Shown piece by piece: positions 1-64,000 of a DNA stretch of 64,000 nucleotides (position 1 is its first letter; the number at the start of each line of letters is the position of its first letter). The notes beneath the pieces were generated by a model, which had not been told where the DNA came from, searched no databases, and was given only the letters and a program-made list of their open reading frames with translations. The stretch is from positions 12,314,243 to 12,378,242 of the forward strand of contig OX419761.1 of NCBI GenBank assembly GCA_948567375.1. Reading direction: 5' to 3'. The translations under genes were made by a program, and so were the position numbers. The DNA is from Lunularia cruciata (taxonomy: Eukaryota; Streptophyta; Marchantiopsida; Lunulariales; Lunulariaceae).

Positions 1-3000
1 TTTTTCTCCTCCCAATAGTCAATATTGAAACCCATAAGGTATAACACTACTCCCCCAACTAACACATCGTACAACTCAACTATGGTCGCAATGGGTTGAG
101 CTCTCATCATTGAGCTATCAGTTGCATGACCGGGTTGAATCTGAACAACAAGCTCTCCATATGTGATGTATTGTGTAGAACAACCACTAGAGATGTCTAC
201 ATTTAAAATGGACACCTCTCCACATTGGTCTTTTGTCTTTTGTAACTCTAGATCAACAATTGCAACCTTCTCCAACAAAGGGTTGCACACCAAAGTCAAG
301 TAAGACCTTCTGTGGCATATAGACCTTCCTTGAAGGTTCCACCAACCAAAAATTCCCCCTATGGTTATCCAGCAGGACAACCCTAAGTGTAATCCGCGCT
401 CACTCAAAGGCCAATCTAATTGGTAACTCCTCCAATCTAGCTGTTGTTGCTTGCCATAAACCATTGGTTGCTGAGTGGATCCCATGCTCCTCAACCAAGT
501 CAATTCCACTATCAACCACCCCTACTTTGGTTAAAGAGCCCACATCATCCCTACTCTCACAAAGTGTGGCAGCCAACCAAAACATTGGGGTTGGGTCAAC
601 TCTCAATGTACACATGTCACTGGCTAAAAATAAAGGATAGCGCATAATCAATTGAGCCACCTCCAATATTGTGCTAGAATCAATCTGTGTAGTAATAAGT
701 GGCTGACTAGTATATAGTCCATCATCACCCCATCATCACCTACCACACCTGCACTAGGATATCTAGGAGCCACAGATATCGTCTATAGTACCTCAAAGAG
801 TGTAAAAGACTAGGGAAGTCTGATTTATCTACTAGCCTCTCCTCTCTATGGGTCCAAATCATTGATGCTCCTCTAGGCTCTAGAGTATGTATTGCACTTC
901 TAGTAATTGCAGCAGATGCATCTACTTGTGCTACTTTGCACATGAAATCCAAGATGTCTCTATCACCAACATATGAGGTGGAAGCCTTAGCACCTAAATT
1001 TGATCTCCTCAAAGCTATGGCCATGCTAGCCAATCTTTACTCCAATTGCTCAATCCAAGTAGCCATGGTTGTATCAAAAGTAAGGGTAGGTATTGTACAC
1101 CTACTAGGTGTAGATCCTCTACTATCACCTCTACCACCTTGTCCTCCATGACCTGGAGCTCCTCTACCACCTACCATAGCAGCTCTACCACTCCATAACT
1201 CTGGGTGTAAGTCAAAGCATCGGTCACTGGTAGTGACCAAATCTATGGCAATGCTCACACTATCTCTATGCTTGCTATGATGCACTAAAGGTATCAAGTC
1301 CATTGCCCTGAGGGCACTCTCTCCTATGATGAAGTCCCCCACAAGTCCAACAAGCAACACCACCACTCACTAGCTACTGTTGACCCAAATGAGCTACACT
1401 AGGCCCTCCACTTGCTCCATATGACCTAGGCTGTCCACCCTCTCCTTGAAAACCAACAGGCATGGTGCAATTTTCTACACTTTGGAAAAAGTAATAATTG
1501 TGGATGAGGTCTCCCTACCAAATCAAGATGTCACCACTCTCTCCTCCACCATGTTGAGCTCAATACGCTCAACCAAACCAAAGACCATTGCCAAAGTAGG
1601 TGAAGTAGCTTGTAACAACATAGCATCACGTGCTCTACATTGCACCTCACTATTTAATATCCCATACCAAAACTGGATTGCCTGGGCCTCAATAACTCCT
1701 TGATTAAAATTGATCAACCATCTTATGCAAATGTATGCAAACTTTTGCTTTCATTGGAACTCTTGCAAGCTCTTCAACTTGTCAGTCCGCACTCCTTGGT
1801 AGTTCTGCCTCAAACACTTGAAGAACTCCACCATGTGCTTAAACCATGGTACTCCACCACATCCTATAGTTGTACCTCCACTCGTAGTAGCACTATCTCC
1901 AAGAGATCCACCAACGCTCTAGAGCTCAAACTTGTGGGTATTGCCAATCTACCTCTAGAAACCAAGCTTGAAGCAATGGAGATATAGTTCGGAGACCAAT
2001 ATTGTCTCCATAGGTCAATCTCTTCCAAGTGAGCTCTCTTGAACTCATAGTAGTTGCCCATTGGCGGACCCTCCAAATGCTGAAATAACCCTTCCACACG
2101 ATGAAGGGTGTGAACAAAGTTGGGTTTTGCATCTACTACAAATCAAACCAACTATCAAACTCCTAGATGAAGTCATCCAACTCAATGGTACCCATTATAC
2201 TAGAGTAATGTTTGAGACCTTTGGAGGCTCTATAAATTTCATCCATGTCCCACAACAATGGTGCGGACACACCAAGTGCACTCTCAACTAGGTCAGCTCT
2301 TGTATCAAACTCCAACTCAAAGTCACTTTCCTCCCTCATTGGGACTTGAGATACAAGCTGATATCAAGCGCCATTTTAAGTAAACCAATTTTGTGTTGCA
2401 ATACTATCTCCTCTGACATCCCCAAAGAACTCCGTCGTGATAAAGTAGCTAGAGATTGCAACCCGCAACTATAACCTTGGCAAGTATCCCACCAAATGCC
2501 AACACCACCAAGTGCTAACACCTCCAAGTGCCAACACCAACAAGTGCCAACACCAACAACTAAAAATCATCAACCAAGGTAGCTCTAACTATGAAAACTA
2601 AACTAGGGGAGAGTGCAACCTATAACTTGCCATCACAACACGCACTCTCATGATTTGCAGATCATCATTTCTTGCCTCACCGGAGAGAAATACAAGTAGT
2701 CTGACTGGTCATCACTCCAGTCTCACTATCAAGAGCACACCACAACACCAATACTCTAAATTTAGGGCACCTCACACAAACATGGTGCACAAACAAGAAG
2801 CAAAGAATGAAGGGGTCCAATCACAAGAGGTTAAACAAAAACCATCTCATAAATCAACATCAGACTGACTATGCCACCATTTGGCATATGAAATAATTAG
2901 AGTACCTATCCACTTTCTAAGCTACAGGGATCACAAAGATGGGATCAAATTTTTTCTCACCAAAATCTGACATAAATCTAACGTAAATCTGACATAAAAT

Positions 3001-3822
3001 TGACATAAAATTTGACATAAATCCCTAAATTTGGCTGACCGCTAAATCCTTTGCTAACTCTTCACTTGAGCCAAATTAGAAAGGTGAGGATTGTCAAATC
3101 TCTAATTCTTCTGAATGGTCTTAGCTCCACCTTCAATTTCACTTTCTAAGCTCAACTTGCACCTGATTGGTCTTGTGTTCACCTCCAAAGCTCAAAATCA
3201 CAACTACCGCTTGAAATCGGCTCTCTTTGGCTCCAAATTTGGCCAATAATTTTGCACACAATCACTCCCAAGGAAATCAAAACTGCAATCGAGGTACCAC
3301 GATCCATTGGGCTACAAGATACCATCACCATCCTTATTTCTTGCACCAAATTTCCCCCCACTCTCACTTCTTTGTTGTAATTAGTTAGTCTACATAACTT
3401 GAATCACACTCAATCAGATTAGTACTTGATCTGTCACTCAATAATCTGCCAACAACTAGGCATTGATCATAGTCAAGCCACACCCACTCTAGCAAAGAGA
3501 CTCCATGTGACTCTCATTTGCCTCTATCCACTCTAGCCAAGAACTCAAAGTCTCAACAATAGAGAAGTGAGCTCTTTGGAGCTACACTCATAGGATATAC
3601 TCCTGATTTTGACCTAGATCTCACCCCAATGGTCCCACTGATAGCACACCTGATGGTGCAAATGGTGGAAGTGATGGTGTGACACACCATGTAATCAATA
3701 TCCAAAACACAAAATCTAACTGTTAGAAAGTAGTCTATGAGTAACTGCCAACATACCTCTAACTATTATCATTACTACTCCAATGTCCGAGCAATATAGA
3801 TGCAATGCTACAAATGGCATGA
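1..3822 (-). mobile_element. LTR retroelement fossil (gag side), off left edge
   Basis: On the minus strand this stretch reads as the 5' part of an LTR retroelement: an LTR at 3822-2888, then a decayed gag-like coding region. The gag part includes a CCHC zinc knuckle (CWTCGGLHHRREC, about 1354-1312) followed by a Gly/Arg-rich stretch. A region near 400-1 reads like the protease/pol side of a polyprotein. No reverse transcriptase is inside the window, so the rest lies beyond the left edge. The element is broken, with many breaks, and looks old. Its outer boundary cuts straight into the gag of the copia element that follows, so it appears to have inserted into that element. The family is unclear: it is not obviously copia and could be gypsy-like. 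Confidence 0.6.
2888..3822 (-). repeat. Probable 5' LTR of the minus-strand retroelement
   Basis: About 935 bp. The outer part (about 3822-3500, read on the minus strand) is clearly similar to 54655-55010 on the plus strand, including the shared words ATTGCTCG, AGTTAGAGGTAT and GTGGGACC/CAGCGGGACC-type blocks in the same order. A sequence repeated far apart, beside a gag-like region, fits an LTR. The inner edge is placed where a degenerate tRNA-Met-like primer site (TGGTGGCATAGTC) follows. A short array of GACATAAA-type units lies inside at about 2968-3027. Both edges are approximate. Confidence 0.5.
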
Positions 3823-6800
3823 AAATGTACCTATAAGATGCTTAAAATGAAGGAAGGTGATAGTGTTACTAAACACATTCATCGGTTTAGAACTTTGGTT
3901 GATCAATTATCTTTTGCGTGAATCCAAACTTCTGATGAAAATTAGATGCTAGCTATGATGTGCTTTGTGCCTAATAGTTTTCAAAATCTTATTATTTCAC
4001 TATGAGATGAACAAAATCTGACCTTGAAAAGCTTATAACATATCTCCTTTAGGGGGAGAAAATGTTAAAACTTAGATGTTTGAGCTCACAACTGCATTGT
4101 ATACTTCTAAGGGAAACTTCCCTTCAAAAGGCAAGTGTAATGGAATTAGAAGAATCAAAAATTTTATAGAGGCAAAAACAGATCCTTTAATGCTCTAGCT
4201 CCTAGATATGGTATCCAACCAGATTATCCACCTTCATTGGGACCTTCTACAACTAATCAAAGAAATCACAACAAGAAGATGGTGTTTTTATTGCCATCTT
4301 ATTGAACATCACTTTAAGGATTGCAAAAGAGAATCGTTGATAAATATGTAGCAATTTCACAAAGATCAAGAGCTCAACTGTATATTTGTATAATGTACTT
4401 GCATACAATATTACATCTTGTCCAAGCAAAGATAATTCTTTGTATCTTGATTCTAGAGCTACTCACAACATGGCTCACTCAAAAAATGGTTTTACTACTT
4501 ATAAACCTTACATTATACCCCAAGTGTAGCTTGGAGATAACTCCACCCAAGATATACTCAATTTAGGTCAAGTGATTGTTAGCTTCCCCAAGGTCATTCA
4601 AAAATTTTTAAAATTATTTTGCACATACAAGGCATAAGGAGAAAGTGAAGTCCTTATAATTATCCAATGTCAAACCTAAAACAATCCAAAATTGGCAATC
4701 AATCTAGGTCTAATGTTAATTCAAAAGAACCAAAATGGCTCTAAAATAAATTAAAATTATTTTTAAATGTAATTTCTCCATCAAGCAGTTGGTCCTTATA
4801 CGAGGATTTGCTTTAAATGCAAATTGTATTTTTCATGATCCTTAAGGCAATTTAGTTGCAAACTTCTCCTTGAGAATAAATTTGAATAAACTTGGAGTTA
4901 TAGTTTTTCACTCTCACATCAATGCTTCCCCTATTGTCCATATTAATCCTGCTGATTTATGGCATAGTTGATTGTGTCATAATAGCACTAATCTACTCCA
5001 TCAGCTATTTTTGAAAGATATGGTTGCAAACACAATCAAATACCAACCTTCTCAATGCACCACCAAATCTGTATGGGAAGCAATCACAACAACCATTCTT
5101 TATCAAACCTACAATTGGAACCAAGGAGTTACTTTTTCTTGTTCATTTGGACATATTTGGTCATATATCTCCTCTTACCCATTATGCTTATCAATACCTT
5201 ATTCTATTTATTGATGATTTTTCTCAATATTGATTTCTATACCTCATGCAAAACAAATTAGATGTTTTAACGTGTTTTACTCAATATTCTACCAATATTG
5301 AGACACATCATTCTCCTGCAAAAATCAAAATGCTATGATGTGATAATATTGTAGAATACAAAAGTGCTACTTTTAGCAATTATTGTTCAACTATTATGCA
5401 ACAATTTTTGGTACCTTACACTCCTCAACAAAATGGAATGTCCAAACAAAAGAACCGCTTTCTTCTTATCAATGGAGTTCTTTGTATACTCATTGATGCC
5501 CAAGTAAAGCAATTTCTTCTAAATATACATCCTACAAAATATGGTTTGACCACAAGCCTTCTTAAAAAACTTAAGAGTGTTTGGCAACTTTCTTTTGTAC
5601 ATCAACCTTTATTTTCTTAGGATACAATGAAGAAAGTAAAAGGTGTTGATTGGAACGTAAAAGTGATAATAAAATCATCATTTTGGGAGATGTGGTGATT
5701 CTCAAAGATCTTGATGGCAATGATCACATATAATCACTTTCTTCTTCCCATCATGAGGATGATAACCTTACTCTTTGATTGGATCCTCATTTCTTCCTAG
5801 CCTCTGCTCATCTTGATGTCTTTTATTCCCTCCTCCAAATTTGGCTACTTTAGTAGGAGTTACCTCAATTATTCTCCATTTTGGGAGTTCCTCAAACTTC
5901 TATCAATTCACAACCAACTTTTAAACCCTCTACTCCCATTTGATTATAGAATCAACCTCCCATTTCTCTTCTTCTCTTACGGAGGACATATTCATTTGTA
6001 TTATCAAAGATGACCACGACCTCTCTTTGTTTCTTTTCTTGATCTCCTTGCTCCTTGGGATACACTTGGACGTAGCTCTTGTATTTCTAAAACTGTTGAG
6101 AAATATGATCAGGTGGTATAACATAGAAAACATAAAGATGAAAAAATAAGCTTTTCTATCTACTTTTCATTCTTCCAACAAAACTTCTACCTACAATGCA
6201 ACTATTTTGGATCTAATGCAAGTATTGGAAAGATGATATCCATGCTGAGTTGTAAAATATGGTTACAATGCAAGCATGGACCTTGGTCTCTTTACTTGCT
6301 AGCCAGACTATTGTTTGCTTTCAATGGGTCTTCAAAATCAAACCTATTGTTGGTGGCCAAATCTAGAAATATAAAGCTCCTTTGGTGGCAAAGGGATTTA
6401 CTCAAATCCCAAGAATTCACTATAATTAGACCTTCTTTATGATTGTTAAGCTTCAATCATTGTGGATTTTATTTGCCTTGGCTGTGCACTTTGATTTAGA
6501 GCTACATCAACTAGATGTTGTTGATGCTTTTCTATATGGAAAACTCCATGAGCAGATTTATATAGGTCTTCCTAAAGATTTAATAATATCCGATCCTACT
6601 CTTGTTTGCTTGCTTAATTGATCAATTTATGACCTCAAGCAATCAACCCGCATGTATAATGAGCTTCAACATTATGCTTTATTTGCTATTGGCTTTATTA
6701 GCTCTACAATTGATAACAGTATCTATGTTCTTCAAAAAGACTCTGCCTTTCTCATTTTGGTAATATATGTCAACAATCTAATATTGGCTACCTCAAATCT

Positions 6801-7760
6801 TGCATTAGTCTAGATGGTTAAAGGTTTACTTAGTCCGGAATTTAAAATCACAAACTTGGGTAAAGCTTATCATATCCTTGGTATGCATCTCCAATGAGAT
6901 AGAAAACAAGGATGGCTAAAGATCAATCAAACCAATTACATTTGGAACAAGCTTGAATAATTCAATTTGTTGAATTGTAAACATGTTTCTACTCCTACTT
7001 CTCATTGCTTGTCTCTAAGTATTGATCAATCACCCTCTACCCAAGCTAAAATTGACTATATACCGACCATTCCCTATCATAATGTTGTTGCCAGTTTAAT
7101 GTGGGCAATGATCTGTTCTTGACCTCATATTGCTATTCAATTAGTACTGTTGCTCAGTACATGTCCAATCCTAGACCTCCATATTGGGTAGTAGTTTAAA
7201 AAAATATATGCTTTCTGCAAGGGGGACTTAAATTCTTTTTCTCAAATATATGTACAAGTTCACCTCTGCATCTACAAGGGTTTTCAGATACCACATATGG
7301 TGACAATATGGATTCCCGCATAGTCTACTGGTAGACTTTGCTTCCTCTTGTAGGAGGAGCAGTAAGTTAGGCAAGTAAGAAGCAGAAGTCATTTTCTTTA
7401 TCAATATCAAAGCCGAGTACATGGCTAAAGCTAAAACTGAAGCTATTTGGATAAGATGTTTGCTTTTAGATACTGGTTATCCTCAGAAGACAACAGGATC
7501 TTCTGTGACAGCAAGAGCGGAATATTTATTGCTTCTACTAGCAAGAATCATGATAGAACCAAGCATATTGATATTCAATATCAATTCAACAAAGATCAAT
7601 TGCTTAGTGGAGAAATCTGTATCGGTTATTTACCTACTGATGATAAGTGTGATGATGCATTGACAAAGGGTTTACCTAAAGGACTTATCAGAAGCATGTC
7701 TCTACATTAGGAATAGGATGATGCTAAAATTCCCAATTAAGTGGGAGTGTTAGATTATAA
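3823..7760 (+). mobile_element. Ty1/copia retroelement fossil 1
   Basis: The parts run in copia order: gag (about 3830-4120), a CCHC knuckle (CFYCHLIEHHFKDC, about 4285-4328), the GAG-pre-integrase segment (about 4955-5010), integrase core (about 5100-5450), reverse transcriptase (QLDVVDAFLYG, about 6505-6540) and RNase H (about 7400-7700). Integrase before reverse transcriptase is diagnostic of Ty1/copia. A purine-rich tract at about 7738-7747 leads into TGTTAGATTATAACA, the likely start of the 3' LTR. The 5' LTR and first part of gag are missing from the window because the minus-strand element abuts at 3822. It is broken, with many breaks, and old. Confidence 0.8.
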
Positions 7761-8875
7761 CAATATTTTATTTTAACACCCTCATGCATCACAAGATCTC
7801 AAGTAGTATGATCAAAAGATCTTGACGAGGATTAGTCCTAGGCAGCATGTCTGTTCATGTTGAAAAAATGTCCTGTGTTTTTTTGACTGTGGGCTTCCAT
7901 AGGTTCTACCTTTCAGGTTCCCAACACACGAGCATTTTGCTAATTCTATTTTTGGTTGACAGTGAACTTTTCGCTCTCTCCCTATTTAATTTTCTCACAA
8001 CCTCTAACTACATGATCCATGATCTTATCCAAGCTTGCGCCAACACGAAACTCAATTTTAAGAATGATGATGAGAAGTGCTACCTGAGTGGCTGGCATTA
8101 AATATTGGCTTGTTTGTATCACTTTCGGACTAAATCTTATGACTTATTGATCCCTGAACTATCCTTGAGAGATGAACGTCAGCTGAACTGTTCATTCAAG
8201 TAGAACGCTTTCTCCATTCGCCATATATCTTCCTTATCTTACATGATGCGGACTCTTCTGACATGCTTGCACATTTCTTCTTTTCTTGTATTGCTCTTTC
8301 TTGATGCACAAGCAATACTGGCCATGATCTGTTAACATGATACCACTCAAAACTTGTTATAAAAAGCAAAAATGTACTTCAGTTCAACCGCCTAGTAACT
8401 CAAGGGCACAAAATGAAGAAATGGGCTACACAAGCGTATCCTGGCATAGAGAAAATGTAGTGATTTAAAGTGCTCTATCATCGTAGTTCTTCGCATATTG
8501 AGCTACAAAATGTAATACCATTGCTCTTCATATCGTTAAGAACGCTGAGATAAGTCTTCCTCACTTCTCAGACTTTGCTGTTGATAGCTCTTTACTTGAC
8601 ATGATAAAGCAAGAATCAACTATTTATGACAAATGGTTTTGCTGAGAAACCTTCATCCTGCTACTGCGTGGCGTTGGTATCACCTGAACACATGAGAAAT
8701 TTAGATCAGAAATCCCGAGAACTGTAATTTGAGTGAATCTTTGTGGATCAACCCCTGAATGTTCTTGTGTTTTCGCTAAGCGGAAGAAACAGTGCACTAG
8801 ATTTTGCCTGTATGAGAGCCTCAATACTTACAAAGTAATGAATTATTTGTTCTTCCAGCTCGCAATGGGCAGACA
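7761..8875. other. Rest of copia 3' LTR, then gene-free DNA
   Basis: The 3' LTR of copia fossil 1 starts near 7749. Its end cannot be fixed because the 5' LTR is not available for comparison. From about 8100 to the tRNA gene I see no coding region, no family match and no strong repeat. Confidence 0.5.
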
Positions 8876-8947
8876 GCCTTTATAGCTCAGTGGTAGAGCG
8901 TCAGTCTTGTAAACTGAAGGTCCGGTGTTCGATCCACCGTGGAGGCA
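8876..8947 (+). tRNA. tRNA-Thr (anticodon TGT)
   Basis: A full cloverleaf of 72 nt without introns. The acceptor stem GCCTTTA pairs with TGGAGGC (two G-U pairs). The D-arm contains the A box TAGCTCAGTGG. The anticodon stem TCAGT/ACTGA closes the loop CTTGTAA, giving TGT, which reads the Thr codon ACA. The T-arm CGGTG-TTCGATC-CACCG contains a good B box, and the discriminator base is A. CCA is not encoded, as expected for a nuclear gene. No run of four T follows within about 150 bp, so the Pol III terminator is missing or distant, and reduced expression or pseudogene status is possible despite the intact fold. Confidence 0.9.
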
Positions 8948-11900
8948 CCTCGGAGGGTCTGCCTCGAACTAGTGATGACCCTACCTGGCTGTTCCCTACA
9001 CCGATAAGCGTTCCCATCTCCTATACATGCACGTTGTTAAGAGTGGGGATGCACTTAGCTTGACACACAGAAAAGTTGTACCTCCAATGAAGGACGAACG
9101 TGCGAATAGTAGGTCAATCCTTCAGTGAGAAAATTGATTTTGGATTTTGTAAATGTGTTTTTAGTGAACTCTGGAACGACTCTAGCCCACCAAGTTCTTG
9201 TAAGAGAAAAATATATGGAAGTTCTTTTAACACCTCTGGGTGCCAATACTACTGAGGAAACGAAATTCATGCAATCATTAACATAGTCAACTTACCGTAA
9301 CCGGAGTATGTTTGATTGGTTGGCTAGTTCGTTGAAGAAAGCCAATAGCCACCATTAGTTGCATTGTCTATCTCAATTGTGGTGAGAAGTCTGTCTTCTC
9401 TTGGTTTTCGTGGTAAAGTGCAAGTTTTCGTGGTGCATGCTTGGGGCTCCCAAGTTTCGCATGAACTAAGTATGAACTCTGAGTCGCTCATGATCCAACT
9501 CTAAATGGGACAGCTCAAAAATTGCTTCACTAAAGAAACACTCTTTCGATCATTGAAGGGGGAACTGCTCCGATGTGTGGAAGAGATAAAATTCAGTTGT
9601 TGAGTACTGAGGGCAAGCTTTCCTCTTTCTCGTTCCCAGGTGGAGAATATGTGGTTTCACGCAGGTGATGGCTTACAGTTTTGATCCCGTCCATCTAAGA
9701 ACTTCATTTACAACCTCATTTATTTCACTGTAGAAACATTCATCTTTGATGGGTAGTGTTCAACTTTTCCCGCCGATACGAGTGGTCACTGACCGTAGAC
9801 TTTAACCCGAGAGAACGAGCAGACCTCGACTGCAAGGAGATCAAACCAAACCGGACGGAAGATGAACGGATGACTAGACAGACTAGCAGAAACTATCATC
9901 CCCTGCTTGGTTAAAAGACTTGTCAAGCACAGCACAATGACATTCTGATGGATATCCAGCTGGTAAACATCTAATAAGTCATCAGATAGGTGCTCTCAAT
10001 TGTCATCTCATATCCATCAAGCTTCATCTACGTCCCATCATGAAGTCTGTGAACTGGCTATGGTGTAATCAGTGGAAGATCTCATCAGTTATCAGCATAA
10101 TCAATCTAGAGTAATGAGATAGAGAGCTCTTTCCCATCTCGTAAAACATAGGCCCCAGTTTGCGTTAGTCTATGTAGTTAACCTCATATCAGATTCAGTA
10201 ACATCTTTAATTTCTGCATGCATCAAACCGGGGTATCACTCAAGAGTTCTTGTTAAAGTAATCAAATAGAAACCTCGTTGGAGCTCGATCGAGTAGTATC
10301 GAGTAAATATGATCGAGTTAGTGGAGTCGACCAGCAGTTCCATCTAGTCGGTCTTGGGTTTGGGGAGAAACTCTTACAGGTTGCTATTTTGTTTGATTGA
10401 TGGGAGCCGCGCGGACGCGAGCACCCCCTGCCACAAATTATGACGTGCATTTTCCCCGTGAGGAAATGCTAGAGCTGTCCCATCCGAGGTGCAATGGAGG
10501 ACTCGCTCTAGGTCTTCCGCCTTCTAGATCACGGATAGGCCCCGCCCAGGTAAGTATGGTATTCGATCTCTACTGAAGCTTTATGTACCATGTCTAAACG
10601 TCTCCCTTCACACTACGTTTATGGCTTAATTTGTTCTCAGCGGCAGTATTTCGCTTAACACAGACCTTGCACGTACTGTACCACCTGTTGCCAACAAGTC
10701 CTCGAATCGTCAGGGTGAAGTTCAAGAATCGAACGGTCTTTGCACGAGCTCATGATTTATTTGAGTCGTTGGATCGTGTGGATTCTTTTATCTTCTTGGT
10801 CTGTTAGTCAGCAAAAAACATTTATGTTGCTGCATTTCGAAACACGAGATTTAACGGTTCTCATAAAAACTCAATTGTCTAATACTCGGTATGCGTACCA
10901 TACCATGACACAGACGAATATTCACATGATAGATTTTTCTCTACCGGATTTCATGGTTTGTTTCTGCTTCGTGTGGATGTGGAAAAGCTCCGGCACGAGA
11001 AGCTGAACGTACGAAATAAATTCTGCCAAGCATAAATGACATCATTGATTGGTTCTACAGCAGATGGGCACTTCACCTTCCCACACATCTACCAAACAAG
11101 ATATGAAACATGAAGAATGGATCCATTCTACTTCCACTTGTATGCAAGGGACCTCGAACCTTGAATCAGCCTTCAGGATTAATAAACTACAACCAATGCA
11201 TTTGGTGTTTGTATACAGATCACCTCATCTTGAGCTGCATGAGTTAGAGAGCCATTGGGTCACTTGCGGTAGGAAGATCATGCATATGTCTTACCATGAG
11301 CAGATGCAAACTGTTGTGATCTTATATTACACCAGAATCTTCAAACAGGTGCAATCTTAAAAACTGTCTGTTCAGGAAGTCTTCATATGCTCGTCCTACT
11401 CGTGTATCTGCGATGACAGGATTGGTGAAGGAAACTCTGCTCCAATGAAAGATCGGTCTAGAAGCCTCGCATTACGAGAATTTATGGCATGTAGGTTTTT
11501 TCCAATCATTTCCGAAATTCCTGATAATTGCACTGATCTTAGGCTATCCAGGGAGCGATCAGTTTCAAATTCACTGTGGTAGACCATAATTCCCATAAGG
11601 CGTCCAAAATCTCTCTTCCAAGCGAAAGTACCAACATTCAAGCCAACGTACACACAAATTTGGGCCGAGAGACTTCTTAGAGAGAATTGACGTGGCTTCC
11701 ATGCACTAAAGCAAAGAGAACTTGGACGAACAAGGGGAATTGAGACTGGTGTACACATCCATTCCACTGCTCACCGGATGCAAGCCTGACAGACAAAATT
11801 GTACATTGTTATTGTAACACTTGTCATCTCTGTACACAAAGAATGTCCAAAATTTCTTCTACTCTAATCAGTACTCCCATAGTCCACTTTCAAAAGAAAT

Positions 11901-12142
11901 GTCAATGATCATCGTCATCATCATAATGATCAATATCATGTTCCTTTCTCTGTATATATGTTACACTAATCACATCACTGTCAGTCTGTACAATATGAAT
12001 AAATTGAATCACATAAGAAGTACCACATGATAAATTTTCTTTCTTTTCCGTTTTTTGTTTTGCCCATTCCAAGATCTGGGTGGGAAGTTCTTCGTCATCG
12101 TCTCGATAGAAAGCACTGAGCTTATATAATCGCTGCCCTCAC
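8948..12142. other. Gene-free stretch, no recognised coding region
   Basis: Only short open frames without family resemblance occur here, for example 11049-11360 (plus) and 11396-11767 (minus). A strong plant-type splice donor, CAG|GTAAGTAT, lies at about 10546-10553 after a GC-rich block from about 10390. This could mark the first exon of an unrecognised or non-coding transcript, but nothing else supports it. Confidence 0.4.
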
Positions 12143-12364
12143 TCACATGACAGCAGATTTGGCTCCACCTTGGATGCCAAAGCACAGCTGCAGCAGATAG
12201 AAGAAGACTAGGAACAACACAGCGTGCACGAGAACAGACGGCAAGCTCGTGTTGTGATTAGCAAATTCGAGAGGTCTGCCCTCACCGAGGATTTGAAACA
12301 GCAAGCCTGGGGATAGAACGACAAACAGAATCACAGCAATAATCAGGGACACCACATCCACCAT
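12143..12364 (-). CDS. DUF3339 small two-helix membrane protein
   Basis: A 73-residue protein in a single exon. It matches the plant DUF3339 family: short proteins of about 70 residues with two membrane helices around a conserved core. Visible family marks are LSPGLLFQ (residues about 17-24), an R-P-L-E-F block (about 30-34) corresponding to the family's R-x-V-E-F, and S-x-L-V-H before the second helix (about 43-48). The helices lie at about 5-24 and 43-63. The family's function is unknown. The frame stays open upstream to a Met at 12475, but the start at 12364 was chosen because it gives the family's usual length and N-terminus. The C-terminal tail GGAKSAVM is a little longer than in typical members. 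The nearest neighbours are a LINE tail fragment and the glutamyl endopeptidase gene 2.9 kb away on the same strand. Confidence 0.75.
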   Translation of the reverse strand: MVDVVSLIIAVILFVVLSPGLLFQILGEGRPLEFANHNTSLPSVLVHAVLFLVFFYLLQLCFGIQGGAKSAVM

Positions 12365-12820
12365 CTCGGTGATCGCCCTCCCCCCCAAAGACTTCTTAAA
12401 ATTTGAACCAACGAATCCCTTGCTGCAAAAGTCGATGAGACCCCCTGAAAATACACGCAGGAGAGTCACTCCCAATCTGAACTTGTTAACTCGAGGTGAA
12501 CTCGTGGGAGTCAGATTCTACCTTCTCCAGAAAAGGACAAGGTGTACAGTTAATATCAATGCTGTTAAGAGAGGTTCATCCGATGAACAATCGATACGTC
12601 TTTAGCAACAGTGGGAGGCTATAATGCTGACGAAACTTGTCCACGAGTAGTGTAGACAACTTCAAAGTCAAGTCCATAAAGGTCAGTGCCGTGTAGCTAA
12701 AGCTACTCCAAGAGAATACCAAGAATTGAAGCAGTTCCCAACATTCGCATCCATCCTTCGAGAAGTTGCAGACTCCTGGATAGTAAAAGATAAAAACTAC
12801 ATAAAACTTGTAAGTTTGAA

Positions 12821-12874
12821 CGATGACACATAGGATAACAAGAAGGACGGGAAGATCCCATCAAGCGGTGTAAG
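12821..12874 (-). mobile_element. Decayed LINE tail fragment
   Basis: About 54 bp align without large gaps to the 3' tail of the LINE at 58738. Shared blocks are GGGAAGATCCCATCAAGC (GGGAAGACCCCATCAAGC in the young copy) and AGGATAACAAGAAGGA (AGGAAAAACGAAGGA). The outer hairpin is not retained. The many substitutions indicate an old insertion. Confidence 0.65.
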
Positions 12875-15257
12875 TTTGGGATACACATAGTCAAATGTAG
12901 ACAAAGCGAAAGAGACATGCACATGGTGTCAATCACCAGCCATACCTTTAGTGTCAGGGGTGGTACCAAAGTTAGACTTGATGATGACTCCGGATGCGAC
13001 GAGTACCATCAACGACCAGCTTTTCATGCGGAGACCATGGAAACTGGGCTAGTTCACGTTCTATAAGATCTAGGAAACAACATAAAGTAGTTCGGAACGC
13101 AGTCTTGGTTACTGTATATCTTGGGCGATAGATACCGAGATTGAGGCCGAAGAAAGCACGAGATTCTCCGTACAAGAGGCCGAGGGAAGTGAAAGAAGAA
13201 TAAGGGTTCATTGCCCATCACATTACTACTGTGCGAGAGTTTCCCTGACGAGCGTGCTCCCAAAAGCGCTGCAGATGGGAACCTAGTGGTCCATCCCGGG
13301 TTCCATTCAAACAATTCGATCTTGTTGAAAGACAGTGACATTAGGATGCGATATTTAGGGGTATTGAATATTAGAGTATTGGATTTTAAGTGATATTCGA
13401 TCTCTATCCTGCAGTGATATAAGGATGAGATCACAATGGAAGAGTGAGCCGGTGGCAAGTAAGAAGTGCTCAAGCAGGCTGTGTCTGCTCCCCTGTGCCC
13501 CATACGCACTACCATTGCCACAGAAAGTCCAAGTGTAATGGCGGGTGTAATTCTGAAGTGGGAATCATCATAACCTAGTCATGATCTGAACCCCTTCATG
13601 ATCTTCATGCACTTTCTCAAGTCAGGGGTTGGACGCGTGGTTACTCTTCTGTAGCCCATCGTCATGATTTTCACTAATCATTAAGGCTTCATGATCTAGG
13701 GTGGGATAGCTTTCAAGTTGGCATTGATTTTGGTTGCTTTACACGAATAAGGCATCTCAGTTTTGTCAGATCCTTGTATTGGACACCGAAACTGGCATGA
13801 GCGAGTGCTCATCACCTTCTCGTCGCTGAAAGCTCAGCTCGACGCCCTTTATTGTGCTCCCGGGGATGATCTGTGAGGGCACGTAGGGGGCAGACGTCTT
13901 CGTATGGGTATATTGTCTATCAGCATCAACCAGGGCAAAGAGAATCTTCGACCGTGGTACATTTACATTTCTAAAGAATCCACAGCCACTGCTAGGATCA
14001 CTCCACTCCACCCTTACTGTTTCAATGGTATCAAGTATATACTTGCGGATAGAAGATCATCGGACACATCATTTCATTAGCATTGATTTTAGAGCGCGTC
14101 ACGAGGAGTTCCAATCATCAGGCGGTATGGGAATTGTAGACTTATCGACGAACACTGTATAATACTATCGATTGTGGTATATTATCGGTTCTCCCTGATT
14201 GGCACTCGGAGTTAAAGCTTCGCAACTTCAGTCCATTTACTTCGGTGGACACCACTGGAATCTCGTGGAGGTAAGCTTTGTCTCTTGAGATAAAACTAAA
14301 GAGAGATGTGCAACAGGTGAATTATTATCTCTGAATACACCGTGGCCACTCGATGCATCGACTCAACAGTTTAAGCGTGGAGATTCACAGCTACTTATGA
14401 GTGGAGACGTACAAGACCTACAAGGCGTGGATGTGGACAACTGGGAGAAAAATAGTCAGATACTTGAAACTTCTGCTCAGTTAAACGCATCGAGCGGCAA
14501 CTGTAACTACGAACTTGGGTGGGACAGGAAACCAGGCAGGAAACCAAAAGAGAACTTCCATAGACTAGCACTAAGTAGAGAAGAATTAATTAGTACAATT
14601 GGTAGTTCAGGTCATATTACAATAGACACAGGTGAAAACTGGAATGAGAGAAGACAAGACTCCGGGAGTCGACCCATGTCCCCACCTTGAAACCAAGGGA
14701 ATTACACTCAATGATGGAACAAGAGATACATGGTGTGGAGCCACACTTTTCGACAGTTATGCAAATGATGTGTACATATCTCAACTAACTACACTGGTAA
14801 CTTACACGTCCCGTCATTTCCACTCATGTTCTCAAGGTGAAAGGTGGACACTAGCATGTACAGAGGGTTCTAGCAACAAAGAACAAGTCTAGAATCTATC
14901 TCACCCATGCTGGACAAGCTAAAATTAGATCTAGAATCTATAACCACTTGTAGGCCTTCTACATCACTAATTGCTTACTCACATGATGCCTTTTCTCTTG
15001 CCGAAGTGCAACTAAGTCGGTTGGAATTGACTAACTAACTATCTGGAACAATTTGTGCAGTGTCTTCGTCTCACGAAACTGGTGGAAGTCACCATTCTGG
15101 GCAACTTTCTACGTACATCGCATCTAGGATTGTTCAAGCAAATCGGACAGTCAAACCCCATTGATCGTGTCCATTCTGCAATTAAAATATAAATTAAGAC
15201 TCTTGGTGATCATATTCTGTTCACAAACAAGCCGGTGAATTCCTTAAGAGAACTTCA
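12875..15257. other. Gene-free or unassigned stretch
   Basis: Two overlapping minus-strand frames occur at 13054-13521 (155 codons) and 12972-13211 (79 codons). Neither resembles a family I know, and they cannot both be real. A minus frame at 13766-14011 and a plus frame at 14397-14690 (97 codons, with an AT-hook-like RKPGRKPK) are also unassigned. None has clear splice partners. There may be an unrecognised gene here, but I cannot support one. Confidence 0.35.
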
Positions 15258-18200
15258 CTACAACAAAGATAGCGTCCCATTCCAACGTCTACTATTGTGA
15301 CTTTCATGTGGTCCCTCGCTATCTTGATACGGTGCTTCCTTCATCGCCACACCACCTGTGCCAGAAGCACATGTCTCTTTCACCTCTTGCTCTTTTGGTG
15401 TTTCATCCGCTTCTCCATTGATGCAGTACTTTTGTAGCCATCTATCCATCTCCCACAAGCAATGCATCACACTCTCCCTACCTTGGTATCCATGACTCTC
15501 GAAGGGGAGCAATACAAGTCGTGTAAGGGCACCATGTCCTTTCAACGCGTTGTAGAATCGGTCGGACTGTGATGGCAAGGTGGAACAAAGAAATGAAGAA
15601 TAGCACCGCAACGAAGTATTAGGCAGTGAGCGTTGAGCAAGGAACTTTACTTTTATGATTACTGAACAACCACCTAACTGCAGTGTAGAAACAATCATTG
15701 CCTCTTGGGAAACAGAATTAAAACACGAGGAGGCGTTGAAGCTTCTAGTTGTGGAACAAATCCTAGACAGAACAACAACAATCCTCGACACATATAGAGG
15801 AACTATACCTGCATCGTGAGTGTTCCTGGATTGTTGTCTTCTTCTCCATGAATCAGAAGAATGGGCCTCTTGATTTTGTGCGCTAGCATGAAGGGACTCA
15901 TGCCGATATAAGTCTCTGGTGCCTCCCAAAGTGTTCTCTCTTCGGCCTGACGGGAAAACAACATCATTTGCGTTGAGTAAGAAATGGCCAAAATCTACTC
16001 TTATGGTTATGAAAAAGTGATCAACAAGAACGTAAAAGTAGATACACAGGGAAAACAACTAAACTACCAAGATGAAGTCAATTTGCGCAAATAAAAGCAA
16101 AACTCTAAAAGATCAATAGAGGGGCCAAATTTTCTTCCTCCAACCTCGTTCCTGATATCCCGCATACATGTCTTATGCCAAAGTAGGCATTAACGTACCT
16201 GAAACCCGAAGGGTGTCAATGTCCTGTTGTAAGCACCAGCTCTCGCTATTCCACAGGCGAACAAGTGAGGGGCATGGGCAAGCAAATTGGCGGTCATAAA
16301 AGCACCATATGAATGCCCTCCAACAGCGATCTTTTTCGGATGTGCTACCTAGTGTTCAAAGAAAACAAAGAGCACGTAAGGGACATCATATTGCACTGCA
16401 CTTATGTTGAAAATTTCCAAGGCACAACTCTTAAGCAAGATCTGCAAGCAGCTATGGCCACGTATACTGCAATACACCAGCTTTGATTGATCATGCGGAC
16501 AAGATCTTCTCATGATCAAATCCAGGTTGATCTATCAGGACCTTAACGAGGAAAAAAGGATAGAGACATTCACATACCCCTCGTCGGACGACTTCATCAA
16601 CTGCGGCTTGAGCACTGCTTACTAACTGCTCCACATACCTAGAATCACGTGTGAGATCAACTTTAGCACGTCTGCACTATAGATATGAACACTGGTAAAG
16701 TAAATCATTGCTGTACGGCGTCGACACTTCATCGAAAGAGAATCCGTAATCTTTACCTGTCATTCGCCTCTTCCTCTCCCTCTCCGATAATTGGCATCGT
16801 CGGACCATCCAGAATAGCAAATCTGCGACATAATGCCATTCAAATTAGTGAGCCAAACCAAGCCACATGAAAGGAAACGGCAACCAAAGATCGCAGGACA
16901 CCAAGGCCCCCGGTAAATCCACTAATATGACCAAAGTTAGATAAGCTTACCGTCTGGCCAGCCACAAGAGAGGAGAAGTAGATCCAATGCCTGCAAAACT
17001 GTTTTGCGATCCTCGCATCTGACTCGCATTGTCTTTGCTCTTGAATTCTCTAGGATACGCCCATACTAGCATTGGGAGTGGCCCGTCAGTGGCAGGGTCA
17101 TAAGCTGGAGGTAAGTACAAGTTTGCTGTAAGTTGCACACCGTCACTGCGCTCATACCGAATGATCTCCTTCTTCAAATCAGCTATTTGAGGGTAGGGAT
17201 GCGGGAAATTCGTGATTTGAGAAACACTTTGTTCTGGCCAGGTCCGGAGATAGTACTGAGGGGGATCAGTTTGAGACTCCTTCGAAACTAGAATACGGAG
17301 CTTGTCCAATTCCAGATCCCCATCCACCTGATCCGACATTAAAGCCACAACCGACTCGAAATATATTTCCTTGCTACTTTCCCATATGCGCTGCTTTTCA
17401 CCTGAATCACTGCCACAGAATAGTGACTTAGTGGTGTTCCAGGCAGTGAGTCAAAGTACTCTTCAAGAAAAGCAAAGGGTCTTTGGTGCATAAAGTTGCA
17501 CGTGCTTTGAGGCTTTCTTGTGGGTCAAGTCGAGCAAAAAATATTCGTAGGCGACTATGCACACTGCTGACAGTATCCATCACTATTCGAGCCCAAGAAA
17601 TGCGGAACTACTGACCACGGAGGAGAGTTACCATGATCCAAGAAAATTGCGCAGTGTCCGTAGAACTTACACATCTCCATTTGGACATAATTTATGCTCC
17701 AAAGGTTCACACATCTCCATTTGGACTTAAATTCATGCTACAAATGTTCAACAAGGTGAATCAAAAGGTGTGTAAGAGAGTAATCCTTACATGTCCAGCA
17801 AATCTAAGAAAGGTATATTGCCTTGTGGGGTTGCCCCACTTCCATTCAGCAGCAGCTTCCTCTTGCCACTACCATCATTCACACCTGCAAGTACATACGT
17901 TCCAAGAGCGGTTCTTCGTAACATCGGTGAACCCGGATCAGCGTAGACATCTTCAGATGAGCGGTCGAACAGCTTACGCCCTTCTGCTTGAAGATCGCCA
18001 GGAGCAATCATCCATGTCCGAGTGCGGCGTGTTTTATACCATGATTCATACACTAAAGCAAGTCCTTCATCACCCCAAACAACACCTCTGCACAAAAAGG
18101 AAAAACGGGTGAGAATTTCTGAGGAAACTCCAGCCTTGCGAAGAACATCGACAGAAGGAACTCGCTTGATGAAGGAAACGATTCGCGAACCATACCCATA

Positions 18201-21200
18201 TCGCAACTCCAGCTTGTACAGAACCTCTGGCTCGTCTCCTTCTAAACAATCCGCAGCTTGTGTATATACAATATCCCTAGGATTTACTTCGACCCTTGCA
18301 TCCCCTCCGTCTTGAGTTTCGACCCTGTCAAGAAAAGTCATAACAGTCATTTTAATTATGTTTCATAGCTTCCTCTTAAATGATATCCGTCTGCGTGCAT
18401 GTGAGTGCTTGTTGCTGTAACATAGGGGTTGAGACAAACTTGATCATGACAGACTGACCAGTAAAGGTCGGCATTCTTATCAGCTCGCCAGTTTATGGAC
18501 CTCCTTCCTTGTCGTACGCTGTTAAAAGTAATGGGGATGTTTTCAGCCAGAGGCAGCGAACAGATCTCTCTGATATATTCTCCAGTTCGCCTCCACAGTT
18601 CCATAGTTTTTGGGAAACGGCCGGATGGAACAATGAAAGAGTACGGCCTATGAGTTGTAGAAACAAGAAAGAACTCCCCATCTGGTGAAGGATCGATGGA
18701 GGTATACACAGCTGGTGGCCCAATAGCTTTTGTCTCCCCATTAAGAGTAACCAAGAATAACTGAGATATCCCATAGTAGTCAAAGAGGTCTTCATCATGC
18801 TTGTCTTTCAACAAATCTTGATACGTTCGATTTTGCACTACCTCCTTCGCCTCATTCGACTGAATATTTGGACCAGAAGGAACTAAGGGTTTCTTCGGCG
18901 GGGGTCCTCGAGAAGGTGGAATGCAACATGCAACAAGAGTAGAGTTATCCACCCAAGAGAATCTGCGCGAAAAGATAACGAATTACGACATGATGTACAT
19001 TCTTTCATAAGCCGGCTAGGTGCGTGCAAATGCAGAGGTACTCGAGAATAAACTTCCTTCCTTAACGTCTGTAAGTAAGAACATGTATGATGACAACGTA
19101 AAAAGGAATCAGCTACAGTTAAGACATGGGGCTCAGGAATTTAAAATATATGACTCTATTATATGATTTCACCGTCACACAAAGTTCAACCAGCGTACTT
19201 AACATGGACTGTTTCCGAATCGATGCAGTCTAGAGACAGTAGAAGTTTCTCATCCTAGAGGTGATCTCACATGCTTCCAGCCTAGCACAGTTAAGGGAAT
19301 CAAATAAAAGCACATACGTGTCGAATATAGGATTCAGAAGTAGTTCCGGTGGTCCAAACAGCTTTCGGGCTTCGCCACTTTCGATGTTAGCTACCCAAAG
19401 ACCAAGTCCAGACGTAGTACCCTCCTCCTGCGCATTGAAAGACTCTGGATACTAAGAAAGAGAAATGTGATTATTCCAATAAACTCAAGGGGACACTTTT
19501 TGATTTCTGAATATTATCCTTCAAAAACATGACTACTGATTTTCGTCGATAGGATGCCAAGTGCTATAATTGCGAGAAGAACATGCAAGTTGCAGAAAAT
19601 CGAAGTAAGCTCGACCACGATTACGTACCGGTTCATCTCCACGCACAGTGAACGCCAGGTGAGAACCATCTGGAGACCTTCAACAAACGAAGCCAATTGT
19701 TCACCAGGGAATGCAAATAAATCATATACTTATCGTGGAGCTCAGAGGGTAGTACCAAAAACCAGAAGGGAAAACCCGCAAGTATATTACTTGAACATTC
19801 ACAACAAAATGTGAGACTACGAAGAGTAGGTTAATAATGAACTTAAAATCACAAATTCACCTCAAATTAGTCTTGGGTAGAAAGAAAGAAATGGCAGTAT
19901 AATTCAAGTTCAGATTGGAATTACCAGGATACGTAGTTAATTTTTGGTTCCTCCGGAAGCCCCGCTACTGCTCGCTCTGGTCCTAGAGTGCCATCATCTA
20001 AAAGCTTATGTATGCTTATACCTGTATAAAACGACCTGAAGACGAGCTTTACCACATACACAGCGCTTCAAGTTCCCCACAAGACCATATTTATGCAGAC
20101 TCTATCAAATTGTGTTGTACTAATTGCAGAATCTTTTCTCAACAAATGACGGGAACTTCTTCTGGTCAGGATAAGCCGAGCTCAAGTCCTCTAAAGAACT
20201 TGTATAATCGTTTGCCATTTCTCAGGCAACTAAATTGTGTCCCCATCGGACCAACAAATAAGAGACTGTGCGTGAAAAGTCTTGAACACTAATATGAAGA
20301 AACACTCACATCCGACTCCGTGTGTTGTATGATGGGTCTATTCGAAGACCAGCGAGCTTCAATTCTGGTCTTGCTAAATCATCCAACGGTGGTAGAGAGC
20401 GACGCTGTAAGAAGAGGATCTTGTCCCTTTTCGGTGAGAAGGATAATGCAGGAGTAGGAGGGGCGTCCACAATTTCCTTGATTTCTTTACGTGGGAGTCT
20501 GTACCCTCCAGTATCTTGGAGTATTTCATCTGAATCAAAAGCATAAAATAGAGTATCAAAAACCTGAACCTACGAGTCAAACTCATCGAGATAGACCTCT
20601 GCAAAGACTGGAGGAATCATGAAACACACAGAATGTTGTGTGCGTGGATGTGATACGTCAAGGGCAACTCAACTTAACCGAACAAGAAGTCAACAATAAA
20701 GTATTGACAACAAAACACTGTCAAACGCAGCCACTAGACTCATGGTGAACGTCTTGTGTAGCAATTAAGGAACGAAAGTATTCTGCCATGACGAGAACCT
20801 CAACACTCCCGTCACCCCTATGCACAGCTCGTTCAGTAGATTCTAATGCTCTTCACACTAACACCTAAACTGATCAAGGAAAAGTTAGTCTGTATCTCCC
20901 AAGTTCCATTCACGACAAGTCGCAGAACGAAACAAGATTCATAATCAAATTCGTATGGAGACCCTTAATTGATTCGAAAAACCACTGAGAACTTACACGA
21001 CCCAACGACAAATGGATGTTTGTGCATTAATTTCGAGCAAATAATGCAATACAAATCGCTCAACTACATCTTTGAGCATCAAACCAGTTGGAATTAGCTC
21101 TCTACTGGCTACTTAACAGTTATGTACACTTAGAAATTGTGAACTACTTGCTCACAGCTGCTTTAGAGGATTAATATAACCTGGTTGACCGCACAGAAAT

Positions 21201-22347
21201 CCCCTAAACAAGAAATGCAAGCCGAAAGTCATGGGATATAAGTGATATAGCAGGGTCACATCGGTGCTTGATTTGGACTTGGGTGGACATCATGAAATCT
21301 TCATGCATCAGGGACCCTAATTTCTTGAGGGACAGCCGTCTTTTCTGGTGGTTTGAAACATCAGGGAAACTATAAGCATAAGCTATAAGGATCAGCCCTT
21401 GGTCCAAAAGTTGTGGAACACATCATGATAGGTAGTGGAAGTGGTAGTAGTACTTAATCGGCGTGATGGAGAAACGGAACAAATTACCCAGATGCTCGCA
21501 AATCCTGAATTCGATCTAAGTGTAATATATGGGCACCCCGACTAGGTTTCGTTGGCTCGAATTGGTTCCGAACTGCAGGTGACCCGACTGCATCGACAGT
21601 TCTTGCACCAGAACCCCCAGTTGAATCAGCTATGGGGACGCCAAACTGAGCGAAAAGCTTTCTCCCATCTCAATTCAATTCCGTGGGCATTAGAAGTAAC
21701 CCTTGGGATAGAACAGGATGATCAGTAAAATAACCCACGAATTACTCTGCTATGCTCACGGACTCCAACGATGTGGTTTTCAAGGAAGAGAAAGGGCTCG
21801 TGTGGCAGCACTGCAGTAGTAATCCCAATACCTTTTGGAGGGACATGGGATCTCTTCTCACTCCCCTCAGTGTTGGTTCTCGGAGTGGATAAACAGCAGC
21901 AGTGCAACAAAGAAAGGAGGAAGATTCGATAGGTAGTTTAGTTTAGGAGTGTAGGAATTGAGGAGAGGAGAGGTGAAAATTGCCGGAGTGAATTGGGGAA
22001 CTGAAGAACAACTTACCATTAGAATCAGCAGCAACAGCTCCGTTAGTTTGCGCTTGCGCTTCACAAGATGAAGAAAAAACAGCCCGTGCGTGGATGGGCA
22101 CCAGGCCAGGGATGGAGTGAGGGACAGGCATTTTCGTGGAAAAGCGGTGGTGCTGCAGCGAAGGGCTCGACAAGGGGCCTCGGCTGGTAAGAGTATAAGG
22201 CGCTACAGGAAGTTGCCCCCACAGGAGACCAGTGAGTCGATTCTGGGATGCTAAAGAAGCCAGTCCGCGCCACCAGGCGAGTTTAGCCGCAGCCGCAGAG
22301 AGAGGCAATGCAGCGGAGCCTCGGCAGATCAACTTTGAAGAGTGCAT
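15258..22347 (-). CDS. CGEP: Plastid glutamyl endopeptidase (peptidase S9D)
   Basis: A serine endopeptidase of the chloroplast stroma that cleaves after Glu, thought to work downstream of Clp in protein turnover. Fourteen exons were joined by GT/AG borders and phase: 22347-22017, 20529-20310, 20035-19925, 19677-19629, 19451-19318, 18962-18459, 18324-18196, 18087-17791, 17409-16951, 16822-16757, 16638-16578, 16348-16199, 15946-15809, 15566-15258. They give 985 residues, close to the family's roughly 960. Residues 1 to about 90 are rich in Ser, Ala and Arg and poor in acids, fitting a transit peptide. Family blocks GYRLP, SINWRADK, YESWYKTRRTRTW and LNGSGATPQGN appear in order across the beta-propeller. 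The alpha/beta-hydrolase part carries the triad Ser800 (GGHSYG), Asp874 (GEEDNNPG) and His908 (ESHGYQG). Intron 1 is about 1.5 kb; the others are short. The gene looks intact. Confidence 0.93.
17669..17750. repeat. Imperfect 40-bp tandem duplication in an intron
   Basis: Two copies of a unit of about 40 bp, both containing ACATCTCCATTTGGAC (at 17671 and 17711), lie in the intron between exons 8 and 9 of the glutamyl endopeptidase gene. Copies differ at several bases, so the duplication is not recent. It does not touch either splice border. Confidence 0.8.
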
Positions 22348-23189
22348 AGTGCTGCTCCCTATAATATTTATTTTCGGATCCCGCAGACCATTGCAGTCGT
22401 TCCCTCAGAAAGGTCTAAGTAAACGCTGTGCACGGCCCGACCCCCAAGTCTCTCTCTCCGCTCCTCTCAAAGAAGATAGTCCGTAGCAGTAGTCAATTCA
22501 ATCACCCTGATGCTCTCACGACGACGACTTCCTCTGCCATACCCATCCCAGACCCTTCTTGCATGGAAATTGCCTCCTTCTACCTTCCTCCCAAGACCAA
22601 AAGAAATATGCAGACTTGTTTGTATTCTAACCCCTCCTCCTCCTCCTGCTCCTACCCTTTCCTCTGCCTCGCCCTGCCGTCCAGTAGTTATCTACACAGT
22701 ACCCACTTCATTCCTTTTCTCTTCAACTTTCCGCTGAAGCTGCTGCTGTTGCTGCTTTCTCCTCGGCTGCTGTAGGAATATAAATTATGGTAGTGGTAAA
22801 CTTCTTTGCTGGCAGCAGTAGAGTTATCTCTCCACTGTAGTCAACTGTTTATCTTCATTCGTTCCTTGCTTGCTTTTTTTGTCTTCAAGTTTCGCTTCAA
22901 GCTGCTGTACTGCAGTAGTTGAGGTAGACTACTTACTTCCACAACTGCAGATGGAGAGACCGACTGTCTCAAGCCCAAAAAAGACACAAATAGGGATTCT
23001 GACCACTTATAACTGAAACTCAGAATGCACTTAATTGGCACTTTCGGCAGCATTACTTATCATGTTCGCGGTCTAGTAAAGATTCATCCTTTCCTTTACC
23101 GTCCTCTGCCACCCTGCGCTAGCCCACCTACGACTTCTTTTAACATCCTGAGACACGAGAACCGAGGCAAGTAGACTTAGGTGTGGCCC

Positions 23190-23216
23190 GGGTTGGGCTG
23201 GCGGGGCAGGGCGGGG
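23190..23216 (+). other. G-quadruplex motif
   Basis: Five runs of three or four G with loops of 1-6 bases: GGG-TT-GGG-loop-GGGG-CA-GGG-C-GGGG. This satisfies the usual G3+N1-7 rule with one run to spare. It lies about 0.85 kb upstream of the CGEP start, on the strand opposite to that gene. Confidence 0.7.
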
Positions 23217-23818
23217 TAAGTAGAGAGTTGAATTCGTACCTCCTTGGCAGTGTAGTTTAATGGTTTCCCCACCTCGCAGGACCTTCGCAGCTTGCTACTG
23301 TCGCCTACTTTGTCAACAAATCTGATACTACTACATGAATTCAGTTAAGAGTTTGGTTCACAAGTTTTCGCCTTAGTTTGATAATCAGACGAACTCATAT
23401 ACAGGTGGGAACCAGAGAAGGACCGACAATGTAGGTTCCAGCTTGTCTAAAGTCGACCATGGGAGTGACTGTAGTCTGAGGAAGAAGTTGTGCTTTTTCT
23501 ACAACTCTTGCTTTCGGTCAACAAACAACAGATACTGCGGTGGCGGGGTGTTTACGAGATTTTATGACTTGCAATTGGTCATAGACAAATTGGTCAAGGG
23601 TCAGCATCAGTTTTAGGTTGAATATTCAACTCTCTGTGCACTGTTCGGACACTTAATCAAAGCGATGCTAGTATCTACACGTTGTTATCTCAGGTCATGA
23701 TCCTGTGCACTGCGTGGCTTGGCCTATTACTTTACTTCACTTTACTTCACACACATGCAGTGCAGAACGAGGGAATTGGGAGGAGAAGACAATTGAAGCT
23801 TTGTAAAGAAAAGTGGTA

Positions 23819-23990
23819 AAGAGGCGACCATATAGAACAAACGAGGTAGAACGGCGCTAGGTCCCAATAATATCAATATGAGAAATTTACCTTCCAGCAC
23901 CTAAGATATCCGATCTATGCAAGTCGCAAAGTCTACATACTACATACTACTGGAGTATCCAAAGAAGCATCACCTAGATTGCCCCATAAA
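23819..23990 (-). mobile_element. Decayed LINE 3' fragment
   Basis: Similar to the 3' end of the LINE at 58738: AGGCGACCATATAGAACAAA matches the terminal block, and CACCTAAGATATCCGATC with ATGCAAGTCGCA matches the adjacent 3' UTR. The part between the terminal block and the outer hairpin is deleted, and the hairpin itself is degraded (GGCGCTAGGTCCC). Substitution level indicates an old copy. Confidence 0.75.
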
Positions 23991-24316
23991 GTAAAGTAGA
24001 AAATGCACTGCAAAAGCATATGGGAGAGACCGGTAACTCGAAAGCAGCAGAAGGACATCGCCCCGAGGTCGTAGTATACGATTGTAGTAAGATATAGATA
24101 TACGCGTTTACTAGACCGAAGACTACGTTTTTGCAGGTCATAGGAGTGAGGTCAATTAGCATTAAGAGTACGTCATGGCAACTGTACATTAAGTCTGTGT
24201 CGTAACGTACGTTAAAAGATCGGAAAGAGAGAGATTCGTACTTGTGCCTTCGCAAATTCAACCTCAAGCAGCCTGCTCATAGTTAAAGCTATGACTTCGT
24301 TCAACCTTCGGACACA

Positions 24317-24482
24317 CATGCTATGCTTTAAGTTAAAATGGCTAACTGTCAATTACCTCCGGTGACGCCATGGTCTTACTCTTATTCTTACAACAGAAAC
24401 ATGCTATGCTTTAAGTTAAAATGGCTAACTGTCAATTACCTCCGGTGACGCCATGGTCTTACTCTTATTCTTACAACAGAAA
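24317..24482. repeat. Exact 83-bp tandem duplication
   Basis: Two head-to-tail copies of an 83-bp unit (24317-24399 and 24400-24482) with no difference seen. The unit has no long open frame and no similarity to the mobile elements in the window. Identity means a very recent event or an assembly artefact. Confidence 0.95.
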
Positions 24483-26392
24483 CTGTACTATCGTTGAAAC
24501 TGAGCACATACGAGTCTAATAGCCAGAAACTGAAAGATTGTATTTAGTCCAAGCTACCGGAGGATACTTCCGCGAGCTGCCTTTGTTTGAATATTATGAA
24601 GAGACGTACAGGAGATAGGTAATGGCACTTCTAATATGAGACGTCAAAAGACAAAAGTCTACCACAGGTATTCACATGTTTACAGATAGCAGGAAGGGCA
24701 GTCCACACAATGGAAGAGATACTTGTACGGAAGTTAAGATACACACTTCTAGAAAGTTCTCAACCACAGGAATCTCCCCAAGAAGACAGACTACAGCCTC
24801 CTCAGTTCTCCTGCAACAATATGCCTGTTTGACAAGTAGAGGGGAAGAAACAATGGACAATCTCTCCTTAAAAAGAGAAGGCTCTTCTTGGAACGCTCCT
24901 GAAACACCCACAGGAATTTTCTGAATCCTTCAATGTTCATGCCAAGTAGCTCACGAGAGCATGCTGAACTCTGGACCTCCGGGCCAGCTCACGAAAACAG
25001 AACCTTACTTCGACCTGGTCGCTGACTGTTGTGAATTGTGAGGTAAAGCTGAACTGGAAGTTCGGGACAAGAGCATAAACTTGAACGCTGCTTCAACACT
25101 ATCCACTCCTACGAAGTCTCCAGCCGAGAATATCATCGGTGGATTCCCTTAACTCCTGCCACGAATCGCAAGTACACAATTCTCGAAGCTTACTTCATCT
25201 TGGTTTGCTCACCGCGGAGACATTTGGGACTGCTTACACATCCCATCATTCGGGTCAGATTGTAGATTACCGGTGGCTCTTAGAGACACCTCAAGACACT
25301 ACCTCCATCCGACAGAATCTACAAGTACATACCGAGGAATGCCCCGCTATTCAGGCTACTGTACTGAAATTTACACGAGCAGAGTTATCAAGAATTATTC
25401 CCAGCTACAGACCTGCCATAGCGCCCTTGGGACAGCTCCGAAGGCTGATTGCACCTGCCATACACAGATAATCTCTCAAATGACGTCCACCGATAAAACT
25501 TCAGACAGGTTTTTGTCACTATGGAAACTTCAGGACACAGTACTGTAGTAGCTCTAGGGTAACTTGAAACTCTCCAACTTCCCACTCACCGAAAGATGCC
25601 TTGACAGAGAACACGATAACTACAATATATAATCGCGACAGAGAATAAATGACCCCCAGGCCCCAAGAAAAGGGAAATATGTGGGGATTCGGGGACAATA
25701 TGGACCACTGAGCTCATAACCACTTTGATGAAGGGCCAGATTCTCAAGAACCGTTGCAAACGACCTTAAGTGAAACATCCTGGAAATTCACTGGCGAATC
25801 CGTCTTACAAGAATCTCAAAAGTTGCTCCTTCCGTAACCCCTCGACAATATAAGACATCAGCACAGTGCACGATAGTGGTCAAGGACAAACGAAATCTCA
25901 AAGCTTCAGATCGAAAGCCGTAGAAAAAGAGAGTCCGCTCAAAATGTGGACAGAATGCTTTATTTCGACGTGTTCTGCTCCTCTTATGGCTAGTACAGAG
26001 GATGCACCAAGAAGACATCAGTCAGACCACGGATATTGTCTGTCGCAAGATGTATTGACGACAAACTGACAGATGATGTTGACGGCCAGCGACACAAGAT
26101 TTTGCCCTGTTCGAACTCTCAATTGAGTAAGCTCCACATGCTTTACTATGATGTGAGATGATAGCGGCACGCATACTTGCGTTGCATCACCAAGGGTAGT
26201 AGGAAGTGCACAATCCGGCAGGCGTAAGTATCCGTACCTCGCCCTGAAAACCTATCAATTTTCTTCAAGAACTCAGCTACCAATTTGATTGTGTCAAAAA
26301 TTCCACCTCACGTATTTTGGAAAGGTGCAGGTAATGTACAGGAAGGTTGTGAGCAGGCATGAGCCAACACAATACAACCTGTCGATCTCAGC

Positions 26393-29300
26393 TTAGATGT
26401 CAAACATTTGAACTGGCCATGATTTGACAGCGCCTCCTGGTCCAAGAGCATTGGTTTCCAGGGATATGTCGATACTACGATATCTAAAGCTCCGAGCTAT
26501 GCTAATACGTCCACTAATACTATATGCAGGAAACTTTTCTGATCCTACTGTATCTTTATCCAGTCCCTCATGCTCCAATGTGCAATCTTCTAGGCAGAGA
26601 GCGATGCGCTCTTTGAAGGTGAGCAGTGTTTGTGCCCAATGAGTTTTTGGAGTATGAGGGGAAGTACTCAAGTTCACAGATCTCTCCTTGCAGAACCTGC
26701 TCGTGAAGCCAGTGTCAAACCAGACAACCAAACCGTAGCACCATACGATCTTGCCACCTCCATCTACTTCTGTCAAAGCTCCAACATTCGCATTGTGAAT
26801 GCCCTTCCTCGTGAGCTTAACACTAAAGTCCGCCGTATAATCAACATCCTCATGCTTCATGCTCAAAAGATCAAATTCCTGCATATCCATGTCCCCTTTT
26901 TAATCAGAATATGGAGGCTTATAACACCATCAAAAACGAGCAGAAATTGATAAACGTACAAAAGAGGTGCAGAGCCAATGCTAAATGGCTTTCAGTGAGA
27001 TAAGTGGCTAACAACCGGAACGACACGTAGATGAAAAGAGATTTAGAAGCTTGGAGGATGACCGAAAGTTAGAAGCGATATCTAAATAAATATCTGACAT
27101 TACAGACTCTAGAGGTAGTTTTCAGGCCTACTGCAATACAGATTACAAACAGGAACTTGATGAAGGAATCAATACCTTGAGTAAGCATGAGTCTGTAATA
27201 ACATCTTTGGGGGATATTACATCAATGATTGGATGCATTGTTGCATCATACAACACCTCTTCACCTACACTCTGCATGTCAAACCCGTAGACATTCTCCC
27301 AAAACGAAAGACTAGTGCCACCCTTGCCGAATCCTGCCACGTACTGTCCAGAGAACCCAATCAGAGGCGGATACACACTTTTTAGCAAACTGTCTAAATT
27401 AGGACGCAGAAAGTGCCTCTGTTTATGCGGCTTATTCACTCTGCTTAGCCTGTGGAACTTCTTTTAGTTGCACAATGCAAAGCTCACAACATAAACAGAA
27501 GAACTTGCTATATGGCCTGGCAAGTTCGCGTGAGAAGTTACCATGGTTGCAGTATCTGGCAGCATTGCACCGCCTGGTCTTAACCACTTATCCCTTGCGT
27601 ACAGTACGGAACCAAGCATGGACTCAAAGAGCAGGCAGTATCCCATCCACTCACTGACGAGTATATCTACGCTGTGCTCAGAGACAGGCATCGTTTCGTC
27701 AAGTTCCTCAATCATGCCAGCAACAACAGTTATGACACCATTCCGTGTAGTTTCTCTCTTGATTGTAGTAGTCTCATCGAGCAGTCCGTTGACCTTGGCT
27801 ACCTGGCGACCGAGTTCAAGCAGAACCGAAGCCAGACAAGGTATTAGACCTGATGTGATCTGACCAGATTATGAGAATGAGCACACGAAGTAGACAAAAA
27901 AGGTCAAAAAACATGAAGCTACACGAAGAAATTGTGCTTTGAGAGTGAATACTGAATAACATTAATTGACATAAGAAAAGACTGCGCTAGTCACTATTCG
28001 GCTTTACAATTACCGAGTGGGGATAATGGGGAATCTAAATGTTCACAATGGAGCGAGACAGTAACCACTTTACTCACAATACAACAATGCGCACCTGTGT
28101 AGCTACGGCTGTCATCTTCTCACTTCCGTCTACGGCTACCACCTTCTTCGCGCCTGCTTTAGCTGCAAATAGACTGCAGTATGGAGAAAATCGAAAGTCA
28201 GATACCACAGAGCAACTTGCTAGAAACGCTCAAAAAGAGTTACGGAAACCGTAGTGTAAAGGTATATGATCACCAGGTTAGACTGATTACAAATTTGATC
28301 TTCAGTACAATTGTAAAGGCCAGACAACAATACCTCAAAATACCAGTCCCACATCCGAGATCCATTACCACGGCGTCCTTTACTAGAGAGGGATTCTCCA
28401 TAAGAGCCGCCTGATATGCCTCTGTTCGGACCTGAAATGTCAAAAATTCCGCTTGGGACTTAGCCGTGAAAAAAGTTCTAATTGGAAAGCATACGCGATG
28501 GTATAGCTCATCATCAGCACGATACGGGCAGAAACGGACTTATCTCATACTCACACCTTATCGTGAAACCAATTCAACAGGAACATGTCGTCCTACCTGA
28601 TCTCACAAAGTAGAGCGAATATCTCTTTCAGCCTCACCGTAGCTTGGGTAAGTTGGGTCCACACGCACACAATTGAACCAGACATTACGACAGACGTAAA
28701 TTAAATCTCGAAAGATATGCCGAACCGGAGACAAAATCTGTTGACCAATGTCCATAACTTTGGAATTCCACAGATCTAAAAACACTTACTTTGTCTCCAA
28801 GCATCTCCCGGTGAATCCCGAACCCGCTATAAGAACCAAAGTAAGAGCGGTTGATGTTGAGTTTCTCTTTGTCGGCCACTGTAGCAAATGTCACCTTCGA
28901 CTTCTTCTTTTTCAATTTACCTTTTGAGGGACTCTCTGAGCTGCCAGAAGCTGGGCTCTCGCCAGGGCGCCCACCAATGGTGTCAATTGAGTTAACGAGC
29001 GCCTGATCAATGTCGGTATCACTCTCGCTCGACTGATCATCTTCGACATTTGTTCTATCCAACAAGTGAGAATCTTCTCCTCGGGACATTTCCTCAGCTA
29101 GTAGAGCAGTTGCATGGGCAGCAATCTCCGGAGGGGTCGTTAAAAGCAGTTCTCTGAGACCCTCCGACAGCCCTGCGGCCCCAGAGTCCTCACTCTGCTT
29201 CCTCCTGCTGCTATCCATTTCACAATCGCCTCCTTCAGCTGTCACATTTGAGTTGTCCGCAGTGTCAAACTCTTCAAACTCTTCTTCACCGTCATCGAAA

Positions 29301-30227
29301 GAGTATAATAATGAATCATTGGGTAAGAAAGGAGTCAAATATTTGTCATCAGTCCATGCGAATCCAGGCACCCGTTCACTGTCTTCTTTCTGTTCTGACT
29401 TTTGAGGTTCTCTAACTGCCTTCAACTGGTGTATAAGAGTTTCATGCGAGATTCTAGCTGCCACCTGTTGCCAACCAGTTCAAAATTTAGCCAAATTCCA
29501 TGATCCGTGTATCAAATTTGAAGCCGACCCCGCAAAAAACACTTCACTTAACTAAAAACACAAGAACCACTTCGTGTTGCAACTCGGAAGTTATCATCTA
29601 CAATGCTCTTTACGGAACTTCTCTGTTCACAACTGCATAGTACACACGACATCCCAAGCGTGGAGTTCTAAACCCGAGCCCACGCCACAGTTCACAGAGG
29701 AATTGTTGAATGACAGTGAGAAATTGAACTTGTCTCAAATCTCCAAGCAACAAAGACGTCCTGCGGCAGTGGTAACTTAACTTACACACGGTCAAGAGTA
29801 AAGGTGTGTGGCGGCCACAATGATAGGAAGTTTTCAAGCAAATTCGCTTCTCCGCAAGGCTGTTTCTTCGATCCCTAAACCATACTAAGCTCGCTTCCAT
29901 ATACATCTCAGATTCTAGCAGCAGAAAGAAGACGATCATTACCTTGGACCGAATAAAGTTGATCAAGCGCAGACAGGCGTAAAACCCTAGGCGTTGGTCT
30001 CGCCTCAGCTGCACGAAATCAAAGGAGTGTTTCTCCGCACAATGCGCGAAAACAGAGCCCGCGGAGCTGAACTTTTCGGCACAGAATAGACACTGACATT
30101 CCTCCGCGGCCTCGTCTTCCTCGTCCGCATCGTCTGCGTTCCAATCGTCCCAGCCCTCACCGTCTTCCCCGTTTTCCTCGAGCATTTCGACGTCCCCTTC
30201 TGGCGAGCTGGAGCGAAAGCGAGTCAT
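26393..30227 (-). CDS. PRMT3: Protein arginine N-methyltransferase 3
   Basis: A type I arginine methyltransferase that transfers methyl groups from S-adenosylmethionine to arginine; in other eukaryotes it acts in the cytosol, mainly on ribosomal protein uS5 (RPS2). Seven exons join in phase: 30227-29943, 29464-28790, 28431-28334, 28173-28095, 27802-27542, 27343-27176, 26878-26393, giving 683 residues. After a very acidic N-terminus comes the PRMT3-specific C2H2 finger (C46-x2-C49-x12-H62-x4-H67). Residues 96-300 form a low-complexity linker rich in Glu, Asp and Ser with a Lys cluster near its end. The catalytic domain has YFGSYSGFGIHREML, motif I VMDLGCGTGIL (342-352), the double-E loop SEWMGYCLLFE (E430, E439) and the THW loop (601-603). 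All key residues are present. The length exceeds the roughly 600 of the Arabidopsis protein, mainly through the linker. Confidence 0.93.
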
Positions 30228-33200
30228 TCTAGGGCAACTGTCACCGGTTGTAGACCCAGAACCTGGCTGTTCTTTCTATCTCTACTCAGAAATGCTCTAC
30301 AATATTTCGCTTTGGGAGCTTTGGCAATAAGGAGAGAAGACAAGGCCTCGACCCTCTCATACATGTGCTCTACTTTGCTTACTAGATAGTCCTCTCGTTT
30401 CTTTCCCTGATTCCACAAAAGCTATTGGTACCCAGGATGGGTTCTAGGGTGACCTTCTGCATCGGTCCTTTCCACTTCAGATGCTTTGTGAGCTGTTGTT
30501 ATTTCTAACAAGATTTTCCTTGAGTGTTCTGGAGAAGGATGCCATCTTCACTTGACAGAAATTCCTTCAGTTGAGCCAACGCAATGAGACGATTAAAATT
30601 TAGTGTGAAAGAGAGTCATCATAATCATCCTTTTGCAAACAAGCTTGCAATCAAAACTTCATAAGATCCCGACCAGTTTGGTTTCAACAACGGCGAGAAA
30701 AGAGTTATGTTCTCCATGGAACTTGTAGCCCCAATGCTCATGGCAGTGTGACCATCGATGTGGGTGCACAAATATTACATTAGTTCTGCAAGGATGTGGT
30801 CACGGAAATGTTCATGATTCAAGTGTCCTCTTCATAACCACGAGCTGTGGTTTTCTTGTCTCTCTTTTCTTTTCCTCAGCACTCTTTCCCTCAGTTTTGC
30901 TCTTTCTTTGTATTTAACAACTCCATGAGGACCTAAACGTCTAGAGAGAATGTCACCTTTATCATCTCTCCAACGCCGGAGTTGGGCACTATCATGAAAG
31001 CGAAATGGGCATGGCCATAAGAGCAAACATGACAAACAATGCGATTACGGTTATTGCCGTGCAACTGCTTTCGTCTTACCAGCTCGTTTTTCTTAAGATG
31101 TCACTAATGGGGTCCAACTCGGGATTTGCTGAAAAGTCATTTATTTCTGGTGATCTTACAAACGGTTGATATTTCTGAATGCGATGGTAATGTCTACACC
31201 CAACATCTGAAATCAAGTCATACGTTGAATGTCTTCAGGGATTTCGACCTTCTTTCTAGTTTTCAACGTTTGATTTAATTGGGCATGGTTACAAAAACAA
31301 CGAGAAATTGATCTTGTTGAGATAACTCATCAAATGTGTCCCTGTTCATAGTTATTCTACTTTGTCAGGTCTTTCTCTATAAATGAAATTCTCGTATCCA
31401 CAACACAAAGGAAGCCAATTAAACAACTGCATATGAGAATAACAAGTTACTAATTTACAAAATATTATGTTTACATCATATGCAACAGTAGTAGGATTGT
31501 AGGATTAAAGAAATCCTACAAAGTGTTCATTTCAAAGAGAGACATCAACCTTCCCTAACGCGAGATTTCTTTCAGCAGCGTTCATTCTCTTGCCTCCTGC
31601 TCATGGTTTTCTGTAGTAACTTCCCGCAGGACTTTTTCTATTATGTCAAAGTTTTCCCTTCTTCGTCCAGTTACATGGGTCACATGGGGTCTGTATCACT
31701 CTGTTTTATTGCTATAGATAAAAGGGCTGTAGTTAACTTTCTGTACTAGTTTTTGGTACCATATCTTTTATATATATAAGAACTGGTTTTGTGAGGCACA
31801 CAAGGAAATGAAATACAGTAGGCGGTCTATGGTATTTTCTCTCTAAGATGGAATACTTCCGAAACATCACGTATACCGCCAAGACTTGTTATGGAGTCGA
31901 TAGCGCTTTTCAATACTTTTTTGCCCCTTTTATAATTGTTAGCCCACACAAATGTGATTATCCCGATTAACACTGTCAGTATTTAAGAACCAGGGTTTAA
32001 ACAAAAAGTGATGTGTAGTTGGTTCTAGATCTTCCATTTGGGTGAAGCAGGGACCATTTGCACAAGGAAAGAAAAGAATTTTTATAGGTAAATCCCTTGG
32101 TCCCAGAGATATACTTAAAAGAATTCCTTCTGAGTGTTTTATTGGTATATTATTCCTCATTGTTTACATTCCCTCTATGGGCAAATTGTTGTCGCACTCC
32201 ACCAACTTCACACATTATCCAAATCCAAACTGTGAAGAAAGACCAACGACATCCTAAGGATGTTTTGGTTTCACAAACACTTAAAGGTCAGCTTATATAA
32301 CCCATTCAGTAGGGAAACACATTGTGAAGTGAGTAGGGAGGCTTCAGCTGGAAGAATGAAAGCCTCATTGTCATAGACACTAAGGTTTAAATCTCCATGT
32401 TTATGGGAGGGTTACAGTAATGGCTATCATTCCCATCAAGTTTGCCGACATTTTTGGAATCAAATTCTGGTATGTGGAGCATGCACATTAGTTACAAATC
32501 TGGTAAAATCTGGTAGACCTTTACAATCAACAAAAGACTGTTCATATGATGATTACTGTAAGAGATCCCAAAAAATTTGTAAGTGCACCTCTTGGCACCA
32601 AACAGTTGATGAAATCACTAGGGGAAGCAGAAGTGAAACACCCTGCTGCCATGAACTGAGAAGAATTATACAGATAGTACTGGACATCGGTAGACAGAAT
32701 GACAGTTCTGCAAGGAAATTACTGTACAGCAGAGATTGTTGTGAAGAGAGAAGACTGGTCTTGAAAGTGCGAGACCGATCGAGAACGTGGCAAGGTTCAT
32801 ATACTCTCACTCGATTCCTCGATCAGTTGATATCTCGTTAGTAAGCGATGTCAAGAGGCACGTGGCGGTCTTAAGTCTGAATGATCTTCGCGGGTCATTC
32901 AAGTGGGACGGGGTGACGAAAAAATCCTACCCAATTTGATTTGCTGTTCCCGTGGACAAGCGATCCTGTGCCAGTGACTTAGGATTTCGGGCTGGCGTAG
33001 GAGTTTCGAGCTTCAAGAAGCGATCTATGCGCTCTCACAACTGGTGCAGTGAAGTAGTGCCCGGTTTTGAGAGGTCGAATCGAAAGCGGGTGGGGAATTG
33101 CGGATTATCAACTTGAGTGGGAGATACTGCGCGATGTTGGGAATTCATGCTAGGGTTTAGGCTCTTTTCTCGGTTCCGTCAGACGAAGCAAATGCAGAAT

Positions 33201-33639
33201 TGTTGGATTGCTTGTGATTTGCGCCTGAATTAGACACAGATTTGCAAAGTACTGTGGATCTTAAGCTCACGTAGACGAAACAGTGACAGAGGTCAGTTTT
33301 CTCTCTGTAAGTCTTTTGTCTCTTAGTAGACAGAGTCTCATATTTGCTGATGGACTCTGTTTCTGTGGGACCGATAAAGTTAGGAGATTAGAATTAGGTT
33401 TCAGCAAGTGCAGGGAACTGGTTTTGAAGGCGGTGGACCGTGCTTCCAATCCCTTGTGAGCACCAGCTATGCTCTCTGTAACGAGAGCTTAGCTGGTGGA
33501 TGAGAATCTGAGCTAAATTTTGCAGAGTGGACTCAGCTGCAGAGAAAATTGTGGCTGGATATTTCTGACGTATGAAACAGTCAAAGAGACATTCCTTCTT
33601 TTCGCTTTGATCACTGAAGTTCTTGGTCGACGTTGAGCA
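30228..33639. other. Intergenic region, divergent PRMT3 and CorA promoters
   Basis: PRMT3 starts leftward and the CorA-like gene rightward, so this 3.4 kb holds both upstream regions. I see no coding region with family resemblance. The stretch from 33100 to 33639 is probably the 5' UTR and promoter of the CorA-like gene. A TATATATATA run at about 31768-31778 has no clear relation to either start. Confidence 0.45.
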
Positions 33640-35463
33640 ATGGCCGGGCGCCTGATCAAGCTGTCCAAGCTGAAAGCAGGCTTGCAACCAAGCGTCTATG
33701 TCGAGTACGGGCTGAATAGTCCAGAAGGAGGGAGAAGCAAAAGTCCATTCTCCGGGGTTACGAGTCGGTCTTACTTCTCTTTTCTCAGGGGCCATCGATG
33801 TGTACCTCCGCAGGAGAAGCCTAAGATCAAGCCTCCCATTATAAATACAAACCGGTTGAAATTTTTGGCATCTCTGGATAAATATGTTGATTTGTCCAAC
33901 TCGAGGTATTGGCCGAGGTCATGGCTGCAACCTCTTGGTGGAAATCTGCTACCAGAGATGAAGGATCATCCTAATCATGAAGCGTGGATTTGGGCGAAGC
34001 CTGGGCAGAAAAGTTTATCTTTAAGACGTCATGACCAGGAGCAACGCCCTTCGATCAGCTTGATTAGGAGGAACTACAAGAATGCGGATAAACCTTCAGC
34101 ATTGGATGGAGGCACAAAATACAGCGTGATAAGGGTTGACACAAATGGTGAACTGCAGCCGCTTGTGCTGAATTCATCCCAGCTGGGGTTGCATCCTCGA
34201 GATATAGATCTGGTTTCTAGCAGCTCATTTATCCCTCAGAGGGCCACAATAGCTGTTCGGAATGACCTGGTACTAGTGCGCATGGAGAATGTGAGGGCAA
34301 TTGTCTGCAAGGATCATGTCCTGCTGTTTGATGCCCGTCACCCACGGACAAATAAAACTTTAGCCTCGTCTCGGTCACCAGGTGTTAACAACTCTTCTGA
34401 TATTCATCGAGCTAGAGATGCTTTTGCCAAATCTTTGTCAGAAGAAGCCATGCAGAAGCCTTCTTCGCTAGTGGATCCCATGCCATTTCATCTCCGGATG
34501 CTGGAATGTCTGCTGGAGGAGACGAGTAACTTTTTCCATCAGAAAGTAGACAGACTGAAGCTTGTGGTAGAGCGAATGCTGGAGGAACTGACGGACGATG
34601 TGAGCATGGGTGGGTTGCAGAGGATGCTACCTTTGAGGCGAGCAGTTACTGAAGTAGAGCATGACATACGAGATGCACACGAGGCAATGGATCAGGTGTT
34701 AAGGAGTGATGATACTTTATTAGCCCTGTCCTTGTGCAAGCCGTTGAGGAATCCTGATTGTTCTCAGAATGGAGAAGAAGATCGTACCAAGTCATCCGCT
34801 GAGAGCGAAGAGCATCAACATCTTCGGCAGGCAGCTGCAGACATGCTACTCACGTACCAGAGAGAGGTAGACGATGCTGGCGGTGTGCTGGAGGAGCTCA
34901 GGAAAGGCATGGAAGCAGCCCAGGAGATCTGGGAGCTGGGTCTAGACACAACTCGCAATAGAATAATTCGCATGAATCTATACATCAGTATTTCTACTCT
35001 TTCGATAAGCTTGGCGACCTTGCCAGCGGCATTCTTTGGGATGAATCTGGTCAGTGGATTTGAAGAACATCCAAATTTGTTTTACTGGGTAGTAGCAGGT
35101 GCAACGGCTACGCCTCTTCTACTATGTACCGGGGTTTTGGTGGGTTTCCGTTTGTGGCCCAAGGTAATCGACAAGCGGCGGGCTCAGGATCTTGCTGGTC
35201 TACGTGATCTGCTCCAGCATCTCGATAGCATCGATGATATAGTTCAATCTGTTGCTCGGGAAGTGGCTGGTAAATCACTAACCAGGCAGGAGTTTCAGGA
35301 TGTGTTACAATCACATCCATCGTCTCGTTTCATGCGGCAGAAAGAGCTTGACCTCATTTTCAAAATGTTCGACACGAATCGGAACGGTCTTTTAGAGGTA
35401 GATGAATGGACGTCAGAGTCGTCTAAAGACATTGATTCTTCTCCTGGCCTCACGGGAAGGTAA
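33640..35463 (+). CDS. CorA/MRS2-type Mg2+ transporter with C-terminal EF-hand
   Basis: A 607-residue protein in one exon. The first 60 residues are basic and Ser-rich with few acids, suggesting an organelle (probably mitochondrial) presequence. MRS2 marks follow: RDIDLVSSSSFIPQ (188-200), a VLVRMENVRAIVCKDHVLLFD-like sheet at about 211-231, PFHLRMLECLLEE (282-294) and a long helical coiled region to about 440. The pore motif GMN is at 467-469 at the end of helix 1 (about 446-466); helix 2 spans about 482-504. This is the CorA topology, in which five subunits form a Mg2+ pore. Unusually, a C-terminal extension carries an EF-hand loop at 578-589 (DTNRNGLLEVDE) with all main ligand positions filled. 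Ordinary plant MRS2 proteins end soon after helix 2. Lack of introns is also unlike the neighbouring spliced genes. Ca2+ control of Mg2+ flux is an inference. Confidence 0.88.
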   Translation: MAGRLIKLSKLKAGLQPSVYVEYGLNSPEGGRSKSPFSGVTSRSYFSFLRGHRCVPPQEKPKIKPPIINTNRLKFLASLDKYVDLSNSRYWPRSWLQPLGGNLLPEMKDHPNHEAWIWAKPGQKSLSLRRHDQEQRPSISLIRRNYKNADKPSALDGGTKYSVIRVDTNGELQPLVLNSSQLGLHPRDIDLVSSSSFIPQRATIAVRNDLVLVRMENVRAIVCKDHVLLFDARHPRTNKTLASSRSPGVNNSSDIHRARDAFAKSLSEEAMQKPSSLVDPMPFHLRMLECLLEETSNFFHQKVDRLKLVVERMLEELTDDVSMGGLQRMLPLRRAVTEVEHDIRDAHEAMDQVLRSDDTLLALSLCKPLRNPDCSQNGEEDRTKSSAESEEHQHLRQAAADMLLTYQREVDDAGGVLEELRKGMEAAQEIWELGLDTTRNRIIRMNLYISISTLSISLATLPAAFFGMNLVSGFEEHPNLFYWVVAGATATPLLLCTGVLVGFRLWPKVIDKRRAQDLAGLRDLLQHLDSIDDIVQSVAREVAGKSLTRQEFQDVLQSHPSSRFMRQKELDLIFKMFDTNRNGLLEVDEWTSESSKDIDSSPGLTGR

Positions 35464-35742
35464 AACAATTTTGCAGATCTAGTTTCAAGCTGGTCGGGTT
35501 TTGCTTGTTAACACCATTTTAGGAATTTGTAGATTATATACCCCGATGGATTCCCTGTAATTCGAACAATGCCATCGTAAAGGCAATGGGCTCCGACATC
35601 ATTGACGAATTAAGTCTGGAGTTTTAGAATAGCACACGAAGGCATTCAAGTTAGTTTGTCTCTTCCTGTATATATATATATATGTATAAAACATTTTAGC
35701 CTGGGCAAAATTTGATTCTCCGTGCAATTGATTCAAGTACAA

Positions 35743-35940
35743 GGGTGCAGTGTATGATTGAACGGAAGGACGATTCGACATGAGAGTTGAAGACCGCATT
35801 GTCTGCTGCTGTATTTCCCTTTCACTCTCCAGGTGAAGTGCATGATTGATTAGAAGAACAGATATTGGACGACATGACGTGAGAGTTGGAGACTGCATTT
35901 TCTGCAGCTGTATTTTCCTCTCATCTCCAGGTGTTGCCCA
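35743..35940. repeat. Imperfect tandem duplication, about 99-bp unit
   Basis: Two copies share GAGAGTTG(A/G)AGAC(C/T)GCATT, GCTGTATTT(C/T)CCT and TCTCCAGGTG in order, starting near 35743 and 35840. Differences and small length changes show it is old. It begins about 280 bp after the CorA-like stop and may lie in its 3' UTR. Confidence 0.75.
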
Positions 35941-36292
35941 CCGAGACCTAGAAAATCTCCTTGTCATGGATACGATTTGCTAATGTCTCATGGAAGTTGT
36001 GGCAACAAAGCAGCAACAATGTACGATTTGTATGGGTATAGACTTGCAGAAACTTCTCTCACATTCAGGTGCCCCGAAGGTATTACGCAGTTCTGAAGCA
36101 GTATCTAAAGGAAATCTGCAGCTCCCAGAGATCCCGGTTGAGTCTAAAGGAGTCACTAGTATCCAAGCGAGGAAGTAATGAAACTTGCAACGGGGTTACC
36201 TAGTTCGTATTCGTATTCGTTATACGAGCTGAACTAAGTCGCTCTCCCTTATCCATTACAGAGCAAATGCTACACTCTTTTCCGTCACAAGC

Positions 36293-36379
36293 AGGATGCG
36301 TCTTCCCATCCTTTTCTCTACACGGTCGTCCTTTCTCTTCCCATCCTTCTTGTTTGTTATCCTATGTGTGTCGCTTTGC
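36293..36379 (+). mobile_element. Two LINE tails in tandem
   Basis: 36293-36337 reads GTCTTCCCATCC...CACGGTCGTCCTTTCTC, matching the LINE 3' end. It runs directly into a second partial copy, TCTTCCCATCCTTCTTGTTT...TATCC...TGTGTCGC, to about 36379. The second copy resembles the variant tails at 12821 and 47476, which share CCTTCTTG before the terminal block. Both are in plus sense and lack the outer hairpin. Confidence 0.7.
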
Positions 36380-38697
36380 TGTAATTATTTTATAAATTAA
36401 AATAGTGTAGACCGAGATTTAATTAGTGTGGTATATAGTTTAGACAGAAACTCTATTAGAATATGGATTAGGCTTTCCTTGTCCGAGGAACTTTTAATTT
36501 GTATACAGAATATTCGGATATTACAAAAATGTATTGGGAATTTTGGAATAGTCTAAAAGAATATCGAAGTGTCCCAAAATGAGGCCCAGAAAATTTCTCA
36601 CCATCAAGGAAATAGGTTTTACTATTACCTCTACCCCGTAATTCCTTATTTGAGCTCATACTCAACTACTTGAGTAAAGAAAACGTATTGATCTTAAAAA
36701 ATATTCTAGAAGAAAGTCTGAGTGACCGGGAAAACCATTGATGTATTTAATGAGAATTGAATAATTTTCACTACAGTAACTAAATTTTTTTGGAATAAAA
36801 ACACATGTAATTTTTATTTTAACATATTTTCTTTGTAATTCTGATTATTTAGATTATGTGATTCAAACCAATGAGAAAAGATCCATAAAGTCACTAAACT
36901 TACATAGGTTGAGCTACACTAATTATGGAAACAATAGGAAAGATGTTTTCTTATGAAGTGTTGCAAACTGGATATTTCTACTCCTCTTGATGAGATTATC
37001 GTTGTTACTAACTGCGGGATATATGGCCATGGAATGGCTTAAACAAAACCTATATCACGCACATAAATTTATAATATTCAAGTTAACAGTGGTCATGATT
37101 TATTTATTTATTATGATAAAGATGATGCACATAGTTGTGCATGTTTTAGATAGACATGGGTGTTTTGCTAATCGTCATCTATCTTCCCTGACCTTTAAAT
37201 CTTTCTTCCCATTGGACTCTTTCCCACTTAATCTCATTTCTTTTTATCCTAATTTTTCTTATTTAAGTAGAGCACCACAAGGCTTGATATTCAATTTTGG
37301 AAAAAGGCTTCAAGGGTGTTTACCAAAGGGGTTTTGTTCTCCCAATTGAGAAGATAAGTAACTTTAGTCCTTCAATTTGATTCTTTTTGTTGTGCACTTC
37401 ATTGGATATGGATGCACTAACCTAATTATTATAAGAAATGGCAGTGCAATAATGACCTTCATATGATTATTTTGTAATTTTTTAATCTTTCTACAGCCCA
37501 CTTTTAAATTATGATTTTTATAATACAATATTTAATTTAGATTACCAATATATCAGGTGTGCAGTTTCAGATATGTAAGTTGCTTGTTTCTTTTAAGTCA
37601 TAATTTTAATATTGATTTGAGTGTATTAATACCATCTGAATAACATGTTTTTAATTACTTTGAAACTTATTATATCTTGAATCTATATTTATATTTTTCC
37701 TGTCTTAAGTTTCTCCTCATAGTTTGGATCCTCATTAAGTTAAGCGATCCTTTACAATAGAATTATCTTCATCTTGCTCATATGTCATGGAATAGACTTA
37801 TAGGTTTTATGAGCGGAGAGCGAATGAGACATTTTTATATCATCACAAGTTTTATATCAACAATTCCAGATTGATAAAAAAAAATTCGTTCACACTTTGC
37901 TGATGAAGTGATGATTTATCAACTAAATAAAATTTATGAGATTTCTTAACTTATTAAGATTATATTTGATTACATATGACTTATATGATTGTATCAAATG
38001 AAATTTTTATTCTGATTATACTAACCTATTTGAAGATGGATTCTTATGTAATCGTTATATAATTGAGGAGGTATTCAAAATATACCAAAAGCTAACCAAA
38101 ATAAGCATGTTATCATTTGAGCATAGAATATGACATACAAAACATATAAATAAAGACTTAGTGAGTTAGAGAGTTAGTAAATGGATCGAGTTATCGAACA
38201 TCTTTCTAATATCAGTTTACTATATATTTTTTATGTAAGTTAATAAGTAAGGATATTATACTTAGTAGTGCACGCAAAGCTTTGCCTAACATGCAGTACA
38301 TGTATATTTCTTGCTTGAGTCATGTTTTCCATATATATTTCTTTTCTTGACTAATGTGTTCCATAAAGAACCTTGTTTCAAAGTATAAAACAAGAAGGAA
38401 AATAATATATCTCTCTTGGAATTTATAGGTATTCTTTATCAAGAACTTGCAAATAGCCTAAACATGGAAGTGGAAGATATATAAATTTAAGTGAGAAGGC
38501 ACAATGATCCAATGTGGTTCAAATTGCAAATGCTCATGAAGCAAACATCTCAAGTAATGACTTAATACATTGACATATACCTAATTTATAATTTTTATTG
38601 CTTTATTCTTGCATATATATTTGAGATATTTATTTGATATAAGGAAAGTTATAGTGAATAGATAGCTATAAAGCTTATCTTTTTGACATATTCATTC
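36380..38697. other. AT-rich gene-free region
   Basis: Base composition changes sharply to AT-rich after the tandem LINE tails. Only short frames without family resemblance are present. I see no tandem arrays and no intact element. Decayed transposon DNA is likely but cannot be assigned. Confidence 0.5.
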
Positions 38698-39067
38698 TAT
38701 TGAATATATCTTTCTATTCTATCAAGAGATGAACAATAGCTAGGTCCAAATATTAGCAATCTACGGTGGCAGACTATCTTCTGCATGGTGGATGAGACAA
38801 CTAGATCTTAGACAAAAAAATCAAGAAGAGACCTATGAGAAGCTGCATTGACTCTTGGGTATTATTGATTGTCCTCTATATGAATTTTGAAAGAACCTTA
38901 TCACCAAGGCTTTTGGTGACTTGATATAGCAAGAGTGTAAAAACTTCAATAAAGATATATTGAGAGTGTTCCAAGACAAGAAGTGAACCATGTAGACCCT
39001 AACTTATCCCAATGAATGACCCTTGTCTGATGAGTGTGGATATTCCTAGCAGAGTGAATTTATAACA
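38698..39067 (+). repeat. 5' LTR of copia fossil 2
   Basis: About 370 bp, beginning TATTGAATAT and ending TTATAACA. It shares with the 3' LTR the blocks GAGATGAA, AATCAAGAAGAGACCT, AGAAGCTGCATTG and TGTCTGATGAGTGTGGATAT in order. Confidence 0.88.
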
Positions 39068-39068
39068 A

Positions 39069-39085
39069 TTGTTATCAGAGCAAGG
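39069..39085 (+). other. Primer binding site (initiator tRNA-Met type)
   Basis: TTGTTATCAGAGCAAGG follows the 5' LTR by one base and differs by one base from the plant consensus TGGTATCAGAGC in the shared part. This is where minus-strand DNA synthesis starts in most plant copia elements. Confidence 0.85.
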
Positions 39086-40238
39086 TTAGAGTTGGATCAA
39101 TCACAAGACAGTTGATATAGAGATTCACTATGGCAAGAAGAATATCAATCTCAAATGCAAAATTCTGTCATGGATAAGTTTGATGAGAAATTTTTTGTGG
39201 GTTATGGCAATTAAAGGTGAAGGATGTGCTTGTATAGCAAGGGCTACATAAAATGCTAGGCAAGAGGCCAGAAGACATGATTGATGAAGAATGGGAGGAT
39301 CCCAATTTGAGTGCTATGAATAGAATTAGACTAAATCTTGCTGATGAGGTTTTAAACAATGTGATGAACTAGGACTCAACATATGCTCTAGTCAAATTTG
39401 GAGACCTTGTATATGACAAAGTATTTAAAAAATTAATTGTACATGAAATAGAAGCTCTGCACACTACGGATTAAGGAAGGCCAAAGCATCATGGAACATC
39501 TCAATGCCTTCAACAAAGTCATTTGTGAGTTAATGAGTAATGAGTATAGAGGGTACCTTAGAGGAAGAAGATAAAGCTTTGTTGTTATTGACTTCATTGC
39601 CATCATCTTACGAGTATCTAGTCATAACATTGTTTTATGGGAAGGATGCCATAGGCTTTGAGGAAGTAATGCAAATTTTGATGTCAAATGAGATGCATAA
39701 AAGACCTAATCAAGAGGATACAAATCTCAAGGCTTTGCTTCCTAGAGATCAGATAGAAAATAGAGGAAAAATCAAAGGTAGATCTAGGTCAAAGTCTAGA
39801 TCAAATGGCATTAAAGCCAGATGTTGGACTTGTGGAAATTAGTGCATTTCAAGAAAGACTATATGAGTCAAAGGTCTGATATAACAAAGAGAAAAATATT
39901 TCCTCTTGTCAAGCAAGCATAGCAAAGTTGTCTAAATTAATTGATGATGTTCTTTGTGTCATGCAAGATAGTGATCAATTTGCAGAGCTATGGATTCTTG
40001 ATTCGGGTTGCTCTTATCATATGTGCCCAAAGGATTTGTAATACCATTAGCTAAACATATTATCTAAATTTGAAAATTGGCTTGGTAATATTTGGAAGGA
40101 TGTTATATATGATGGTCTAAGTAGATGAGATAGAGGTGTCACCAAAAGAGTACTTCCACTAATAAGGCAAAAGGAAAAGTGATAATATTCTCATACCTCT
40201 ATTAGCGGGCACAAAGCCTTGTCCAATTCCAATGTGGC

Positions 40239-40640
40239 GTGGTGTTGAGCACCATCACCCAAGAAAGATTCTTTGGGGGCAGGCACCTTGGATTCAGACT
40301 TAGAAAAAGTGCACACTTGGTGCTCCAACAAATGCAAATTGGTTGGAGTGCCGTACATTGGCTTCTCAACTATGACATGAGGAAAGCTTTTGATAACATT
40401 AACCACCAGATAGGACAAGGATCAACATGTCACCCATCCATGCAACTAATCTAAGGGTGGAGCTCATTCATATTTCACCAATCCATTTATGTGATCCAAG
40501 GGTGGAACTCTCACTTTGAAGAGATCTTCTTTGCTATTTAATAAAGACACACTGCTCCTTTGGAGCATTGGAGTATTGAGGGCTCAAGCCTTGTGTTTCT
40601 CTTGGGGGTTGTCCTATCCTCAAAACATTGTAGATTGGTT
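40239..40640 (+). other. Foreign insert with possible group II-type RT remnant
   Basis: A segment of about 500 bp (roughly 40140-40640) interrupts the protease region of copia fossil 2. In one plus frame it reads GFRLRKSAHLVLQQM, then WLLNYDMRKAFDNINH, and further on SSLLFN. Order and wording resemble the early reverse transcriptase motifs of group II intron maturases (GFRPGRS..., D-I-x-K-A/C-F-D-N-I-N-H, LSPLLFN). The piece could be a mitochondrial DNA insertion or a fragment of another reverse transcriptase. It is short and the assignment is tentative. Confidence 0.35.
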
Positions 40641-42573
40641 TCATACATACAAAGCAATTAATAGAAGATCAATTTTGATGGAGAATGATATGGCTTGTAA
40701 AGCCATTTGGATTAGTACAATACATATCAAGATGTTTTATGGTACTATGAGAACTCTCATTGATGTGCGGTATGTCCTTGAGTTACAAAAGAACCTAATT
40801 TTTTTAGGTATGTTGGATTTGAATGGTTGGAAGTGGGGGCAAAAAATGGCATGCTGAAATTACGAAAGAAGTTTTGGTGGTGATGACAAACTATAAGGTA
40901 GGAAACCTATACAAGTTGATCTAAGATATAGTTACAGGTGGAACAACAATTGTAACTCTTAAAGACAAAGATCCTAAATATCTAACACATCTATGGCACC
41001 TACGCTCAGGCTATATGAGCAAATGAGGTGTAAGTGAGTTGTCCAAGCTACAATTACTTAGAGTCAAAAATTGTAAGTTAAAATTTTAGGAGTTAGCTTT
41101 TCTACAAGAACTCATTGGAAAAAGGGAATTTTAGAGTACTTGCATTTTGATGTTTGGAGATCGGCACCTATAGCTTCAAAATCAAGAGCTTTGTACTTTG
41201 TATCCTTGATAGATGACTATTCTAGAAGAGTATGGACGTATGCCATGAAGCAAAAATCTGAGGATCTTGTGATCTTCAAACAATGGAAGACAATGATAGA
41301 GAGACAAACTAGAAGGAGAGTGAAGTATTTACATTTTGATAATGGTGGAAAATGAATATCAAAGGAGTTTGATCAGTTTTGCAAGAAAAAATGAATAGTA
41401 AATCAATTTACTATTCCTAGTACCCCTCAGCAAAACAACACAACATAACAGATTAAGCAAACACTCTTGGAGAAAGCTTGGAGTATGCTGAGAAATGTTG
41501 GTTTGGAGAAGAGCTTCTAGGCAAAATTTATAACACCACATGTTATCTGGTAAATATATCTTTGTCTATTGTTTTTGAGTGCAAGACGCCAATGGAGAAA
41601 TGTACAAGGCAGCTTGTTAATTATTCTTCATTGAGAATGTTTGAATGTAATGCTTAGGTGCATGTTCAACCAAAACAAAGGTCAAAATTAGATTCTAAAT
41701 CTAAGAAATGCCTATTCTTAGGTTATGAGACAAATTGGAAAGGTTTTAGATTGTGGGATCCTCCCAAATGAAGCTTAGTTGTGTGTAAAGATGTAATATT
41801 TGACTAGAGTAGTATGATGGAGAAAATTGCTATATGTGATTTAGGCAAAAATCAAATTATGTCAAATATAGTTCAAGTAAAAATTGAGGAGAATGAACAC
41901 GAAGAAATCTCTTCTCCCATAAATTTTCAAGGTGATCCACTTGATGAGAGACAATAAGAAGGTGTAGCAGAATGTAAGTATCTTGTTAGAGAGAGAAGAC
42001 CACCAAAGAGATATGAGCATTCTTTGGTAGGTAATGGTTCTCTCACTAAAAATGATGAACCTTCTACACTTGAGGAAGCATGCAAGATTTAGAGAGCCAA
42101 AGATGGCACAATACAATAAAAGTGGAGATGAAGTCCCTTATTCAAAACCAAACTTGGAGACTTGAGAAACTGCCTATAGATAAGAAGGCAATTGGTTGTA
42201 GATTATTTATCAAAAGAATGAAGGACCTTCAAAAATAGGTGGATTTAGATACAAAGCAAGGCTTGTAGAAAAATGCTATAGATGGCATCAACTTCAATGA
42301 GATATTCTCTTTAGTGGTAAAGATCTCTCCAATTTATATACAATTGGCATTAGTTACTTTGCATAACCTAGAGTTACAACAATTGGATGTCACTATTGCA
42401 TCTCTACGTGGAGAATTGCAAGAAGAGATTACATGCATCAGCCAAAGGGCTTTGTGGTACCAAGGAAGGAGAACCTAGTTTGCAAGTTATAGAAATCATT
42501 ATATGGATTGAAGTAGAGTCCAAGATTTTGGTACAAGAAGTTTGATACTTTCATGGTAAGGCAAGGCTTTAAG

Positions 42574-42690
42574 TATAGTGAGTCAGATTGATGCATATAC
42601 ATCAAGAAGGTATATAGTGAGTCAGATTGATGCATATACATCAAGAAGGTATATAGTGAGTCACATTGATGCATATACATCAAGAAGGTA
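42574..42690 (+). repeat. Three 39-bp tandem units inside copia fossil 2
   Basis: Units start at 42574, 42613 and 42652. The first two are identical and the third differs by one base. The period is a multiple of three and lies in the reverse transcriptase region. The near identity contrasts with the divergence of the LTRs, so the amplification is later than the insertion. Confidence 0.93.
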
Positions 42691-43742
42691 TACAAGACCA
42701 AATACTTTGATTTAATAAACCTTGTATTATATATGGATGAGATGTTGATTGTTGCAAAGGACATAATTGAGGTGGAGAAACTAAAAGTGCAATTACATAA
42801 GGAGTTTGAGATGAAGGACTTAGGCCCTACCAAGACAGTACTTGGAATTGAATTACAAAGGGATAGGAGCAAGGGAAAACTTTTTATTTCATAGAGAAGG
42901 TATTTGGAAAAATTACTTGTATGCTTTGATATAGAGAGCATCAAACTTGGAAGTTTACACATTGCAAATCATTTCAAGATATCATTGGAGCAATGAGGAG
43001 TAAGATTGATGTCAAATATTCCTTATGCTAGTGTTGTAGGGAGTCTAATGTATGTAATGGTCGGTACTAGACCTGATATAGTATATGTAGTGAGCATAAT
43101 AAGTAGATATATGTCAAATCCAAGGAAGGAACTTTGGGAAGTAGTGAAGTGGATACTTTGCTACTTGAAAGGAACAATAAATATTGGTATTATATTTGAT
43201 ATGGAGTAAGACCAAGGAGCAATTACAAGGTATGTGGATGCTAATTTGTTGGAGATCTAGACAAGAGGAGGTCCATAATTGGATTTGTATTTACACTTGC
43301 TAGAGGTCCCATAAGCTAGAAATCTACTCTTCAACCTATTGTTGCTCTTTCAAGTACAGAGGCAGAGTCAATGGTGACAATGAGGCGGCTAAGGAAGTTG
43401 TATGGCTGCAGAGGTTAGCTAAAGATGTTGGACTTCCAAAAATGAAATCCAAGGGTCATGGTGATAGCCAAAGTGCTATTCACTTGGCTAGGAATCAAGT
43501 GTTTCATTTTTGAACCAAGCACATTGACGTGAGACACCATTTTATCAAGGAAGTTGTGACAAATAGAGAAGATTGACACATATGTGATTGCAGCTGATAT
43601 GTTGACAAAGCTTGTTCCTATTGAGAACTTCAAGTCATTTATGAACTTTCTCAGTGTAAAAGCTTGCTTATTTGAGATTACATAAGTAAACATTCTTAGA
43701 AGCAGTTTTTTAGCTAAATAGAATAAAAGCCAAGGCGGAGAT

Positions 43743-44145
43743 TATTGAATATGTCTTGATATTCTCTTGAGAGATGAATAGTAGCCAGATCCAATGGTAA
43801 CTGATCTACAAGATCTACAAGATCCACAATAGTTGACAGATCTTCTAAATGGCAGATGAGACAACTAGGCTTTGCGGGGAACTTAGATAGATCAATCAAG
43901 AAGAGACCTGCAAGAAGCTGCATTGCCTCATGGGTATTATTGTTCTCTATATGTATTTTTAAAGAACTTGATTAAGAGGATTCTAGTGAATTGGTATAGC
44001 GAGATGTAGAAACTTCAATAAAGATATACTAAGAGTGTTTCCAGACTTCCAAGATAGGAAGTGAACCACCTATACCCCGAGTTATCCCGACAAATATGCC
44101 TTGTCTGATGAGTGTGGATATTCCTAACAGAATGAAATTATAACA
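43743..44145 (+). repeat. 3' LTR of copia fossil 2
   Basis: About 403 bp, from TATTGAATATG to TTATAACA, preceded by the purine tract AAGGCGGAGA and followed by the CATTC target duplication. It is longer than the 5' LTR, partly through a small CTACAAGAT-type repeat near 43810-43830. Confidence 0.88.
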
Positions 44146-46148
44146 CATTCTTTAAAACAAAGACTACATATCATAAATATTTAATCTAGATAAAAATCCT
44201 CTATGTAATTAGAATGATCTTAATCCATATTAGAAGATACAAGAAACATATATATCATATAATTTAATAAAATATCAAAACCTTCATCATTAGATTTTTA
44301 TGATATCATATTATATATTTATATGATATATTATTTTATTGAGAATATATTTCATCATATAGAACAAAGAGAAAAACATTGAAATTCAAACATCAATATC
44401 AACAATGGAAAAGTGAAAATAATAACATAATAGTTTACTAATCAATTAAGGAGTTTTCAAATGCTCTTTGTAAATAGGAATAATGTTTGTTAGCCTCTTC
44501 AAGTGAACTTTAAGAATGTTTGCCCTCAAGTGATAGTTCCTCCAACATGCTCGATAGCCTCCTCACCACTAATTCCACTAATCTCTCCGTAATCTTGGAC
44601 AGTTTCTCCTTTACTGTTGATATTAAGGTTGCTGATTTCCAAGTTTTTACAATGATGAGATGTAACCAAGTTTCCCCAACGAAACGACGGCGAATAATCT
44701 CGATTTACCCAAAAGTGATGAAATCTCTTGGTTGGTTTGAATAAAATTTTACTCTTTATTCTAACACTAAATGTTTTAATTCCATCCTCCCATGGTATGA
44801 TCATTTGATTAGATTGTGGAGTTAGACGTGGTACACTAGGTTTACTTGAATGAAACTGAATAACAAAATGAGGTTTTAGCTCTATATGGGACCATCCAAA
44901 CTGTTTATTAGTTACCTATTTGGTTATTTGTTATCTATTTATCCCATATTATTGGTTTTTTGCCAACACAACTTTAGAATATTCTAACCCCACTTCCAAA
45001 AATGGACCATTCCTCTTTGCGGAAAATTCTCTCTTTTTCTCTAAAAGGTTTGTGGCAAACACATAGGATATGGAACAAACACATCATCCGATTACTCAAA
45101 TCAAAGGTTGATACATCTTTGTCTTGATAACTTCCATTCAGTACTCTCATTACTATTCTATTCATAGATCCTATGTTTTGGATCAAACACGGTATTTAAG
45201 TGCTCACATCCAAAACACATCATCTAATTGTTCAAATTCAAAGTGGACATATCTTGTCTTGTTATCTTGCCTTGAGTACTCTCGGTATTCTTCTATTTGT
45301 AGATGAGAACCATATTTGTTGCCCAATACTAATTGCAAATTGGATCTATATTTATTATCCATTTAAACTCAATTGTAGGAATTCCGCACTATTTGTTCTT
45401 CATTCTTCCAAACATTCGCACTAACCTATTTTTCTTTTTTGCATATTTTCAATTATAAGCTGAGTATTGCAATACTATAGCTCTAAAACTGTTCTAATTC
45501 ATTCCTGTCTCCACACCATAGTAGCTTACATTAAGTGAGAGTTTGATGAACAGACTTAAATAGGATATAATTAGTGGCTTTGCCAACGTCCCTTTATCCC
45601 TTATGCACCATATGCAGAAAAATTAATCATGTAACTAATCAATATCAAGTAATCATGAACCTACAATCATTGAATTTTTATCAATATCAATTCTATATCA
45701 TCACAATTAAAACCTAGGATGAGTATATGTGGTTGTTTTGGATCATTAGATGATAACTTCAATATTATCAAATAGTGTCTTCGGTATAGACATGTAGACA
45801 TATGTGTACCTCGTGGATTTTATTACCGTTCGCTATATATCTTGTACTTGTCATTCTCCAATGAGATGTTACATTTGTCCAATGTAGTTCCCCTTACGGA
45901 AATGCCTCGAGTCATATATAAGGATCTGTTGGCCTCATACTCCTCAATAGCAATAACACAGTCATGCTTGCTCGCGGCCATGCTTGTGCTGCTTAACAAA
46001 GTTCTATCTTCTCCATGCTTTAGATTTAGCGTAACTCAATCGTTTCTTAGATGTCAAACGGGTATGGTCCCCAGTCCCATAACAAAGTTCAATCTTCCAC
46101 GTGCTTTAGACTTTGCATAACTTGTTCGTTTTCTCTAACTTGTGAGAA
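44146..46148. other. AT-rich gene-free region with degenerate repeats
   Basis: No coding region with family resemblance. It holds a tandem duplication at 45079-45350 and, at its right end, two units of a degenerate repeat at about 45995-46148 that continues after the LINE copy. A minus frame at 44526-44804 (92 codons) is not recognised. Confidence 0.45.
45079..45350. repeat. Imperfect tandem duplication, 136-bp period
   Basis: The two copies share ACACATCATC, CTTGTCTTG, AGTACTCTC and TTCTATT in order, offset by 136 bp (starts at 45079 and 45215). By eye they agree at about three quarters of positions, so the event is old. Confidence 0.75.
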
Positions 46149-47010
46149 GTCGACCGCGTAGGAAAAACGAAAGATGGGAAGACCCCATCAAGCCTTACAA
46201 GGGAGAGAGAAAAAGGTATCATGGGGCTAAGCCCCAATAGAGTCTATATGAGAAATCTACCCACCTGCACCTAAGATATCTGAGCTATGCAAGTCGTACT
46301 GTCTATGCACAACTGGAGCATCCGAAGAAACATCAACTAATATGATTGCTCTCCTATGGATTGCACCAGCCACTGCACTCTATAGAGCAATGGACACACG
46401 CTGTCTAAAATATGCTCCAAAGTATGAGAGTGAGAGTGGTACCCTTAACGCCTAACATGAAAAGCTTTCTTGCACTCCCTGATAAATGTTTCAAATGCAG
46501 TGTCCATCACTCCATATAACTCTAAGGCTAGAGGAACAAAGAGGTGACCTCGCTGCATGGCCCTATACTTAGGAGACCTTGAGACCTACTGCTGCACTCG
46601 CCGCCCATCCAAGGGGATGGGTAATCATTCTCTCCAAAATTGTATCCCGCATAAGGTCCATTACCATGACATCCGCTACTGTCACTGGATAATCTCGGAC
46701 CAAGTATAAGTCTGCCCTGACATGTGTCGGTTGCAAAGTATACGAATGTTCCCTCTAAGCCAAGTATTCACTCTCTCTCGCGCCATAGCAAACATTATGT
46801 CCCTAATTGCATCATGGGTAACTATCCTCTTTCCACCAAAAGAACACCCGGTCATGTGGACTCGCTACTGCATCTAGTGTAGAAACTGGTATGTTCCACT
46901 GTCCCTTAGTTCACTAGACTTCCTGCACTTCGGTTTCTCTGATGTCAAATAGGCATGTTCCACAGGCCCGTACTGCACTAGACTTCCTGCTCTTAGCTTT
47001 TTAAAGCATG
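45995..47010. repeat. Degenerate tandem array split by a LINE copy
   Basis: Units of about 80-90 bp share GATGTCAAA, GG(T/C)ATG(G/T)TCC and CTTTAGA/CACTAGACTTCCTGC-type blocks. Two units lie before 46148 and about two after 46887. The LINE fragment 46149-46886 sits inside a unit: the sequence before it and after it together follow the pattern of the neighbouring units. Confidence 0.55.
46149..46886 (-). mobile_element. 5'-truncated LINE copy (3' UTR and endonuclease end)
   Basis: Collinear with 58740 to about 59480 of the young LINE, in the same orientation. It includes the tail, the GGGGCTAAGCCCC hairpin, the 3' UTR, the restriction-like endonuclease region and the end of the CCHC knuckle. 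Similarity stops at CATCTAGTGTAGAA. Several coding positions differ and the frame is no longer open. No clear target duplication is seen at its ends, although it sits cleanly inside a repeat unit. Confidence 0.88.
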
Positions 47011-47475
47011 CGTTCAGGTTACAAGGGTAACTCAGGTATATGTTCTCCGCAACCACGTTCTGTGCTGCTTAGATTTTTCATGACCGACTATTACAAGAAA
47101 TAACCGAGGCTACCCTACCACTTTTACTAACAATATAGAAACTCTATACGCGACGTACTTAAACTGTATCCAACTCTCTCGCACTGCATGGGCATCGACG
47201 AAGTTTTAATCGTTGATGCTATCGCGCAGACCTACTATGAACGTCGGTGTACTTGGTTTTGGTGTTGTTGTGTTGACGGGCTCATGCTGACATTGAGCAT
47301 ACTGGGGTTAATCCCAGTCCTCTGGCTCTGGGGCGTCACAGAGCGTCAAATGCTCCTCTTCTCTTGCGTTGACCCATGCCCGCATGAACACAACAAAAAC
47401 TTGATTATATGCATCGCGAACTTATGAAGTTGTACAAGTACTAATCCGTGTCTGGAGGCAAACGTAACCACAAGT

Positions 47476-47612
47476 CATGTTTCTCTTACCTCTCCGATAC
47501 TATTGGGGCTTACTACTACCCCTATTTTAACCTCTTGTGTTTTATCCTTGGGAAGGATGGGGTCTTCCCATCCTTCTTGATATCCGGCGCGGTGGGCTTT
47601 CCTCATTTTTGC
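47476..47612 (+). mobile_element. Decayed LINE tail, plus sense
   Basis: Reads through ATTGGGGCTTA, GATGGGGTCTTCCCATCC and GCGCGGTGGGCTTTCC, the same order as in the LINE tail. The outer hairpin is disrupted. It faces the copy at 46149, which first suggested terminal inverted repeats. Confidence 0.75.
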
Positions 47613-49258
47613 TACCTCTCTATGTAACAGAAGGTTACAACGAACTTTACTGCAATACTCACAAATATCAGAGTTGGAGCCCGAGCAGAAGTGGGTATGG
47701 ATTGGTGATATAACGAACTTACTGCATTTACTCTTCAATGTCAGAGTCGTAGTCCGGTAAGACGTGGGTATGGAATGGGTTATTCATAACGGATTATGTA
47801 TGCCATTACTCAATATGGGTTGTCTGCAAGGTAAGTTTGAAAGAGCTTGTGAAGAAAGACCGAAATGAAAGCAAGCCAGTTGAGCGTCACCTCATGAGGG
47901 AGTCCTCTGGTTTCTCATCTCGTTTTCATGTTCGTTGTATGAATGCATGCTCGAGGCATCTATCTGCAAATTTGGCAGCTCATGAACTACTACCGTCACT
48001 TCATAAATTCTGATAGCCTGGTGTTATACCGTAGTGAGAATCCAAATTGGTTTATGACCTAATTTTCGATCGACCGTGCGTCACTATGACATAGCACTCG
48101 CTCTGACGAACTGGGTGGAACTCGCGCGAGACACCTCGATCGAAGGCTTAAGGCTGGGGAAAACTATGGGTGCATGTGCGCACAGCGTTGATGTTGCTTG
48201 TTTCTGATGGAATTTTCCTTAGCTATTGACTGCCGATTACAGACAATCTCAGTTGCTCCAAATGCATTTTACAGAAGAGATGAATAGATCATGAATAGTA
48301 GTAGGGCGAGAGTAGAGCCACGGAAACTGTGTTTTCACAACCACACCACAACTGAAACCGTACGTTTCTGTTTGCTCAACCCCTTCAAATTGAGTGAACA
48401 GAACAGCGTCAGAATCTCGAAATGACTAGAGTTACGGCGTAAAAGAGGACAGGTATCCACTTCACTGATCGTAAGGTCTCTGAAGCACAAAGGCAGCTCC
48501 TTTTGGAGTGGTATCGGCTGCATCTACGAGAAAATTAGAAGTTTTTGTGGATCCAGCCTATGCCATTTGAACATAAGCTGTACGTACTCCCTTTCATTTC
48601 CAATTTGGATTTCAACAGCCTGCTTTCATGACATGTGTTGCCGGGTTTCTTAGCATTAGGGATGCTCTCCTATTTGGATTTGTCTCAGTTTCTATTGTCT
48701 TTCACCTCCTCGAGGCTTGACATTCCTAGAAATCCACTTTCGTTGTAAATTTCACACTGTAGAATGCGTCGAGGAACAGCGGCAGTGCTCGGCAAGCTCA
48801 ATTGGCCGTCCGACCCAGTACTTTCCGCGTCTTTATCTACTGCTCAAGGATCCTCGTGAACATGTTTTACCGGTCAGATAATCGAGGTCCTAAGCTTGCG
48901 CCGGATTCTTGATAGGTATCACTATACCCTCAGGATATATCATTATTTCTTTGCGTAAGCTTGCAAGTTGTCTTTCTCTGTAGATTCAACCTAAGAATCA
49001 ATGGATTGTTGAACACGTTGGACTGCAGTTTCCCACTGTCTGGAGATGGGCATCCCGCATAATTCCCATGGCGTACGGCCACGTCTACCCTACTACCTCA
49101 ATTCTGTTTCGCGTGGAGTTCCATTTGTTGCGTGCTATTGAAGAATTCACTGCCAGTGTAGAATTTCGGAGGGATTTCGAGTTCTGGTTGTGATCGCTGC
49201 TGAAAGGCCTGGACTTTGACGAGGAAGCGAACGTCTTCAGTTTGGAGCCCCTTGAAAC
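47613..49258. other. Gene-free stretch and F-box gene upstream region
   Basis: Starts with two to three degenerate units of about 75 bp (47638-47800) sharing AACGAACTT, CTGCA, ATCAGAGT/GTCAGAGT and GTGGGTATGGA. After 47800 there is no recognised coding region. The last few hundred bases before 49259 should hold the F-box promoter and 5' UTR. Confidence 0.45.
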
Positions 49259-50734
49259 ATGGAAAGAGAAGGCAGCGCGACCAATTCGCAGAGATCTCCT
49301 CCAAGGAGAAATTCTTCTGGACAGGGAGAAATGCAGGGAGTGCCGCGGGTATGCAATCCGATAGCGGGACAAATGTACCTCCATGTACTAGAAGGAAAGT
49401 TTGACGGAGCTTGTGAAGCCAGATGTGTCAAGAAGAATGTCATACGCGAACTGGATGAGGCCTTATGGAGCCAGTTGAGTAACGACCTCATAAGAAGAAT
49501 CCTTCTCTGGCTTCCTCCTACCAGTCAATCTCGCTTCCGTGCAGTGTGCAAGATCTGGTATGAAATGCTTGCATCTGACGTGTTTCAGAGAGACACTGCA
49601 ACTCTGCAGTCCGTCCAATCCCTCCCGATCTGCGGTTATGTCTATTCTCGTCCCAGTAGTAACATCCCGAATGGGATCTCGAACGCTGAGCTTGAACAAC
49701 ATGATAACTGGAGACTTGAAAATCTTCAAATCCGGAAGAAGTGCCAGTTAGATCTCTCTTTCATACCATCATGGATCGGGGTTGAGAGTATCGTAAAGAC
49801 TACACGAGATGGTTTATTGTGCACGGCTTTCTCATTATCTAGCTCTGCCTGCGGAGCAGGGTGGTGCATAATCAATCCTTTCACAAGGACTTGGAGGGAG
49901 GTTCCGCCTATACCCAATATGGTCCCCGGGAGGGAATGGTCATGCGCAGAGGAGGTGAGAGTCGATAAGACTTCTCCATCTCACATTGTAGCTTTTGTTA
50001 TTCTCGAACACATGGGGCGTAAATGGTCCATCTGCCGATATTCCTCGAAGAACAACGACTGGAGAGTCACTCCAGGACTATCGGGGTCATTCTTGCCTTA
50101 CCGTGGTCAGAGGCCTCCTGCACGTATCCTAAACTATGTGTTCACAAGTCAATTGATATACACACGGTTAGACGATGGTCGTCTCTTACTCCACAGCTTA
50201 GAAGATGGAAATTTAACGAGGGGTAACCCAGGACAGCATCTCCTTGACATGCCATTTTGTGAACCATACACAGAATTTGACATGGTCGAACATGAGGGGC
50301 GTATATTTGCTTGTTGGCTGTGGAGAGCAGGACATACAGAGAGGTCAGCCAATCCTTCGATGCCGATTTTTGGAATCAGCGAGCTGAACAACGCAGATCT
50401 GCGCTGGAGAGATTCAGTCTGCCTGCCAGAGGGAATAATGATCAGTGCGATTCGTGAACTTACTGGCAGGAGGATGCCGGATGGAAGTCATATTACGAGC
50501 TGGTGGGAGGCTTCAAGGAATTTTAGCTCCGAGGTTACCGCACTTGGTGAGTACATTTGTGTCAAGCTCATCAACTATAGAACCGGTCCACAGTGTGCCG
50601 CTCAATACGTCGTTAGATATCATATTGCATCCCAGACTTGGAAGAATTTAGAGAGCTATGTTCCGCATACTTCAGGAAGTAGAGCGTCAGATGTAGAGCT
50701 TTTTACGCCTAGATGCTTACAAGTGTATCTTTAA
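49259..50734 (+). CDS. F-box protein with beta-propeller-like C-terminal part
   Basis: A 491-residue protein in one exon. F-box proteins bind SKP1 through the F-box and select substrates for SCF ubiquitin ligases. The F-box spans about residues 67-106, with the core LSNDLIRRILLWLPP (73-87) and FRAVCKIWYEML (93-104). The rest is of the plant F-box-associated or kelch-like kind, with the typical GWCIINPFTRTWREVPPIP (201-219) and repeated W-containing strands; the exact repeat class cannot be settled by eye. The first 60 residues are polar, without a targeting signal. The start at 49259 is the first Met of the open frame and no upstream exon is needed. The substrate is unknown. The gene looks intact and has normal codon use beside decayed AT-rich DNA on its right. 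Confidence 0.88.
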   Translation: MEREGSATNSQRSPPRRNSSGQGEMQGVPRVCNPIAGQMYLHVLEGKFDGACEARCVKKNVIRELDEALWSQLSNDLIRRILLWLPPTSQSRFRAVCKIWYEMLASDVFQRDTATLQSVQSLPICGYVYSRPSSNIPNGISNAELEQHDNWRLENLQIRKKCQLDLSFIPSWIGVESIVKTTRDGLLCTAFSLSSSACGAGWCIINPFTRTWREVPPIPNMVPGREWSCAEEVRVDKTSPSHIVAFVILEHMGRKWSICRYSSKNNDWRVTPGLSGSFLPYRGQRPPARILNYVFTSQLIYTRLDDGRLLLHSLEDGNLTRGNPGQHLLDMPFCEPYTEFDMVEHEGRIFACWLWRAGHTERSANPSMPIFGISELNNADLRWRDSVCLPEGIMISAIRELTGRRMPDGSHITSWWEASRNFSSEVTALGEYICVKLINYRTGPQCAAQYVVRYHIASQTWKNLESYVPHTSGSRASDVELFTPRCLQVYL

Positions 50735-53700
50735 AGCACAAAAGAAGTCACCATTCAGTCTCATTTGTTACAAGTTAATCTAAGGTTCGAGGTAGGTGTC
50801 CGGGCTCGAGTAGCATAGTTGTAGTACTGTGGTGACAATACAAAGCGCTGGTGGGGCAGAACAGTCGAGACTTTCGAAAACGTGTAGGACAGAAATCTAC
50901 TGCAGGACTGCATCCTTCTTGTATTCTTCAAGTGCACTAGTGGTAGGATCAATGCCAATATCATTTGAAAGCGGATGAGTGGAAGACGTTTGAGATAATA
51001 CTGATGATTTTGCATGCCAAAGTCCAGAGTAGATTCAAACCAGGCTCAATAAATTCCAGTACACCATGTTGAAGTCTAGTTGGATTCCTTTCCACGAGAT
51101 TTGTCTACCTTAATTCACCCAGCTAAGAATGAGAATGAGATGAGAATGGATGAGAACCGCCAGTAGCACAAAAGGCTACCAAGTAAACACTCATAATAAG
51201 GAAGCGCAGTTTGAGGATTTGTGTGAAGATCTAGAAAGTTAACTAGTAATGTTTTCCCCAAGTTTTATTGAATGTAGTAACATGTACAATAGTTAACGTT
51301 TGTATTGCTGGTAGGTTTGTGAATGGCTTTCGTTACCGATATGATTTGGTATTAGAGAGGCGAAGTTCGTTGAAGACTACGATGTTTTATCGAGGCATTG
51401 TCGCTAGGCTTCTTTGATCTGTCGATCAAAATTTATGATTTGATTTGTTATATTTGGTTAAATTTCATTTCTTGTTAAGAGCAGAGAGTACGATTCTTCA
51501 TCGGACCGTCAACTACAGCATCTGGAAACGCAGAGTCGAGAGTAGTTTAGAACGGTAAGAGTTGTGGAAGCATTTTGGGAGGACGAAGTCACCAATGGAG
51601 TCTCCACAACTCCAACATCATCGATGCGTAGTTACAATTGGCAAGCTTTACAACCTTGAGAGCTTAATTTCTTATTAATTAGCTTAATTAGCTTAGTGAA
51701 TGTTATTGAAACAACAACATCATTTATTTAATTATAAAGTTCTGTATAAAGACTTGATCCACAATTTAATTCTTAGTTTCATGAGATGTCATTCCATCAA
51801 TACAAATGTGAAGGAATCACATGAATTTTTTGTATTCCCTCAAATCTCTATATTTATGTGAAAAGGAAACGGTGCAAAATTTTTATATTTAAACTCTAAA
51901 ATACAAGAATGGAGTGCATGAGTACTTAAAATCATCAATCAATTAGTATAACATGGAGATTTGTGGAGGTTCTTAAAAACATGATCATCCTTGAATAAGT
52001 GATCAATAGTTAAGAGAACTTTTGGGAGTATTTAACTTGAAGGATCCAATGTTTGAATGATCTCTTACAATCTCATAGAGCACTTACAATTGTAAAACGA
52101 TCCACTTTGGTAAATCTTCTTGGTAAATCCTTTCTTACCAAAGAACGAAGAATGACAAGTAAATGCTTATGTTCCTTCGTGCAAATTCATGTGAAATTAG
52201 AGAATGAATTTTATGAGTTAAGGAAAGTGTTCTAGGTGAACACAAAATAGAAGAATGATAATACTATCATTATAAATTTTCTCTATTTTACAAATTTGTG
52301 CAAAATGAGAGAATAAATCAGCCACTTGCAGAGGGTATGTAGACTTAAGGAGGACATGCTTCAAATTTGGAAATGCAATTAATATAATTGTAAGGGATCT
52401 TCCATACCAAAGGAGTACATGTTCAAAGTTCTATTGAATGATAAAGATTAACATTGAATGATGGTATTTTGAACTTCTCAATTTTATATAAGAAAAATGA
52501 AACTAGTCAAAAATAGAAAAAATATATAAGATACTTTATAGGACACTATGGACCCTATAGGACACTTTTTACTCTCTCAAGGAGGAAATTTACCATTAAA
52601 GAATCTCTTTGCAACTCTTGTTGCTTTCTTAAGAGAGAAAAATTAGAATGATTATGTTTGAGCTTTTGAAACTTATCAAAAAAAATATAGACAATGTACA
52701 TAGTTAAAAGAAATCCCTTCCTACTTACTTAGTGTCACTTGCCAAAATCTCTAAGAGTACTTCCATTAGAAGCGAAAAAAAAAATCAAGAAATCATGCTT
52801 GCAAATGATGATCGGAGCAATAAAGACTTTGATGAATATTAACTTAAAATATGTGTCTTGGATAACCTAGATTGTCAAGTATGGTATGCATTCCTACTTA
52901 TTTCGTAATGCTTACAATTATTTTTGTAACAAGTTTGTTCTTGTAATGTAAAATGATCTTTCAAAGATAATAATCATTGCAATAATAAGGAAGAAGAGGT
53001 GCCTTATATGATTGAAAATATGGTATAGCTATCAGAATTAAGTGAGTAATAATCAATACTTGATCTTTAACATAGACATTTGAGTTATATTGGTATTGTA
53101 TTTTATTTGACATATAGTGTTTCTAGCTAATCTGAAAACAAGACTTAGAGTATTGATCAATACAAGATGAAAGATATAAGATAGTAGAAATCTATATCAT
53201 AAACTTGCATCACAAAATTATTATTAGTATAGATTGAATCAATCTACAAAATAGATAGTACTCATAGAAGAACATAATGATGAGTTACATTCTAAAAAAT
53301 CCCTTGAAATCAATCAAGAATCAATCACCATATGGATATTACTGATGAATATCAATCTGAATATGAGTAATTGGATATTATGGATGATAAAAAAATGTGT
53401 CTTATGTACCTATGGTAGAAAATTGGGAAAAGAAATAAGAGTTCAAATGATATTCTTTAACAAAGGATGGTACACTTATATGGAGTGAGGTTAGAGTATT
53501 CCAAAATTGAGTTGGAAAATTTGGTGACATGAAAATGAAAAAAGCAATAGTTGAAATTTTTTTAGACAATTTTTACATAAAGATTAAATCTATCTCTTTT
53601 TGTTCACTTTGATTTTGATGAATCAAGTTTAGCTCATACAAATCTTTAAGAATCTAATTAAATAATTAAAAGGGAGGATGGAGTAAAATTTAATTTCAGT

Positions 53701-54448
53701 AAAAAAAATATCAAATTCTTTTAACTAAAGAAATAGGTTTAGTTACTTTAGGACAATGGAAATTGTCTTTAAGATAAGCAAGTAAGTTGTATATAATTAT
53801 TGTACAAATTTTGAATTGGAGCTCAAAAACTGAGAAATAAGTAACCATAAAACTAATTATAAAGGAGAATCTATTTAGACTTGTTAGGAGACTACTTGAA
53901 ATAATTATGAGCATTCTATTAGAAATGCTATGAGAATCAAAGGCCAACTTTCTTATAATTGAATTTTTCAAGTAGGTAAATTTTTTTTTAATAATAGATG
54001 AATTGTATAGAGATTTTCTTTAAGCAAATTACTGAGCTATCTTATTGCATTAAACATCCAAGTGAAAAAGAGAAAATATATAAGTTCCCTCTTCTAGGTT
54101 CTTGTAGACAAAAGATCATACTTATTTTGATTGAGTTTTTTGGTTCATTTTGTTAACATATACATACTGAAAAGATTCTTCAATCTTGCAACAAATGAGT
54201 AACTCAACAGATGAATATGGACTCAAAAAAGGTGAAAATTGTATAAGTCTACTATTTTTATTACTCTTTTTATTAATTTTTGATGAATATTATGATGTAT
54301 AAAATTTATATCATGATTAAAAGTATAATAAAGTACAAAAAAGATAAAAAATGTGAAATGTGGATTTATCAAAATCAATTATGATTTTTAAAATAGAATT
54401 AAATTTGATTATGATACTATTTGAACTAAGGAAATATTAATATATATG

Positions 54449-54495
<47 letters not shown>

Positions 54496-54654
54496 GGATC
54501 ACTTTTGCTATTAAGTATACCTATAATTGATTTTTGATATTATTCCAAATCCACTAAATTGAAGAAAACTGTGGATAAGGATAATTATGTTGACTAAGCT
54601 TGTGGGTAGTAGTTCTTTGATGACCTATTGTTTGTATTATATACTTCATTCTAA
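50735..54654. other. AT-rich gene-free region
   Basis: The first few hundred bases are probably the F-box 3' UTR. From about 51660 the DNA is strongly AT-rich with no frame above 90 codons and no family resemblance. A TA microsatellite is listed separately. It probably consists of old transposon DNA beyond recognition. Confidence 0.5.
54452..54488. repeat. (TA)n microsatellite
   Basis: About 18 uninterrupted AT dinucleotides, with a further imperfect TATATAT run just upstream at 54440-54447. Confidence 0.97.
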
Positions 54655-55010
54655 TGTCACACCATTTGTAGTGTCGCATCTAGATTGCTCGCACTCTAGA
54701 GTAGTAGTGTTGGTAGTTAGAGGTATTTTGGCAATTACTCATAAACTACTTGTTGACGGTCTGATTTCATATTTGGGGTATTGACTACATGGTGGGACAC
54801 ACTGTCACTTGCACCTTTTGCATTGTCAGATGTGCCATCAGCGGGACCGTTAGGGTTGTAGACCTAGGTTGAGATCAAGTGTATACTTTGAAGTGCAACT
54901 GCAAAGATCTCACTTCTTTGATGTTGAGCCTTCGTGTTCTTGGCTATGGTGGACAAAGGCCAACGAACGTCTCTTATCTAGAGTAACTTATGTGTGAGTT
55001 GTGCTTTTAT
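54655..55010 (+). repeat. LTR-like piece related to 2888-3822
   Basis: Begins TGTCACACCATTTG and follows the outer part of the minus-strand LTR at 3822-3500 almost throughout, including TTGCTCG, TAGTTAGAGGTAT, TTACTCATA, ATTGACTACATGGTG and TCTTGGCTA. Similarity fades after about 54980-55010. A TATATAAG box follows at about 55051. It may be a solo LTR or the edge of a decayed element; the partner LTR is not visible. Confidence 0.55.
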
Positions 55011-55399
55011 AGTGTGTGATGTTGAAAGCAATGTATGTTGTGTAGCAATGTATATAAGTATGACACTAGAATCAATACACTCATATATTTGTAGCCAACT
55101 TTTCTAAAATATAGGTTTTCTAAACAATTGTAGCATAGATGAGAAAGATACTTATGTTAGCAGTGCAATTCAATGGTATTATTTCAGAATTTTTTATTTG
55201 CATTGTATATTTAATTCTAAGAAGATACATCCATATACATATGCAAACATATGTATATGTTTATTGCACACTCATGGTAAAAGATTTACTAGTGTAGGCT
55301 TTCAAGAAGGACCCATAGTTCATCTTTGTATTGCTCTTGTTGTTGGAACGTTTTGCTACAGTGGTCAACAACTTCTACTTTAGCTATAGAATGAGCACA

Positions 55400-57724
55400 T
55401 TATCCTTGCTAGAGGAGCTTGTCCTTCTTGAATTTTCTAGACTTGTATCCTTCTCTTTAATTTTGTCCTTGATCTTAATCAATTTGTTACATAATAGTGC
55501 CTTCTCCTTGGTTGTCATCTAGTTCCTTATAAAATGACAAGAAGTCTTCCAAGGCTTCCATTGGGGCATAACAATGTTCATAGTATAGATAACCATCAGC
55601 CACAAGAGTGAGTTATTTTTGCATTTCATGCAACTTAGTAAGACCTTAGTCACTATCATATTTGCGAGATGTCCTCTGCTATTTGACTGGGCCTGTGTGG
55701 GTTGATTTGGTTCATCTTCCTTTCGTCCCTCATTGGCTGGAACCTTATCATTGGACTCTTATGCTGTTTAGTTCACATGTTGTTGTCCACTCGTGGACTC
55801 TTCCTCCACTTGAGCGACTAGGTCATTGCTTGGAAGCGGCTCTATACATGGATGACATTATGAGTATATTGCTTCTTGCTCCATTTGCTACATTTTGTCA
55901 TTCCAAATGACCTGACCTCTTTGTGTTCCTAACACAAAGTCAACAAAAGCTAATGTTCTTGATAGAGTTCTTCTTAGTTTGGAGATAAGGATCCTCTTAT
56001 TTTCCTCTTTAAGTTCTTTCACTTTGAACTAAAGTATCACTATGGTTGTATTGTCATTTAGCCAATGGTAACTATTATGCTTTGTCATTATAGTCTCCTA
56101 TGTCCACCTTGTCATTTTGCACAAACAATGATATCTAGTGAAGGAGTTATCACTTCTACCTTTTGCATTTTCTAACAAGGTTGCACTCCTACTAGTTTGT
56201 GAATTGGATTGTCCAACCTCCTCCTCAATTCAGGTTCTCCTTTGTTTCTTGGGGCTTCTTTGCTTCCACTCTTGTGGGACTATATGTTGATAATCTGAAC
56301 TACTTGTTTGCACTTCTTGGAAGCTTGAATCTTGGTGCTCGACCTGATCACCTTCTTGTGGATGATTATCATACTGTAGGTTTGAGTAATAAACACAAAC
56401 TTCTTTGTGCAAGGAAAATCATTGTCTACCTTGTGATATTTCATTATTTCCTTAGGCATGCCTAGGTGTTCACTGAAATACATTGGATGGTAGAAGTGGC
56501 TTGGCTATTTCTCCTTCTCTTCCTTGTTTAAGAGGTTGATCCTTATGTAGAAATTCAAGATGAAGGGGCTACAACCTTGAGTGTGCCTTTAGCCATGTCA
56601 TGAAACAGCTCAATGATCCATTCTTGGAACATCCTAGCCCAAGTCATAGGCTATTGTTTGTGCTTGAGTTGGAAGAAGATCACATGGTTCAGGTTTACAT
56701 AGGCCATTCTTTTCAACATGAATAACTCCATAATAGTTTTAATGACGACACGTTGAATAGGGCCCTTGAGATCCTCTATCTTGACCTATTCATCAACTTC
56801 CCACTCAAAAATGAGTTGTCAATCCTGTCTTTCAAGTCTTTACTCAAATGGCCATGGAAAGTTTTCCACGTCGATTTGGCCAAATAGAGAGCACTTCTCT
56901 CCTAGCACTTGTTGCCAATGATTTATTGACCACATTGTTGGACTTGCCACTCATGTTCAAGTTACTGCAAATTTCTTCTAGTAGGGAGACATTTGAAAAA
57001 CTCCAATCCCAAAGCAAGAACTCTAAATTTTGACTCTTGAGGTAATCCAACCTACAATACAAACCCCACTCAGAAACCTCTAAAGGTTTGCTTACATTTT
57101 CTACAACATGCCCTTGTCTTCTCTTTGCAATTTTTTGCATTGTTGCTTAATTATTTGGATTTGATAATCTACTCTATCATCAATACATGCTTACAAAATC
57201 TCTTAAGTTCCACACTTTGTTGGTGAAAAAGGTCATTCTTGTTAGCAGTGACGGTGAATTCCTATGCATCGTGAAAAAATTTGATTGCAAAAAAGAATGA
57301 AAAGTAAAAAAGTTGTCCTTGTAGTGTGGCATCATCATTTTATAGTCTTGTCAAAACCCGTCAATCCTTCATCCACTTTGGCAGTTGATGAAAGGTTACG
57401 GTCATGCTCCAAATGCACGTCAATTGACAATGAACAGTTGAGAGTATGTTCATGAAGGAGGTATGAATTTCTATCGGTGCAAAATTTGGTGGCACTTTGT
57501 CTAACAGCGGAAGTTTTAATTGACAGAACTTTGTTTCCACTAATCTTTGTAACAAAGCAACCTTGTACCAACAAAAAATTGTAACAATTCAATTTGTAAT
57601 GATAGAAGTTCACAACAAAACCATTCTTTGTATCCTTAGGATGATTTGTAGTGCTGATCTTTGTAAGAACAATAGATCCCCAAGAAAGTCTTGTTATGAT
57701 ATGAACACTAGACCCTTGTGCCAT
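55400..57724 (-). pseudogene. Decayed coding remnants, unrecognised
   Basis: Several minus-strand frames follow one another (57724-57335, 57140-56844 and shorter pieces to about 55430), with charged coiled-coil-like stretches near the end such as KELDDNQGEG. This suggests a single old coding sequence, perhaps the gag side of a retroelement, that is broken with many breaks. No motif I could name was found. It lies beside an LTR-like piece but in the opposite orientation, so the two may be unrelated. Confidence 0.3.
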
Positions 57725-58726
57725 TAAATTGGGTCGTAGTCATTGTATGAGGGGTTTATTCACTTTGTGAGGTGCTCATCTAACAACTAATGATATTTTT
57801 CTGCCTTCATTCTCAAATTTTTACCTTGATACATAGTAAAATTACTAAACTAATAGAAAAAAGGATTTTTCTCCAAGGAAGTCAAGGTAGGTTACTACAT
57901 ATCCCCTCAAATCCCAATTAGATTATATAGAAAAGAAAAATACTTTATATATAGTTGTGAGCAATCCTTGATTTTTGGAATAAGAAGATGAACAATGAAA
58001 TAATTCCAAATCTTTTTTGTATGTTTTGCTCAATCCTATATATCATTTTGATCAAAACCAAAAGAACTTTTGTGGAATTTTGGTTGATTCTTTAATGACT
58101 GAATTAATCTTGACATAAAAGAAAGTAGGAGTTCATATTATGCTGATAAAAACTCCTATGAGAGAAAAATAATGGACTAAGTTAGAGAATTTGAAATAGT
58201 ATGAGAGTAATTTTCAATTGAATAAAGATATGAAAACTAAGAAATTTGGAAAAACCATCATACCATCACTCTTGTATTTAAAAAGTTGTTACAAACACAA
58301 AAATCCTGAATACATTTATACTTTTTACAAAACTTTTCATATCCTTTAATTTGAATATGTATACAATTTAAAAACGAAAACAAAATGTGAACTATTTTTT
58401 TCTCAACTATACTCTAGTGTACACTCAAAATCCTTTAACCACCTCTCTCTCTCCCTCTCAAGTTCTAGACTACAGTCTAGACTGTACACAAAAAACATCC
58501 TTTAAACTCCTCTTTCATTCACTCAAGTAGATTGTGTCTAACGAACGAGATTAATTATGACATCGGACACAGAAGATCATGATCTCAAATCCCCACCCGG
58601 TGAGTACGAATGGGGAGAGATAGACTAAACCAGCACTCCATCACTGCTACTTGGCTGACCTCCAAGTTTATCCAGGTTCACTAAACCGACCTCCAAGCGC
58701 CATGCGTCCACCTTCGCATCTTACTT
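57725..58726. other. Gene-free AT-rich stretch
   Basis: No coding region. A CT-rich run (CTCTCTCTCTCCCTCTC) lies at about 58444-58460. Base composition becomes more balanced from about 58550, just before the LINE insertion site. Confidence 0.5.
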
Positions 58727-58737
58727 GATAAGTGAGG

Positions 58738-61405
58738 AAAAAAGGCGACCGCGTAGGAAAAATGAAGGATGGGAAGACCCCATCAAGCCGTACAAGGGAG
58801 AGACAAAAAAGGTAACATGGGGCTAAGCCCCAATAGAGTCTGTATGAGAAATCTGCCCTACCGCACCTAAGATATCCGAGCTATGCAAGTCGTACGGTCT
58901 ACACACAACTGGAGCATCCGAAGAAACATCACCTAATGTGATTGCTCTCCTATGGATTGCACCAGCCACTGCCCTCTATAGAGCAATGGATACACGCTGT
59001 CTAAAGTAAGCTACAAAGTATGAGAGTGAGAGTGGTACCCCCTGCCGCCTAACATGATAAGCCCTCGCGCACTCCTTGACAAATGTGTCAAATGCCGTGT
59101 CCATCGCTCCATATAACTCCAAGGCTAGAGGAACAAAGAGGTGACATCGCTGCATGCCCCTGTACTTGGAGACCTTGCGACCTGCTGCTGCACTCGCCGC
59201 CCATCCAGGGGGATGGGTAATCACTCCCTCCGAAACTGTATCTCGCGTAGGGTCCGTCACCACGACATCCGCTACTGTCACCTGATCATCTCGGACCAAG
59301 TATAAGTCTGCCCTGACACATGTCGTCTGCAACGCATACGAACGCTCCTTCCAAGCCAAGTATCCACTCTCTCATGCCATAGCAAACACTATGTCTCTAA
59401 TGGCATCATGGGTAGCTATCCTCTGTCCTCCAAAAGGACACCGTGTCATGTGGACCGCCGCTGCATCTAGTGTAGAACCACACTCACAAGTGAGTAGTGA
59501 AGATGCAGATGGGTGGACCAAACCTAGGCGAAACCTCATCGCTGTAGAGAAAGTAGCCGGTGCGAGTCGGAAAGCCCTAATGCATGGTCGAGCTAGGATC
59601 CACGAGCCTGCACCCTTGCCGGAGCAAGAGCGTAGACGTGCTCTAGTAGCCTGAGGAATGGACGAGTCAACTAAGAGAGAATGTAGCGTATGCTCACACT
59701 GTCGCTCCATCAAGGAAGACTGTAGACCTCTAGTCCAATCTGACGATAGTGAAGCAAACGGTGGAAAACCCTCTCGTGCTCGTGAAGATAGACTATCTCT
59801 CGTCTGCCGCAATAACACCTGGAGAGAAAAGGATCCTCCCTCCACCTCTGTCACATAAGTCTCCAAAACCGGCCTATCAGCAACCACAAAACGAGATGCA
59901 AGTAGGGGTGCCGAGAGAGCCCAACTACCCAAAAATGCTATAGGTGCCATCTCCTCCATAGAAAGCAAGCCAACCCCACCACATGAGATCGGTAGAGCCG
60001 TCTGTCTACGTGCCAAATCCCCTGTCACACACTCAAAAGTCCCTGGTCCAATAATATCACCAAAGACTCCCATAATCCTCCTATCAAATGCTCTCAGACG
60101 TGATAGGAAGGACGATGAGGGGGGAACTGTACGGATGAGGTAGGATGGTCGACGAGCAATACTGGAAGAGAGTATACCAAATGCCACCTGCGGATCTCCT
60201 AGTAATGGAAGGTCATCCACATGGAGAACATCCTTTGCAAGAGCAGCGTCCAAGAAGCGTGTGACAAAATCCTCCGATCCTACTGGCACTCCAAGAACAC
60301 GAAGTCCCTGTGTGGATGTGATACACCCCTCTGGAAGCTCAAGGTGGGGAGGGATACCTAAAGGGGACCATGCCCTACACTTTGACACCTTGACTCTCAA
60401 GCCTACTAGATGTAGCTCGGTAGTCAAGTAGTCAAAGGCCTGCCTAATCTGATCTACAGGGCCTACGATGTGTGTATCATCTGCCAAGGATGGAAATACA
60501 CAACCTTGCATGGCCAAAGTAGTAGACAGGAGAGCTCTAAAGTGAGCCATGGCAAATAAGGGCCCCCCCAAAGGATCTCCCTGACGTGTACCAACAGCTG
60601 ACTCCAAGACGGTGACTCCCTCCTGTGAACCACCATGCTGGTAGTAAAGGGAAGCAGGAGAGCCATAAAAAGACCGCACAAAAGGAATGAGACTCGCCAA
60701 GGATCCACTAGCCTCCCTAAGCTCTCTAAAGATGGATGCACGTGAGACGCTATTAAAAGCGTTCTCAACGTCCACCTGTAGGACGACCCACTCTGGATGG
60801 ATATCTAGGAGTGCTCTAATGCCTAGAGATATAGCCTCACATCCTCCAGGTGTAGCTACTCCAAACTGATGTGGACTAAGGTGCTGTCGAAAGTGAGAAT
60901 GATGCTGAAGGACAATGGTACGACTGACCAAACGCAAAAAGATCTCTCCAATAGCGATCGGTCTAATGCCTCCCGTGTCCTTCTCGATCGCGAGAAGTCG
61001 ACTAGCACCTAAGACCCGACTAACAGACATAGGAATATCTCCTCTCGCTACTGCTGCAGCCACCTGAAACAACTCGGTAAAACCACTAGAAGGATCATCT
61101 GCCTGGAAGCAATCTCTAAGGTGCTCATAAACCATCCCTGACAAGCCTCCTGAGGAAAGGCGAGGGGCATTGCACAATGCTTGTGCAAATAGCGACCTAT
61201 CAAGACATAAAGGCTGCTCAGGCTGATAATCTAAGACCTCTAGTGGTAGTCCCTCTACTGCTATAGGATGCAATGAGCGTAGGGAAGAGATGGTCTCATC
61301 AGTAGGACTCGCTATAGACAGAGGGTGTAGCGCTCGTGCTGCTCTACTAAACTCTCCCGCCTGACCCAATGTCCTACATCGTCGTAATCGAGTGGAAGTG
61401 ATCGA
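58738..61405 (-). mobile_element. Young RLE-type LINE, 5'-truncated, with 11-bp target duplication
   Basis: A 2.67-kb non-LTR retrotransposon read on the minus strand, flanked by the exact duplication GATAAGTGAGG (58727-58737 and 61406-61416). Its 5' end cuts into coding sequence just upstream of the reverse transcriptase, as expected of a 5'-truncated insertion. The 3' UTR (58975-58738) has no poly-A. It contains the hairpins GGGGCTTAGCCCC and GATGGGGTCTTCCCATC and ends GCGGTCGCCTTTTTTCC. The endonuclease lies after the reverse transcriptase, which places it with the early-branching, restriction-like-endonuclease LINEs (R2, R4, NeSL, Utopia and others) and not with the L1 or RTE types usual in plants. 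The exact clade needs a phylogeny. Confidence 0.87.
58976..61405 (-). pseudogene. LINE reverse transcriptase-CCHC-endonuclease ORF, one stop
   Basis: An open frame of about 810 codons interrupted once, by TGA at 59374-59372. Counting from codon 1 at 61369 (the frame is open further upstream): reverse transcriptase motif A with VDVENAFNSVSR (D200), motif B RQGDPLGGPLF (262-272), motif C LADDTHIVG (D297, D298) and motif E LGVPVG. A CCHC knuckle C628-x-C630-x9-H640-x3-C644 is followed by THDAIRD. After the stop comes the restriction-like endonuclease: WKERS, RADLYLV, VADVVVTDP and GRKVSKYRG, where R-x-D, a second D and K-x2-KY match the family's catalytic pattern. Frame and sequence continue across the stop, and a CGA arginine codon there would fit MARESGY. 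Without the missing 5' part the copy is not expected to be autonomous. Confidence 0.85.
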
Positions 61406-61737
61406 GATAAGTGAGGTAGTTTAGTAGTATGTAATATGGTGACGATTGCTAATATCTTGCGTCTTATTGTCCAGCGCTGTCTACGTGGCGTTTGTGGATA
61501 AGATCAATGAATTAAGTCGAATTGCCAAATATAGGCCTATTAAGTTATTCTGTGGACCACGTGTGTATACGAACCATATACGGCGGCTGTTTTTAGTAAC
61601 CATGTATGGAAGGGGTCAGAACCGACGCTCACTATGCCATTGTTCACTGGTGGTTTATATAATGTTTAATTATATTTGTACGTTCTCATTTCAGTCCACT
61701 CAGCCCAAAAATGTGGCAAGAGATTTAATAGTTTTCA

Positions 61738-61790
61738 TTGTTATGCTTGATGGGGTCTTCCCATCCTTCGTGTTCTCTATGCCTTTTTCT
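61738..61790 (+). mobile_element. LINE tail fragment, plus sense
   Basis: Contains CTTGATGGGGTCTTCCCATC followed by CTTCGTG and a T-rich end; the GCGGTCGCC block is degraded to ATGCC. It lacks the outer hairpin. Confidence 0.7.
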
Positions 61791-61966
61791 TTTTTTGTTT
61801 TCTTTATTATCGGCATGAAAGTCACGTATCTAAAATGTGATGTGGAATGTGTAGGCACCATTTTCGTTGAGTTTCAAACATAAGATAAGGTATCCATTCA
61901 TCTTGTCCAGAGATAGACTTAACCGTCTCATATTTGGCACTTCGACTTAGTCGACACCAACGTCGT

Positions 61967-62036
61967 GGGGCTTAGCCCCATGTTACCTTTTTTCCTCTCC
62001 CCATCCTTCGTTTTTCCTACGCGGTCGCCTTTTTTC
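61967..62036 (+). mobile_element. LINE tail copy starting at the outer hairpin
   Basis: About 70 bp from GGGGCTTAGCCCC to GCGGTCGCCTTTTTTCC, almost identical to the tail of the young LINE except for an internal deletion of about 25 bp that removes one arm of the inner hairpin. It starts exactly at the outer hairpin. Confidence 0.85.
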
Positions 62037-63325
62037 CGCAAAAGTTGACAAAAACCTTTACAAAATACTTGAAGAAGAACGTTAGTCGCGTCTCGTCGAA
62101 ACTGATCATTGATTTCACAAACTTGTCGATGGTTATTAAAATGCTCTATATAATGCATATATCTCAACCTAAATGCTTTATATGTCGGTTCAATTTAAAT
62201 GCTTAACCGACAATAAAGAACAGAGGTTACTAGCACGACGTTGCGGGGACGTACTCTCTCCGTGCCAACTATAGCTAACTGATTCCACGTAGGTGCCAAC
62301 TATTACTCAGGGTGCCACGTCCGGAGGTCGGTTACGTGGAAAGGCCAAAATATTCTATCACCTAAGTCTTCTCTGTATCTTGGCCTGATCACATCCATAT
62401 CTGTAAAAGGTTAAGGTCTCCTCCCATGCCCATAAGAGAGTCCACGTATCATCTCATTTTAATAAACACGTTAAAGTATTTCAAACCGTAAGCCTTGGGC
62501 CCTAACTAGGGTCCAATAGTCTGCTAAATTAAATATCAGGTCTACTAGTTCACTTAGTGAGAATGGAAGAAATGAGAAGCTAGATTTGGTAGGTTATAAG
62601 TTTTATTATGTATATAAACAGATGATTTCAAGAATAACGAGTAAAACTTCACCTTGAATGAGATTAATATTCGTTCTAACCGTTTTCCAGTATTAACTTA
62701 GCTCGGTCATGGCCATTACGTTGACCAAGTCGTGTGGGACTGAGACGGCAATAACGTATTTCGTGGAAGTATTTGTTTGATTTAGCCTCCAAATTTAACA
62801 CAGTAGAAAATTATTTTGTTTTCATGTGACTCGCTAGATATTCTTCTGAATGTGGAGTGTCAAACCCATGCCTTGGAAAATATTTCAGATGGTGTTACAA
62901 AATGGGTTCGGTAAAGAATTCGGTACAAAATACAGATTAAAGTTTCCAAGATCGTGTTGGATTGTGTGTCGAGGAATCTTCAGTATCCTGAAACAGGTCC
63001 TTCTCGGGACTAAATCAATGTCCGGGGGACCCCATCCAGTGCTAAGGTCGAATTTTTATACTTGTATGAAAATTGGTCTCATTTGTCAACTTTTCTAGGG
63101 AATGCCGTTTCTTCACCCGGGTTCTATGGAAACAAGTGCGAAGGAAACATGGCTCAGACAGCAGTAGTGAATTCCATCGGGCCAAGAGAAAAGCTATATT
63201 CTCTCGATTCCCACTCTTTCGGAGTGGTATTCCCCACATTGTGACTGGGACCCAGGCGCCGGGGGATTCTCACCAGACCTGAGCCGGAACGTGTACAAGC
63301 GGGTTACTGCAGTGTTTTGAGAATC
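62037..63325. other. Gene-free stretch
   Basis: No coding region with family resemblance. Short repeats of GTGCCAACTAT occur at about 62264-62300. Several frames of 60-82 codons at 62850-63282 overlap each other on both strands and are not supported. Confidence 0.45.
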
Positions 63326-63430
63326 GAGAAAGGGCGACCGCGTAGAAAACACGAAGGATGGGAAGACCCCATAAAGCCGTACAAGGGAGAGAAAAGAAGA
63401 AGGTAGAATGGGGCTAAGGCCCTTAGCCCC
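63326..63430 (-). mobile_element. SINE-like tail-only insertion with 10-bp target duplication
   Basis: A 105-bp insertion flanked by TTTGAGAATC on both sides (63316-63325 and 63431-63440). In LINE sense it starts with an extended outer hairpin (GGGGCTAAG...CTTAGCCCC type), continues through the inner hairpin region and ends GCGGTCGCCCTTTCTC. The direct repeats show it arrived as a separate unit, by a LINE-type mechanism. Confidence 0.85.
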
Positions 63431-63544
63431 TTTGAGAATCCAAGAAATGTCCTTTAAAGTTTGCACAAGGGGTTTCAGAAATAGTTTTGATGGATGTATA
63501 GGGGATAAATACAAAAATTTGTAACTATTTTTAGTATTTCGTAA

Positions 63545-63642
63545 TGAACTCTGTAAGGAGATGAGGTGCTAATAAATGAACATCCTGTAAAATAATCTAC
63601 AGGGTGTTCATTTATTAGCACCTCATCTCCTTACAGAGTTCA
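63545..63642. repeat. Near-perfect 45-bp inverted repeat (foldback)
   Basis: Arms 63545-63589 and 63598-63642 pair at 44 of 45 positions around an 8-bp spacer. The left arm begins TGAACTCTGTAAGGAG. Beyond the arms the symmetry continues imperfectly, with CTATTTTTAG on the left against CTAAAAATAATT on the right after a gap of about 9 bp. Such a structure fits a small foldback/MITE insertion or the stem of an inverted-repeat transcript. Confidence 0.93.
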
Positions 63643-64000
63643 CTAAAAATAATTATAAAATAATAAAAATAGGTACAAAATCTATTAAATTATTTTACAA
63701 TATATCATGTGCAATTTGCGATTCATTTATAAAAATCAAGCACTCTATTACCAATGTTTACTATTGCCGTATTGAAATAAATGATGGTCAAAAGAGATGA
63801 TGTGGCTTCTTGAGAGCGTTGCAATGTTGTTTTGGTGGGTGATTCGCAGAGTGAGATTAATGAAAGTTTTTGGTGGATCCAAACTGCAGCTTTCAACTAT
63901 TTGAATTACAATTCACCATTTGCAAATGCAAATGTTATGTGCAAATGCTCTTGTCAATTAACTAGACAGGTGGGTTTTGTAGTTTTGGAGTTTTGCATTG
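63643..64000. other. Gene-free right edge
   Basis: AT-rich, with no coding region seen. A short repeat of GCAAATG occurs at about 63920-63947. Confidence 0.5.

Follow-up and report, generated by a model that had tools for sequence, protein, structure and literature searches.

The window analysed here is the whole 64-kb stretch of DNA, and the genes neighbouring the element make a plant nuclear genome a plausible setting, with a green plant, be it a land plant or a streptophyte alga, as the likely host. Pfam matches in the window included an MRS2-like magnesium transporter (E 4.1e-24), PRMT pieces (PRMT_C, 1.7e-13; an ANM3 zinc finger below its cut-off) and an F-box protein (1.1e-7) with a KIB1-4 match below cut-off. 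The MRS2-like match lies in a 608-codon open frame on the plus strand (33637–35463), in which C-terminal EF-hand matches were detected below cut-off. At Rfam gathering scores, a U1 snRNA and a tRNA (tRNA-Thr) were identified, with no U2 and no rRNA in the window. The U1 snRNA gene (10401–10557, minus strand, 114.7 bits) has no plant snRNA upstream element in front of it, and gives no help to the land-plant reading. A Pol_BBD match (40495–40857, plus strand, E 4.7e-14) probably marks a fragment of a retrotransposon polyprotein, and a perfect tandem duplication with an 83-bp unit was observed at 24316–24483. By eye, a long near-perfect inverted repeat (CTGTAAGGAGATGAGGTGCTAATAAATGAAC...) was seen at about 63547–63640, possibly a small MITE-like element.

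The feature under study is a LINE on the minus strand, hereafter copy A, with the following parts:

58738–61405, minus strand: copy A, a 5'-truncated LINE, probably of RLE type, 2668 bp
59372–61405, minus strand: open frame of copy A up to and including the internal stop, with reverse transcriptase (RT), linker and knuckle
60284–60988, minus strand: reverse transcriptase, Pfam RVT_1 match, residues 140–374 of the protein
59438–59488, minus strand: CCHC-like knuckle CECGSTLDAAAVHMTRC, residues 640–656, aligned with R2
59372–59374, minus strand: single internal stop, TGA, codon 678, between the knuckle and the RLE residues
59162–59314, minus strand: probable restriction-like endonuclease (RLE) core RAD-x12-D-...-KVSKY, residues 698–748
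58738–58832, minus strand: conserved 3' tail, ending CGCGGTCGCCTTTTTT, no poly(A)
61406–61416, no strand: target duplication (TSD) of copy A, 5' side, CCTCACTTATC in element sense
58727–58737, no strand: TSD of copy A, 3' side

The frame of copy A runs from 61405 to 58979, with its terminal stop at 58976–58978, and its 809 codons contain one internal TGA and are read with no frameshift, as an earlier note on this DNA had described in claiming a single frame with a single stop. The exact 11-bp target duplication claimed in that note was also found, CCTCACTTATC bracketing copy A on both sides (58727–58737 and 61406–61416); at least 11 common nt were seen in 8 of 19968 trials with random 35-nt pairs from the window. 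The description of the element as nearly intact was mistaken: the first in-frame ATG is codon 91, indicating that the N-terminal part is missing and the front end has been lost. From where the match falls in R2Bm, an R2-like protein would here be short of some 300 residues at its N-terminus, and no DNA-binding domain was found in what is left of copy A.

In the protein before the internal stop, Pfam detected RVT_1 (E 5.8e-15); no match was obtained after the stop, and with the stop read through RVT_1 was again all that Pfam matched in the truncated protein at E values up to 10. Motifs A (VDVENAF, 211), B (RQGDPLGG, 274), C (LADDTH, 307) and E (LGVPV, 371) were located, in agreement with the claim that these four were present, and the enzyme is a reverse transcriptase of the non-LTR type. 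In a single-sequence search of the PDB with this RT, the best matches were three R2 sequences (E 2.3e-7, 2.5e-6 and 3.2e-6), the only ones at E<1e-5, followed by bacterial RTs of the group II type (E 0.005 and worse) and a chance match to one carbohydrate-binding chain (E 0.4). LINE-1 and R2Bm were both absent from the matches of this search up to E 10, and because R2Bm, an undoubted RLE LINE, was missed just like LINE-1, the contrast between R2 and L1 that the RT provides is modest. Both surface only with a profile containing an R2 row, which is uninformative about the window RT. The identity between the RT of copy A and the R2 proteins was 25–27%, and in a six-sequence tree, which included no L1 or RTE sequence, the three R2 proteins formed a cluster, with 74% support, that excluded the window RT.

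The C-terminal part of the protein carries a knuckle and the residues of a restriction-like endonuclease, in the domain order of RLE LINEs as described in passages of PMC5678591 and PMC10499050. The knuckle, CECGSTLDAAAVHMTRC, reads C-x1-C-x9-H-x3-C; the CCHC knuckle claimed earlier therefore stands in its C/C/H/C composition, which fits RLE LINEs, but not in its spacing, which is off the consensus CX2-3CX7-8HX4C given in a passage of PMC5678591. Of 200000 shuffles made from the C-terminal segment, 1114 matched a loose CCHC pattern; the pattern RAD-x12-D...KxxKY, drawn up after sight of the sequence, was matched by 1 of 200000. Local alignment of the C-terminus to the R2 protein 9nl3 gave a score of 65 (shuffle mean 24.8), which none of 5000 shuffles reached, and alignment to R2Bm a score of 49 (shuffle mean 25.3), reached by 2 of 5000; with the knuckle removed, these counts became 0 and 39 of 5000, respectively. 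In the 9nl3 alignment, VRAD, VADV and KVSKY of copy A pair with YKPD, VVDV and KVRKY, so that copy A has a C-terminal RLE with D..D..K, in which AD stands in place of the expected PD and 13 additional residues precede KxxKY. R2Bm has KPD, VDV and KRNKY in the same order, and its alignment with copy A stops before the lysines. This collinearity with the R2 knuckle and RLE upholds the restriction-like endonuclease that the earlier note had claimed. PDB searches with the RLE region alone returned no R2: one query gave no match up to E 10 and the other glutaminases only (best E 0.75). AlphaFold predictions from single sequences reached a mean pLDDT of 37.5 (809 aa) and 33.4 (174 aa), both too low for use.

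The 3' tail of copy A ends in a pyrimidine-rich stretch and has neither the poly(A) nor the short repeat of an L1 or RTE tail. A blastn search in the window identified seven further copies or fragments carrying this tail, of 50–738 bp; these, together with a possible ninth, are as follows:

46147–46884, minus strand: copy E, 738 bp, truncated and decayed, RLE and 3' tail, 88.5% identical to A (blastn), no TSD at its ends
63326–63430, minus strand: copy D, 105 bp, TSD GATTCTCAAA at 63316–63325 and 63431–63440
47495–47612, plus strand: copy F, 118 bp, TSD TACCTCTC at 47487–47494 and 47613–47620
12819–12868, minus strand: copy H, 50 bp, TSD CAAACTTACA at 12809–12818 and 12869–12878
23815–23986, minus strand: copy G, about 172 bp, possible TSD with 10 of 11 bases alike at 23804–23814 and 23987–23997
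61966–62040, plus strand: copy C, tail copy with an internal deletion, no TSD found
61745–61795, plus strand: copy B, tail fragment, no TSD at its ends
36271–36336, plus strand: possible ninth tail fragment, nhmmer E 3e-4

A profile built from the eight tails found all eight again, plus the weak ninth (E 3e-4), and gave nothing at E<=10 against the reversed window. At 36271–36375, two small tail-like pieces stand in tandem (CTTCCCATCC twice), perhaps a rearranged ninth copy. The tail contains a hairpin, GATGGG/CCCATC, which A, E, B and F have in full; it is kept with a wobble pair in H, one pair short in D and absent from C and G, which is conservation without covariation. Compared with shuffles, the tails of A and E folded no better (z -0.41 and 0.51), and those of D and F folded better (z -2.69 and -2.59).

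Exact duplications flank four of the eight copies (A, 11 bp; D, 10 bp; H, 10 bp; F, 8 bp). Among the same random pairs, at least 10 shared nt were found in 19 of 19968 trials and at least 8 in 294 of 19968. With copy A left out, because its ends had been set with its duplication in view, the chance that two or more of the seven remaining copies would show a duplication of at least 10 nt is P about 2e-5. Exact bases shared in the boundary windows numbered 6 for B, 4 for C, 5 for E and 6 for G; the possible duplication of G, with its 10 of 11 bases, came from a wider search. The wider search also gave an 8-mer for B and a 12-mer with one mismatch for E, both of which lie away from the ends and were not counted as TSDs. 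The start points of the four short copies flanked by duplications differ (lengths 50, 105, 118 and 172 bp), as expected from 5' truncation during target-primed reverse transcription, and the duplicated targets of A, D, F, H and G are unlike one another, indicating a family without R2-type site specificity. Unlike duplications around copies that share a tail are what target-primed reverse transcription leaves behind when it has no site specificity. In copy D, GGGGCTAAG-GGC-CTTAGCCCC lies right after the TSD (63410–63430) and forms a perfect 9-bp palindrome, which may be a fold-back made as reverse transcription ended.

The earlier note had also described copy A as recently moved, and this is supported relative to copy E. 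Copy A has one stop and no frameshift, whereas in its alignment with E 80 of 735 sites differ and 5 internal gaps occur (7 gap events when the two at the ends of the aligned stretch are included). In the coding part, 61 of 500 sites differ, spread as 18, 22 and 21 over the codon positions (chi-square P 0.80), and in the non-coding part 19 of 235. The even spread over codon positions, taken with the frameshift-free frame of A, is the pattern that mostly neutral decay of E would leave between the two copies. About 3.9% of single substitutions in the frame of copy A create a stop, and one stop therefore fits roughly 25 substitutions, or about 1%, a rough figure taken from one event. In relative terms, these results support copy A as younger than the other long copy.

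Taken together, these observations suggest that copy A is a 5'-truncated LINE without site specificity, whose protein ends in a reverse transcriptase, a zinc knuckle and a restriction-like endonuclease (probability about 0.8). The RLE type assigned in the earlier note is supported by the C-terminal collinearity with R2, by R2 proteins as the best PDB matches and by the tail without poly(A). With the front end absent from copy A, its protein sequence would place it as far as the RLE class with R2-like affinity. The alternative closest to this reading is an element of the Dualen/RandI type, also inserted by target priming, that lost an N-terminal apurinic endonuclease (APE) by truncation and kept the C-terminal RLE. 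The missing N-terminus is compatible with such a loss: Dualen encodes both APE and RLE, as stated in a passage of PMC4640811, and excerpts report RandI from green algae, namely Chlamydomonas (PMC3747384), and Dualen from relatives of Chlamydomonas (PMC8226300), the nearest green-lineage case to the host. We nevertheless consider this identity unlikely, though not negligibly so. Dualen/RandI is counted among the RNase H-bearing clades in PMC4640811, and no RNase H was matched by Pfam up to E 10 in the read-through, truncated protein of copy A. Between the ADD motif and the first knuckle Cys lie about 332 residues, compared with about 307 in R2Bm by the chain positions of 8gh6 (the R2Bm knuckle is numbered differently, 863–883, in an excerpt of PMC5678591), and the (ATT)n or (CTATTT)n tails listed for RandI in PMC3747384 are unlike the tail found here.

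An ordinary plant L1 or RTE element whose C-terminus merely resembles an RLE, a SINE family and a DNA transposon with inverted repeats were considered and rejected. L1 and RTE are the only LINEs named for land plants in the relevant part of PMC9033089, RVT_1 does not discriminate, and R2Bm and LINE-1 were equally missed by the window RT alone; this reading is very improbable, as the RLE alignment beats shuffles and the best PDB matches are R2 proteins. The tail points the same way, in that among 233 flowering-plant L1 families 224 have an (A)n end and 9 have neither (A)n nor a short repeat, and 7 of 7 RTE families end in other repeats, by the counts in the portion of PMC3747384 that deals with them. 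The short tail copies could be read as a SINE family, in which case the LINE itself would remain of the RLE type; among the seven other copies, six are indeed under about 200 bp, but the four flanked by duplications start at different points of the tail, with no common 5' head seen, and copy E extends into coding sequence, which makes this quite improbable. Hardly credible is a terminal-inverted-repeat DNA transposon of about 58736–62042 with a captured RT gene, even though the tail of A and copy C do form inverted arms (45 nt at 93%, 28 nt at 100%). The 11-bp duplication flanks A alone, the other exact repeats of at least 9 nt from 58700–58759 that recur in 61000–63500 are pieces of the D tail only, and the tail stands alone at D, F and H, each with its own duplications.

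On the reading of copy A as an RLE LINE without site specificity, the working of the family can be proposed by analogy with R2. An intact sister element, presumably elsewhere in the genome, would make the protein, whose C-terminal RLE would nick one DNA strand. The freed 3' end would then serve as primer, with reverse transcription starting in the conserved 3' tail of the RNA, and synthesis would often halt early, leaving copies of 50–2668 bp with a common 3' end. Cleavage of the second strand about 8–11 bp away would give rise to the target duplications.

Relatives were sought in other collections. In viral contigs, the protein, 52-aa fragment and alignment queries gave 1, 23 and 190 pattern stretches, none of which proved to be a relative by tblastn, and a motif-B DNA pattern gave none. 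No match to copy A was found by tblastn in the plasmid collection. In genome contigs, the motif-B pattern gave 13 stretches, all bacterial or archaeal, with a best tblastn E of 0.043 over 19 residues.

RLE LINEs are known mainly from animals, protists and green algae. In open-access literature, no title or opening of an abstract among the matches listed reported an RLE LINE in land plants, which is weak evidence of absence, and a review of the transposable elements of land plants names no LINEs other than L1 and RTE in the relevant section (PMC9033089). The view that an RLE LINE is new to plants is not contradicted by these results. We tentatively propose, at slightly less than even odds, that streptophytes, possibly land plants, carry an undescribed and recently active clade of RLE LINEs without site specificity and with a pyrimidine-rich tail lacking poly(A), abundant in the sense that eight copies or fragments lie in 64 kb. 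If true, such a clade would break the rule that land plants have no LINEs but L1 and RTE. A plant with an RLE LINE would either have kept it from early green ancestors or have gained it by horizontal transfer, and the spread of the element across plant genomes would separate the two. It would also provide, from a plant, an R2-like enzyme that by analogy nicks DNA and copies RNA into it at target sites unlike one another. The window probably holds, in what is likely to be a plant genome, a recently active LINE of the RLE type, with an ordinary mechanism and an unexpected host.

Plant L1 and RTE LINEs have an N-terminal APE and no RLE. Copy A shares with them the LINE structure, 5' truncation and target duplications, and differs in having neither the (A)n nor the repeat tails with which most of their families end in the part of PMC3747384 cited above. 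Utopia, like the NeSL clade, belongs with copy A to the RLE class; in an excerpt of PMC4640811 it is recorded from Amoebozoa, SAR and Opisthokonta, three supergroups that do not include Archaeplastida, and linked to U2 genes, and a passage of PMC5348765 deals with Utopia of oomycetes. Unlike Utopia as described there, copy A has no U2 match in the window. Dualen/RandI of green algae shares the green lineage and the presence of an RLE, and differs, on the passages cited, in RNase H and in its 3' tail. Copy A also resembles R2 (Bombyx R2Bm, 8gh6; zebra finch R2Tg, 9dou; R2 proteins 9nl2 and 9nl3), which has the same order of RT, linker, knuckle and RLE, a D..D..KxxKY core that in 9nl3 aligns with that of copy A, and the target-primed insertion that copy A probably used. 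R2 proteins stand apart from the RT of copy A in the small tree and lack the 13 extra residues before KxxKY (9nl3), and R2 inserts at one site in 28S rDNA, whereas the targets of the copy A family are unlike each other and the window has no rRNA match.
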